DNA from: Aegilops tauschii subsp. strangulata
Lineage: Eukaryota > Streptophyta > Magnoliopsida > Poales > Poaceae
Length of the DNA: 64,000 nt
Assembly: GCF_002575655.3 (NCBI RefSeq)
Contig: NC_053040.3
Span: 151,219,148 to 151,283,147 of the forward strand
Reading direction: 5' to 3'
The notes beneath the pieces are model-generated. The model searched no databases and was not told the origin of the DNA. It was given only the letters and a program-made list of their open reading frames with translations. Positions within the stretch are counted from its first letter, which is position 1. Each line of letters opens with the position of its first letter. A program made the translations under genes and the position numbers. Positions 1-64,000 of the stretch are shown piece after piece.

Positions 1-637
1 ACAAGCTCTGCTTCCCTCTGTGAAGGGCATATCTTTTACTTTTATCTTCTACCCTTATACAAGAGTCATGGTGATCATCACCTTTCCTTTTTACACTTTT
101 TCCTTTGGCAAGCACTTTGTGTTGGAGCGATCCAGATATATATATATCCACTTGGATGTAGGTTTTCATAAATTACTATTGTTGACATTACCCTTGAGGT
201 AAAAGGTTGGGAGGCGAAACTATAAGCCCCTATCTTTCTCTGTGTCCGATTAAAACTTTGAACCCATAAATATCAAATGAGTGTTAGCAATTGTGAAAGA
301 TTAAATGATAGTTGAGTATGTGGAGTTTGCTGAATCAAAGCTCTTACATAGACCCTTCCCGAAAATAAGATGAATTGCAATTGTTTGATGACTAAGGGCA
401 CGGTTTGTTAGTTTTCAAGAAAGTTTATGATCTATACTTTAACATGCGAATAGCTTGTTACTTGATCATGAGAAGTTTTATGACTTGAGCAACTGTTATG
501 ATATATAATGATGCTAGAAAAGGTGATTGAAATTATCATTGATCAAACTTGTGCACCTGCTAGCATTCACACTTCATAAATTATTTCTTTTATCATTTAC
601 CTACTCGAGGACGAGCAGGAATTGAGCTTGGGGATGA
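1..637 (+). mobile_element. 3' internal end of a Gypsy LTR retrotransposon (element continues left)
   Basis: AT-rich sequence without a usable reading frame that runs directly into an LTR. Its last bases are a purine-rich tract (GAGCTTGGGGATGA, ending at 637) immediately before TGATACGTCTCC, as expected of the polypurine tract that primes plus-strand synthesis. The same CTCGAGGACGAGCAGGAATT segment before the tract occurs in reverse complement next to the LTR at 5298, so the two elements are related. Family name not assigned. Confidence 0.8.
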
Positions 638-2183
638 TGATACGTCTCCAACGTATCCATAATTTATGAAGTATTCATGCTATTATACTATCCATCTTAG
701 ATGTTTTATATGCATTTACATGCTATTTTATATGATTTTTGGGACTAACCTATTAACCTAGAGCCCAGTGCCAGTTTCTGTTTTTTCCTTGTTTTTGAGT
801 TTTACAGAAAAGGAATACCAAATGGAGTCCAATTGACGTGCCAATTTTTGACGATTTTTAATGGACCAGAAGAAGCCCACGGAGCATCGGAGAAGGACCA
901 GAAGAGTCCCGAGCCATCCACGAGGGTGGAGGGCGCTCCCTACCCCCTAGGCCCCCCCCCTATCTCATGGACGACTCGGAGACCCCCCTGACGTGAAACC
1001 GATGCCAAAATTCCTATAAATACAGAAACCCCCAGAAAATAACCTAGATCGGAAGTTCCGCCGCCGCAAGCCTCTGTAGCCACGAGAAATCAATCTAGGC
1101 CCTCTCTGGCACCCTGCCAAAGGGGGCCATCATCACCGGAGGCCATGGAGGAGGATCCCGGAGGGGCCATCATCGCCATGAACGCCAAGGACCAGAGGGA
1201 GAACCTCTCCCCATCTAGGGGGGGAGGCCATGGAGAAGGAAGCACAAGGGGGAGAACCTCTCCTCCTCTCTCTCGGTGGCGCCGGAGTGCCATCGGGAGG
1301 GGAATCATCGCCGCGGTGATCGTCTTCATCAACATCACCATCCTCATCTATTTTACGCGGTCCACTCTCCCGCACCCCGCTGTAATCCCAACTTGAACAT
1401 GGTGCTTTATGCCACATATTATGATCCAATGATGTGTTGCCATCCTATGATGTTTTGAGTAGATATCCTTTGTCTTTGGGTTGATTGATGATATAGATTG
1501 GTATGAGTTGTATGTCTTATTTTGGTGCTGTCCTATTGTGCCCTCCGTGTCGCGCAAGCGTGAGGGATTCCCGTTGTAGGGTGTTGCAATACGTTCATGA
1601 TTCACTTATAGTGGGTTGCTTGAGTGACAGAAGCATAAACCCGAGTAAGTGGGTTGTTGCGTATGGGATAAAGGGGACTTGATGCTTTAATGCTATGGTT
1701 GGGTTTTACCTTAATGATCTTTAGTAGTTGCGGATGCTTGCTAGAGTTCCAATCATAAGTGCATATGATCCAAGAAGAGAAAGTATGTTAGCTTATGCCT
1801 CTCCCTCATATGAAATTGCAATGACGACTACCGGTCTTGTTAACAACTGCCTAGGATAATTCCGCACACCGACCCATCATTATTCCACACTCGCTATTTA
1901 TAATATTTAGTAATATATTCTAACTTTATGATAACAACACCTACTTTTATGTTTTAGCTCTCCGTTATCATGTAAAGTTATCCTCTTCATACCTACAACG
2001 TAGTTTTATTTCTCGTTTCTAGTTGTAAGCAAACGTTTGGTGTACGTAGAGTCGTATCAGTGGCAGATAGGACTTGAGAGAATATTGATCTTACCTTTAG
2101 CTCCTTGTGGGTTCGACACTGCATACTTATCACTTCCACCATTGGGAATTGCTATGATGATTCCCTGCACTTGGGGATTATCA
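638..2183 (+). repeat. 3' LTR of the left-edge Gypsy element
   Basis: Begins TGATACGTCTCC and ends GGGGATTATCA, giving the TGATA...TATCA inverted ends seen in several Triticeae Gypsy families. It is preceded by a polypurine tract. A TATA box (CTATAAATAC, 1014-1023) lies in a GC-rich segment, consistent with the U3/R promoter. The last ~240 bp are close in sequence to the LTR end at 60700-60936. The partner LTR is outside the window, so the TSD cannot be tested; the base after the LTR begins AGAGT (2184-2188). Confidence 0.85.
1014..1023 (+). promoter_or_regulatory. TATA box of Gypsy LTR
   Basis: CTATAAATAC lies about 375 bp into the LTR, upstream of a GC-rich stretch. Position and orientation fit the retrotransposon's own promoter. 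Inferred from motif only. Confidence 0.45.
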
Positions 2184-3170
2184 AGAGTTCCGCCCAATAA
2201 TCTCCAGGCTCCAACCTAGGATGGAGCCTTGGCAAGGGAGCTGGCTCTCCAAGGCCGCGCGAGTGATCCTAATGAACTCCTCCCTTGTTAGCCTTTTGAT
2301 GTATGTTATGGGATTTTATAGTTTACACAAGTGGGAGGAGCTGCTCGAGTGTGTTGCCTTACACACCCCCTCCCTTGAGCCTGCCTCACTATCTTGGCGG
2401 CTCAAGCCTAGCGGCCGGTTCTCTACTAGGTCCCTGTACCAGGCGATTGTCCCCACACCTGGACCAGTGGAGCTATCGGTGATTTGGGAGATTAAACTCC
2501 CCTTGAAGATCCGCATTTTCCTTTGGCAATAGGTAAGAGGCCGTATGCCTTCGGGCAAGGAGGTGCGTAAGCATAATGGCCCCGGAGATGGCCTTTGTCC
2601 CATTTGCATGGTACCGGAAGACTGTAACCACATCTTCTTCCAGTGCCCGGCGGCGTAGTTCCTTTGGAGCTGCTTCCGGGATGTGGTTGGGGGCACTTGG
2701 TGCCACGACAACCTTCCAGACTTATTCGGGGAGATTCGTAGGCTCCCCGGCACAAGGCGTGCACCCACCTGGGTTGCTATGGGTACCCTAGCATGGACCC
2801 TCTGGTACTCGCGCAATAAGCTAGTCATCGAATGCATGATCCCTTGCCGTGTGACTGACTCAATCTACAAAATGTGTGTTCTTACAGCTATGGAGACCGC
2901 TTAGCAAGCGGCGCGATCGGGACGTCATTGACAACATCATCACGGGTCTCCGCTCCTCGGCCGCAACACTTGCTACTCCGCCACCACCACCCCTTCCTGA
3001 GCCCGATTAGACGTTCTTTTCTTCTCTTTGGGGCTTGTCTTGCTGTGCCCCCAGCGATGATTTGAGACTTGTTTGTACTCTGAACATGACTTGTTGGATG
3101 CTTGGTGTTGGTGCTTTATAATATAAAGCGGGGGAAACCCTTTTTCATAATTGTGTTATTTTCTATAATT
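2184..3170 (+). pseudogene. LINE (non-LTR retrotransposon) 3' end, decayed
   Basis: Readable + strand fragments resemble the C-terminal part of a plant LINE ORF2. One is a reverse-transcriptase tail (WLSKAARVILMNSSLVS, 2236-2290). Another is the zinc-binding 'zf-RVT' region with SGKEVRKHN, LCPICM and CNHIFFQCP (about 2550-2650), followed by a tail through ~2900. The frame is broken by stops near 2530 and 2657, and the text jumps from YSLH to EELLECVALH near 2330, suggesting an internal deletion. A 3' end like AAAGCGGGGGAAACCC (near 3127-3142) is typical of grass LINEs. It is cut on the left by the Gypsy LTR. Confidence 0.75.
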
Positions 3171-3192
3171 ATTTTGAGAGTTGTGTACTTAA

Positions 3193-3200
3193 TAAAAATA
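3193..3200. repeat. Target-site duplication, left copy (MULE)
   Basis: TAAAAATA directly precedes the left end of the MULE and recurs at 25344-25351 directly after the right end. Mutator-like elements make 8-11 bp duplications (usually 9). The motif is AT-rich and could recur by chance; the ungapped TIR alignment on its inner side makes the assignment credible. Confidence 0.6.
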
Positions 3201-3254
3201 CGAAAACACTAACGCCCACACGTGTGGTCGTTAGCCAACTCAACCACACGCCTC
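3201..3254 (+). repeat. Left terminal inverted repeat of MULE (degenerate)
   Basis: Contains CCCACACGTGTGGT and CCACACGCCT. Matching reverse-complement text at the right end contains GCCATACGTGTGGT and CCGCACGCCT. The first 28 bases align without gaps, then one gap is needed. Confidence 0.55.
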
Positions 3255-3539
3255 CATCGCCGTTCAACAGTTTCTGCACGAATCTTGGCACGTTTGGCCT
3301 GATTTTGTGTGCCATGTAGGACAAGTCGCGTGTGTGGTGTGTGAGAGAGTTCGCCCACATGCCGGTTGCCTCTCCGCGGTCAACGGTTGCCACTCAGAGG
3401 CGTGCGGTGGAACTGCTCTGCGCCCGCACGCCACACCCGACTACGGTTGCCGTCAACCACGTCACGCACTTCAACCCCCTCCTCTCATGGTTCCATTTAC
3501 TCTCCACTTCATTACTCACCCAACCCAACCTGCAGTTCA

Positions 3540-3663
3540 TTCAATTGGAAGAGAAGGCGAGGGGAGAAGGCGACGGCAGAGGCGGAACAGTCGACGGCAT
3601 TCGCGACCGTCGGTGGGACTCGCCGGAGCAAAGCGTCTTCGTCGGAGTGCCTGCAGATTGAAG
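3540..3663 (+). other. Putative 5' untranslated exon of the MULE protease gene
   Basis: A purine-rich, GC-rich leader-like stretch ends in GATTGAAG|GTAATGC, a good splice donor at 3664. A plausible acceptor (pyrimidine-rich, CCTGAG|CACAATGG) lies at 12606, five bases before the protease start codon. This leader intron would contain the whole Gypsy insertion. Inference from splice signals; no transcript evidence. Confidence 0.35.
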
Positions 3664-3796
3664 GTAATGCTCCTTCCCACGCTCACATTCCTTGCCTGCA
3701 TTCTCCCCAATCCTCCGTGGTCAATGTTCCGCTCGAGATTCATAGAGATTCAGGCGGATTCGCGATGCTCCGGCGTTCCCGCCGGCGGCGGAGTCC

Positions 3797-5298
3797 TGAT
3801 AACCCACAAGTATAGGGGATCAACTGTAGCCTCTTTCGATAAGTAAGAGTGTCGAACCCAACGAGGAGCTAAAGGTAGAACAAATATTCCCTCAAGTTCT
3901 ATCGACCACCGATACAACTCTACGCACGCTTAACGTTCGCTTTACCTAAAACAAGTATGAAACTAGAAGTACTTTGTAGGTGTTTTTGGATAGGTTTGCA
4001 AGATAATAAAGAGCGCGTAAATAAAAAGTAGGGGCTGTTTAGATAAAGACACAATAAAGTAAATATAGCGAGTATGGAAAAGTGGTGTAGGAGTTGCGAA
4101 ATTGTCCCTAAGCAATTGACTACTTTACTAGACCGATAGCAAGTATTATGTGGGAGAGGCCACTGCTAGCATGTCATCCCTGACTTGGAATTCTATGCAC
4201 TTATGATTGGAACTATTAGCAAGCATCCACAACTACTAACGTTCATTAAGATAAAACCCAACCATAGCATTAAGTTATATTGGTCCCCCTTCAATCCCGT
4301 ATGCATCAATTTCTATGCTAGGTAGAAGCTTCTGTCACTCTTGCCCTCCAATACATAGTCCTATCAACATACAACTAACCCTATGGTGTGATCCACGCGC
4401 GCGCTCATATGATGGGCACCAAAGGACAGCAACATAACCACAAGCAAATTAAATCAATCATAGCAATTCATCAACCGCCGATAGGACAACGAAAAATCTA
4501 CTCGGACATCATAGGATGGCAACACATCATTGGATAATAATATGAATCATAAAGCACCATGTTCAAGTAGAGGGTACATCGGGTTGCGGGAGAGTGGACC
4601 GCTGTAGATAGAGGGGTTAGGTGATGGAGATGTTGGTGAAGATGGCGGAGGTGTTGGTGAAGATCGCGGTGATGATGATGATGGCCACGGCAGCGTTCTG
4701 GCGCCACCGGAAGAGAGGGGGAGAGGGGCCCCCTTCGTCTTCTTCTTCCTTGACATCCTCCCTAGATGGGAGAAGGGTTTCCCCTCTGATCCTTGGCCTC
4801 CATGGCACGGGAGGGGCGAGAGCCCCTCCGAGATTCGATCTGTCTCTCTGTCTCTCTCTGTTTCTGCGTTCTTGGTTCTGCCCTTTCACCGTTTCGTATA
4901 TATATGGAGATCCATAACTCCGATTGGATTGAAACCTTTGCCGAGATTTTTTTCTGAAAATTAGCTTTCTTACGGCCGAAGAATAGCAGCAACCGCCTTA
5001 CGAGGGGCCCACAAGGGGGGCAGGCGTGCCCCCCTCGGGCACCATCTCGCGTTGATTCTTCTTCCCATATTCTCCAAATATTCCAAAAATATTCTCCGTC
5101 CGTTTTTATCCCGTTTGGATTCCGTTTGATATGGGGTTTCTGCGAAACATAAAACATGCAACAAATAGGAACTGGCACTGGGCACTGGATCAATATGTTA
5201 GTCCCAAAAATAGTATAAAAAGTTGCCAAAAGTATATGAAAGTTGTATAATATTGGCATGGAACAATCAAAAATTATAGATACGACGGAGACATATCA
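3797..5298 (-). repeat. 3' LTR of the non-autonomous Gypsy element
   Basis: 1,502 bp, beginning TGATAACCCACAAGTATAGG on + and ending GACATATCA. Nearly identical to 9841-11359; the main difference is a 15-17 bp C-rich segment missing here near 5030. Confidence 0.9.
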
Positions 5299-5335
5299 GC
5301 ATCCCCAAGCTTAATTCCTGCTCGTCCTCGAGTAG
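5299..5335 (-). promoter_or_regulatory. Polypurine tract of the Gypsy element
   Basis: On the - strand the purine-rich AAGCTTGGGGATGC abuts the LTR start TGATATGTC, as in the left-edge element. Confidence 0.65.
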
Positions 5336-8300
5336 GTAAATGATAAAAAAGATAATTTTTGATGTGGAATGCTACCTAGCATAATCTTGACCATGTAATC
5401 TAATCATGGCATGAATATTAAGACACGAGTGATTCAAAGCAATAGTCTATCATTTGACATAAAAACAACAATACTTCAAGCCTACTAATAAAGCAATCAT
5501 GTCTTTTCAAAATAACATGGCCAAAGTAAGTTATCCCTACAAAATCATATAGTCTGGCTATGCTCCATCTTCACCACACAAAATATTCGAATCATGCACA
5601 ACCCCGATGACAAGCCAAGCAATTTTTTCATACTTTTGACGTTCTCAAACCTTTTCAACTTTCACGCAATACATGAGCGTGAGCCATGGACATAGCACTA
5701 TAGGTGGAATAGAATATGATGGTGGAGGTTGTGTGGAGAAGACAAAAAGGAGAAAGTCTCACATCGACGCGGCTAATCAACGGGCTATGGGGATGCCCAT
5801 CAATTGATGTCAATGTGAGGAGTAGGGATTTCCATGCAACGGATGCACTAAGAGCTATAAGTGTATGAAAGCTCAAACTGGAAACTAAGTGGGTGTGCAT
5901 CCAACTTGCTTGCTCATGAAGACCTCGGGCATTTGAGGAAGCCCATCATCGGAATATACAAGCCAAGTTCAATAATGAAAATTCCCACTAGTATATGAAA
6001 GTGATAACTCAAGAGACTCTCTATATGAAGAACATGGTGCTACTCTGAAGCACAAGTGTGGTAAAAGGATAGTAACATTGCCCCTTCTCTCTTTTTCTCT
6101 CATTTTTTTCTTTTTTTCTTTTTTTTCTTTTTTTGGTGGGCTTCTTTGGCCTCTTTTTTTTATTTGGGCTTCTTTGGCATCTTTTATTTTTTTGATAAAG
6201 TCCGGAGTCTCATCCCGACTTGTGGGGGAATCATAGTCTCCATCATCCTTTCCTCACTGGGGCAATGCTCTAATAATGATGATCATCACACTTTTATTTA
6301 CTTACAACTCAATATTACAACTCGATACTAGAACAAGGATATGACTCTATATGAATGCCTCTGGTAGTGTACCAGGATGTGCAATGATCTAGCATAGCAA
6401 TGACATCAAAAAACGGACAAACCATGAAAACATCATGCTAGCTATCTTACGATCATGCAAAGCAATATGACAATGATGCTCAAGTCATGTATATGATGAT
6501 GATGGAAGTTGCATGGCAATATATCTCGGAATGGCTATGGAAATGCCATGATAGGTAGGTATGGTGGCTGTTTTGAGGAAGATATAATGAGGTTTATGCG
6601 TGATAGAGCGTATCGTATCACGGGGTTTGGATGCACCGGCGAAGTTTGCACCAACTCTCGAGGTGAGAAAGGGCAATGCACGGTACCGAAGAGGCTAGCA
6701 ATGATGGAAGGGTGAGAGTGTGTATAATCCATGGACTCAACATTAGTCATAAAGAACTCACATACTTATTGCAAAAATCTATTAGTCATTGAAACAAAGT
6801 ACTACGCGCATGCTCCTAGGGGGATAGATTGGTAGGAAAAAACCATCGCTCGTCCCCGACCGCCACTCATAAGGAAGACAATCAATAAATAAATCATGCT
6901 CTGACTTCATCACATAACGGTTCACCATACGTGCATGCTACGGGAATCACAAACCTCAACACAAGTATTTCTACTAATCCACAACTACCCACTAGCATGA
7001 CTCTAATATCACCATCTTTATATCGCAAAACTATTGCAAGGAATCAAACATGTCATATTCAGTGATCTACAAGTTTTATGTAAGATTTTATGACTAACCA
7101 TGTGAATGACCGGTTCCTGTCATCTCTCTAAATAGATATAAGTGAAGCAAGAGAGTTTAGTTATTTCTACAAAATATATGCCCACGCTCTAACAAATATA
7201 AGTGAAGCAAAAGAGCATTCTACAAATGGCGGTTTTCTATGTGAAGAGAAACAGGCAATCCAAACTTCAAATGATATAAGTGAAGCACATGAAGCATTCT
7301 ATAAAGCCATACTCAAAAGATATAAGTGAAGTGCAAAGAGAATTCTATAAATCAACCAAGGACTATATCATACCAGCATGGTGCATAAAAGAAAAATAAA
7401 AACTAAATGCAAAAGACGCTCCAAGATTTGCACATATCGCATGAACGAAACAAATCCGAAAACATACCAATATTTGTTGAAGAAAGAGGGGATGCCTTCC
7501 GGGGCATCCCCAAGCTTAGACGCTTGAGTCTCCTTGAATATTTACTTGGAGTTCCTTGGGCATCCCCAAGCTTGAGCTCTTGCCTCTCTTTCTTCTTCTC
7601 ACATCGAGACCTTCTCGATCATCGAACACTTCATCCACACAAAACTTCAACAGAAAACTCGGTAAGATCCGTTAGTATAATAAAGCAAATCACTACTCTA
7701 AGTAATGTTGCAAACCAATTAATATTTTGTTTTTGCATTGTGTCTACTGTAGTATAACTTTTTCATGGCTTAATCCACTGATATAAATTGATAGTTTCAT
7801 CAAAACAAGCAAACTATGCATCAAAAACAGAATCTGTCTAAAACAGAACAGTCTGTAATAATCTGAACATTCACCATACTTCTGATACTTGAAAAACTCT
7901 GCCAAAATTATGAAAAATAAAAAATTTGTAAAGAAATACAGTGCAAAAAGAATCAGAACCGTTTGACGTTCCAGTAAAAAACTAAAAATCGCGCACTACA
8001 GCCAAAGTTTCTGTCCTGCACCGCACAAACCAACAAGCATTGTAAACATCCTAAAGGCAAACCTTGGCACATTATTTTTATAATACAATGGAATTGTACA
8101 AGGGGATAATTATTTTTCTTGAAAAGTTTCTGTAATTAAGATTCACAAAGTTTCTATGGGCATGAACAAAGTTCAAGGACGTCCCCCACTTTCACAATGC
8201 TCGTCTATCTCACATTTCACTTTTCTTTTTGAAAAGTTTTGGGTTCCCCTCTTTATTTTTTTGTTTTTAAACTATATAAAAGCACTCAAAAGAAATAAAT

Positions 8301-8372
8301 GACTCTCTAAAACTTCCGGGTTGTCTCCCTGGCAGCGCTTTCTTTAAAGCCATTAAGCTAGGCATATAGTGC
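5336..8372 (-). mobile_element. Non-coding internal region of the Gypsy element
   Basis: No protein-coding frame was recognised. It contains a T-rich tract (6090-6190), four loose copies of a ~60-bp unit with ATATAAGTGAAGCA and ATTCTA (7130-7350), and paired GCATCCCCAAGCTTA motifs (about 7500-7580). The same units occur in opposite orientation in the right-edge element (61790-62950). Confidence 0.7.
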
Positions 8373-9716
8373 TCAAGTAATGGATCCACCCAGATCCCAA
8401 AGTATATCAAAGCCAATTTTAATTAGCAATGATTTGAAATTTAGTAGTGAGCATAAAGTAACATATATCATGTAATGACGAAGTCTAACTCTCTTCCTAT
8501 GCATCGGCATGTCATAAAAGAACAATTCATGCACACATAGTAAAGGCCAATGCATAGTATAAACAATTTCTTGCAATTTTTTCGTGTTGGAAACATAAAG
8601 AGGAGGAGATGTAGTTCCTCTCTCATAATAATTGCAAGTAGGAGAAGCAAGCACATGCATATTATACTCATAAAAATCATCATGTGTAGTAGTAAAAGGC
8701 AACCCATCAATATAATCCTTAATAAGCACAAACTTCTCCGATATAGTGTAGTCGGGAGAATTCAAAAAGATAATAGGACTATCATGTGTGGGTGCAATCG
8801 CAACAATTTCATGTTTAACATAAGGAACTATAGCAAGTTCATCTCCATAAGCATCATTCATATTGGCATCTTGGCCACAAGCATAGCAAGCATCATCAAA
8901 AAGGGATATTTCAAAAGAATCAACGGGATCATAACAATCATCATAGCATTCATCCTTCGGTAAGCACGAAGGGAAATTAAACAATGTATGAGTTGAAGAG
9001 TTACTCTTATTAGAAGGTGGGCATGGGTAGCTAATCCGCTCTTCCTCCTTTTGTTCTTCGCTCTCCTCATCATCTTTTTCATCCAATGAGCTCCCAGTTT
9101 CATCAATTTCTTCTTCCATAGACTCCTGCAAAATATTAGTCTCTTCTTGGACAGCGGAGACTTTCTCAATAAATGCATCAATATCGGCATTGTATTCATA
9201 ATTCTCATAGCAATATTTAAGGATAGCTAAATTTTCAGGTCTATAAACAGCATCATAAAGATTTTCAAACTCTTTGAACATAGATTCAATTTCATAAGCA
9301 CCCATAAAAGCAACAAATTCTTCTATTTGTTCCACATCATAGTAATCATATATACCTTTAGCATAAGAAGCCAAGGTTTCATTATCAATAAATTCGCATG
9401 AAAAGGGAAGGTGTGGAGCCTTCATCCTAGAGCAACAAGTATAATCATATCTCAAGCATAGTTGCCTAGCATACCAATTCAATATATGAATTTGATCCCA
9501 TAATAGTTTCCCTTTTTGAGTCAAGCGATAAACCCTAAAGTATTCACGTTGATCCAATGTGTCTCCCATTACATAATTGAATGGGGTTTTCTCAGGATTA
9601 TCAAAGTAGTACATAATATCTTTCACATAACGAGCATCGAGGGTTTTAGGAGGTTCCCCATCTCCATGAGTAGCAAGTACACCTAATTTTTTTGGTATTT
9701 CGTGTTCCATATCCAT
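8373..9716 (-). CDS. 447-aa protein of unknown function in a non-autonomous Gypsy element
   Basis: A single open frame starts at ATG 9716, 90-120 bp inside the primer-binding site. It occupies the place where gag normally lies. The first ~200 residues are rich in aromatic and acidic residues (MDMEHEIPKKLGVLATHGDG, then WDQIHILNWYARQL). The middle (about 200-235) is a run of Glu/Asp (DEKDDEESEEQKEEE). The rest has scattered Cys and Tyr. No zinc knuckle, protease, RT or integrase motif was seen. The same type of protein recurs in Triticeae non-autonomous Gypsy elements, but I know of no assigned function. The frame is intact, which agrees with the close similarity of the two LTRs. Confidence 0.75.
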   Translation of the reverse strand: MDMEHEIPKKLGVLATHGDGEPPKTLDARYVKDIMYYFDNPEKTPFNYVMGDTLDQREYFRVYRLTQKGKLLWDQIHILNWYARQLCLRYDYTCCSRMKAPHLPFSCEFIDNETLASYAKGIYDYYDVEQIEEFVAFMGAYEIESMFKEFENLYDAVYRPENLAILKYCYENYEYNADIDAFIEKVSAVQEETNILQESMEEEIDETGSSLDEKDDEESEEQKEEERISYPCPPSNKSNSSTHTLFNFPSCLPKDECYDDCYDPVDSFEISLFDDACYACGQDANMNDAYGDELAIVPYVKHEIVAIAPTHDSPIIFLNSPDYTISEKFVLIKDYIDGLPFTTTHDDFYEYNMHVLASPTCNYYERGTTSPPLYVSNTKKLQEIVYTMHWPLLCVHELFFYDMPMHRKRVRLRHYMIYVTLCSLLNFKSLLIKIGFDILWDLGGSIT

Positions 9717-9807
9717 AACTAAAGATAGAGAACAACTAAGAACAGCAAATAAAAATTACTTAGTGATAAAGCAAACAAGCACACACAAGAATATTCACCC
9801 CACGCTA

Positions 9808-9831
9808 TTGCTCCCCGGCAATGGCGCCAGA
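9808..9831 (-). promoter_or_regulatory. Primer-binding site of the Gypsy element
   Basis: On the - strand CTGGCGCCATTGCCGGGGAG follows the 5' LTR by about ten bases. A near-identical segment with CTTTGCC occurs at 60946-60965 beside the right-edge LTR. This is the usual tRNA-primer region of these Triticeae Gypsy elements. Confidence 0.7.
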
Positions 9832-9840
9832 AAAAGGTCT

Positions 9841-11359
9841 TGATAACCCACAAGTATAGGGGATCAATTTTAGCCTCTTTCGATAAGTAAGAGTGTCGAA
9901 CCCAACGAGGAGCTAAAGGTAGAACAAATATTCCCTCAAGTTCTATCGACCACCGATACAACTCTACGCACGCTTAACGTTCGCTTTACCTAGAACAAGA
10001 ATGAAACTAGAAGTACTTTGTAGGTGTTTTTGGATAGGTTTGCAAGATAATAAAGAGCGCGTAAATAAAAAGTAGGGGCTGTTTAGATAAAGACACAATA
10101 AAGTAAATATAGCGAGTATGGAAAAGTGGTGGTAGGAGTTGCGAAATTGTCCCTAAGCAATTGACTACTTTATTAGACCGATACCAAGTATTATGTGGGA
10201 GAGGCCACTGCTAGCATGTCATCCCTGACTTGGAATTCTATGCACTTATGATTGGAACTATTAGCAAGCATCCGCAACTACTAACGTTCATTAAGATAAA
10301 ACCCAACCATAGCATTAAGTTATATTGGTCCCCCTTCAATCCCGTATGCATCAATTTCTATGCTAGGTAGAAGCTTCTGTCACTCTTGCCCTCCAATACA
10401 TAGTCCTATCAACATACAACTAACCCTATGGTGTGATCCACACGCGCGCTCATATGATGGGCACCAAAGGACAGCAACATAACCACAAGCAAATTAAATC
10501 AATCATAGCAATTCATCAACCGCCGATAGGACAACGAAAAATCTACTCAGACATCAGAGGATGGCAACACATCATTCGATAATAATATGAAGCATAAAGC
10601 ACCATGTTCAAGTAGAGGGTACAACGGGTTGCGGGAGAGTGGACCGCTGTAGATAGAGGGGGGGGTAGGTGATGGAGATGTTGGTGAAGATAGCGGAGGT
10701 GTTGGTGAAGATCGCGGTGATGATGATGATGGCCACGGCAGCGTTCCGGCGCCACCGGAAGAGAGGGGGAGAGGGGCCCCCTTCTTCTTCTTCTTCCTTG
10801 ACCTCCTCCCTAGATGGGAGAAGGGTTTCCCCTCTGGTCCTTGGCCTCCATGGCATGGGAGGGGCGAGAGCCCCTCCGAGATTGGATCTGTCTCTCTGTC
10901 TCTCTCTGCTTCTGCGTTCTTGGTTCTGCCCTTTCACCGTTCGTATATATATGGAGATCCGTAAGTCCGATTGGATTGAAACCTTCGCCGAGATTTTTTC
11001 TGAAAATTAGCTTTCTTGCGGCCGAAGAATAGCAGCAACCACCTTACGAGGGGCCCACGAGGGGGGCAGGCGCGCCCCCCTGCCTCGTGCCCCCCTCGGG
11101 CACCGTCTCGCGTTGATTCTTCTTCCCATATTCTCCTAATATTCCAAAAATATTCTCCGTCCGTTTTTATCCCGTGTGGATTCCGTTTGATATGGGGTTT
11201 CTGTGAAACATAAAACATGCAACAAACAGGAACTGGCACTGGGCACTGGATCAATATGTTAGTCCCAAAAATAGTATAAAAAGTTGCCAAAAGTATATTA
11301 AAGTTGTATAATATTGGCATGGAACAATCAAAAATTATAGATACGACGGAGACGTATCA
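9841..11359 (-). repeat. 5' LTR of the non-autonomous Gypsy element
   Basis: 1,519 bp with TGATA...TATCA ends. A TATATATA box on the - strand near 10945-10952 would serve as its promoter. It is longer than the 3' LTR because of a 15-17 bp C-rich segment near 11080. Confidence 0.9.
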
Positions 11360-11611
11360 AGTCATGTGCTTGCCGTTTTGGGTGGCATTGCGCAGTTTCG
11401 TCGCCGCCGCGGTGGCTGTCATGACGGTGTGACTCGGCCTGTCCGCAGCCACATCCTGGTTCTGCCTTGGGATTGAGCCGACGTTTTTCTAGTCGTCAGT
11501 TTATGTATTGTCTTGAAATGCTTTTTGCGATTAGTGCAGGAAGTTTTTGTTGATGAATTTCAGGTTATGATAGTTGCCAATGAACCCTAGATCTAGATAG
11601 TTGTATTTCAC

Positions 11612-12110
11612 AGTGTAGTATGAAGGTAGTCATGGCAGTTTCAGTAACTATCTGCACTGGATGGCAACTATTTTCCTGATCAACTGTGTCATTTGCCACA
11701 ACTATGTTTTCCATGTGGCAACTATTTTTGTGAACACACTCTTGCTGTTGCCATGCTGTAGGCATGATAAAGTGTAGTATATAGGTAGTCATGGCAGTTT
11801 CAGCAACTTTGTGCACTGGATGGCAACTAATTTCCTGATCAACTGTTTTAATTGCCACAAATATGCTTTCCATGTGGCAAGTATTTCTGTGAACACACTA
11901 TGGTTGTTGCCATGCTATAGACAGGATAATGTGGCAAATTCACTCTACTATAGACTCAATTTTTGTGTTTTGCCATGGTGACTTGTGATATCTGAACATA
12001 TTTTGGCTGCCTTACATTGCCATGATGTAGACAGGATAATGTGGCAAATTCACTGTACTATAGACTCAATTTTATGTTTTGCCATGGTGACTTGTGATAT
12101 GTGAACATAT
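11612..12110 (+). repeat. Nested tandem duplications in the MULE leader
   Basis: A ~159-bp unit starting AGTGTAGTAT recurs (11612 and 11771). A ~110-bp unit starting ACAGGATAATGTGGCAAATT recurs (11921 and 12031). Both contain TGGCAA/TTGCCA motifs on both strands, unlike the one-strand phased clusters further right. 11360-11610, just right of the Gypsy insertion, shows no feature beyond continuing MULE leader. Confidence 0.75.
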
Positions 12111-13630
12111 TTGGCCGTATTACATGGCAACTCATTTTTAATATGAGGTTAGTGTGTGAATTGCCACATTGCAGGTTGTTCAGTGGATTTTTCAGCACAT
12201 TTTGAATTTTCTTGCATTTTAACATGGCAATTTCAACATAGTACATTTGCCTTCGAACATATGGCAACTCATTTTTGTATGAGGACAGGGTGTGAGTTGC
12301 CACATTATATGTTTGTGCAGTGGAAGATTTGTGCCTTTCTTTTGTACTATCTTGTGCTAACATGGCAACTTCAACATTTTGTTTTAAATGCCCTACTATC
12401 TGTACATTTTTCAAATGAAGCCAACGTGTTTAGTTGCCACATTTCCTGTTGGACAATCATAGGGGGTGTGGGTGTTCATATGATATTACCTGATCTTTTT
12501 TGCCACTTTCAATTGAGCCCATGTGGCAAGTACATTCTGTCAGGTGGCAACTGATTACTTCATACTTTCATTTCCACCCTGACATTTTGCTTTGTTCTTA
12601 CCTGAGCACAATGGCTCGCGGCGATCATCAAGATGATGATGATGAGTTCATGGAGTTACCGCAGCAGAATCGCGCAACTGGACGGACAAAAGACGGCGAT
12701 GAGGTAACTGTCCACCCCCCCCCCCCTCCCCCCATATGTTTTGAATGTCACATTGAGTTTGCAATCGTCTGTTACGAACTAAATTTTCATGATAGTGAAA
12801 CATGGCAACAAATGATCATTTGTCTGTTTTGCAGAAGAAGAAATGTAATCACAATAGGGCTTCACAGGAACGCCTGACTATATTGACCGATGGATTTACC
12901 GACGACCAGAAGGGAGCTGCTGCTGAGATGGGGATGCAGGCTCTGATGGATGTTCGGTGCAAGAATCTAGTGAACCCTGTATGTGACTGGCTCGATGAGA
13001 TTTACGAGCCCGCCTCCAGGGAATTTGTGATTCCGGGATGTGGAAGACTGCCATTGGACGAGGAATCCGTGTTCGGCACTTTGGGTGTGCCCCGTGGAGA
13101 AATCAAAGTCCCGTATGAGGTCAATAATAAGATTGAGGAAATGTTGTTTGCCCGTTTGTTTCCTGGGACGGCAACCATGCCGAACATGACTGTGTTGGCA
13201 AATTCGCTGCAGGCCATGACAACCCATGGCGAGGTTTTTAAGATGAAGCTACTCATGTACCTGATCTCAGTTGTTTTTGCGCCGACCACATCTCTTCGCC
13301 CAAGCAACAAATGCTTCCCCATCCTGGTGAATGATCTATCTCTACTCCTTTATTTCCTTCAATCTTTTTACTCCGATGTCATCTGTAAGCTAGTCACTGC
13401 CAGTTATTTTGATGTTTTTCCATTTGATTTCCGATGCGGCAACTTCTTGTCCTGAAATTTGTGTCGTGCAGGCAAAACTGAAAGATGTGAAGAACATGAA
13501 TTGGTGTAAGTTCATTGCGGACTTCCTGCATGATGCATTCTCAAACAAGATGTACCAGAAGGGTTGTCGACTCCATTTAATGGTATTTTTTTACTACCCC
13601 TTTGCAAACACTCTTAGCACCTTGAGTATG

Positions 13631-13735
13631 CATGGCAACCATGATGGTGATATTATGGCAACTACCATCATAACAAGATGGCAACTGCCAGCACAACATG
13701 ATGGCAACTAGCACATATAGATGGCAACTCTTTCT
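13631..13735 (+). repeat. 23-nt-phased CATGGCAACT cluster, protease intron 3
   Basis: The T of the TGGCAA core falls at 13633, 13656, 13679 and 13702 (steps of exactly 23), then 13722 (step 20). Confidence 0.9.
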
Positions 13736-15384
13736 TTCTTTCATGCCCTTTAACTTGATGTTTGAAGGAACATACATTAGCTTATTTTTCAACATAGCAT
13801 GATGGCAACTGACATATTTTCCTTTTTTATTGTGTACACCAGCTCATGTACGTCGATCGTCTTGATCTGTCCACCGTTGACTTTACTGGGGTAGGAGGTC
13901 GGCCACCTCCACATAAGTTTGATGTCTCTGCGTGGACGTACGGTGCTGTCAAAGCTGTGCTTGCCGCAAACAAGATAACTGATACTAAATATGGGAAACT
14001 GCAGGTTAGTTCTGGCTTCTTTCTTTACACGACATTCTTTCAATTTTGTTGCTACATAACATATGAAAAAATCCCCATACGGCAACCGCCTGTGGCTAAC
14101 AAGAGATGACTACCTTGTTAGCCATGGATGTCTGCGCATGGTATCCATGTCTTACGCCACATGGCAACTCCGCCATCCATGTTGAAACTTCTATCCTCTT
14201 CCTCTTACTTTTTTCAATACATGAACTGTTAGTTAGTGTTCATTATTTTCTCTCTTACAACCTAGCTGTTTTTTGTTATTTCCAGCTGATGGCCAAGCAT
14301 GCTATAGACTACAGCGTGTTTGGTGGGCCTCAAAACTTTGGGAAGTGGATGGACGTGCACTCAGCTCCATCTTGTCCTGCAGAGGTAATCAAGGATATAT
14401 ATCTATGGTTGTGTTTGGTTTATTTGATCTTGTGCACGTGACTCTAATATGGTTGGTTACTGCTGCTTCTTGTTTCGTGCACAGGCGAGGGCATCTGTTG
14501 AGCATCTAATTGGGCAGTTTGTATCCGGAATGACCAGCTTGCTCGGGAAGTTAGTTGAGGGTTGGACGACCCTTAATGGCTCTGACAGCGACGCGGTTGC
14601 GAGGCAGTTCACTCCATTTGTTGCAGAACGGACACATCGGCCAACTGGTTGCCGTGGTCGGTACGACTACAACAGCTCGCAGGAGCTTCCTGACACACAA
14701 GATGAACTAGATGGAGATGCTGTTCTCGACAAGGATGATGACGATGACATGGAGAACGTGCAACACGACACCGACGATGATGAACATGTTGAAGTTCGTG
14801 CATGTGGTAAGAAGGGCAAGGTTGCACCAGATGTCCCCTCACCGGAGAAAGTCAAAAACATACAGCTGCGAGAGGCAAGGGGGTGTCGCCCTCAAAGAGG
14901 GGGAGGGATCCAGAGGATGTTGGGCAGGACTCTCCTGGCAAGAGGTCTAGGACCGATCCCTTAGCTTCTAGGAGGAGGTTCGACTTCTATTTTAGTGTTT
15001 TGTTTTGTCTCTCCTTTTGAATAGACTGGCCCTTTTTTCCATTTTTTCTGCTAAGCGTGGCAACGATTTTCGTGTCTGACACTTGGCACCTTTTTTGCCA
15101 CTTTTCTTATACGTGCAGTGAGGCAACAGCTGGTGGACGAGCAGTTACAAAGAAACAAGCACCAACGCCAACCCGTGTTTCTGCTCAATTGAACAAGGGT
15201 GCCCCCATTGCTGGTGACACCCCTTCCACCAGGTCATCTCCTCGTACGACGACGTCCAACCCCGGGGATCCTGTCATGTTGCCAGACTTGAGGAAGACTG
15301 TCAAGAAGTAGGTTATCCCTGTTCCTTCATTGCCATAGTGCTATATTTTTGCTTTTCAATGCAGCTGTTCAGCTTGCCACATGG

Positions 15385-15800
15385 GCAACAGCCATCAGTC
15401 CCACATGGCAACTGTTGTTTTTCCAATGATCTCTTTCTTTTTACTGCGTGGCAACTCCTGCTTGTTTTGCATGGCAACTGCTATCTAGGCCAAATGGCAA
15501 CTCTTATTCCACCTACATGGCAACTACCAGCTTTCCATTGGCTTGTGTGCTCATCCATATCTAGTTTTGAAATTGCAGCCCTGGCACATCAGACATTTTT
15601 TTCATTTTTCAAGATGGCTACCATGGCAACTCCTGCTTGTTCTGCATGGCAACTGCTAACTAGGCCACATGGCAACTCTTATTCTACCTGCATGGCAACT
15701 ACCAGCCTTCCATTGGCTTGTGTGCTCATCCATACCTAGTTTTGAAATGGCAGCCCTGGCACATCACACATTTTTTTCATTTTTTAAGATGGCTACCATG
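15385..15800 (+). repeat. Two 23-nt-phased CATGGCAACT clusters in a 175-bp tandem duplication, protease intron 7
   Basis: Cores at 15449, 15472, 15495, 15518 and again at 15624, 15647, 15670, 15693. The whole block of about 175 bp is duplicated, including the text after the cluster (GGCTTGTGTGCTCATCCATA). Confidence 0.9.
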
Positions 15801-17224
15801 GCAAATATTTTTTGTTCATTTTTCAATACTTTTCATGTGCTTTTTCTTTGCAGGGTGAAGAAGACTACTACACGCGTGACCAAGCAGAACATTAGAGACC
15901 CACTCGAACGCCTTCATTCAAAGTTGTCGACACGTGGCAACTCAGACGTTCATGAGGTGCCAGTCGGCAAAACTGCTGCTACAGCGTCAACTGTTCCCAC
16001 TAGCTCTGATGCAAGCGGTCGACCATCTCCGCCGATTGCAGATGTGCAGGCTACAACAACAGGCATCCGTACATCTGGGAGTGACGAGTCGGTATCTGCC
16101 AGGACTGCTGAAATATTGCCCACTCTGCTGGCAATGAAGGATGCTGCTGTGAGCCATGCCACCCGATCAGCAAGTGTTGAAGTGGACGCCCCCGAGATCA
16201 ACCTAAGCAAGGAAGATTCCCGCTCATCTGAGACGGATTCCAAGCGCGTGGGTGGTGGCACTTCTGCGTCCATGAAAAAAGGGGCTGAGGCGACAGTCCA
16301 TAATGATATGCCATCCACAGGTGAGAGTCTTGGCACAACAGCTCCAGCTTCTGGTGGTCCAGAGGTTGCTAAGGCGACCGTTTCACGAACTGGCCTTCCA
16401 CCTAGGCGTTGTAGCCCCCGCAAGCAATCAGCACACATACCCAACGCACCGGCTGTAGCTAGGAGCAATAGAGATGACTCTGGTTATGTGCCTGCGTCCA
16501 CGCTGTTCCCATCACCTGCCAAAATCAATGTTATGGAGAAAACGGAAGACCGGAGTACAACTGCCCAGGTGGCAAGCCGGGCAGGACTGACGGAGGTGAA
16601 CGTCCGGAGCGGACTGCGTCTTTACCCGTCGTGGAGAACCCCAGCTTAAATCTATGCACTTCTAAGCTCCCAGTCAATGTTGGTGTCCCCTACAGCCCAA
16701 ACAAGAAGATTGTCAACAAAGTTGCGACTGATACCGCTGACAACACGCCCCGCCCTACGAATAAGCCCGATGATTCTGTAGCGGCCGATGCAGAAATGTT
16801 TGTTGATCTTTCACCCTTGGATTCTGCCCAGCAAGTTGTTCGCGGTTCGGCCAGTAGGCAGGAGAGGCACCCAATGGCCTTCACCCCATCGAGCTTTAGC
16901 CTTGGCATTAGTCAAGATCAACCAGTGGTGCAAGATCCTACGCCAGTTGCCTTTGCTTTCCCGGCAGGCATGGCCGCAATGATGGCGCAGCCAATGGTCG
17001 AGGGCAGGAAGGCTGTGAAGTTCGCAGAGCCGATTGTGCAAGGTACATTTCTTCTGCGTTTATCATTTTCTTGTATACATCTTTTTAGTCTGACTTTTGT
17101 CCCAAGAATTTTTTTTGGGTTCTCACTTGTGATGGCAAATGTTATCTAATGGATATGGCAACTGGATTTGTTGCACATTGTCACCTACATTTTTGTTGCC
17201 ATGTTGCATTTTCCATTCGGCAAG

Positions 17225-17335
17225 TACATGGCAACTGTAGTTGGTACAACATGGCAACTGTAGTTGTTGTCACATGGCAACTACAATGCACTACACATGC
17301 CAACTGGAGTTGCCTCCACATGGCAACTCCCTACG
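17225..17335 (+). repeat. 23-nt-phased CATGGCAACT cluster, protease intron 8
   Basis: Five cores at 17227, 17250, 17273, 17296 and 17319 (C of CATGG/CATGC), all exactly 23 apart. The 13 bases between cores differ from unit to unit. Confidence 0.92.
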
Positions 17336-19151
17336 TTTTCTACCTACATTTCATATTCTGCACCCTTTCTTTCACACTAAACTTGTTTTGTTTTCCAAGT
17401 ATCCTAACCCACTTTTTTGATCCTTGTAGCCACCCCTGAGGAGATTACGCCGTCACTTGATGAAGCTTACCGCAGGATTGAGGAGACAGCATTGCAGAGG
17501 AGGTCCTCACGAGGTCAGGGGCAATCAAGTTCTAACGTGCCTGCTGAGACGGTATCTGAGGATACCATTAGAAGTGCCACCCCTAGTTCTGTGAGGCAGC
17601 ATAGGGTAGTTCACGCACCATCCGCGGATGATTACGAGCCAGAAGTCAAGGCCACAAAGGATCAGAACCAGCTGTACGATATTGTCAAGTGCTTTGGAAA
17701 TGTGAGGTCCAACAGCAAGCACATGAAGGAACTGAAAGCGTAATGACCACACCACATAACCTCTCATTTGCGTTGCTCTTTTTACTATTCCTCCATTTGC
17801 TATTTCTAGATATGCTCCGTTCACATTTTATTTCTTTCTTTTTTACTTAGTATACATGATTCTTTCATGTTATATCATTTTCATACAGCTCATGTTTGGA
17901 CAGAACCAAGATCATACAATGCGATGCGACGTACGTTGACCTGGGTGATCTTGCCGAGTCTGTGAGGCCACTCGGTAAAATGTCGAAGAATGTAGTTGCA
18001 TGTGGGATTGACTTCATCAACAGGCATATGGATATGTCTCCCGACAAAACAATCATGCAGTACAGTGTGACCTGCAAAATATGGGATGGTGACTTCCACC
18101 ACAAAATCCCGAGGAAGCATTTTCCTGCGCATGGTGATTTCAAGCTCACAATGAAGAAATGTGTGAGTACTCCTTCCTATTTTGCACATTTTCCTCCCAT
18201 GGTATGTTTTTGCAAGTAGCTATGCTTCACATGTGGGCTACACCCTGTTTTGTGACAGCTGTTTCATGTGGCAACAGCTGCCATGTAAAATGACTTTCGA
18301 TTTGCTTCTTACTATAACCTATGTGGCTCAAACTAAAATACAGGGAAACTTTGTTCATACATGGATGGCAACTTCTTTTAATTACCCACTATAACTAAAC
18401 ATTTCTATGTGGGTTTACTTTTTGGACCCTTGCTGCTTTATGTCACTCATGTGCCTCTTAGTGCAACCGGTGATATCTTTTACACGTCATTTTCCCAATT
18501 ACATCATTTCTGTTCTCCATGTGAACTCTGCTCCTTCTTTCCTTCATTTTACTTGCAGGTCTTGTTCCCCATGTTCCAGGAGCTTGCACCACACGACCCA
18601 CATGACAAGTGTGGTCACCACTACGCGATCTGCCTTGACCTGAAGAACCAACGTATTGAGGTGCTTGATTCAATGCGTTCAGAAGCTGATGCAGACCTTA
18701 CTACGCGTGTTGAATACTTCATCAACAACCTCAAAGAGACATGGAACCGTCACTACAAAAACTCAAAGGTCCAGATCAGACATTTTCCAATTGAGTATGT
18801 GGCGACTATGAAGCAAGGAAACCGGTATTTTCCCATCTTTTCTTCATGTGTCCTATACACCAATGCTAACCCTGTTGTCACCTTTGAATTGAAGTTTATG
18901 ATTTTTCTCTCTGTTCTTGTGAGTTCACCTGATTCTTTTCTTGTTTTAGGCACGACTGCGGCTTTCACATGTTGGAATACCTTGCAAAGTGGGAAGGTCG
19001 ACGGGTTCCTGTCGTCACAGCTGCAATGGTCGTCGAGCTCCGCAAAATTTACACATGTAACTTGTTGATGAATGAAGATTTCAACACGCGGTCCAACGCA
19101 CGTGAGTTCATAGAGGAAGTTGTCAAGAAAGCCACCAAGAAGTACAAGTGA

Positions 19152-19694
19152 TCACGTCGTGCTCCATACCGAACGCCTACCTTACATTCTGTTGCCGAGG
19201 AATGTAAGGTATTACCTTTGTTCTTTTCAAAACTATGTCCGTGTACTATGTTATGGCTGCATCTCCGCGTAGCCTAGTATGTAGTGGTGTTTGTGTGAGC
19301 GACATTTGAACATTTTCTGTAATATATGTGTGGATGTGAACCTAATTAGGTGTGACAGCAGATACGTTTATGTTTTTCAGTATTATTATGCGTTCATCGT
19401 TGGTAGTACCAGTTTGGTGTTTCGAATGCGTCTACGATGTTTGAAAACATGGCAAATGTAGTTCATCAGACACAGTTAGTGAAAATTATCGTCCTTTTTC
19501 ATTTGTCTGTTTGGTTCTTTTTTTTCATTGCTAACTGTACTGGCTAGCATGGTAGTTTGATCACGCGGCCGTAACCTGTGCGGTTGCTCCACGTGACCGT
19601 TTCAACTTGTTTCCCATAGTTTGCACACAATACAATATGTGTGACTAAAATGCGCTGATTGAACACGGAAATCTACGCGATGCACACTCAGTAG
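19152..19694. other. Intergenic 3' flank between convergent MULE genes
   Basis: Follows the protease stop codon. T-rich, with scattered TGGCAAA text; no reading frame or recognised element. Probably holds the protease 3' untranslated region. Confidence 0.5.
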
Positions 19695-19924
19695 AACTAA
19701 CATGGCATTTTCAGTACAACTAACATGGCAGATTCAATACAAATAACATGGCAGATTCAATACAAATAACAGGGCAGATTCAGTATAAATAACATGGCAA
19801 ATTCAGTAGAAATGGCATGGCAGATTCAGTAGAAACGGCATGGAAGATTCAGTTGAAGTAACATGGCAAATTTAGTACCATACACATGGCAACTGTAGTT
19901 ATTCATCCATGGCAATTTCCTTCA
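19695..19924 (+). repeat. 23-bp tandem repeat array between the MULE genes
   Basis: Eight full units of 23 bp (19695-19878, exactly 184 bp) with consensus AACTAACATGGCAGATTCAG plus TAC, followed by two more in-phase cores. The T of the core falls at 19703 and every 23 bases to 19910, ten in a row. Confidence 0.93.
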
Positions 19925-20849
19925 AATTCTGATGCCCATCAAGAGTCATTCTCCCATTTTTAAAAATTTAGAACATCTAGATTACAAAAAAAGGTCACCA
20001 AGGACCAAGTCACGGTGCTCCAATGTTGCTTACGGATTGCCTGTCCCTTTCTTAGTTTTCTTGTGTTTTGCTTGAATCTCCAATCCCGATTTGTATCTTA
20101 TCTCTTTTGGACGCCCCTTTGTGATGGAACGGGGCGGGTTCCTGACCTGGGTTTGTGTGCTTGCTGTTCCAGATCCTACCTCCGAGTTTTCAGATGATGG
20201 CCCCGTGGACGAAGGCACACTTGATGTGCGGGGGAACCTGTGTAAGGCTTCCTCAGCTTTCCTCTTCTTGATCTCATCAAGCTCTCTTTTCAGAGCCTTC
20301 CTGTGTTTTTCTACGACCCTCGTTGTCTCATCACTCTTGCATGCTTCATCAATTAGTTCAGCATAGTTCTTTGTCAACACAACGTGCCTCATGGCTTTCA
20401 TGGTTGACTCTGGTCTCTTGTCATGCACAGCCAAAACTGCATTTGATGTTTGCGGCGCCAATGCGTCGTCAGCGTCCCAAGTCCATCACCGCCGTATGAA
20501 ATGGCGGGGCATTCGTGTCACCGCGTTCATGTCCATTACTTTTAGTATGTGTCAGCACACAATCCCGTCCCGTTTGAATTTGCAGCATTGGCAGTAGTAT
20601 TCGCCTTCGCTTATCGAGGCCTTCACAAAGTAGTTCCTTCCCTTGTCCGGGTCTTCAGGTTCTGAATCCGACATGCCCAAGATAGAACACACCTTGAACG
20701 TATGTTTGTCCACCTGGAAAGCCGTGTACATGCTGGCACGCTTTATTTCTTCCTGGAATCTGCAAGTTTTGTGTGGTTTTGTTAAACTCTTGTGTGATGT
20801 TTTTTGTAGCACCTTATGTTGTTGTGGCCAATGGAAGTACAGTTCGTTT

Positions 20850-21180
20850 AAACATGGCAACTACAGTTCATTAAACATGGCAACTGCAGTTGAGTAAACA
20901 TGGCAACTTCAGTTCATTAAACATGGCAACTGCAGTTCATTAAACATGGCAACTGTAATTCATTAAACATGGCAATTTGCATAACATCTTTAATTGGAAT
21001 TTGCATTTCCATACCATCATGGCCAATGGAAGTACAGTTCATTAAACATGGCAACTACAGTTCATCAAACATGGCAACTGCAGTTGAGTAAATATGGCAA
21101 CTGCAGTTGAGTAAACATGGCAACTGTACTTCATTAAACATGGCAAACTGTAGTTCATTAAACATGGCAACTACATATCA
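20850..21180 (+). repeat. Two long 23-nt-phased CATGGCAACT clusters, transposase intron 4
   Basis: Cores at 20855, 20878, 20901, 20924, 20947, 20970 (six) and 21049, 21072, 21095, 21118, 21141 (five), then 21165 (step 24). Typical unit ATTAAACATGGCAACTGCAG plus TTC. The two clusters are themselves copies about 194 bp apart, each preceded by GGCCAATGGAAGTACAGTTC. Confidence 0.92.
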
Positions 21181-23159
21181 TGGTTACTCTGTACTCAATG
21201 GCTACTTTTCAACAAATCATCATTTTCAAATAAGCTTTTCAACTGCATTGCATTCTACATGGCACCTACTACCTTCATGCTTGTGCAAATAAGATTGTAA
21301 CACAACTGACTTACTTGTTAAAAATCTTGTTGGTGTATATCTTGCTCATCTGCCTCTCCATCGGTAAATACGTTAGCAATTTTGGCTGCTTGAGCGCGGT
21401 GTTTGCTTCTTGCTGTAGCTCAGATCCCAGTATTTTTTGTTGCAAAGCGGTGTATTGCTTGGCAAACTGTAGCAATGAGTTGTCAGGGCTCACGTACCGC
21501 TTCAAAATAGCATTGAACCCCTCGCTGCGCTGCGTAGTCTGCAGAAACGGGAAGAAGCACTACATGAAGTAGGTCGGCACCCAATACATTCGCTTCTCCC
21601 ACAGGCTAGCAAGCGTCTCGTTGTCTTGGACTTGATATGTTTCAATCATAGCCATCCAGCTCCTTTCAAACTCCTCCACCGTCAAGCTGTGGTCCACACA
21701 CAACTCGAATGCCTTGTGCAGCTCTGGACAGTCAGCAAAGAACGGTCCTAGCGTCTCCTCGGCCTTCTTTATAATGTGCCACCTGCAGTGCCTGTGCACT
21801 GTCAACGGAAAGACCTCCTCTATTCCTACACGCATGCTAAAATCATGGTCTGTTATTATGTTCATCGGAGCAAGTCCACCCATGCACTCCAAGAAGGTCT
21901 TGAACATCCAAGTGTACCCATCCGTGTCTTCGTTCCGAACGAGCCCACATCCGAACTGCAATGACTGATTGTGGTTATTTAATCCTATGAATGGAGCGCA
22001 TGGCATCTTGTACATATTAGTGAGATATGTCGCGTCGAATGAAATGCAATCTCGGAAATGTTTGTAGGCTCTTCTTGCAGCACCATCCACCCAATACATG
22101 TTCCTGACACGGTCCTCATCGTCCAATCTTATCATGTAGAAGAAATCTGGATCTCCCTTCGCTTTCTCATCGAAGTAGGCTATCGTGGCTTCTATGTCAG
22201 CCAACTTGCTCTCTCTACGGTACTTTGCCTTTAGGTTTGTGACGTCTGCTGGTATGTAAGGCATGCTACTCAGAGTCCCATTTTTGCTGTGGATGAGGGA
22301 TAGTATCTGGACCATTCTTGATGGACTGACGTTACAATCATGTAGCAGCTTTATGAATTTCTTCTCGAGGGGGGTGAATCCTCTGTGGGCGGTCAGAAAT
22401 TTTACCAGGTCAAACTTCTTTATGAGTTCGTGGTTGTGCTCGTCAAAATATTCAGTGACCACCCACCGTGCTCCATCTACGTTCAGCTTACACCGGACAG
22501 GACATTCCGTCTTGACAATGATACCTCTCTTTCGTTCCGGAACGACAGGCGCAACACCTTTACCCTTCTTGTTCTTTCGTGCCTTGTAGCACATCATCTC
22601 ACCTCTGCTGTACTCATTAGTTTTATTTATTTTCCTATGGTATTCGGTGTTAACCGTAAACCCATGGAACTTTGCATATGTCTGGTAGAACTCCTTTGCG
22701 TCTTCGAATGAATCAAATCTCTGCCCAACGTACGGTGGCTGAGGTACCATGATTTCTGATTGCCCACCATCTTCATCCCCTTGTGCTTCGTCATCAGTTT
22801 CATCATTCACTTCAGTATCGGCGGCTGTTTCATCTGCTTGAGTGTTGCTTGTGCTGGTGTTCAAAGGTGTGCTTGTCGGCATTGCTGGAACGATTGCCAT
22901 TTCCGACATTGACTCGGCATTGTTTGTGGCATGATTGTTGGCTGGCTGGTGGAACGCGTCTTTCGTGCGCTCAGAGCTCCCCGCAGTAGATGTCCCCGTG
23001 CCGCTGTTGATTGTAGTTGAAGGTCCTGCAATTAAAAAACAGGTACGAGCGTAAGATTTTGCTTGAATGGCATGTTTATTGTAACGGAGTACAGCAACTG
23101 CATGTGATTTGGCATGACATCATTCACACATTAAGCCGTGAGTCTGCATATGGCCATGC

Positions 23160-23335
23160 ATGGCAACTATAGTTCTCCAGTCATGGCAGCTACAGTCCAA
23201 CAAACATGGCAACTACTGTTGCCAATGCATGGCAACCACCTTCTTTCAGTACCAAAACTTGGATTCTATAGCCATGGCAGCTACAGTCCAACATACATGG
23301 CAACCACTGCTGCCAATACATGGCAACCAGTTTAT
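23160..23335 (+). repeat. 23-nt-phased clusters, transposase intron 3 (first group)
   Basis: Cores at 23161, 23184, 23207, 23230 and, after a gap of 45, at 23275, 23298, 23321. Confidence 0.9.
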
Positions 23336-23719
23336 TCTAGCATCGAAACTTGTATTCTAGGCTTGAGCTCACTAGGCAAATGCGATCAATCATGAATGTT
23401 GCACACACTCTTATAGCAATTGGCAAATCCCGAAGACAATATATGACTCTTTGCACACGACCACTTGGTAGCATTTTTTGTTTGTTTTTTCCACCACCAC
23501 CGTTACAAATCTACTTTTCCTCACATGCTATTCCCACAAAAGCAAACGCAGTACTGCTTTCTGGTTCACATTTTTACCTTGTTGTGCCGCATGTGCCGAT
23601 GTTGTGTGGTCTGTCATCCCAATTTGATGTGCTCTATCTGCAATAACGTTGTCCTGCAACTGTGAAGCTTGCCATGAGACGTTTCCACCGTAACAACCTG
23701 TGATCATGGTAGCAGTTGG

Positions 23720-23905
23720 TCATTGCATGGCAACTGTAGTTTGTTCAGCATGGCACATGTAGTGGTCCAACCATGCCACACATGTTTGTTCACACTTGTC
23801 ATCCACGGTTGTTTAGATAGTGCAATCACATTTGATTATACATGGCAACTGCAGTTGTCCAGGCATGGCAACTGCAGCTGTCCAGGCATGGCAACTGCAG
23901 GTGTT
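23720..23905 (+). repeat. 23-nt-phased clusters, transposase intron 3 (second group)
   Basis: Cores at 23728, 23751, 23774 and at 23843, 23866, 23889. The second trio is nearly uniform (CATGGCAACTGCAG followed by TGTCCAGG). Confidence 0.9.
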
Positions 23906-24457
23906 AGATATGTTCCTTTCTCCTAACTCACTGTCCACAACTTCACTTCATACACTCACCTGTGTACGACGTTGATGGCAGATACATGGTTGCTGCCTGA
24001 TGCCACGTGATGCATGAAGGTCCTACATTTTTTCCGACGTAACTCGTGAGTCTTTTGCCATCCTTGCAAGTTTAATTTCATGTCCACAACACTAAGTTTC
24101 TTTTTCGTATGCGTTACCTTGATTTGCCACATTAGTTAGCTGAAGTTGGTTGCCCGTACATTTGTCAGCGTTAGCGCCCTGTGACTGAACTTGCCATGCT
24201 GCCCCCCTGATTGTGGTTTGGTCATAAGAACCTGCTAAAAATTAGATTGTAGGACATAAGTAGATGACATCTTCATCGTCACGAACATGGCAACTGTTTC
24301 TTTTTTGTTTATCATGCATCGTACCGATGCCCACGTAGTGCTCTAGTAGTGGCAGCAAGGGCCCTGCAGAAATGAGTTGATTGTACTCTGCTGCATCCCA
24401 AGGTGGCGTTTCCGGCCTTTGAGAAAGCCAAGGATCATTGCCATCTTCGTGATTCAT

Positions 24458-25289
24458 TCTTCTACTTTTTTTTCTGCCACTGTGTTTTCAGTCACTGCAT
24501 GAACAAGAACGCATCAACAATCCGCAAAAAGGCATTCTTGCTGTTTGCACGTAGAAGATAACACGGCAATCTTATCACATTTCTTGCGTAAGCAACCAAC
24601 ACATCATGGCAAGTAGGACATGCACATTCATTCTCTTTTTTCTGAATTCTGGATGCCAGCTATCACTTTGAAGCGATGGCAACAGACAATAAAATAGGAT
24701 GGCAAGCAACAAGATAACACGGTGGCAACTAAGGACAACGATAGATGGCAACTGTTGTTACATACAAGTGGCAATTATTTTTCCTCTCTTCCTTTGCCAA
24801 ATTTCTCATTTCCCTCCCTATTTCTAGTGACTCCTACGCATCCTTCCTTACCAACTACTCGCACATACCCAACCCAGAAGCTTAGCTTAACTCTAGCACA
24901 GTACATGGCAAATCTGGTGTATGTTGGTGGGCAAACGTGAATACACACAAATCTGTAGGGTGTTTGCACTGATAGCGTGGATCCAGTCGCCATATATTGT
25001 GGGCAAATTTGCAATTTCAAATTTCTGCGCAGAAGAAGGACGAGAAACAGAAGGAAATCGGAGATCCACCTGTTTTTTAGCTCATAGGGGATCGAGAGGT
25101 GGGAGACGATGGCGGCAGGTCGGACTGGGGATCGAAAGAAGGCCGGGACGGCTGGAGTGCTGGGTCGTGCGGGCAGCGCGGTCGTTTGGCCCGGACGTGT
25201 GGGCAGTTTTGCCACACACCGGACGTGCGGGCTGTGGCTGCGCGCACCCGGACGCGGTCGTGCGGGCGGGTTTTTCTTCATGCCACACA
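24458..25289 (-). promoter_or_regulatory. Upstream region of the MULE transposase gene
   Basis: Presumed promoter region of the - strand transposase. It includes a phased CATGGCAACT cluster at 24670-24780 (cores 24677, 24700, 24723, 24746, 24769). Beyond 25090 it becomes GC-rich with repeated CCCGCACG/CCACACG text that resembles the sub-terminal sequence of the left end. No clear TATA box was chosen. Confidence 0.5.
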
Positions 25290-25343
25290 AGGCGTGCGGC
25301 ACAACCACCCGATACACCACACGTATGGCAGTTATCGGCGTCC
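25290..25343 (-). repeat. Right terminal inverted repeat of MULE (degenerate)
   Basis: The inverted partner of 3201-3254; see the element entry. Followed by the TAAAAATA duplication at 25344-25351. Confidence 0.55.
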
Positions 25344-25351
25344 TAAAAATA

Positions 25352-25899
25352 AGGATGGGTGTTTAAGCGGAGATACCCTAAGTTGTGTGTTCATATGTGT
25401 GAATTATATACTTGAGCGGTTGCATCTCTGAAAAAGAAAACTGCGAAGCTATTGTCAATAGCAGCGGCAGCAAGTCCGGACGTGTCGGCCGGGCACGGCT
25501 GGCCGTTGAACTCGCGGGCGCGGCTGATGCTAATCCCGTGAACCGGTCCTGTCCAAGTAGTACTTCAACATGCACGTCGCACTTTTCACCGTTCCACGGC
25601 GTCGACCCGTAGGAGCCTGGCTGCGAATTGGTCCATCGAGCGGTCTCCGCATACCCTGAGCGAATCACCACCGTCAAAAAGAAGAAAACACTGGGCAAAG
25701 ACAGCGGCTCGTGTGACTTGCGCGCCAACGGGACAGCAGCCATGCGCCCATGCCGGCGGCTAAGGTTCGACTTCGACCCAGCTCTATATAATAGCACGCA
25801 CGCCGCTCTCGTGCATCAGCTGCACACATCCGATCCACCGCCCAGCCGTCGTCGTCCTAGTTGCTTCGCTCTGCTGTACTTGGTGCGCCTGATCTGGCC
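25352..25899 (+). promoter_or_regulatory. Promoter and 5' UTR of hydrolase gene A
   Basis: GC-rich single-copy-looking DNA between the MULE and the start codon. A TATA box (CTCTATATAATAGC, TATATAA at about 25785-25791) lies ~110 bp upstream of ATG 25900, so transcription probably begins near 25815. The MULE ends about 550 bp before the start codon, so any distal promoter elements may have been displaced. Confidence 0.6.
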
Positions 25900-28800
25900 A
25901 TGGCAGGGCCGGGCGAGAAGCCGTCGTCCACCTCCGCCAACGGCAACGGCACGAAAGCCCCGCCGCCTCCGGCCGCTCCCGGCGGCTCCGGTATGTACCA
26001 CCGCCTCCTCTCTTCTCTCGCTCGCTTCTGGATCGTGAGTTCGTGACGGTCTCGCGCGTGCGTGGTGATCGTCTTCCTTCCCAGAAGAAATTTGACGCCT
26101 GAGTACCACGGTCCCGATGCCATCTCTGATTCTTTGGCTTATTTCTTGTCCACGTTGTCCTTGTTTCTTGTCCACGTTGCACTTCGCTGCAAGAAGAAGA
26201 GGCTCTTGCCGCACCGCGTGGTTCTTTGCATTTTTCCTGCCGTTGGCGCCTCGAGATCGACCCTGCGACAGACAGGGATACATCGGGATATTGCTAACGG
26301 GGGTCCGCCGGTCGAGGCGATATGCCCCTTTCCTTTTCAGACGGTAGCCAAGTTGTCCTTTTGTTGACTTGGGGCGGCGATCTCGATGCTTTGCTACTTC
26401 CAAATTTTGCGGGAGTGATTTGCGTCAGCCACGAAATATACTGTCGGAGTTCGTTTGTCTTCTAGCTTCGCAAGGCACGCAGCCACACGAATGTTTTCTT
26501 TCTTTTTAATAACACGGTAACATAACATACACGTACATACATTCACATCTATGAAAAGAGTATCCTTATGATTTAGGAACCCCAACATCTATTGGTTGTT
26601 GAAAGGTTGCCGGGGCATCACCTTGAATTCAAAAAGCCAGTCCTTCATGCTGTTTTGTAGATATTTTCTTCCTTCCATTCTTATTTGATAATAACCTGCC
26701 CTCAAATCTATCTTAGTTCACACCTCATCCAAAAGTGCCGGTGCTCAAATGATTAGGTTTATTGTGGTGAAATCAGCCCATTCATGTTTAAATTCTAAAC
26801 TGAACATGGTGATAGTATCCTTCTGAATTTATTTCAGCTTTTTTGACGATGTTCATTCAGTCGGAGAAGCTAGGCTCAATTCAAGTTTTCTTTTTATGAC
26901 TGCATCGAGCACCATACAACAAAACTATTTTAGCACCCTTTTGCGGGTAACAAGTATTGGTCATCTTCGTCCGGTGGACGGCAGCCATGGCAATTAGTGA
27001 GGACGTTCTAGGACAGTTGACCTTTATTAATTAGTACACCTATAAGGACGTTCTAGGACAGTTGACCTTTATTAATTGGTAAAGAAAACCCCAGCTTGTA
27101 CTTTGAGTGCTATAGTGAACAATGCTAGCATGTAATTTTGTGATAATATATTTTTCCCAGCATATGCATATTCTTTTATAAATTGTTCAAGATGTTGCTT
27201 TCTCTAGCCGGATATACATAGGGCCTACTCCATCGATAAGATCAATAAACATAAGATGTATGTGATAGATTCTGTGGATCAGTTAGGCTAGGATTCCGGC
27301 AACAGTGGTGGTAGGTATTACCTTCTTCTTGTGGCTCGAGGAGCTCCCGGTGCCGGCCATGGTGACGGTGGCCGGTGATGGCAGAGTAGCGGTGGCGGTG
27401 CTTCCCGTCAGCACTGCACTAACCCTAGATCGGTAGGGGATGTAGGTGGGGTGTACGGCGTCGCGACGAACCTCGTGATGCGAGTCGCCGGCCCCCACCT
27501 CTTTATATAGTGCAGGTGACAGGGGCCCGTCAACCATAGTCGGTTGAGCGCCCCCGATCAGAGCGCAGATCTAAGGGCCCGGTGGGCCGTTGGGCCCACA
27601 CGGTGGAGATCATCCTAACATTCTCCCCCTTGATCTCAACTTTTACTTTTGACCTTATACTTTTACTTTACTCGTTTCATAACAGATCAATACATAGAAC
27701 ATGTTTCATCGTCACAGCTCAATTGCCGATAGAATCAGACAGCCACAACGTACCTCTCTGTTTTGAAACAAATTCTTTAACCTTGGGCCCTTTTATTGTC
27801 CGGAAATCTTAGACTATACCATAAAACCCATGTCGACTGTGTGTTCTCCGAACACACTGGGCGGTAAGCCTTTAATAAGCAGATCTGCACACACTTGTCT
27901 GTTGCTTTTATGCTTCAAGCATTTCTACATAATTCCGGACTTTCTCCTTTACAACGCATAACTCTGTGTCAGTGTGTTTGGCATCAACACTTCACTCGTT
28001 GTCATAGGAGCGAACAATTTAAAATGGTTATCGCTGTTGTCAACCATTATTAACTCCGGGTACAGGTCTCCTTAACCATTTTGCCTGTTCCTCAGCCTCA
28101 TATCAAGCTATAAAATATCTTTGCATCACATTGATGATAATTGTTTCATTCTTTGGAGCTTTTCCACACAAAAACCTCCAAGTATGAAAGTTAGCGACAA
28201 TTGTGGATTTCGCTATACATTTCACAAGCCCTGTCTTTGTACTCACAATCTTTTGAGAGCACTTATTTCTTTCAGCACGAGGCCGATATCTTTGACTCCA
28301 TTCCAGTGATCTATATATGGACTGGATATTGCCAAAACAACCCGGATACGTGAATTGTGTCAGGGTAATATAGTGAGCTTCCAACAGCTGAAGCATATGG
28401 TACCATATCCGTTTTCAATCTTTTCTCATCAACTTTTGGAACACCATAGTTTCCAGTTCCATTACCCTTGACTATAAGAACAGGCGTAGGTTTTCTCGCA
28501 TGCATACTTTAGAGACCTTTGTTAGCATGTCCATGCGACATTCCTAATACCCCATTTTATTCTTTTCTTGGTGAATCTCGATATTTATAACGAGAGACAC
28601 TCCGAGAAATGCAATTTCGAACTTTGAGGACAAGAACTTCTTTTCTCCTCCTGAAGTAGATTGACATCACCACTAGCAAGTAGGACGTCATCCACATGCA
28701 CAAGATTGGGAAATGAATTTCCCATTCTCTAACTTTGCATGAATACAATTGTCCTTCCATTTTCTTTAACCCAAAATATCATCTGATTCTTTAAACTTTA

Positions 28801-31800
28801 AATGCAACTGTCTAGAGACTTGCTCTAGTCCATAAAAAACTTCTTGAAGCAGTATCCCTTGTGTTCTTTACATTCATCTGATGTAACTCAGATCATGATG
28901 TCGGTCATGATGTGCCACTAACACTCATTGTAATTTGTTCATTCTCTTTGCACAAAATCTTTCGATTCAAGTCGCGCTTTACACCTTTACATATTTCCTT
29001 TGGAGTCACATTGACCTTGTAGACCTTTTACAGCCTACTATTTATGCTCCATTGGAAATTACTTATGAGTCCCAAACATTGTCGGGATTCACCAATTTTA
29101 TTTCATCTCACATAGTCTCTTATCATTTAGACAAACAGACACTTCTCTAAGCTCGATTGAGCGCTTTAAATGAGGTGGGATCAACCTCGATTTGAATTTC
29201 ACTAACATAGACTTTATAGTAATCAGAAGTATCTGATTTTCTCATTCCTTGAGACCATCTGTGTCTCAGGTACTGGAACTTCTTTCATATGGGGCTGTTG
29301 TTACTCTGTCATTGCCAAGAGGCAATTAATTCTATAGTCTTTTATTTCCAAGACGCAATAGGTTTTACAGGGACCTGTGTCACAAGATCCATGTGTACTC
29401 ATTCATCCTTTATAGAGCTAACATCAGGTGCTGTATAGGTCATACAACATGCTCCCCCAGATTACTCCATCTTCACTAAAAATGGCGTATCTTTAAACTT
29501 TATAATTTGGGTTTATTTTGTTAAAACTTTCTTCTTTATGGCACTTTAAGCACCGTCTTAGTATTCCTTAGTCTGCTTTCGGAACTGTAAAAGATCCAGG
29601 AATACAACTATTTCTTTTCTTTAGGGTATTATTATGACCGTCGTACTCCCCCAGACGATCACATTCTTCATTAATGGATCACTTTAGATGCATAATGTGC
29701 ATCACATTATCGAAAGTATAGAGGAGTTTCATCATTCTTAATTTATCTCATATTTCTTTCTCCCCCTCGAAATGTGGCAAGAACTTTTCTGCCACAATTT
29801 CAAAAATCATTCATAACTTTTGTGAATTGAGGAAACTTCAATTATCTATTTCATTCATCTGATTACTTGAAGTTATCTGTTAACTGATATGGGAGTACTT
29901 TTTCCTCATTCCATTTCAGAAACTCAACAGAGTTCTTTATTATTAGTACTTTTGCAAGTCACACTTGCATATCAATCTTATCTTTAGGTTCGTCTCTCAC
30001 TTTTATTCTCTTTGGATTTATTGAGTGGTTAATGACCATTGCACATAAGGTGTACGGTCAATACTAGGAAAGCATAATAGCTACTCCATACTTTTCTCCT
30101 AGAGTAGGACACATTAAACGCACATGAGTCATCATATCTTTCTCCTGTCATATAGGATAAGTCCTTTGCATAAATTTCTCCCGCCATACAGGATTCTGAC
30201 ATAATACTATGTCAACTTTACCCAGTTACGCAGGTATTTTTTCCAGACTTTTCCCGCCGTGCGGTTTTTATCATAACCATCTTTTTCCCGCTATGTGGGT
30301 AATTCCCTGTAAGGGACATAAATGCCAGAATTGGCTCGTTTGAATGCATATTCAATCATCAAATTCAGAAATAAATTCGAATGCTCTTTGACACACGTGC
30401 TTGATCCGACGTTGGTCAAATTAAACATGCATGTTGCTTGTTTCATTTCAAATCATGTTGACTGAAAACTCTTCTTCATAGAGAGTACATGAAAGACATT
30501 CGTCAACCAAGACTCTTAATGATCTTTCTCTTTTCTTTTGAAGCCATTCTTTAGAGAGAACATACTCCCTCACGTTATGACCTTTCTTGGTCATCTTTCG
30601 GGTCACAAGTACCCAGCCATTTCCTTTCGCGAATGAAAACATGGAAAACTTTTAGTCTGAGAAAACTTAGCCAATAATCAACAATAATGAGCATAAAAAA
30701 TAACCCCATGTTGGTCTGGTTAAAAAAAATATGCACATCAAAGTTTGAAAAGCTTTCTTTTATATTCTAAATCACCGTTGGGCAGAATTAGAATAAAATA
30801 TCATCCTTCTACATTAATTCCATATCACCGTTGGGCGGAAATGGAAATAATGCATATAACTCATAAATAATGTGATGATAAAATTTCTATTAAGCGACTT
30901 TACTAAGAAAATAATCATCATTATCAACTTTATTGCAGCGGAAAACTTTTAATATGCATTTCTCAATCTTTATCAAATGCTCTGAAAATTGGTCACTTTG
31001 ATACAAAAATTATCAGAGATTTGAACTTTTAACTATAAGACTCATTGAATTATAATATTGTCATCATCAACGTTGGTCAGAAAATAACAATACCATAATT
31101 AAACTTTAATCAAATATTTTTCTACTGTCATAGCAGAAGCTATCTGAATCTGATTTCTCCCACAAGTGAAAAAAACTTCTCTTAAAAAACTGTTCATCCA
31201 ATTAAATTTTCCCATTGGTTCCAATTTAATTGGAGGATAATACTTTTTCTTTCTTTGTAAAAGAGTACTATTAATTATTTACGCAGCGGAAAAACATGAA
31301 TAAAAAATTCATGAACTTTTTACTATTAAAAGAAACTTTTTTTGACTAAATAAAAATTCATAAACTTTATTATTTTCTTTATAAATTCATGAACATATCG
31401 TTTTTTGAAAAATTTCTATTTCATTTTCAGAAACTTTTTCTGTTTACTTTTCTATTTTTCTAAACAAAATTTTGTTGGAAAAAATCGCATAGAAAAAACT
31501 ATTTGAAATTTGCCACAAATCTTGACAAATAACAAAGAAATGCAGCTAGTCCGGCGCGCTGCTACGGCCTCGGCCCAGCACCCCGCGCGAGTGAGCCCGC
31601 GGGGGCTGGCCTGGTCCAGCTCCACTTTAGGCTCAAAAAGCCCGGGGCGAGGCTAGGGTTTCGATCTCAGTCGTTCAATTGCATCAAACGATCCAGTGAA
31701 CTTTTCGCTCGAACCAAAACGAGGAGAGCCCCCTCGATCCGAAAACCTAGCCCCCATTCTCTCGATGCTTCTTTCCCTCTTCGTCTCTGTAGTCACCCGC

Positions 31801-34800
31801 GACGGCGACGACCCGACCGCCGGCGACGGCGCTGAGGGCCACCGCGCCGCGCCCGGTTGCCGGAGACGGCCACCGCGCCGCGCCTCTTTTCTTCCCCTTT
31901 CCTCTGTGCATCTCGCCCGCAGCGGCCACTGCATGCCGCCGGCGTTGCTCAGCCCGTCCGCCGGCGACGGGGTCGAAAACCTCCGCGTGGCGCAAGGCTC
32001 TGCTTCCTCCCCCCTTTTCTTTCCATCTTTCAAGCCCCCATCCACCACCGCGTTGTATGAGAGAGAGAGAGCCACGGGCAGAGCTGCTGTTTGCTCCCCC
32101 TCGCGCCGGCGGCTGACGCGCGATACTGCGGCGCCCTCCCTGTCCCCTTTGCCGGCGTGCGCGAGCACCTCCGGGGTGAACGTGCCGCCGTCAAATGGCA
32201 CGGTGGTGGTGCCCTTTGCCCCTTTCGGGGTGGTTCTTCGTCCGGCGCCTCGGCTTGCCGATGCGCGGCCGGATCGAGAGGAACGGCGCGGCCATGACGG
32301 CGGCGCTACTTTAGGGATTTCTTTTCCCTCTTTTCTCTGTTAGTAGTTAGGGTTCTTGAGGATGGGGGGTCTTTCTATCTCTGGCTTTCTTTGTACCGAA
32401 GATCCAATAACCAATCTCTGGCTGATACCATTGATAGATTCTGTGGATCGGTTAGGCTAGGATTCCGGCAACAGTGGTGGTAGGTATTACCTTCTTCTTG
32501 TGGCTCGAGGAGCTCTCGGTGCCGGCCATGGTGACGGTGGCCGGTGATGGCAGAGTAGCGGTGGCGGTGCTTTCCGTCAGCACTGCACTAACCCTAGATC
32601 GGTAGGGGATGTAGGTGGGGTGTACGGCGTCGCGACGAACCTCGTGATGCGAGCCGCCGGGCCCCACCTCTTTATATAGTGCAGGTGACAGGGGCCCGTC
32701 AACCATAGTCGGTTGAGCGCCCCCGATCAGGGCGCAGATCTAAGGGCCCGGTGGGCCGTTGGGCCCACACGGTGGAGATCATCCTAACAGTATGATATAA
32801 AGATTATACTATTGATAACTCCTTTTTTATTTTTATTTTTTAAAACTTCTTTTAAATAAACACAACTGTGTACCTTTTTAACACACATGTCATGTATTAT
32901 TGGTCTGAGTGATGATCAAAATAAAGTTCAAAATATGTATTAGACTCTAGTATATATCAGGCTGGGGGGAGTATTTGTTGTGGAATGATGTTCAATGTGA
33001 TTGGTTTTAGTTGTAATCGTTAATTGTTATTTGTTGTGAAAACGTTATAACTCTTGGGTCCTGAGAAAACAAAAACATTTCAAAATTAAGGTACGAGCAA
33101 TGACATCAGCGTAATAAATGGTGCCTTTAAAACTTTAAAATGTTTTAATCCTTAGATCGCATATTTGATTTACTATCCGTCTTCACGGTCAGCTTTGTCG
33201 TGAAGAGCGTTTTGATAATTGAAACTATATACCATATATGTATGTTCGATGAAGAAAAACCATCTTGAAAGTTGTCACCTAGTGATTAAGGAATTAGCCA
33301 TTCTATTGGCACGAATACAATGGCAAACTCATTTACTAGAGAGAATGTTAGAATAATCCGAGGCACTCCGTCGATCTATCGAGGACCAAGCAATCACACG
33401 AGGCACGACACCGAGATTTGTTAACGAGGTTCACCGATATGGCTACATTTCCGGGGCATGACTACGGGCGCTCCTCCCCATGACACCGTCACAATACCGC
33501 ACCCTGGCCGCCCGGGCGCCCGCACACGCCGCCGGCTCCCCCGCGTGCCCGTGCTATTATGTTGGCATAGGTTACATTGTGCGTCTATCCCCACTATATA
33601 TGAGAGGCCTAGGATACAAGTGTCCTACTTGGACACGACTCCATATCCTGTCTACACACCGTACGACTCCAAGTCCAACTGTAACCTAACTTGTACAATA
33701 ATATTCGACACAACTCTAACAAACTCCACCTTGGCGAATATTCTCCACCACCTTGAATTCGTCCGTGCGTCGAACCTCCATGTACATTGGACTTGAGATA
33801 CGCCATGAGCACCGCTGTTACTCCCAGACTCCATATGACTCCACCTGCAACTGTAGTCCCTTCTCGTCTTCTTCACAGTCAACACTCGAGCAAAATTAAG
33901 TTTCTCATTACTCTACTTTGTGCTCCCAACTTCCGGAGTTTCCGTTCAATGTCATCACACACGATAATTTATCTGCGTGAAAATGAACAACTCACATATT
34001 GGATGTCACATACAAGAGTTACCTGAACTCAACATCACCGCTCTTTCTTGACCGTCTGTCTGAAACTTGAAGGAATTTCACCGTCGCCCTGTGTCACCCT
34101 GAGTCAAATTCACAGTTGTCTCATCTTTTTTCGGGGTAGTCTTTGACATGCCCATAGCTATAGCACTCCGCCTACTTCTGTACTTATCATCCGCACTTTG
34201 CCATGTGCACTGAACACCACAGAATATACGGTCATGTACTCTCCCAGCTTTTGACAATTTCAAACTTTCCTCCACTTTCTCAGATTCTCCATGGTCAACT
34301 CCTGTCCATCAACCGGCACCGATAGACCCAGTCACCAACTTGAATCCGGTACTCGTCAACACTGCTTCAGCACCCCTTGCACACTTTGTCTAACAACATA
34401 TCTGACCACCGGTGCCCTGGCCTGTCGCTGTGTCTCATGCTTACCGCGTCGAGCCTCTGCTGTCCTGGTCGAGTCTCCCAGGTAGCTTGCCCACACTGCC
34501 TCAACCCCCACTGCAGAGAATCACCGATCATCACCGACCGATGCCAAGTATCACGTCTTCATCAGACCATTGGGCTCCAGTCCGATCCACGTGTCTCTCG
34601 CTATCCTGCTGAAATAGGCTTCGACTCTCTGAATTCTTACGCCGTAGCCCCTCCATCAGCACAGAGTGTAGTCCTCCATCAGACTCCAACTCCACCTTCA
34701 ACATGACTCCATGGTGGTTGTACGTGCCACCCTCCCGCGCCCTGTCGACTCCAAGCTCTCATGTGCACCGTCTTGAATCAACCCCGCGCCATAGTCTGTC

Positions 34801-37800
34801 GAAGCCGCACAAGCCCTCAGGCCTGCACCACGTGTTTCCACGCCCCAGAAGCCAGCCACCATCAGCATCACGCTCCTATGTCGTCGTCGCTGAAATCACC
34901 GCCGTCTTTTGCTTTGACCAACATCCTCGTCGATCCGTCAGACTGTCCAGTCCGACCCAGCCGAAATTAACCGACTGCAACCATGTTTCACCCTGCATCG
35001 GTCTGCCCGCACATCTCTGTGTCTTGCTTGATGCCCTGTGTATGCATGATTCTGCCACGACGCGCTCCAGACTCCTCTGAGCCTTATACGCACGTCGCCA
35101 TCCTCGCCCCGCGGACCACAGACTTTCACGCTACCATCCCTATACACAAACCATGTACAAAGAAATAAACCAAACTCCACCATATAAGCCTTTCCATGTG
35201 CACTTAGCTTTTGGAGATCAACCTTCAAACTTCACCACGTGCTCACATAGGCTGTAGGTCCATTGGTCTTTCCTATCTCCCGATGGTCAGCAACAATCTG
35301 TTACGTAGCTCTTTTTTTCCTTAACAAATCCAACGTGCATGCACAGGACCGCACGGCTCTTTGCCTCTGCCCAGCTTTCTAGGCAACCAACGCACCGAGC
35401 CTGGGCCGTAGCCAGCCAGCCGCTCAGCCACGTGCCCGGCGCCTAGCGGGCCTACCGTTTGGGCCACCCTGCACGCCAGCACTCGTGCGCCTAGCGTTCC
35501 CGTGCCACTTTCGCCGAGGATTCGTGCTGCTACACGTTGCCACGCCGGCTGTTTCCGATTGCTTCAATTCCGTCGAGAAACACCGCTCTCGATTGCATCC
35601 ATTGATTTTGTCGATCACACAGCGATCCTCCAACGAATCGGCAGCGACTCGTCTTGACTGTCATGCTGTCTACTTGACCAATCTGCTTTCGAATACCGAG
35701 CGATCAATTCCGCTGCTTTCGTTGTTCACACAACTCGCAGCACGATCACCTTCGACCTTCCTCGAGATCAACTTCCACGGCCTCTTCGAACCTTACTCAT
35801 GATACCACTTGTTATAATAATCCAAGGCACTCCGTCGATTTACCGAGGACCAAGCAATCATACGAGGCACGACACCGAGATTTGTTAACGAAGTTCACCG
35901 ATATGGCTACATCCCCGGGGCATGACTACGGGTGCTCCTCCCTATGACACCATCACAATACCGCACCCTGGCCGCCCGGGCGCCGGCACACGCCGCCGGC
36001 TCCCCCGCGTGCCCGTGCTATTATGTTGGCATAGGTTACATCATGCGTCTACCCCCGCTATATATGAGAGGCATAGGATACAAGTGTCCTACTTAGACAC
36101 GACTCCATATCCTGTCTACACACCGTACGACTCCAAATCCAACTGTAACCTAATTTGTACAATAATATTCGACACAACTTTAACAGAGAAAAATGTCAAT
36201 ATATATCAAGTACTCCCTCCGTCTCATAATATAAGAGCGGTTTTGATACTACACTAGTATAAAAAACGCTCTTATATTATGGGACGGAGGGAGTAGTTTC
36301 TAAGTCAACGGCAAAAACAACTGTTAAGCAATCAGACCGTTTAGTGTGTAGAACATTCTTTTATCTTGTTTTTTATCCTAAAGTTTCAGATTTCTTGTCG
36401 CTGGCGACCGAAAGACTGACGATTTAGTGTTAATTTGCCGATTTGAAAAAAGTTCGCAATGGCAAATTCATTTACTAGAAGGTACTCCCTCCGTTTCAAA
36501 ATAGATGACTCAACTTTGTACTAACTTTAGTATAAAATTGGGGAGCAACTAGTTAACGAGCGCTCCTTCGGGAGCCTCGCAACGATCAGCGCCACTTTGC
36601 GCGCTCTCAGCCATTCGCTACGTGTCGCGCTCTGGACGCTCCCTCCAGATTTTGTTTTTTTTTATTTTTCCGCACGCGTTTTCGGCTTTTTAAACGGTTT
36701 TTTCCGGGTTTTTTCAACGTTTTGGTTTTCCCCGGTCTTCCTTAGCGTTTCGACCAAAAAAAATTAAAAAAAATTTGCGCGAAAAAACGCGTTTACTTTT
36801 TTTTTCTTTCGTGAAAAGTCACGTTTTTTTTCGCGAGAGGCACGGTTGTGCTTTAGCGAGAGTTACGGCTGTGCCTTTCAGAAACGAAAAAACCGCGTTT
36901 TCTGTTTTTTTCTTTCGCGAGAGTCACGGTTTTACTTCCGCGAGAGGTACGGTTGTGCTTTCGTGAGTGTCACGGCCGTGCCTCTCGGAAAGGGAAAAAC
37001 AAAACGCGTTTTCTGTTTTTTTTCTTTCGCGAGAGTCACGGTTTTGCTTCCGCGAGAGGCACGGTTGTGCTTTTGCGAGAGTCACGGCCGTGCCTCTCGG
37101 AAAGGGAAAAAATACGCGTTTTCTGTTTTTTTTCTTTCGCGAGAGTCACGGTTTTGCTTTTGCCAGAGGCACGGTTGTGCTTTCGCGAGAGTCACGGGCG
37201 TGCCTCTTTCGGAAAGGGAAAAAACGTGTTTCCTGTTTTTTTCTTTTCACGAGAGTCACGGTTTTGCTTTCACGAGAGGCACGGTTGTGATTTCGCGAGA
37301 GGCACGGACGTGCCTCTTTCGGAATGAAAAAAACCGTGCTCCCGGTTTGTTTTTTTTGTCCGGTTTTTTTCGTTCGGTTTTTCTCGTGAAAAAAAAGTCC
37401 GTCAAAACCAATCAACATGGGATCTAGTTTTGAAGATCTCGACGCGAGGAATCCAATGGTGAAAACGGTTTGAGATTTGGACGCACGGTTTAAGAGATAA
37501 AACGTTTTGAATAAACGAAACTACGAAAAAAGGGAAAACTCCCAGGTTGCGACAAGTGGCGCGCTGCATGTGCGCCACTTGTCGTGACCTGGGAAGATGA
37601 AGTGTTCTTTGCAACGAGTACTCCTTAATTAGTGATTTCGATAAAATTAAGTCATCTATTTTAGAACGGAGCTAGTATCAACCGATCCACTAATTATCTG
37701 GGCCGGCCCATAGTGTGCAAGCGAGGACTTTAAAAGGCTATTTGGTGGAGGCCTTCCAAGATTGTAGTGATTCTATGAGAACACCGGGTCTTAGACCTCT

Positions 37801-38655
37801 CATGATGGGTATTATCATAAGTTATTTTTTGAGAAGGACAAAGGTCATATATTAAATAGCACAAACCCACAAAAACATCCTTATAGAAATTGAAAAATAC
37901 ATCTAAATTTTTGGGGATGTCGAGGTCTTCTTCCTCTTGCATCCATAGGCGGCAAACCATGAGCAAAGCTTGTGACGCCTCTGGGGCTCTCTCTTAGCGA
38001 AGCAATATTGTTTAAGCACTGGAGCTTGCAGAAGCAGCGGTCGGAAAGTCGCCGATGTAGATCAGAAGATGGTTGTGGTCGCGATCTGCGTAGCAAATAT
38101 CATATGCATATAATGCTAGTGTATGATAACTTCATGGTGCAAAGTATCATAGACTGGCATTTTAGATGACATAATTGATTACTTTGTTGACTCATACTAA
38201 CACCTCATTATTATGATATGGTATAATAATATGATACTAGTACCTTCTCTTTCTTAACTTAGTGTTACGATCATGCCGACTCTATAGCGAAGTCCTATAA
38301 GGCATCGCCGCCTGAAGTCCTTCCGGGGTAGCCAAATTTTTTCTCTCTATTTCCTTTTGTGTTTTCTTTGTTTCTTTTATTCCTTTTGCGTTTGTGATGT
38401 TCTTTTTCTGTTTTCACCTATTTAATAGGAAAAATCTAAATAAGTTTTTAAAATTATATGAACATATATTAGAACACACATGAATTTTTTTTCAAATGTA
38501 TAATATATATGACTTTTCTCATATGTAGTGAATTGTTTTTAAATATGAGATGAGCATTTTTCGAATGTACGAACATTATTTTAACGCTCATGAACATTTT
38601 TTGTTTTCATGTTCATATGTATATTTTGCCTATATTTTAGAATTTTACTAAATAA

Positions 38656-38694
<39 letters not shown>

Positions 38695-40373
38695 TAATTT
38701 TGAAAACAAAAAAATACGGTCGTCGTACAGGAGATCCGACTCTACACGGCTCACTTAATGTTCATTTCTCACATTCAACCCTTTTTTCTATTAAAAAAAG
38801 AAAAATCAACTTGCCTTACTATAATCGCTACATATCATTCTTTCTGTGGGTTTTTTCTGTATATTGTACACATGATTATCACAATTCCGTATATTGAACC
38901 AGATGCGTGTCTATTTCGTCGCGTGTTTGTGGCATTCTACATCTGAAATGATTTCTAGAGCCTGACAAAAATGATATTTATCTCTCGCAGGTATAGCCAA
39001 AAGGCTTCCCCGCCTTGCATTCGTGTTCCTGCTTGCGGTTCTGTACCGTCAGCTTCAGGCTCCGCCTCCAAAGATCTGCGGATCCCCAGACGGCCCTCCG
39101 ATCACCGGGACAAGGATCAGGCTCAGTGACGGCAGGCACTTGGCCTACCATGAGTCGGGTGTCCCGAAAGAACAAGCCAACCATAAGATCATCTTCGTCC
39201 ATGGATTCGACTCATGCAGATACGATGCCCTCCGAGTATCACCCGTACGTCACAATCATCAGCTGAACTGAACCTGAATGCGCTCTTATTTACTACACAA
39301 GGAACAATTAGTCATAGGGAAGTGTTGCTGGAAACTGTGGCATGCAGGAGCTGACACAGGAGCTCGGGATCTACATTTTGTCCTTCGATCGACCTGGATA
39401 CGGCGAGAGTGACCCTCATCCGGCAAGGACCGAGAAGAGCATCGCCCTCGACATTGCAGAGCTAGCTGACAGCCTGCATCTCGGGTCCAGGTTCTACCTC
39501 GTCGGGTTCTCCATGGGCGGCGAGATCATGTGGAGCTGCCTCAAGCACATCCCCCACCGGTATCACCCGCCATACTTCTTCTCTACTTGACACCACTGCA
39601 CAGTGACTAATTTGCAAGCTTAGTGACAACTACATTTTTCTGACAGGCTTGCTGGGGTGTCTATCCTCGGCCCCGTGGGCAACTACTGGTGGTCAGGCTT
39701 CCCGTCCAACGTGTCGTGGGACGCGTGGTACCAGCAGACCCCTCAGGACCAATGGGCCGTCCGCGTCGCGCACCACGCGCCCTGGCTGGCCTACTGGTGG
39801 AACACCCAGAAGCTCTTCCCGGCCTCGAGCGTCATCTCCTTCAACCCCGCCATCTTCTCCAGAGAAGACATGGCCATGATCCCCAAGTTCGCGTCTCGAC
39901 CTTGCTCGGTAATACTCCCTCCGTCTCAAAATAAGTGGCTCAACTTTATACTAATTTTGTACTACCGATCAGTGAAGCGACCCCACCGTTTGTATCTGTG
40001 AGAATCACAGTGTGTGCGCCTTTTGTTTGTCGCAATGACTCACCCGTTGTTTGCATTGTATTTTGTGTGCCCACAGAGCAAGGCGAGGCAGCAGGGGGAG
40101 CACGAGAGCCTGCACCGGGACATGACCGTCGGGTTCGGGAAGTGGGGCTGGAGCCCGCTGGAGATGGAGAACCCGTTCCCGGGCGACGAGGCGGATGTGC
40201 ACCTGTGGCACGGCGCGGAGGACCTCATCGTGCCCGTTAGCCTGTCGCGGCACATCGCGGAGAGGCTGCCATGGGTGAGATACCACGAGCTGCCCACGGC
40301 CGGGCACCTCTTCCCCGTCGCCGACGGCATGGGGGATGTCATCCTCAGGACCATGCTGCTCGGGGAAAACTGA
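25900..40373 (+). CDS. Alpha/beta hydrolase gene A (371 aa, five exons, 13-kb first intron)
   Basis: Exons 25900-25990, 38991-39244, 39348-39559, 39647-39908, 40077-40373; 1,116 bp, all phases consistent. The N-terminus is Pro/Ser/Gly-rich, then a hydrophobic stretch (LAFVFLLAVLYRQL, ~38-51) could anchor it in a membrane. The hydrolase fold is complete: oxyanion motif FVHGFDSC, DRPGYGESDP, nucleophile elbow GFSMGGE (Ser), acid HGAEDLIVP (Asp), and TAGHLFP (His). The family hydrolyses esters, epoxides or similar bonds; the substrate cannot be told. Intron 1 holds a Copia element, a non-coding LTR element and MITEs, yet donor CCG|GTATGT and acceptor CGCAG|GT are good and phase 1 is kept. A half Stowaway lies 6 bp after the exon 4 donor. 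It converges on gene B. Intact, probably functional if intron 1 is spliced. Confidence 0.88.
25991..27257 (+). other. Proximal part of gene A intron 1
   Basis: No complete element recognised. Contains a 45-bp tandem duplication (27001 and 27046). The segment 26500-26580 with repeated ACATAC text may be an old repeat end. Confidence 0.4.
27001..27080 (+). repeat. 45-bp direct duplication
   Basis: GGACGTTCTAGGACAGTTGA begins at 27001 and 27046, with at least 32 identical bases in each copy. Confidence 0.85.
27263..27620 (-). repeat. 3' LTR of Copia element
   Basis: 358 bp; on - it begins TGTTAGGATGATCTCC and ends GAATCTATCA. Confidence 0.93.
27621..27636 (-). promoter_or_regulatory. Polypurine tract of Copia element
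   Basis: AGATCAAGGGGGAGAA on - immediately before the 3' LTR. Confidence 0.8.
28103..28760 (-). pseudogene. Copia pol remnant (reverse transcriptase / RNase H)
   Basis: Frames in this interval read ILCMWMTSYLL, a shifted version of the LYVDDILL catalytic block of Copia RT, then MVPYASAVGSSLYY, the conserved block between RT and RNase H. Frames change and stops intervene, so no product is expected. Confidence 0.65.
31550..32410 (-). other. GC-rich leader of the Copia element
   Basis: About 800 bp markedly richer in G+C than the rest of the element, next to the primer-binding site. A 182-residue frame (32201-31653) is open but is low-complexity Arg/Ser/Gly/Pro and is not recognised as gag. 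Confidence 0.5.
32411..32431 (-). promoter_or_regulatory. Primer-binding site of Copia element
   Basis: ATGGTATCAGCCAGAGATT on - directly after the 5' LTR. TGGTATCA matches the 3' end complement of initiator tRNA-Met, the usual Copia primer. Confidence 0.8.
32432..32789 (-). repeat. 5' LTR of Copia element
   Basis: 358 bp, direct repeat of 27263-27620, bounded on its outer side by GTATG. Confidence 0.93.
32795..33340 (+). other. Gene A intron 1, between two LTR elements
   Basis: AT-rich intron sequence without recognised feature. CAATGGCAAACTCATTTACTAGA (33318-33340) recurs almost unchanged at 36458-36479, beyond element A, suggesting a small older duplication. Confidence 0.4.
33346..36185 (-). 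mobile_element. Small non-coding LTR retrotransposon, copy A
   Basis: 2,840 bp with 376-bp LTRs (33346-33721 and 35810-36185; about 21 differences by eye) and a perfect TSD GAGAA (33341-33345 and 36186-36190). On - the primer-binding site AGTGGTATCATGAG (35809 downwards) follows the 5' LTR. The ~2.1-kb internal region has no frame resembling gag or pol. It belongs to the same family as 50913-53783: LTRs match, and internal text such as TTGAATCAACCCCGCGCCAT is shared. Non-autonomous; probably relies on a Copia relative, judged from the tRNA-Met primer site. Confidence 0.92.
36213..36293. mobile_element. Stowaway MITE (81 bp)
   Basis: A near-perfect inverted repeat from CTCCCTCCGTCTCATAATAT to its complement ACGGAGGGAG, flanked by TA at 36211-36212 and 36294-36295. 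In gene A intron 1. Confidence 0.93.
36540..37639. mobile_element. Non-autonomous MULE-type element inside a Stowaway
   Basis: Flanked by TATAAAATT (36531-36539) and GATAAAATT (37640-37648), a 9-bp duplication with one mismatch, as Mutator-like elements make. The ends form a weak inverted repeat (ACTAGTTAACGAG against ACTAATTAAGGAG). The body contains a ~110-bp tandem repeat and a GACAAGTGGCGC / GCGCCACTTGTC hairpin near 37550-37585. The open frames inside it (for example 36846-37427) are products of the repeats and are not genes. Confidence 0.7.
36789..37340. repeat. Five tandem ~110-bp units with internal inverted repeats
   Basis: Anchors at GAGGCACGGTTGTG begin at 36837, 36944, 37056, 37166 and 37276 (steps 107, 112, 110, 110). 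Each unit pairs GAGAGGCACGG with CCGTGCCTCTC about 30 bases later, so each could form a hairpin. Confidence 0.85.
37676..38990 (+). other. Distal part of gene A intron 1
   Basis: AT-rich. It contains a possible MITE-like segment near 38090-38250 with repeated TATCATA/TATGATA text, and a TA microsatellite at about 38659-38690. No coding frame. Ends at the exon 2 acceptor TCTCGCAG. Confidence 0.4.
38659..38690. repeat. (TA)n microsatellite
   Basis: An uninterrupted TA run of about 32 bases in gene A intron 1. Confidence 0.9.
39915..39964 (+). mobile_element. Half of a Stowaway MITE beside the exon 4 donor of gene A
   Basis: CTCCCTCCGTCTCAAAATAA...TACTA preceded by TA (39913-39914), without the matching right arm. 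The splice donor GTAATA (39909-39914) includes the TA target, so the insertion defines the donor's downstream context. Confidence 0.75.
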
Positions 40374-41463
40374 AGTGAGTGCTAGAGGGAGTGGTCAGCG
40401 ATGTTGTCTGCGTTTTCTTGTCTTCTTTGTACTACTGGTTGTTGGTGTTTTTTCAAGAAGGTGACTCTTTTTCATTGAACAACGAGGCTGCTCCTATGTA
40501 GAAAGCTCGTGACAATAACTCCGTGTCTGGTTTTCCCCAAGCAGCATTTTTTTGTTGTTGAGGAAAACAGTAGGTCTCTGCTGCTTATTCCCCTGAGCAG
40601 CATTACCCAATCTGAATGGCAAGTTAGCAACAAAATCAGCAATACATGAGTTCAATTTTAATGGTATTTTTAGAATCAGGAATGAGCAAGCTGTATCATA
40701 TCTTATGTTACTACCATCTTTTGCAAAGAACTATAAGAATATTTTACAATATAATTGATGTGTGCATCACTCAATGCAGAGGACAACAATTCCTCCTTTC
40801 CGGAACAATGATAATCTTGTTTACCAGACTATATTTTATCTACTTCCATAAATAAATAACACAGGCCAATTTTTTTTACAAGTGCATTTTGTACCAAAAT
40901 AAATTCAGCATACCATGGTTCATCAACCAGTGTCCATCGCAGAGAAAAAGGTTCAACAACAATAGAGCCGCTGCCCAACCGGATTTGGTTCGATGGACGA
41001 TGAATGAATTTTAATTGATCATCATGTCAATAAAAAATATAAAGCGAACGAAGTCAAATTGGACCTCCTACACCCGCCCAAAAAAAAATTCTCCTTTGAT
41101 TGCATTTTTTTGTTGGTAGCTTACCAAGCTGACCGCTTGGCAAAAAAGAAAAATCTCCCTTGAGACGACATAAAACGTCAGAACTGAGACGGGCAAATGA
41201 TGACCGTGGAAAACAATGCACCCTTTCATTTCGCCAAACAGGCACCGCGACTTACAACATCCACGGCAACATCTGGCCACCCAGAGACGACGGCGATGAT
41301 CCATGGGCGTGCCCGCCCAATGCTCACAACCCTTCCGTGCGGCCGGATCACACGACCGTGGCACTATAAATTACATACGTAATCACCTAACGTTAGTTAC
41401 AGCTCCCTGGGTCTTCGTCAGGATCTTCACGTCAGTCGGAACCGGATCAGTGCTTAGTGTCAG
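40374..41463. other. Intergenic region between convergent genes A and B
   Basis: Holds the 3' UTRs of both genes. T-rich in the first half, GC-richer from 41200. No third gene is supported. CACTATAAATTACA (about 41362-41375, +) looks like a TATA box but has no recognisable gene behind it. Confidence 0.5.
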
Positions 41464-44400
41464 CTATAGTTGCTGTCCAGATGACGATTGGGTTCGCCTG
41501 TGACGAGGAGACTGCCCGAGGCACATCCTCAGGCGCTGGGAGAGGCTGTCCCCCATCTCCTCCCTCTCGCGCTTGAGCTTCTTCCACAGGGCATGGAACT
41601 TCCTCTCCTTCGTTTTCGGGGGCGACGATTTGGCCAGTTTCCTCTGTTCGTGTCTCCGCGGCGTGGCCAGAGCATTTACCGTCATGCTCTGCAGAGCAAA
41701 TTATCAGGTCAGCGAGTCTTCCGTTCTCTGAGTGAGTTAGCTAGTCGACATTATTGTGTGAAGTGACTAACGTTTATGGAAATCTTGATTCCTTAGAACA
41801 CCTCTTGTGTCTAACGTGGCTACTTTTGTATTAGGTGGTGAAGGCAAGAAACTGAAGAAATGTACCTCGTGCTTATCACCAAGGCCGCGTGAGAATGATC
41901 CATCACTCGCCGCACCTAACGATGAACATCTGCCCCAACTTTCTCTGTTTGAGCTTGTGTATGAGCAGGACTCCTCGCTGTGCCTACTGGTTTTATCCTA
42001 TTAGGAAATGAATAATTATTACCAGCACGGCGCTTACAAAATGATATATTTTGCACAATGGACTCGATCACGATTCAGGAAATGCATGAAATAATGCACG
42101 GAGCAGACAAAATATGGTATTGATGACCTGTGATGAGTACTGACCACCCATGTCAGTACTCTATTGATCAGAAATGCTCACAATGAAGTAACTTAATGCA
42201 TTTCAAAGCCAATAAATAGAAGGATCACAACGGATGGTCAGAGGATGAGTGAAAGATATGACAATGAACTTGACTGCCAAAAAAGGAGCAGCTAAAGCAA
42301 TTTATACACTTTACCTGCAAATGCAGTCCAACACTATCACCATCTGCACCAGATAGGTTATGATTCTCATCTAAGAGGAAATCCTGCATTCAATGGAAAT
42401 GTATCAGGAAAGTATCTTTCAAAATAGATACTAACATATCGGCAACAAACCTACCAAGTCATTGTCATTCTTAATGGACAACTGATTTGCGCTCTCCGAT
42501 AGTAATTCGACTACCGAAGTTGTAGCTGGAAGAAAAAAGTGAAGGAGTTAGTGAACATTGAACAACACCAAGTTAAAAACTTGCAAGGAAGATGAGAAGG
42601 GGCCTGTGCCAGACAATTTCGAAAGCCATGTGCATTTGTTGATGAACTGCCTGCATCGGTTTTAGCTGCCCTCAGACCATTGATGATCTCAAAGAACAAA
42701 CTCTACAAAAAAAGAACCAAAAACAAGAGTGATTTCCTTGGAAATACTTCATACCAAACGCCCCCAATTAGGTCACAGAGTGATATTTCATGAAAATTAC
42801 CTCATTGGTCATGGTACCAATTTTTACATGTAGCTTATTTGAGCCTGATGCAGGCAACTGGGGAGGACGCAGAGTATTGTAGAAAAATATCGAAACCGAA
42901 TCATAGTATGATTGAGGTCTTGGGGAATTATGGTCACCCTCAAATTTTACCATACTTTTATCCCCCTGTACATAAAAACATGTGTTAAATCTTAAATGTA
43001 CCATGCTCTTTAGCAAGGAAGATCGTCAACCAGCCCTCCATAAACTATTTTAGTTGTGGTGCGACCTCTACTCCCTCTGTCCCGAATTAGTATGATTTTG
43101 TTTAGGTACGGATGTATCTAGACACGTTTTAGTGTTAGATACATCTGCATCTAGACAAATCTAAGACAACTAATTTAGGATGGAGGTAATATTTGCCAGT
43201 GAAACTTTATAAAGCAAGCCACATATGCATTTACCCCATATGCTTCGTGAATACGGTCACAGTGGTGAGGCTGAATAAACATGTCACTCAGACCATGTCC
43301 AAATAATGCAGGAATAAATGTCTTAGGAGCAAGCTGGTTAAGACAAAAGAGAGCATTAAAGTTAGTTGCAGTTTGAAATATGCAGCTAGTTTTGAAGTTG
43401 CTGAAATGAAACATAAATCCACAACACTTGAGATGTCAAGGTCGAATAATCTATGCTGGTAAAGGATCAAAGAAGGTATCGCCCTTCAAACCCCAGCAAT
43501 AACAAGACAATCAGTGTTGGACTGCCGTGAAACTAGAAACTATGAGCTTTCAAAAACTAGAGAGGAAGAGACTTAATTTAGTTACCTTCAGATCAATTTA
43601 AAATAATGTAGAAGAAACTCGTACCAAATCCAGGCAAAGCTGAAAGTTTTAATAAGTGGGCTTCTCCGAGTTTTGCTGAAATTTGCTTAATTACACTCTA
43701 TCCACACTAGGACCAGATGGGTTCCTAGAGTTTTGCTTGTATTTGGTTAATCAATAATTACATAGTATCCTTTTTAAGGATAATTATAGTATCCTTGGTG
43801 GGAACTGGAAAATGCCAGTTCCAAAATCTAACGCTGGGGCAATGCAACAAATAACAGCAACAACAACAACAACAAAGCCTTTAGTCCCAAACAAGTTGGG
43901 GTAGGCTAGAGGTGAAACCCATAAGATCTCGCAACCAACTCATGGTTCTGGCACATGGATAGCAAGCTTCCACGCATCCCTGTCCATGGCTAGTTCTCTG
44001 TTGATACTCCAGTCCTTCAGATCCCTCTTTACGGACTCCTGGTTACATGAGCATTACACCTTATGAGTTACTACTAAACACACATGGTTGTGCCTGCATG
44101 AACCTTGGCCAGGCCTGCCAAATGCACACAACAGTTATAAAGGGCTGTTTGGTTGCCTACACGAGAAGCTCAAGCAAGGCCAGCAGGAACCCTAAAGCAC
44201 CCACAGCCAGGCTATGAGGAAACAGAATTATTGATATTGAGTATTTCTCCATGGCCAGGCTGAGCTGATGCAACTATCGTTGGTTATCTTCCTCCTCTAT
44301 CTCCACACCCATGGTTGCCATGGTGACAAGCAAATCCAAAATTCTTCCACAAATCCCAATGACAAAATTGGGATCGTCATTGCCGAGAAGACATCTGGTC

Positions 44401-47400
44401 CTGCGGCTCGGCATATAGGAGTAGCTCAAGCTCACTACCGCAAAAAGCTCCAGCCAGATCCTGGCAAGCCAGGCTACGGCAATACACCATAGCAGGCTAC
44501 ACGCGCCACCTCCTAGACATCCTATGACCACGCTCAAGCCCACATAGGATGGCCATGTCCAAGTCCTCTCCGGTCACTTCGGCCACGTGAGCGGCATGAT
44601 GCCCTCCCCAACACTCCACACAACCTCCTTGTCCATGACGAGCCGCACAAGCTGTGGCATGAGAGCACCGCGATGGTGAGCTAGGACAAGCCACACCGTG
44701 CCTTGGCAAAAGCGCATCAAGCTCAAGTCGACTATTGCGCGTGTCTCGCCAACGTGCTTCAGCTGCATGGTTTTCGAGTCGCACGACTAGTCGTCGACTA
44801 GTCGATGAGTCGCAAAAAAATGTCAACTCAACTTAGTGTCGACTCATGACTCGAGTCGCGACTAGTCGCAACTGCAGGCTCAACTTTTTCCGAGTCGCTA
44901 CCCCAGAACGACTCATCGACTCGAAAACCATGTTCAGCTGTTCGACGAAAGGTAACCATATTCAATCCCATGCAGGCAAGTAGACAAGATCTCTCCAAAT
45001 GAGCCTGTTCAACGAAACCATGTGCCTGGATCTTCTAATGAAGGCAACCGAATACTCACTTATGTATTGTCGTAGCCTGGCTTGCCAGGATCTGGCTGGA
45101 GCTCCCCATGACAGCCTAGCTCATGGGGCCTGGTAGCCAAAATGATGCAGGCAGCCAAACATGCCCGTATTTGATTGTCGTTTACCAGAACTTATCTAAT
45201 CTGAGACATAACCCTTTACAGTGAGTCATGGGCAATGTATTGCAAAGTGTACACTGTTGCAAAATGGTTCTTTTATGATCTTTCACGAGTTCAGTTATAT
45301 CTGGCTGTATGTTTGTGACAAGGTATAGTATATGAAGTGCACCTTTACAACATTAAGGTCCATTATGTCAAACTTCGCTCTTTTCTGAATGGTTCGTCGC
45401 ATGTACTGTACAGCCATCTTAACCTGAAAAAGCAGAAGACCTCGTTAACACTACGCAATTACGGCAACACTCATTTGAAAACTGTTTACGTTAGTGAGAA
45501 TGAAATAAGCCACCAAAATCTAAGTATCTAATAAACACATCGTCCTTCTATACATCACAGTGAGCAAACAGATTCCTCAACTAACTCAATGATAGAAATG
45601 AAAGCTCAAAATGTAGGAGTCACTTGTGTGCTAACATTGAGTGTCTGCAAATTATATTTCAGTAGCAGAATAAGAGTGCAGTAAGATAAAACTTCACAAA
45701 CTTTTGCAAGTTGCAACTAGAGGATGTGTGTCCAAGCTAAATTCAGATGGGTATACTCTGAAGGAGGTACTACTTGGCAAATTCTGTTAAAGGTATAACC
45801 TTTTGTCTCATACTTATTCCGAAACTAACATCACATCTAAGGAAACTTCAAAATGCAGTATCACGATTTTCTAAAATTAAGGCAATACATTATGCACTTT
45901 CTTCCATGATCATTTCACAATGGTGGGGAAGCAACAGACTCTGCAGTAGATGCACCTACCGTGAATTTAGGAACTCGAATTTTGTAAACATCCACAAGTT
46001 CCAACATCAAGCCATACAAGTTGGTGAAAGCACTATCCAATACCATGCCAGCAATTGAGGGATCTTCTGCTCCATATAGTAGGCTGTGTTACATTTATAC
46101 AAAACATGAATTAAAGGCCTGAAGATGTACATAAATATCTCAATCTAAGAATTAAACGGAAGAACCAAGAACCACTTGAACACACACAGTTCTGTTCAGG
46201 AACCATCTAGTGCATTGTGATCTAAAAATATTGAATCGTGTGAAATGCAATAGAGAGATGCCCCGAAGGAAATGGAGCACATATTGTATACAAACCAGAA
46301 AGTACCTTGTAACAGCACCCATCGATCGCCCCCAAAGGCCTATACGGGAAACTTGCTTGTTGGTGCGCAGGAATGATACTGCGCATTTGAGGTCCTCTTT
46401 CTAGAAGTAAATTACTGTGAATTTCAGAATACAGTGAACAGCAATATGAATGCAGAAGAACAAAATGTATACTGATTATATACCTCATGCCAACCAAGGC
46501 TGACATAATCTCCGTCCGATAGACCTGAACCGGAAAAGTCTAGTGTGAAAACTGTGATGTTTGAAGGAAGAAGTACTACAGCGGCTTCATTTGCGTCTGC
46601 TCTGCATCCGCTGCATTGAGTTAGAGCAAAATCCTGTTAAATATTCCAGAAGATATTGGTGATTGCTCGAGGTGATAAGCTAAATCATAATTACTAAGTA
46701 CACTGATTTATAAATTTGTGCTTTTAATCCAGTGCTACAGTTTCCAAAATCTACATGAATGTTATATAAAGCAAGTTATATTAAATAAGAATGCCAAAAC
46801 TAACAAGTGCCCAATGCATGAGCAAACATATGCTAGCAGTGATCCCGCAGAGTAAGTACCTATTTCCATGGCAGTAGATCACACACGGGAGGGCAATATT
46901 TTCTGGAATGGAAGCAGGAAGATAGTGGCTGCATTTCAGGGTATGGCCCCTTGGATTTGTGAGCTGCCAGGTTAAGGTATACCAATAAGGTTATAAACAA
47001 ACATGTCCCCAGTTGGGGTCACTTCTCATCAGCAAACTAAAGAAAGAAGAAACCTCGATAATTGGTCTCCGTACTTGCCTCCAAGTCTAGTCGTTTATAC
47101 CTTCGCCCTGCGAGCATAAACTCTCTCTCCCATAAGTACTGATCTGGGTTATACTCTGACCTGTAAATTAGTCATTCAATCCCATCAGATCAGCTGCAGA
47201 TGCTTGAAATATTTGAAGTTCAAAACCTTATCAATGGACATGTCATATACATGACATTTCTGGTCTAATTAAACATCTATCATAAGACTCGGATTTTATA
47301 AGTAATGAAGAGACATGACTTGGTTCGAGTTGATACTGTTAAAAACTATATACATCATCCTATTAACAAAGCTAAACCTCAAACCTAAGTTTGAAAAGGA

Positions 47401-48074
47401 AGCATGGGCCATAAACATGACAACTAAAACAGAGAAGTGCAACATCAGAGACGGTGCAACAGAGGAACAGCCTATCATTTATCTCAGTCTCTCCTCCATA
47501 AGGATCTCAGTTCGAAATTTGAGCAGCATTAAGATTGCCACGATAGGTTAGAGTTACTTCTTAGCGCTATATGGACGGACATCACGTCTGAACAGATACA
47601 AGTACAGTTATTCGTAACATGACAACCTTAATTACAATTGCATTGTGGCTAGCTTTAACTGCACATGATAGTACTGATTCGCAACGAGCGAACAACATAA
47701 TCAAGTCCAAGTACTAACTGAAACAACTGCCCTCATCGTCCTCCCAGATTTTAAGTGGAACTTGCAATTTCCAAAAGTACGGTTAACAAGGCAGGCAAAA
47801 TGACTCGGCATTGTCAACCGTACCACAAACAACGAACAGCTATATGCACGAGCATTAAAGCAATATAACCAATCCGGACCTGATGTCGCATGTGTACCGA
47901 ACTATCGATTTGTCCCACCGACATTGTTCCAATTTACAACGACACGGGCACGGCCGCATGCCAATGCAACGTCGTGTCAATTAGCACCAAACAACAAATG
48001 CAACAGCACATCATGCGGGACGTAGGAGGGTACCGAGGCGGCCGGATGACGAAATTGACGAACTGCTCGATCAT
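41464..48074 (-). CDS. Alpha/beta hydrolase gene B (S33/BEM46-like plant family), 14 exons, exon 2 has an extra base
   Basis: Exons (5' to 3'): 48074-48034, 47160-47100 or 47078, 46963-46860, 46610-46484, 46400-46306, 46083-45960, 45423-45343, 43333-43235, 42965-42801, 42702-42627, 42525-42455, 42383-42315, 41997-41866, 41688-41464. With the shorter exon 2 this gives 489 residues. The fold is complete: IYCHGNSGCRADAN, FSGSGLS, nucleophile GRSMGA (Ser), acid HGLSDMF (Asp), EGDHNSP (His). The C-terminus is basic (KKLKREREEMGDSLSQRLRM). The start is MIEQFVNFVIRPP. Exon 2 carries CCC at 47099-47101 (+) where CC is expected: the natural exon would hit TAA, but a GTATAA donor at 47099 keeps frame by losing seven residues. 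Exon 10's donor is the least certain (GC). Substrate unknown. Confidence 0.82.
43071..43186. mobile_element. Stowaway-like MITE in gene B intron 8
   Basis: CTCCCTCTGTCCCGAATTAG...ATGGAGG flanked by TA on both sides; the arms are diverged. Confidence 0.75.
43845..44045 (-). mobile_element. LINE 3'-end fragment with (TTG)n tail, in gene B intron 7
   Basis: A (CAA)n run on + (43852-43876) adjoins AAAGCCTTTAGTCCCAAACA and the text that follows, a familiar plant LINE 3' end whose - strand orientation ends in (TTG)n. No coding part. Confidence 0.6.
44142..45166. mobile_element. hAT-like non-autonomous element in gene B intron 7
   Basis: Ends GGGCTGTTTGGTTGCCT (44142) and, inverted, GGGCATGTTTGGCTGCCT (from 45166) resemble plant hAT termini. 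Internal inverted text such as CTGGCAAGCCAGGCTACG (44461) also recurs inverted near 45070. No transposase frame. A clear 8-bp TSD was not found, so the exact ends are tentative. Confidence 0.6.
44766..44932. mobile_element. 167-bp MITE with perfect TIR and 8-bp TSD, nested in the hAT-like element
   Basis: Inverted repeat CATGGTTTTCGAGTCG (16 bp, perfect) at both ends. Perfect TSD TTCAGCTG at 44758-44765 and 44933-44940. The interior repeats CGACTAGTCG-type palindromes. An 8-bp duplication fits the hAT superfamily. Confidence 0.9.
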
Positions 48075-48560
48075 GGCGTCGGCGGCGTGCCGCTACAACG
48101 CGACGCCCGTGCGTCGTATGGGACTGTGGGTGGGTGGGCTCCAAGTGCTCACGGTGAGCACGCCCGCGGCCCGCCCGACTCTCACGGCCCCAGCTCGTCC
48201 TCTCCGAATTCCACCCCGCCCACCCGCGAGAACGCGCCCGAGCCCACCACAGCCGCAGCAGGAGTCTCCCGGCGAGCGTAGGCACGCGCGACGGATCTGC
48301 GCGAGACGCCGCGGGAGCTCGCTGCCGCGCCGAGTGCCCGCCGGATCCGGCACGGTTGCCGGCGACCCGAGGCTCGAGACTCTCGCCGCGAGCCGCGGAA
48401 TCCGGCGGGGAGGGCGGCGAGCGGAAGGGGGGAGGTGGGTGGGCTCTGGTTGGCGGAGGTGGTGGGGGTGGGAAGAGGGGACGAGCGAGAGGGAGGGAGC
48501 AATAGCCGTGGGAAATGGAGGATGGTAATGAAAGCCGAGGTAATCGGGAGAATAAAAATA
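48075..48560 (-). promoter_or_regulatory. GC-rich promoter and 5' UTR region of gene B
   Basis: Very GC-rich with many CG dinucleotides, lying directly upstream of ATG 48074. Long overlapping frames on both strands follow from base composition and are not called as genes. No TATA box was chosen. Confidence 0.55.
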
Positions 48561-48671
48561 AATATTGTTTATTTCTGCAAACACATGTTGAGAGATACAC
48601 GTTGCCGTACACGTTTTTCCTTTTTAGGCAGGTGCTAGAAGGTAAGTACTTCGAATTACGATCTTGCTCCC

Positions 48672-48718
48672 GTTTTGGGGAAATAATCGTACATTTAAAT
48701 ATTGCAACATCAAAAAAT

Positions 48719-48751
<33 letters not shown>

Positions 48752-48870
48752 CATTTTGGGGAAATAATCGTACATTTAAATATTGCAACATCAAAAAATA
48801 CAATATATATATATAACGTTTTGGGGAAATAATCGTACATTTAAAAATATATATATATATATATTAAAAG
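48672..48870. repeat. TA-rich minisatellite, three partial copies
   Basis: TTTTGGGGAAATAATCGTAC begins at about 48674, 48756 and 48820. The copies carry ATATTGCAACATCAAAAAAT and are separated by (TA)n runs. Confidence 0.88.
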
Positions 48871-50907
48871 GCTAAAAAAATATTTTACCACTCAAACAGT
48901 TTCAACTACCAAAACAATTTTCTTTTGATTTGAGCAAAACAAACATGACAATCACTAAGCTGCCTTATAGTCAGATTGAATCACTAAGCCGCCCCTTGTA
49001 AGCAATAATGATAGCGTTGCGTGCAAGTGTAAGGTCAGGAAAGGTTAACTTTTAGATGGGCAGACGATTAATGATGATCTTAACAATAGCCTTGTTCTAG
49101 AAGCATTGGTCACAGGTTCTAGAACGTTTATCAAATGATTGAAACGTTCACATTGAGGCGCTGTCGTCAGCAGCATGCATCATAGGAATAAAGTCAGAAG
49201 CAATAGCAATGCAAGTACTCAAACATGGAGGAAAAAAGGTAAAAGTAATACAAACAGAGTACTATAGAGAACTGCCAATATCAATGGCAAATACTGAAGT
49301 GAAAGAAGCACCCCCTAGATTTCCTCTTGACTGCAACCAGATTAACCAAGTTGATAAATAGACTTTTATCCTCGACTGACCATATACAATATTTGTTATA
49401 ACAAAGTTAAATAAGCTACAATGCTTGTTCTAGAAGGCTAGAAGTTTCCACATTATTCTTATTGTAAAAAAAGAGGCAGATCTATGTACATGCTTATCAT
49501 GGTGCTGCAGATTTCCTCATACTCTCATACGCATGCAAAACTCTGCATTGGGTGTTTGAGCACCAGCTAGTTTGTACCCCATGTCAAAACTAACGCCACC
49601 TGTAATCTGCCTTCGCCACGCCTCATCTTGAAGCTCTGAACCTCACTATTTGTGCGCCTCCAGTTGCTGCCGTCGCAGCCATACAATCTGCCGTTGTGCC
49701 ATGGTGGTGGTACTGTCATGCTGCCGATGGCGTCGATGGTGTGCATGATCCATCAGGTAACGTAAGCGTAAGCCATGCCACCGCCCACAGAAGCCGCAGT
49801 ACATGAAAGGGTCGTGCGACCACTGCATCCCACCAAGAAAAGGATCATAGCATCCCGAGGGAAATGCAGCGTTGTACCCATATTCATTTCATGATCTGCA
49901 TGTCTAGCGCGCGCCTCTGCCATGCCCGTCTCCTGCCCCTTTCCTGGCTCGTGCCGCAGGAGCCGGCGTCGACTATTCCATTGTTGTGCTCCTCCAAGGC
50001 CGTGCCCTTCTTGGAAGAGACGTACATGGCTGATGCCGCTCTCCCACACGGCGGCCGGACTTTGAGTTTGAGGCGTGCCCACATTGCTTGAGACGAAGCT
50101 CCTCCGGTTTTTTGTTCTGCTCGGAGCGCCGCTGGCCCTGACGGCGAGGATGTTGGAGATGGTGGTGCGCAGCGTCGGGTTGGGATCAGTCCATCCGCGC
50201 TTGCCTTCGCCCCACACGCACAATTGGGGTTGGCGACGATGTGAGCCCTGATGGACTGGATTCACCATTAATTGCCAATAGTTGTGACCAATATTTGAAG
50301 CCACTATTGTGGAGGATGCAGCTCGAGATCAACAATTCTAGCAATGACAGTACAATGTAGAAAACAATTGATTTCATGTCAAATCTAACTCTTAGAAGGT
50401 CCCTAAAAAGGTCTGGACGACCAATACTCCTGTGATTCAATTCCATCAAGCATCCCTTAAAGCATTTGTAAGCTTGACTTTCCCAGATTGAGTCAACACA
50501 TGGAAAAATCACGTTGCTTACCTGAGAATCAGTGAAACTGTTTCGGATGATGGCTCTAGCAAATGCAACAGATAATGGTTGCACGAATCAGACATGGATG
50601 GCACAAGCGCCCTACTGCCATTAATGGAGCCGCGGAGCCGCAAAACATATATGATCCGGTCGAGAGGCCAGAGATGTAGAAGCAGACCCTCCACCATGCT
50701 CTACGTACGTGATTAACCAAAGGATGTTCAGAAAGCCACGGTCCAGAACAAAATTTGATAACAATGATAATAAAACATGTAAAGTTGAAAAGGATTTTGC
50801 AAGTGTCCAGGGCCAACCTGCTCCAGATTGAGTCACGCCCGGAGTCAACCTGCTCTAGCTTTCCATCCAATTTGTATTCCACCTTTTCTTGAGAGGGAAA
50901 TTCGTTT
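48871..50907. other. Unrecognised low-copy-looking region left of LTR element B
   Basis: AT-rich to 49550, then GC-richer to 50300. Short - strand frames (for example 50584-50186, with PLSVAFARAIIRNSFTDSQ before a GTAAGC donor-like site) could be remains of a gene, but no family was recognised and no exon chain could be built. The phrase CTTGACTTTCCCAGATTGAG (near 50475) recurs in variant form near 54040. Confidence 0.35.
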
Positions 50908-50912
50908 CCGTC

Positions 50913-53783
50913 TGTTGGAGTTGTGTCGAATATAGTGTACACGGTAGGTTACAGTTGGACTTGTTGTTGTATTGTGTTTAGATAGGATATGGAGTCGTGT
51001 CCTAGTAGGACACTTGTATCCTAAGCCTCTCATATATAGCGGGGGTAGACACACGATGTAACCTATGCCAACATAATAGCACAGGCGGGCAAGGGGGAGC
51101 CGGCGGCGTGTGCCGGCGCCCAGATGGCCGGTGTGCGGTATTGTGACGGTGTCACGGGGAGGAGCGCCCGTAGTCATGCCCCGGGATGTAGCCATATCGG
51201 TGAACCTCGTTAACAAATCTCGGTGTCGTGCGCGTGTGATTGCTTGGTCCTCGGATGATCGACGGTATGCCTCGGATTTATTCTAACAAGTGGTATTAGA
51301 GCCGAGGTGCCCGGAATAAATCTCGGTGGACTCACGGGTGGTCGGTCATGATTGGTGGGCTGGAAATGCTGGTGTTAGCGGGCCCATGGGTGACCGATAT
51401 GTGAGGGGAAGATTGTTGGGTTTAGTCTCACATCGGTTGTGGGGGGAGACATAACACAACTTATAAGGACGGGGGTGTCCCCTCCTAACAGACTAGTCTT
51501 TTGGGGGGAGAGGGCCCAAGGCCTCTTATAAATCTGTGTTGCTCTCCGGTTGGGCCTGGTTGACGCATATGGGTCGGAAACGCTGGTGATAGCGGACCCG
51601 GAATTGCTAGGTTGTTTGGTCGATTCGGTGGATCAGATGAGTTCTTGGTGAGATCGGTTTAATCGATTCAGGCATGGACTCGGAGAGATGCAATCGACGG
51701 CGGCGGCGTGTTGCGCGCGGACTGGCAGACAGCAGGTCGGTCGATCGGGGATGCTGGCTGCGAAAGCGCGGGGCGCGACCTGGGCTGCGGCCCAGGTGGA
51801 GGAAGCCGCACGGCTGCAGCAGGCGGGCAAGTCACGGGCTTAACGACAGCTTGTGAACTCAGGCGTACGTGTGCGTATGCAAAGGCGATCAGGACCAGGG
51901 TCGTGTACAAAGGCATCTTACGGGATTTGTTTTGGACCAAAAGGAGACCGAGTATCCAAACGACACTGAGATAGGCAGGCAAATCAACTGGCGAATAGAA
52001 AAATCGCAAGGGATAATCCGTGGGAAAGCACAAGGTCATGGCAAAGCTAGCATTGGAAGTTTTGTGCAAGGGAGCCCATCGACCACGTGAAGGCCAAAGA
52101 TTTTAATTCTCTTGGAATTGCTAGTAGTACGCGGAAGTTCTGTTCGTGTACTTGGGGCGTCACGTGGAAAGCTCGCATAATTTTTTCATAGGGCCAGCCT
52201 TATGAAGAACTAGGGCACCAACGGGTACCAAGTTTGAGGTGGAGAAGTTTTGAGGAAACTGAAAACCTTGGGTTATGGCGGACAAGGATGAATTTTTTTT
52301 TGTTGGCACGATAGAGATGCTTGAAGGAGTTGCAGTAAGTCATGTCAGCTAAGATGGAATTATCAGGTGATGGATGGAAATTCGCGGAAGACGATTTAGG
52401 AGCCTGGAGCGTGTCATGCAGCCGGAATAGTTCGGCTGGGTCGGACTAGACAGTCTGACGGATCGACGCGAGTCGGTTGGTACAGAAGATGGTGGTGGGA
52501 TCGGCGACGACGACATAGGAGCGTGATGCTGATGGTGACCGACTTCTGGGGCGTGGAAACATGTGGCGCAGGCCCCGAGGGCTTGTGTGGCTTCGACAAG
52601 ACTATGGCGCGGGGTTGATTCAAGACGGTGCACACATGAGAGCTTGAAGTCGACGGGGCGTGAGGGTGGACTAATCATCTACCATAGAGTCATGTTGAAG
52701 GTGGAGCTGGATTGAGGGGCTAAGATGTAAGGATCCAGGGAGTCGAAGCCTATTCAGCAATGGAGAAAAAAGCGAGTGACACGTAGTTCGGATTGGAGCC
52801 CACTGGTCTGATGGAAGCGTGAAACTCGTTATCGGTCGGTGATGATCGGTGGTACTCTGCATTGGGAGTTGAGTGGTGTGGGTTCGCGGCCCTTGAGACT
52901 TGACCGGGACAGCAGAGGCTCGACGCAGTAATAGCGGCGAGGCGTGCGGTATGCACGGGACATGGAGACGGGCCAGGGCTCTGGTGGTCATACATGTGGT
53001 GAGACAACTGCGAATTTGACTCGGGATGACTACAAGCAACGGTGAAATTCCTTCAAGTTTCAGACAGGCGGTCAAGGAAGGAGCGGTGATGTTGAGTTCA
53101 GGTAACTCTTATGTGTGACACCCAATATGTGAGTTGTTCACTTTCACGTAGGTCAGTGATCAATGTGTGATGGCGTTGGACTGATGCTCTGGAAGTTGGG
53201 AGCGCAAACTAGAGTAATAAGGAACTTAATTTTGCTCGAGTGTTGACTATGATCAAGAAAAGGAGGGACTACAAGTTGCAGGTGGAGTCACATGGAGTCT
53301 TTGGAGTAGCAGCGGTACTCATGGGATAAGCTCAAGTCTAATGTACATGGAAGTTTGACGCATTGACGAATTCCAGGTGGTGGAGAATATTCGCCAAGGT
53401 GGAGTTTGTTGGAGTTGTGTCGAATATAGTGTACACGGTAGGTTACAGTTGGACTTGTAGTTGTATTGTGTTTAGATAGGATATGGAGTCGTGTCCTAGT
53501 AGGCACTTGTATCCTAAGCCTCTCATATATAGCGGGGGTAGACACACGATGTAACCTATGCCAACATAATAGCACAGGCGGGCAAGGGGGAGCCCGGCGG
53601 TGTGTGCCGGCACCCGGATGGCCGGTGTGCGGTATTGTGACGGTGTCACGGGGAGGAGCGCCCGTAGTCATGCCCCGGGGATGTAGCCATATCGGTGAAC
53701 CTCGTTAACAAATCTCGGTGTCGTGCGCGTGTGATTGCTTGGTCCTCGGATGATCGACGGTATGCTTCGGATTTATTCTAACA
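50913..53783 (+). mobile_element. Small non-coding LTR retrotransposon, copy B
   Basis: 2,871 bp with LTRs 50913-51288 and 53407-53783 (about 5 substitutions and 3 one-base indels by eye) and perfect TSD CCGTC (50908-50912 and 53784-53788). The primer-binding site AGTGGTATTAGAGCC (51289) follows the 5' LTR. Same family as copy A at 33346-36185, in opposite orientation and clearly younger. Starts TGTTGGAG and ends TTCTAACA. The internal region lacks gag and pol. Confidence 0.93.
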
Positions 53784-53788
53784 CCGTC

Positions 53789-54680
53789 ATCTCAAGAATT
53801 TTTCCTAGACACTAAAAGCTAAAAACAGTTGGATTCAAGGGCAAGCCGAGTGGATCCATTAATTCCCCCCAAAACTAAAAATTGCAAACATAAAAAACTC
53901 ATACAGCTTTACATGTTTTTACATTTTTTTTCTCAACATGGCAATCATAATGCATAAAGAGAGAGGCCAAAAATTTGACCAAATGCATATGTAACTGCTA
54001 CTTTTGGCCCAACAAATGTATATTTAATTGCTATTGTGATCTTGACTTTTCCAGATTGAATCAATACAATCTTTTTCGGTGCATCAACCATCTTTCAACT
54101 GACAATTGATTCATTAATTGTTCTGAAAATACATGGCATTAGTTCAAACTGAGGGGATTCAAAGATTGGAGAGAAATTAGACCGGGGGAGGGTAAGCGGA
54201 AAAACTTCCTTTAGATTTGGAGTGCCTTTGCTGCCGTCCTCATGCCTCAACCGCGACCTTCTAAGCGCCCCCACACCCGCGTACTTCCATCGCCAGCGTC
54301 GTCGAGGCCTTGCTCGTAGGATCGCCCGTGCAGCTGTCTCCTATGATTTGTGTGGATGAAGGAGTGGCTGGTGGCGAAGCCGGCGGGGTTGGGGGAACCA
54401 TTGTTGAGGTGGAAGCAATGGGGAGGAATCCCGGCGGTGGCAGGCAGGGGGAGCGGTCAACGGCCGCATCGTCGATTGTTACCGGCGGTGGGAGGCCGCG
54501 GGTGTGGGGGCACTTGGGGTAAGAGTAGGCGCGCCGACGGGGTAGGAGGCGGCGGCGCCGGGCTTGGCGTGGCAGGACGCCGCGACGCGGGGAGGGGAAG
54601 GCGTGCCAGGAGGAGGCGGCGCAGGGAGGGGCGAGGCGTGGACTTCTCCCAGTGCTAGGTTGAACTTCCGCCAACATTGC
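53789..54680. other. Intergenic: AT-rich then GC-rich block
   Basis: 53789-54240 has no feature. 54240-54660 is GC-rich with Pro/Ala/Arg low-complexity frames on both strands and is not called as a gene. Confidence 0.4.
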
Positions 54681-57600
54681 CCAAATGGGGCTTGCGATAT
54701 ACCGTTGGAAATCTATGGACACCAGTATCATGACCCAGGTTGAATTTTGGGCAAAATCTAAGCGGTTTAAGAGCAGTTTTGAAAACCGTTTTTCTTCATA
54801 CACAAAACGTGAATCGTATTTTCGATCGTATTTCTAAACCGTTTATCGGAATGAGGCAAATAATATGGCCTTGGAAAGCTGTTGTAAAACCGCTCCTTCC
54901 ACATGTTGAAAGTTTTCTCTAATTCCTTATGGTTAAAGAGTAATTTGGAAAATCGTAAAATTTCATAAACCGAACAACCGAGTTGGTATTTTTGATACCA
55001 TTTCTAGACGGCTAATCCAATCGAGGCAAATGATATGGCATTGGAAAGCTTATGAAAATGCGCTACTTTTTCATGTTGAAAGTTTTTTCTAATTTTAAAC
55101 GGTTTAAGAGTAATTTAGAAAACGGTACAAGTACCACCGAGTTCGTATTTTCGAGCTAATTTTTTAACCTTACGTCCGAATGCAGCAAATGATATGGCGT
55201 TGGAAAGCTTAAGGAAATGTGAAACTTTTTGGTATATATTGTTTCTTCCAATTATTTACAGTTTTAAGTCAATTTTAAAAATTGCTAAAAATGTATTTTT
55301 CGCCTTAATTTCTACAAACTTTATCGGAATGGGGCAAATAATATACCGCTGAAAAGCTACGGAAAATGCAAAACTTTTTCATATTGATGGTTTTCTCTAA
55401 TTCCTAGCTGTTTTCAAGTAATTTCGAAAACGGCGGGATCATTCGTTCGGGCTTTATCGCGAAACAGATTTTTTTAAAATGCACCGCGTGAAGAACTTGA
55501 ACTTCTCGGCATATCTACTTGAACTTCACTCTGTTTTTCACGTGCTTTTTTTTCTTCTAGATCTTCATCCACTGCTCGTAGCTTTCCATCCACTTACCGG
55601 AATTGAGTAAGTGATATACCGATGGAAAGCTGCTGTAAACATGCAACTTTCTCGTGTTGATCATTTTTTCATACTCGCGACAATTTTAAAACTTTTCATC
55701 TGAAATTCATTCAGCGTAGTAGTTGAACTTCCTGTTGTTTTCACGTTGAACTTCTGTGACATACTTTTGTTTGTAATTTTCTCATCTATTCATCAGTGTT
55801 ACACAAATGATATTCCTTTTGTACAAACCTCTCTCATAATAATTTTTTTAACTTTCTCCGACCGAGGACTTGAACTTACACAAATAATGTTCTTGCTGTT
55901 TTGAAGTAAATTAAAATGGCGAGATCATGATTTCTGCGTTCATTGCGAACGGAAATGCACTGCGTGAAGTAGTTGAACTTCTCGGACATGTCTGTTTGAA
56001 CTTCACTCTGTTGGAACGAAAATGCCCAAAATGGCATTGTTTTTTGTTTTTGTTTTTGAGCTTATAAATCCTAGGGTTTAATATACTTTGAACTTCTCAG
56101 TTATTTTAATTTGAACTTCACATATTTTATTTTTTGAGTAAAGAATTGTGTTCGGTTTTAAAATAAACATCGAATTTGTCTTTTTTCTATTTTTGAACTT
56201 CATGATTTAATCTTTAGTATCGGGGAAAATCCTAGCTTTCTAAAAAATGGGGAAAATCTTTTTAAATTTTTTTAGTTGTTCCCTTATTTTAGTTCAAACT
56301 TATTAGTTGATTCTTTAGTAACGAGAATGAGAGGTTTTTACAAACTTTGAACTTCTCTGTTATTTTAATTTGAACTTCTTAGTTTTTTCTTTAGTAACGG
56401 GGAAAATCGAGTTTTTTGAACTTCATCAAAATTGAGCATGTAAATCCTAGATTTTTATAATCTTTGAACTTCTTTGTTTCTTAATTTGAACTTCTTAGTT
56501 TTATTCCTATAAAAGAAAAAAATGATTTTTAAGTAAACATCATACAACCTTTGTTAAATTGAACTTCATACATTAATTTTGCACAAAAACAAGAAGAATT
56601 TGAGTTTGTTGTATACATCAAACTATTCCCTTTGTTAAATATGAAATTATTGATTTTAATTTTAAAATCAAATTGCTCCATTTTTTTAAAATGCAATAGA
56701 AAAACTAAGAAATGGAAAAAAATCTAAATTATTTATAGAGATCAAACCGCTCCATTTTTCAATTTTTTAAACCTCTTTGTGTATTTTTTGAAATAGGAAA
56801 AACTGGAGTTTTTTAATAAATGATGAACTTCTTCATTATTTCGACCTGAACTTATTGTTTTATTCGTTAGTAACACGAAAATTCGAGCTTTTGTAATAAA
56901 TAGTGAACTGCTCCTTTTTTAAATCAAACTTCTTAGGTTATTATTTAGTAACGAGGAAAATCTAGGTGTTTCATATACATTGAACAATTCTATTTTTCAA
57001 AATTGAACTTCTTGGTTTTTTCAATTTGGACTTCTTGGTTTATTCTTTAGTATCGTTTAAAAATCTAAGTTTTTAGTAAATGTTGAACCGCTTCGTTGTT
57101 TTAATTTGAACTTCGAGGCTTTTCCCAAAAACAAAGAAAATCACTTTTTTCGTAGTCTTTTCGTTGAACAACTTCGTTATTTAAACTCGAATTTCTAGGT
57201 TCTTCCTTATTTAAATTTGTACTCCGTTATGTCTAATTTTTTTATTTAACTATTTGGTTTTGTTTTTATAAATGGGGAAATCCTTTTTTGATAAACATCA
57301 AGTTGTTCTATTTTATTTTTAAATTTGAAATTCTTTGTTTCATTTTTTTAGAAATAGGGAAATACTTTTTTCCAATTTAAACTTCATGTTTTTTACAATT
57401 TGGACTTCTCAAATTTTTTTGAAAGGGCATCAAGTCAAGTTTTTCATAAGCCAAATATAGAAACAATCGAACAAGAAAAAGACATAAGTTCCATTTTTTT
57501 ACTTACAAGGCATAAACACTGTGTCTTGAATTTTGGACTAGGCTTCATTGCACTGAGCAGCTGGTTTTCACTTACAACTGAACGCCGAACTTTGTTGGTT

Positions 57601-58250
57601 TTAGTCTCCGACCTTCCAAACTCGGTAGATACAAAAGGATGTGAGAACTTTCTTCTCCAGTATCATACAAATTTCTCAAGTAATGTATCCACATAAGTAG
57701 AAAAATCTAAAATTTTGATTTATACAAAGTAGATAGAAACACATATATTTGCATGGGTGTAGTGTACTGGTCGACCAATTCATCACCACACATTCATACA
57801 AAACCTGGATGTCGTGTGTGCGGCAGCAGAGAGAGGAGCTACGAAAGTTCGATTAGAGACGCAAGGGCAAGCCGCACGCGATGGATGGAGATCAGGCCCG
57901 TAACTCCCCAACCTCACTTATTGTTTTTATGGGGAAAATGCTAGGTTTTGATACACATCATATTGTTCTCTTTTTTAGAAAAAAATTGAACTTCATGGTT
58001 TTATTTTTTCTGAAATGGGAAAATCGGTTTTTTATTCTTGCTTTTATTTTTTAGAAAAGAGAAAATTCTAATAAATTATGGATATTGAACTGCTATGTTA
58101 TTTTATTTGACCTTCTTAGATTTTTTTAGAAATGAGAAAAAGTTTCTTATAAGTCGGGCCTTGATTTTTTTTTCATTTTTGCTAGTTTGTTTTTGAATGA
58201 GCTCCTTTGTGTTGCACTGCTCGGGGACGGTGAAATATGAACTTTCCAAA
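54680..58250. repeat. Long array of diverged repeats rich in TTGAACTTC
   Basis: The first part has units about 150-170 bp apart anchored on CAAATGATATGGCxTTGGAA (near 54853, 55023, 55190, 55331, 55605). The second part (55680-57400) repeats TTGAACTTCT with (G/A)GGGAAAATC and TTTAGTAAC at irregular 50-110 bp steps. No coding frame of merit. It may be the interior of an old non-autonomous DNA transposon. Confidence 0.7.
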
Positions 58251-58290
58251 ATCAAGAATATGTATTTCAGCGGACCCTTTTTAAAATGTA

Positions 58291-58393
58291 CTCCATCCGT
58301 TCGGAATTACTTGTCATAGAAATGGATGTATCTAGACGTATTTTAGTTCTAGATACATCCATTTTCGAGACAAGTAATTCCGAACGGAGGAAG
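58291..58393. mobile_element. Stowaway MITE (103 bp)
   Basis: CTCCATCCGTTCGGAATTAC and its inverted partner GTAATTCCGAACGGAGGAAG, flanked by TA at 58289-58290 and 58394-58395. The interior repeats AGATACATCCATT. Confidence 0.93.
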
Positions 58394-60100
58394 TAATTTG
58401 TTATTGCTTGTATACTTTTGTTTTATTGCACATACATAACATTTTTTGTGAATTTACATGAATCTTTTTTTCCTGCTTGTGAAAAGAAAAAGAATGTTTA
58501 ACACCAAGACATGAAGACTGAAGAAAATATTATATAAGCTTTTAGAACATACAAACACAAACACAAACGGGAGTATATATGAGAGCACACTCGACACACA
58601 TAATAGAGCACGCACACATGGGAGCACACGACACACACGAAGTACCCACACAGAGACATATGAGACACCAGACTTAGGACAGACGCAGGAGTACATAAAC
58701 ACTCTTTCTTTTGAATTTTGAACTTTTGTTTACAGAAACTTCTTAATATCCTTTTACAAGCTCGAGGCCATCAGGTTCTAGCAGCAGCCCAAATTTCAGT
58801 TATCTGAACTCTGAAGAATAATACTACACCTCTATAGGAACTTCTCGACGCATGTATTTGTGACCTCGTCAGCTTTGACAGGCAGCTGCGCGAGCATGCT
58901 CCTGGCGGCGGCGCTCCTCATGTTTTGGGGATTTGAGCTGGCTCGCATGGTGCACCTAACAGCAACACACAGGAGCACGCGGCACTGCAGTCCACACATG
59001 TTGAGCAACACTGCATACTTAACTGAAGATGTCTGCACACGCACGACATGTCGACACGCATACTTAACTGAAGTTGGCCTGCTGAAAATCGACACAGTGG
59101 ACTGCAGCATGCTAATTACCGCTGAAAATGGTCAGCCATACTAATTACTGCACAAAATGGTGAAGAATAGTTGACCATGTGCAGCCATACTATTTTTCTT
59201 GAGCATATGAATGAACATGTAGACATTTAACTATAGAAAACCATCTCTATCTACTGTAAATTACATCCATCCAAAAACAAAATTGACTAATTACTCCCAA
59301 AAGCACCAGAAATAAATAAAAACTGAGAGGATAAATAAACAGAGTAGTTCAAGACGGGTTCGGCTCGTCTGCAGTATGGTTATTACTGCATAGGTGCTGT
59401 AGCTCCTAAATCTGTCGTTCATTCCAATCAAGTGGTTCTCCTTCCTCCTGTTAATTATCTAATTATTAACAGGAAAAAACACCACGCCGGCGTTAGACGC
59501 TGCAACGGCAGTTCTCCGCCTCCAAGCGCCGGCCAGCACGATCATCCACGTAGCCGCGTAGGTGAAGTCGACACAGCGGTGACATCGTCGGAGTCTAGGA
59601 GCTCCCCCGCCCTGTAGTTGTAGAGGACCTGTAGCTGTAGGACTGCAGCACAAGATCCTCAGGGAAACCATGAGCATCGCCCGTCCCTGAAGCCCAACTA
59701 TTGGCTATTGGTGGCTGGAGCATGAAGGGCAAGCATCAAGGTCCGGTGACGCCTCCTTCAGTAGTGGCAAGAAGACTTGCTCTGCAGCTTCTATGCAATT
59801 ATACGACGCCCGAGCAAGCTTCCGGTGCCAGTGCCGTGCTTTCACTTGCGCGGCTGGGCCGGCAACCGGAACCAAGCCGGCTGGTGTATGGAGCTTGAGG
59901 AGCCAAGGGCGGCATGCTGCAGTTCAAACACACCTGCGGAGGAAGGTAAAAGCGGTGGCCGTCGCTGGTAGCGGTGGGTCGAGGCGTGCGCGAGCATCAC
60001 ACATGTTGGGCAGAATCAAATCGAACTTCAAGATGGAGAGGAGGTGTTCAGCGATTGATTTGGAAACCAATAAAAATGCATCAATTGCTAGTTAATTTGG
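58394..60100. other. Unrecognised intergenic region
   Basis: A CA-rich stretch (58550-58650), a duplicated phrase GCATACTTAACTGAAG (59010 and 59059), and a GC-rich block (59480-60030) with short frames on both strands. No gene family recognised and no exon chain supported. Confidence 0.35.
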
Positions 60101-60179
60101 CAGGCTTTAATTCGTGGACCGTCCCATGCATGTATGTCACGTGATAAAAAGGCAGGGTATTAATATGTAGGTCGACATT

Positions 60180-60690
60180 TATTACTTTCTTATATAACAT
60201 GTATTTTGCCCTTGTATAACAGATCAAATTAGGAATGGGTACGTATGACGCAAGATTTCATTGGATATATACGCACCCTAAGAATGCACATAATTTTGGT
60301 AGTAGGTATTGCATACCCGTATTAGATAGTTAGAAAATAAAATAAAACATAAATAGTTCTAAAAATAAATTATTGGGTATATACGTACCCGCATGTGTAC
60401 ATAATTACATGAGTAGGTATTAGATACCCGTATTTGTACATAATATCGTTAGTAGGTATTTTTGTATGGTATCGTTAGTAGGTATTAAATACCCATATAT
60501 TTACATAAATTATTGGGTATATACATACCCGATATGTACATAATTTTGTTAATAGGTATTAAATACTCATATTAAATAGTACTCATATTAAATAGTTCAA
60601 AAAAAGAACGTAATAGCTCAGAGAATAATTTACTGGGTATTTTAACAGCACCCATTTTTATATTAACAGCACCCATTTTTATGTTAACAG
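60180..60690. repeat. AT-rich repeats with GGGTAT / ATACCC motifs
   Basis: TTATTGGGTATATACxTACCC occurs near 60371 and 60508, and GTAGGTATTxxATACCC near 60413, 60475 and 60550. The last segment before the LTR repeats AACAGCACCCATTTTTATxTT three times (60645-60700). Confidence 0.7.
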
Positions 60691-60699
60691 CATCCATTT

Positions 60700-60936
60700 T
60701 TATATTTTAGTTTTCCGATATCATGCAAAGTTATCCTCTTCATACCAAAAACGTAGTTTTATTTCTCATTCCTAGATGGAAGCAAACGTTCGATGTACAT
60801 AGAGTCGTATTAGTGGCAGATAGGACTTGAGAGAATATTGATTTTACCTTTAGCTCCTTGTGGGTTTGACACTCCATACGTATCACTTCCACCTTTGGAA
60901 ATTGCTATGATGATTCCTTGCACTTGGGGATTATCA
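60700..60936 (+). repeat. 3' part of a 5' LTR, right-edge Gypsy element
   Basis: Matches the last ~240 bp of the LTR at 638-2183 (for example AGTTATCCTCTTCATACC and CAGATAGGACTTGAGAGAAT) and ends GGGGATTATCA. The left part of this LTR is missing, replaced by the repeats at 60180-60690. Confidence 0.85.
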
Positions 60937-63245
60937 AGCTCTTTTCTGGCGCCTTTGCCGGGGAGCAATAGCGTGGGGTTAATATTCTCGTGTGTGCTTG
61001 TTTGCTTTCTTCACTAAGTAGATTTTGTTTTACCTTTTGTTTTTGTTTTATTTAGTTGTGGGTGAAACAAACAAAAAAAATTAAAATAATGCAAAATACA
61101 AAAAATTTACTTGCCTCTTATGCCTAAAAACTTTTTCAAAAAGAGAAGTGATTGGAAGGTTATGCATTGGAGAAGTGAGGGTCGATCTTGAACACTTGTG
61201 TTCATGCTCATGGAAACAATGTAGAATTTTAATGGAAGTTTCTCAAAAATAATTATCCCCTTGTATATATCCATTGTATTATAAAAATAATGTGCCAACT
61301 TTTGGTTTTAGGATGATTAGATTTCTTGTTTGGTGTGTGCAGCAGAAAAAACAGAAACTTTTGCTGTAGTAATTGAATTTACATTTTTTTACTGGAGCGT
61401 GATAAAATCTTGAAATTTTTATACAGTACTACTATACAAATTGTTTAGGTTGTCCTAATTTTTTATAATTTTTGGAGTTACAGAAGTATACGGTGTTTCC
61501 AAATTGCTACAGACTTTCCTGTTTTTGACAGATTCTGTTTTCTATGTGTTATTCGCTTATTTTGATGAATCTATGGGTTATGGGGGGGTATGAACCATGG
61601 TAAAGTTGGAATACAGTAGATATAATGCTAATATGAAATTGGAATGAGTTTAGAACAGTACCTAAAGGTAGTGTTTTGCTTTATTGTACTAACGGATCTC
61701 ACAAGGTTTTTTGTTAAGTTTTGTGTGGATGAAGTGTTCAAAGATCGAGGTGTTATCGATATGAGAAGAATAAGGAGAGGTAAGAGTTCAAGCTTGGGGA
61801 TGCCCAAGGCACCCCAAGTAAATATTTCAAGGATACTCAAGCATCTAAGCTTGGGGATGCCCGGTTGGCGTCCCATCTTTCTTCTTCAACAATTAGCGGT
61901 ATACCTCGATTTTTGTTTTGTTCACATGACATGTGTCTTTTGTGTTTACTTTACTTTTCTTTTCCTTTATACACCATGCTATTATGAGATAATCCTTCAT
62001 TGATTTATAGAATGCTTCATGTGCTTCACTTAAATCTTTTGCGTATGGCTTTATAGAATGCTCTCTGTGCTTCACTTAAATCTTTTGAGTATGGCTTTAT
62101 AGAATGCTTCGTGTGCTTCACTTATATAATTTGAGCTTGGATATTGGTCAATCCATATTAATTGTAGAATGCTATATGAACTTCACTTATATTTATCATC
62201 GAAATTGGGCTTGGGAGATTATCATTAAAATTTCATGCCTAGCTAAAAAGGCATTAAAGAAAAGTGCTTATTGGGAGACAACCCAATATTTACCCATACT
62301 GTTTTTGTGTGTTCACATGATTAAGCTACTGTAGTTATCATGTCTATAGTCTTTGTTTAAATAAAGTGCCAAGTAAAGCCTTTGGGATAGTGTGGATGAT
62401 AGTTGACTTGATTCTATGCAAAAACAGAAACTTTTTCTCACAGTCCAGGAATTTTGAAAATTAACTAGAACACAATAAAATTCTGAATCTTTTACACAAG
62501 ATTGACATACAAATTTCCCACGTTGTACTAATTTTTTAGAATTTTTGGTTTTACAGAAGTATGGTTGTTGTTCATATCATTACAGACTGTTCTGTTTTTG
62601 ACAGATTCTATTTTCAATGCATAGTTCGCTTGTTTTCTAGTTTCTATGGCTTATATTGCTCAATATAAATTGTAGAAACGATATGGTACAGTAGGCATTG
62701 TGTGAGAACAATTATGGATCTTATCTTGACAATACCAAAGTGAATGATTTGTCTTTCTCATACTAACCCATCTCACGAAGTTCCATTAAGTTTTGTGTGA
62801 TTGAAGTTTTCAAGTTTTGGGTGAGATATCGATATGAGGAGAATAAGGAGTGACAAGACACTAAGCTTAGGGATGCCCAAGGCATCCCAAGGTAATATTT
62901 AAGGAAGACCCAAGCAACTAAGCTTGGGGATGCCCCGGAAGGCATCCCCTCTTTCGTCTTCAAAACTATCGGTATACCTTACTCGGAGCTATATTTTTAT
63001 TCGTCACATGATATGTGTTTTTCTTGGAGCGTATTTTCATCTTACTTGTTGTTTGAATAAAATCATTGGATCTGAAATCTTGAATGAGAGAGAGTCCTCA
63101 CATGGCTATTTAACTATTTGACCACTCATTGATCTTCACTTATATCCTTCTGGAGTAGTTTTATCATTTACTCTCGTGCTTCACTTATATCCTATGAGTA
63201 AATGGTTGAATGAATTGAATATCATAAATCTAAAATTATATATGC
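60937..63245 (+). mobile_element. Internal 5' region of a non-autonomous-type Gypsy element
   Basis: A primer-binding region CTGGCGCCTTTGCCGGGGAG lies just after the LTR (60946-60965). The body shares its layout with the - strand element at 5300-9840: repeated TGCTTCACTTATAT units (62010-62200, 63175-63195) and AAGCTTGGGGATGCCC pairs (61790-61860, 62865-62945). No equivalent of the 447-aa frame is present. The frame is broken and the right side stops near 63245. Confidence 0.75.
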
Positions 63246-63254
63246 TTCATATGC

Positions 63255-63480
63255 TTATTGATGCGGAGCATCCCTCGTCCATCCGCAATGACACTCCATC
63301 ACCACCACAAGCACCGAGAGGACCGATGACAAGAGCACGTGCACACAACATCGAGAACGAGGTCACTTCTTTCCTCTCCGAGTTTCGTTCGGTTTCACAT
63401 GAGAATGAGATTCTACCTCAAAGAGATACGCTATGCATTCTTAGGTACATGGGAGATGATCGTGAGAAGGAGAAGGTGAA
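63255..63480 (+). pseudogene. C-terminal tail of a Gypsy polyprotein
   Basis: Reads APRGPMTRARAHNIENEVTS and LPQRDTLCILRYMGDD, matching the tail after integrase in Triticeae Gypsy polyproteins (GPMTRARA is characteristic). Upstream integrase and RT are absent, so this is either a truncated element or the 3' end of an element joined to the previous one by deletion. The frame stays open into the GC-rich repeat, probably because the repeat lacks stops. Confidence 0.65.
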
Positions 63481-63540
63481 GAATAGAGCATCCACGGAGC
63501 AAGAGAAGGAAGGAGAGGACAAGAAGAACGAAGGAAAGGA

Positions 63541-63998
63541 GTCTCTGGACACCCCGGGTGCCCGGGCGGGAGGACCCCGGGTGCCCGGACGAGCAACCAA
63601 GGGAAGGGCCAAACTCCCTGGACACCTCGGGTGCCCGGCCTCCTTGGCACCGGGTGCCCGGCCTCAACTTGGGCTGTGCCCCTGCCCGCCTTGGGTGCCC
63701 GGCCCTGAGGCCCCGTGTGCCCGGTCCCCCACCCGGCCGCCGCCTGGGCTGCACCCCGGGTGCCCGGCCCCGCCTCGCTCCAGCCTCGCCCGGGTGCCCG
63801 GGCCTTGGACCCCCGGGTTCCCGGCCGAGGTCGCCCGCTCCTACCCCGGGTGCCCGGGCCTAGGACCCCGGGTGCCCGGTCCTCCTCCCTCCGGAGCCCC
63901 TGACCGGTCCGGGTCTACCCCGGGTGCCCGGACTCCTCCTCCGTGGCTACAACATTTTGGTCCTTTGTACCCCTCTTTCTCCAAGTTTCGTCCCTAGA
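63541..63998 (+). repeat. GC-rich CCGGGTGCCCGG repeat, probable Gypsy 3' region or LTR
   Basis: CGGGTGCCCGG or a close variant appears more than a dozen times at irregular 20-45 base spacing. Each copy is partly self-complementary (CCGGG...CCCGG). The window ends inside it. Confidence 0.75.
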
Positions 63999-64000
63999 CT

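Follow-up and report, generated by a model that had tools for sequence, protein, structure and literature searches.

The closest described system to the locus reported here is VANDAL21/VANC21. According to the available parts of the report on it (Hosaka 2017, PMC5735166), VANC21 sites consist of a short motif (YAGTATTAY) that is dense in noncoding DNA, keeps the same orientation and forms tandem repeats which gain and lose units, and they are located in the VANC and VANB introns and upstream of VANA. The element analyzed here resembles that system in each of these respects, with arrays in accessory-gene introns and upstream of the transposase, and in having an accessory gene next to its MULE transposase. 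The accessible text of PMC13317346 describes Ulp1-bearing VANC genes, and VANDAL termini are degenerate (PMC10398659, as far as available), as are those of our element. The present element differs in having another motif, a strict 23-nt step, a grass host, a FAR1-type transposase and an accessory gene (gene 1) with no detected DUF1985/DUF287.

Other MULEs share parts of this organization. In the portion of PMC6446971 available, group 36, which includes Jittery, is listed with FAR1 and VANDAL is not; Jittery-like elements have an N-terminal FAR1 domain, a MULE domain and an 8-bp duplication, as here, but our element adds a second gene and internal arrays, and its weak, degenerate inverted repeat of about 27 bp compares with repeats of 39 to 292 bp, or none, in that group. 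KAONASHI and other ULP-bearing MULEs of Arabidopsis, melon, rice and grapevine also carry a gene with an Ulp1 protease domain, often opposite in orientation to the transposase, and in grapevine and melon such a gene is also reported from Jittery-like MULEs; the available text on these elements does not mention motif arrays, which are present in ours (PMC2528002). Abermu elements of barley and other plants are likewise large MULEs found in Triticeae, whose antisense ORF evolves fast and has no known function, but they are nearer MuDR and have inverted repeats of 138 to 145 bp, and neither "tandem repeat" nor "subterminal" occurs in the text of the report on them (PMC9168764). Listings of open-licence literature contained no report of the present motif or of grass arrays resembling those of VANC.

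Results

The arrays lie in a 14.6-kb FAR1/MULE transposon at positions 3201 to 25343 of the window, the 64,000-nucleotide stretch of DNA analyzed here; the extent of 13631 to 24780 given by the first-pass annotation was too small. The left end (3201 to 3794, + strand, beginning CGAAAACACTAACGCCCACACGTGTGG) aligned in other copies and is preceded by TAAAAATA. The main part (11360 to 25343, + strand), delimited by comparison with other copies, ends in CCACACGTATGGCAGTTATCGGCGTCC and is followed by TAAAAATA again, giving an 8-bp target duplication. An LTR retrotransposon flanked by AGTCC/AGTCA is nested between the two parts (3795 to 11359); four copies without it (E56, E133, E13 and E117) pass uninterrupted from window positions 3795-3798 straight to 11360. 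The terminal inverted repeats are degenerate, the ends sharing CCACACGTGTGG, with one mismatch at the right end in the window, plus a weak outer match. Among relatives, a target duplication was seen in L027 (TAAAAACT) and, with 8 of 9 positions matching, in L002, and none was found for L001.

The MULE contains two convergent genes. The transposase, on the - strand at 21560 to 22909, has FAR1 DNA-binding (PF03101, 1.9e-10) and MULE transposase (PF10551, 4.8e-28) domains; ORFs at 21311 to 21559 and 20552 to 20860 are putative later exons. Judged by domain content only, namely the N-terminal FAR1, it is not of the VANDAL clade. The family is high-copy, with at least 95 transposase matches. Gene 1 (12611 to 19152, + strand), modeled from splice signals and frames, encodes a C-terminal Peptidase_C48/Ulp1 domain (PF02902, 2.1e-8). 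Its 12 exons lie at approximately 12611-12703, 12835-13326, 13472-13582, 13843-14004, 14286-14384, 14485-14870, 15120-15308, 15856-17044, 17431-17742, 17890-18162, 18560-18827 and 18951-19152, with apparent frame changes in the window copy near 14870 and 16570. There were 70 homologues, the named ones from Triticum or Hordeum. Of 22 homologues, 15 matched PF02902 with E no higher than 1 (lowest, 2.8e-6), and no other Pfam match recurred, the remaining weak ones each occurring in single members; neither DUF1985 nor DUF287 was found in the N- and C-terminal pieces of the window protein to E 5 or in the 22 homologues to E 1. Most ordered exons of gene 1 showed codon constraint, which was absent from the disordered exon 8 (1.36) and from exon 5 (0.94). 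The structure predicted for one gene 1 homologue was of low quality (mean pLDDT, 43), and a sequence search of the PDB gave a single irrelevant match (E 0.96).

The phased word of the arrays is ATGGCAAC(T/A). The first-pass annotation had reported about 56 copies phased at 23 nt in 12 clusters. All 12 were present at the positions given, with one of them (17227 to 17319) counted from the CA of the word and the others from TG; TGGCAA was exact at 45 of the 56 positions and matched at 5 or more of 6 bases at 53. The 14,578 bp of the element without the retrotransposon held 65 cores with at most one mismatch and 30 core pairs exactly 23 nt apart, compared with a mean of 0.91 cores (maximum, 4) and no pair (maximum, 0) in 300 dinucleotide shuffles of the same sequence. 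Orientation was strongly skewed, with 31 exact CATGGCAACT on the + strand of the whole window and none on the - strand. Across the genome, the exact phased pair occurred 812 + 857 times, versus 0 + 0 for a reversed control pattern.

All arrays read on the + strand. Introns of gene 1 contain 4 units at 13633 to 13707, two 4-unit arrays inside a 175-bp duplication at 15449 to 15698, and 5 units, one of them TGCCAA, at 17227 to 17328. Between the genes lie 10 mostly degenerate units (19703 to 19915); with 4 exact copies, this run (19703 to 19910) was the most degenerate of all. Two further arrays, of 6 units (20853 to 20975) and 5 units (21047 to 21146), fall between transposase ORFs, and 5' of the transposase are 4 + 3 units in a 91-bp duplication (23159 to 23326), 3 (one exact) + 3 units (23726 to 23894) and 5 units (24677 to 24774). 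The placement originally described was in introns of both genes, between them and upstream of the transposase; as a correction, of the seven clusters on the transposase side, five are 5' of the ORF and two are between ORFs. The near-absence of cores from exons was confirmed, with 3 of 65 exonic under an approximate exon model, one of these (20853) at an ORF edge where an array starts. Solitary cores of either orientation lie at 11.6 to 12.6 kb, in the 5' noncoding region of gene 1 (11612 to 12600, + strand), which also contains a 159-bp duplication. Separately, three different repeats of the window have a 23-nt step in common.

Other copies of the element keep the 23-nt phase, a check that the first-pass annotation had named. 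An exact phased pair lay within 2.2 kb of 7 of 7 transposase matches on C1 below 245 Mb, a stretch of which 0.15% is within 5 kb of such a pair, and family sequence was present in 22 of 22 phased-pair clusters fetched (of 26). Arrays win and lose units from copy to copy. A distant relative, L039, selected by its transposase only (70% identical) and hence blind to the motif, retained ATGGCAAC at 23 or 24 nt with new spacers: TGGCAA occurred 20 times forward and once in reverse, with eight steps of 23 nt and three of 24 nt, and blastn (word size 7, E 1e-3) gave no match between its noncoding DNA and the window element. Gene-less relatives, located through the motif, share termini with the window element and carry arrays. 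In four short relatives, CCACACG/CGTGTGG was mostly confined to the outer parts (up to about position 270 and from about 670, with one exception at 440 in L002), and TGGCAA arrays occupied the middle.

We compared core divergence with that of other sequence in all 12 full-type copies fetched besides the window, six of them partial, all from one chromosome and listed for holding at least one exact phased pair. Divergence was 0.069 in cores, 0.130 in other noncoding DNA and 0.053 to 0.065 at transposase codon positions 1 and 2; random CG-free 10-mers diverged by 0.124 (99.9% band, 0.0985 to 0.150), and the core was less diverged than non-core sequence in 8 of 8 noncoding segments. The ratio of shared to singleton polymorphism, from these copies and the window, restricted to sites covered by 7 or more rows, was 0.40 in cores, 0.45 and 0.39 at transposase positions 1 and 2, 0.74 at position 3 and 0.64 in other noncoding DNA. 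Cores, like nonsynonymous sites, had a deficit of shared polymorphism (odds ratio for shared sites, 0.47; P = 1.8e-7). These data support constraint on the core, as first suggested. That a noncoding transposon word is kept almost as strictly as protein code suggests that the cores may be protein docking sites.

Misregistration of arrays, to which our first phased-unit test was open, was rejected as the source of core conservation after tests on solitary cores, which array misalignment affects less, and on gap-free blocks. Solitary cores gave a divergence ratio of 0.44 (CI, 0.27 to 0.62; n = 12). The gap-free test of solitary TGGCAAC, in which rows counting gaps as differences were not used, gave 0.57 and was not significant (CI, 0.26 to 1.11), and constraint on the reverse hexamer TTGCCA was not clear in the 12 copies (ratio, 0.73; CI, 0.38 to 1.14). 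Shuffled-core controls (median, 26 instances each) were noisy, 38 of 300 being as low in divergence as the real core and 8 of 300 in core/flank ratio. A composition-matched 7-mer control (ratio, 0.49) was judged void because shifted cores could be among its 10 words. The alignment for the phased-unit, shuffled-core and gap-free tests comprised the window and six copies, with E62 omitted and some copies trimmed. Gene conversion of the core alone is unlikely for a 10-bp tract amid unrelated spacers.

In six gene-less copies, divergence was no lower in the core than in its flanks (0.128 versus 0.116, skipping the pair that had located each copy). A mutational cold spot is not favored because core and flank diverge alike there. 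The first-pass annotation had proposed that equal rates in core and spacer would mark ordinary minisatellites; the rates were unequal in full-type copies and equal in these six. Its two checks, on phase and on rates, did not refute its interpretation, which is partly supported.

Discussion

We propose that the arrays provide multimer binding sites for a protein that the element itself encodes, in a VANC-like anti-silencing system of a FAR1-type MULE, a reading that we consider evenly poised between right and wrong. It builds on the arrays with their phase, orientation, exon avoidance and turnover, on core constraint in full-type copies, on persistence of the word and its spacing in a single distant relative, and on co-occurrence with family sequence in the fetched clusters. 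Units would multiply by tandem duplication at the 23-nt repeat length, and selection on lineages of transposing elements would maintain them as cis-acting sites where several protein molecules could sit next to one another on noncoding DNA across the whole element. The likeliest binder is the Ulp1-type gene 1 product, which may act in trans, both on full members of the family and on those lacking the genes; like VANC, it would load on the noncoding DNA, strip silencing marks and permit expression of the transposase gene. Constraint in most ordered exons of gene 1 and its C48 domain favor this reading. Counting against it are the lack of Pfam matches to DUF1985 or DUF287 in gene 1, a transposase of FAR1 rather than VANDAL type, the six gene-less copies, and the unclear results for the reverse hexamer, the gap-free test and the shuffled-core controls. 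If so, sequence-specific anti-silencing encoded by transposable elements extends to another MULE clade and to cereals, offering a word-and-protein pair for testing specificity change in such proteins and possibly a tool for targeted demethylation. Even without anti-silencing, transposon noncoding DNA conserved nearly like its protein code is unusual. It is doubtful, but conceivable, that a FAR1-type grass MULE evolved anti-silencing independently of VANDAL through a protein reading a 23-nt ruler, and that several unrelated Triticeae repeat families share this spacing, each with its own word (ATGGCAACT, TTGAACTTC and GAGAG[TG]CACGG here), the ruler being fixed and the word serving as a family identity tag.

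Binding by a transposon-encoded protein was also the inference of the first-pass annotation and is the best available; its candidate, the FAR1-like transposase, is a less likely binder than the gene 1 product because CCACACG/CGTGTGG in the outer parts of the four short relatives could be the transposase's sites. The chromatin or replication signal that the first-pass annotation offered as another option is conceivable. TnpA acts at subterminal repeats of CACTA elements, a model for arrays that would help a transposase to assemble on or find its element. FAR1 is a DNA-binding domain, and gene-less relatives combine termini with arrays, as a transposition requirement would predict, although the motif was the means of locating them. 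Against this unlikely alternative, the arrays spread over 14 kb rather than near the ends and, in the short relatives, occupy the middle, with the other motif mostly outside them.

It is unlikely that host transcription, splicing or chromatin factors read the word, making the arrays enhancers or intronic regulators of both genes. That they lie within introns and 5' of both genes, mostly in one orientation, would fit such a role, but among inspected clusters the phased word was confined to this MULE family (all 22 that were fetched of the 26), and gene-less elements carry it too.

We regard as very unlikely that the period reflects small-RNA biology, with arrays feeding or attracting RNA-directed DNA methylation and units of siRNA length such that any one siRNA would fit all units. 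Tandem repeats can give rise to siRNAs and be targets of that pathway (PMC10398659, in the part available), and the step shared by three repeats of the window agrees with this; on this account, an element would nonetheless have no advantage that could keep the short core of solitary units constant as spacers turn over.

Least probable is ordinary minisatellite expansion without function, the core being common by descent only: unit numbers differ between copies, arrays lie within the 159-, 175- and 91-bp duplications and core and flank diverge alike in the six gene-less copies, but for full-type copies this account is contradicted by core constraint, solitary cores and shared polymorphisms included, and by L039, which keeps core and phase without spacer homology.

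Phased motif arrays in a two-gene MULE

The first-pass annotation had described 12 clusters holding about 56 copies of a 10-base core in one transposon, and this description was confirmed, with 56 positions in 23-nt register, 45 carrying exact TGGCAA and 53 matching it at five or more of six bases. The 14,578-bp element contained 65 cores, allowing up to one mismatch, and 30 core pairs exactly 23 nt apart, while 300 dinucleotide shuffles gave a mean of 0.91 cores (maximum, 4) and no such pair. Core-to-core distances peaked at 23 nt (30 pairs) and 46 nt (20 pairs), with no more than 2 pairs at any other distance from 11 to 59 nt. All 31 exact words in the window lay on the + strand and none on the - strand. 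Under an approximate exon model, only 3 of the 65 cores were exonic; one of these lay at the boundary of an ORF, where an array starts. The number of units per array differed among copies, indicating gains and losses.

The element was delimited to window positions 3201 to 25343 by comparison with seven other copies, with which it aligned at ~83 to 93% identity along long stretches; alignment of other copies also placed an interrupting LTR retrotransposon at 3795 to 11359. TAAAAATA flanks the element at both sides. Both ends share the palindrome CCACACGTGTGG, from which the right end in the window differs by one base, and farther out they match weakly. The two genes are convergent: gene 1, on the + strand, encodes a C-terminal Peptidase_C48 domain (Pfam PF02902, 2.1e-8) and has apparent frame changes in the window copy, and the transposase, on the - strand, has FAR1 and MULE domains. 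We found 70 homologues of gene 1 among 7991 scored candidates, all named Triticum or Hordeum, which points to a probable Triticeae genome. One copy (L011) carries a duplication of the element's right end (window ~23695 to 25347), at 4008 to 5798 and 6249 to 8544.

Conservation of the core

The comparison used 12 copies anchored to the window, of which six spanned 9.4 to 13.7 kb and six 4.1 to 7.7 kb; all came from contig C1 and entered through the list of motif pairs, a selection that was not motif blind. Divergence across these copies was 0.069 in cores, 0.076 in exons, and 0.130 in other noncoding DNA, compared with 0.065, 0.053, and 0.106 at transposase codon positions 1, 2, and 3. Random CG-free 10-mers of similar GC content diverged by 0.124 (99.9% band, 0.0985 to 0.150), and core divergence was below non-core divergence in 8/8 noncoding segments. 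The core/flank ratio was 0.40 (CI, 0.33 to 0.48; n = 62) for the full set of cores (up to one mismatch) and 0.44 (CI, 0.27 to 0.62; n = 12) for solitary cores, defined as lying more than 60 nt from any further TGGCAA or TTGCCA of the window.

Polymorphisms were split into singletons, mostly postinsertion, and shared sites, which arose in source lineages. The shared/singleton ratio was 0.40 in cores and 0.45, 0.39, and 0.74 at transposase positions 1, 2, and 3. It was 0.64 for other noncoding DNA and reached 0.82 in the flanks of cores. Cores were depleted relative to other noncoding DNA for shared sites (odds ratio, 0.47; P = 1.8e-7) and for singletons (odds ratio, 0.77; P = 0.016), P values that are only indicative because sites are not independent.

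Other tests weighed, in part, in the opposite direction. The reverse hexamer TTGCCA gave a core/flank ratio of 0.73 (CI, 0.38 to 1.14; n = 24) and the reverse 10-mer with at most two mismatches 0.51 (CI, 0.32 to 0.76; n = 15). In gap-free tests, solitary CATGGCAACT with one mismatch gave 0.27 (CI, 0.09 to 0.77), and solitary TGGCAAC gave no clear reduction (0.57; CI, 0.26 to 1.11). Shuffled-core controls, with few instances each, matched the real divergence in 38/300 cases and the real ratio in 8/300. A 7-mer control (ratio, 0.49) was set aside because its 10 words may include shifted cores. In six gene-less copies (38 instances), cores were not better kept, at 0.128 versus 0.116 in flanks. 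This equality speaks against a mutational cold spot and fits neutral decay of dead copies; it lends no support to cis selection on the cores there.

Arrays in relatives of the element

A motif-blind transposase search returned at least 95 matches (94 of 4783 scored candidates) in the 4.1-Gb genome that holds the window. An exact phased pair lay within 2.2 kb of 7/7 matches on C1 below 245 Mb, and four more C1 matches lie beyond that range; DNA no more than 5 kb from a pair makes up 0.15% of C1 below 245 Mb. For the lowest-identity match among those listed (70%; one locus), the 1.9 kb examined on the 5' side had 20 forward TGGCAA and 1 TTGCCA, with extension to TGGCAACA in 12/20, eight 23-nt and three 24-nt steps, and the same orientation relative to the transposase as in the window element. 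This DNA gave zero matches to the window element (blastn, word 7, E 1e-3). At this locus, word and step were kept and spacers replaced.

Below 245 Mb, C1 holds 26 pair clusters. Family sequence was present in 22/22 examined, and 13/22 matched the window element at length; the remaining four of the 26, near 13 Mb, have identical spacers. A 0.9-kb gene-less family accounted for 6/22; L002 and L027 each showed both termini and a duplication of 7 to 8 bp, and L003 and L025 gave no clear ends. A second gene-less type (~1 kb) comprised L029, with both ends seen, and L030, with the left end only. In L002, L027, L029, and L030, TGGCAA lay mostly at positions 286 to 740, and CCACACG/CGTGTGG, in both orientations, mostly before 270 and after 670. 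The third type, L028 (C1:73680000-73689999, reverse strand ~4881 to 5700), is a short element with nearly symmetric ends that match with mismatches; of its two oppositely oriented arms, one bears a TTGCCA array and the other a TGGCAA array, spaced at 23 to 24 nt or multiples. Because these gene-less relatives were found via the motif, they do not imply arrays in every gene-less copy. Five pair clusters at C1:13.10-13.80 Mb share one internal layout, which suggests a duplicated chromosomal segment with one element copy.

Possible function of the arrays

The arrays are best explained as candidate docking sites, repeated in tandem, for a trans-acting protein, since the word is kept like protein code, has a dominant orientation and a fixed step, lies in noncoding DNA, occurs in full and gene-less members, and forms arrays whose unit number changes from copy to copy. 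Because terminal and internal motifs differ, the former may be read by the transposase and the latter by gene 1, a putative assignment.

The closest precedent is VANC21 of Arabidopsis VANDAL21, a protein whose noncoding binding motif is YAGTATTAY; many of these motifs share one orientation, tandem repeats of them appear and vanish, and sites occur both upstream of VANA and within VANC and VANB introns (PMC5735166). A review describes VANC genes that carry a Ulp1 domain (PMC13317346). A likeness of gene 1 to VANC in binding and demethylation is putative, and working like VANDAL/VANC is distinct from belonging to it: the window element falls outside that group, as its transposase type differs and neither DUF1985 nor DUF287 was detected in gene 1 by Pfam search. 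The pairing of a transposase with a ULP gene is not new, as earlier work reported ULP-bearing Jittery-like MULEs from grapevine and melon (PMC2528002). In the excerpts of MULE literature compared, we found no mention of 23-nt phased, constrained arrays.

Other repeats in the window

A second repeat region (54660 to 58718) carries a different one-orientation word, TTGAACTTC, with 28 forward matches at up to one mismatch; 9/27 successive steps were 22 or 23 nt, the same step as in the TGGCAA arrays with another word. Two direct 300-bp repeats at 27263 to 32731, 98% identical and 5169 apart, possibly mark another LTR-type element. A third array, of GAGAG[TG]CACG(G) mostly in one orientation, lies at 36782 to 37317, with 23-nt steps within five super-repeats of ~110 bp.
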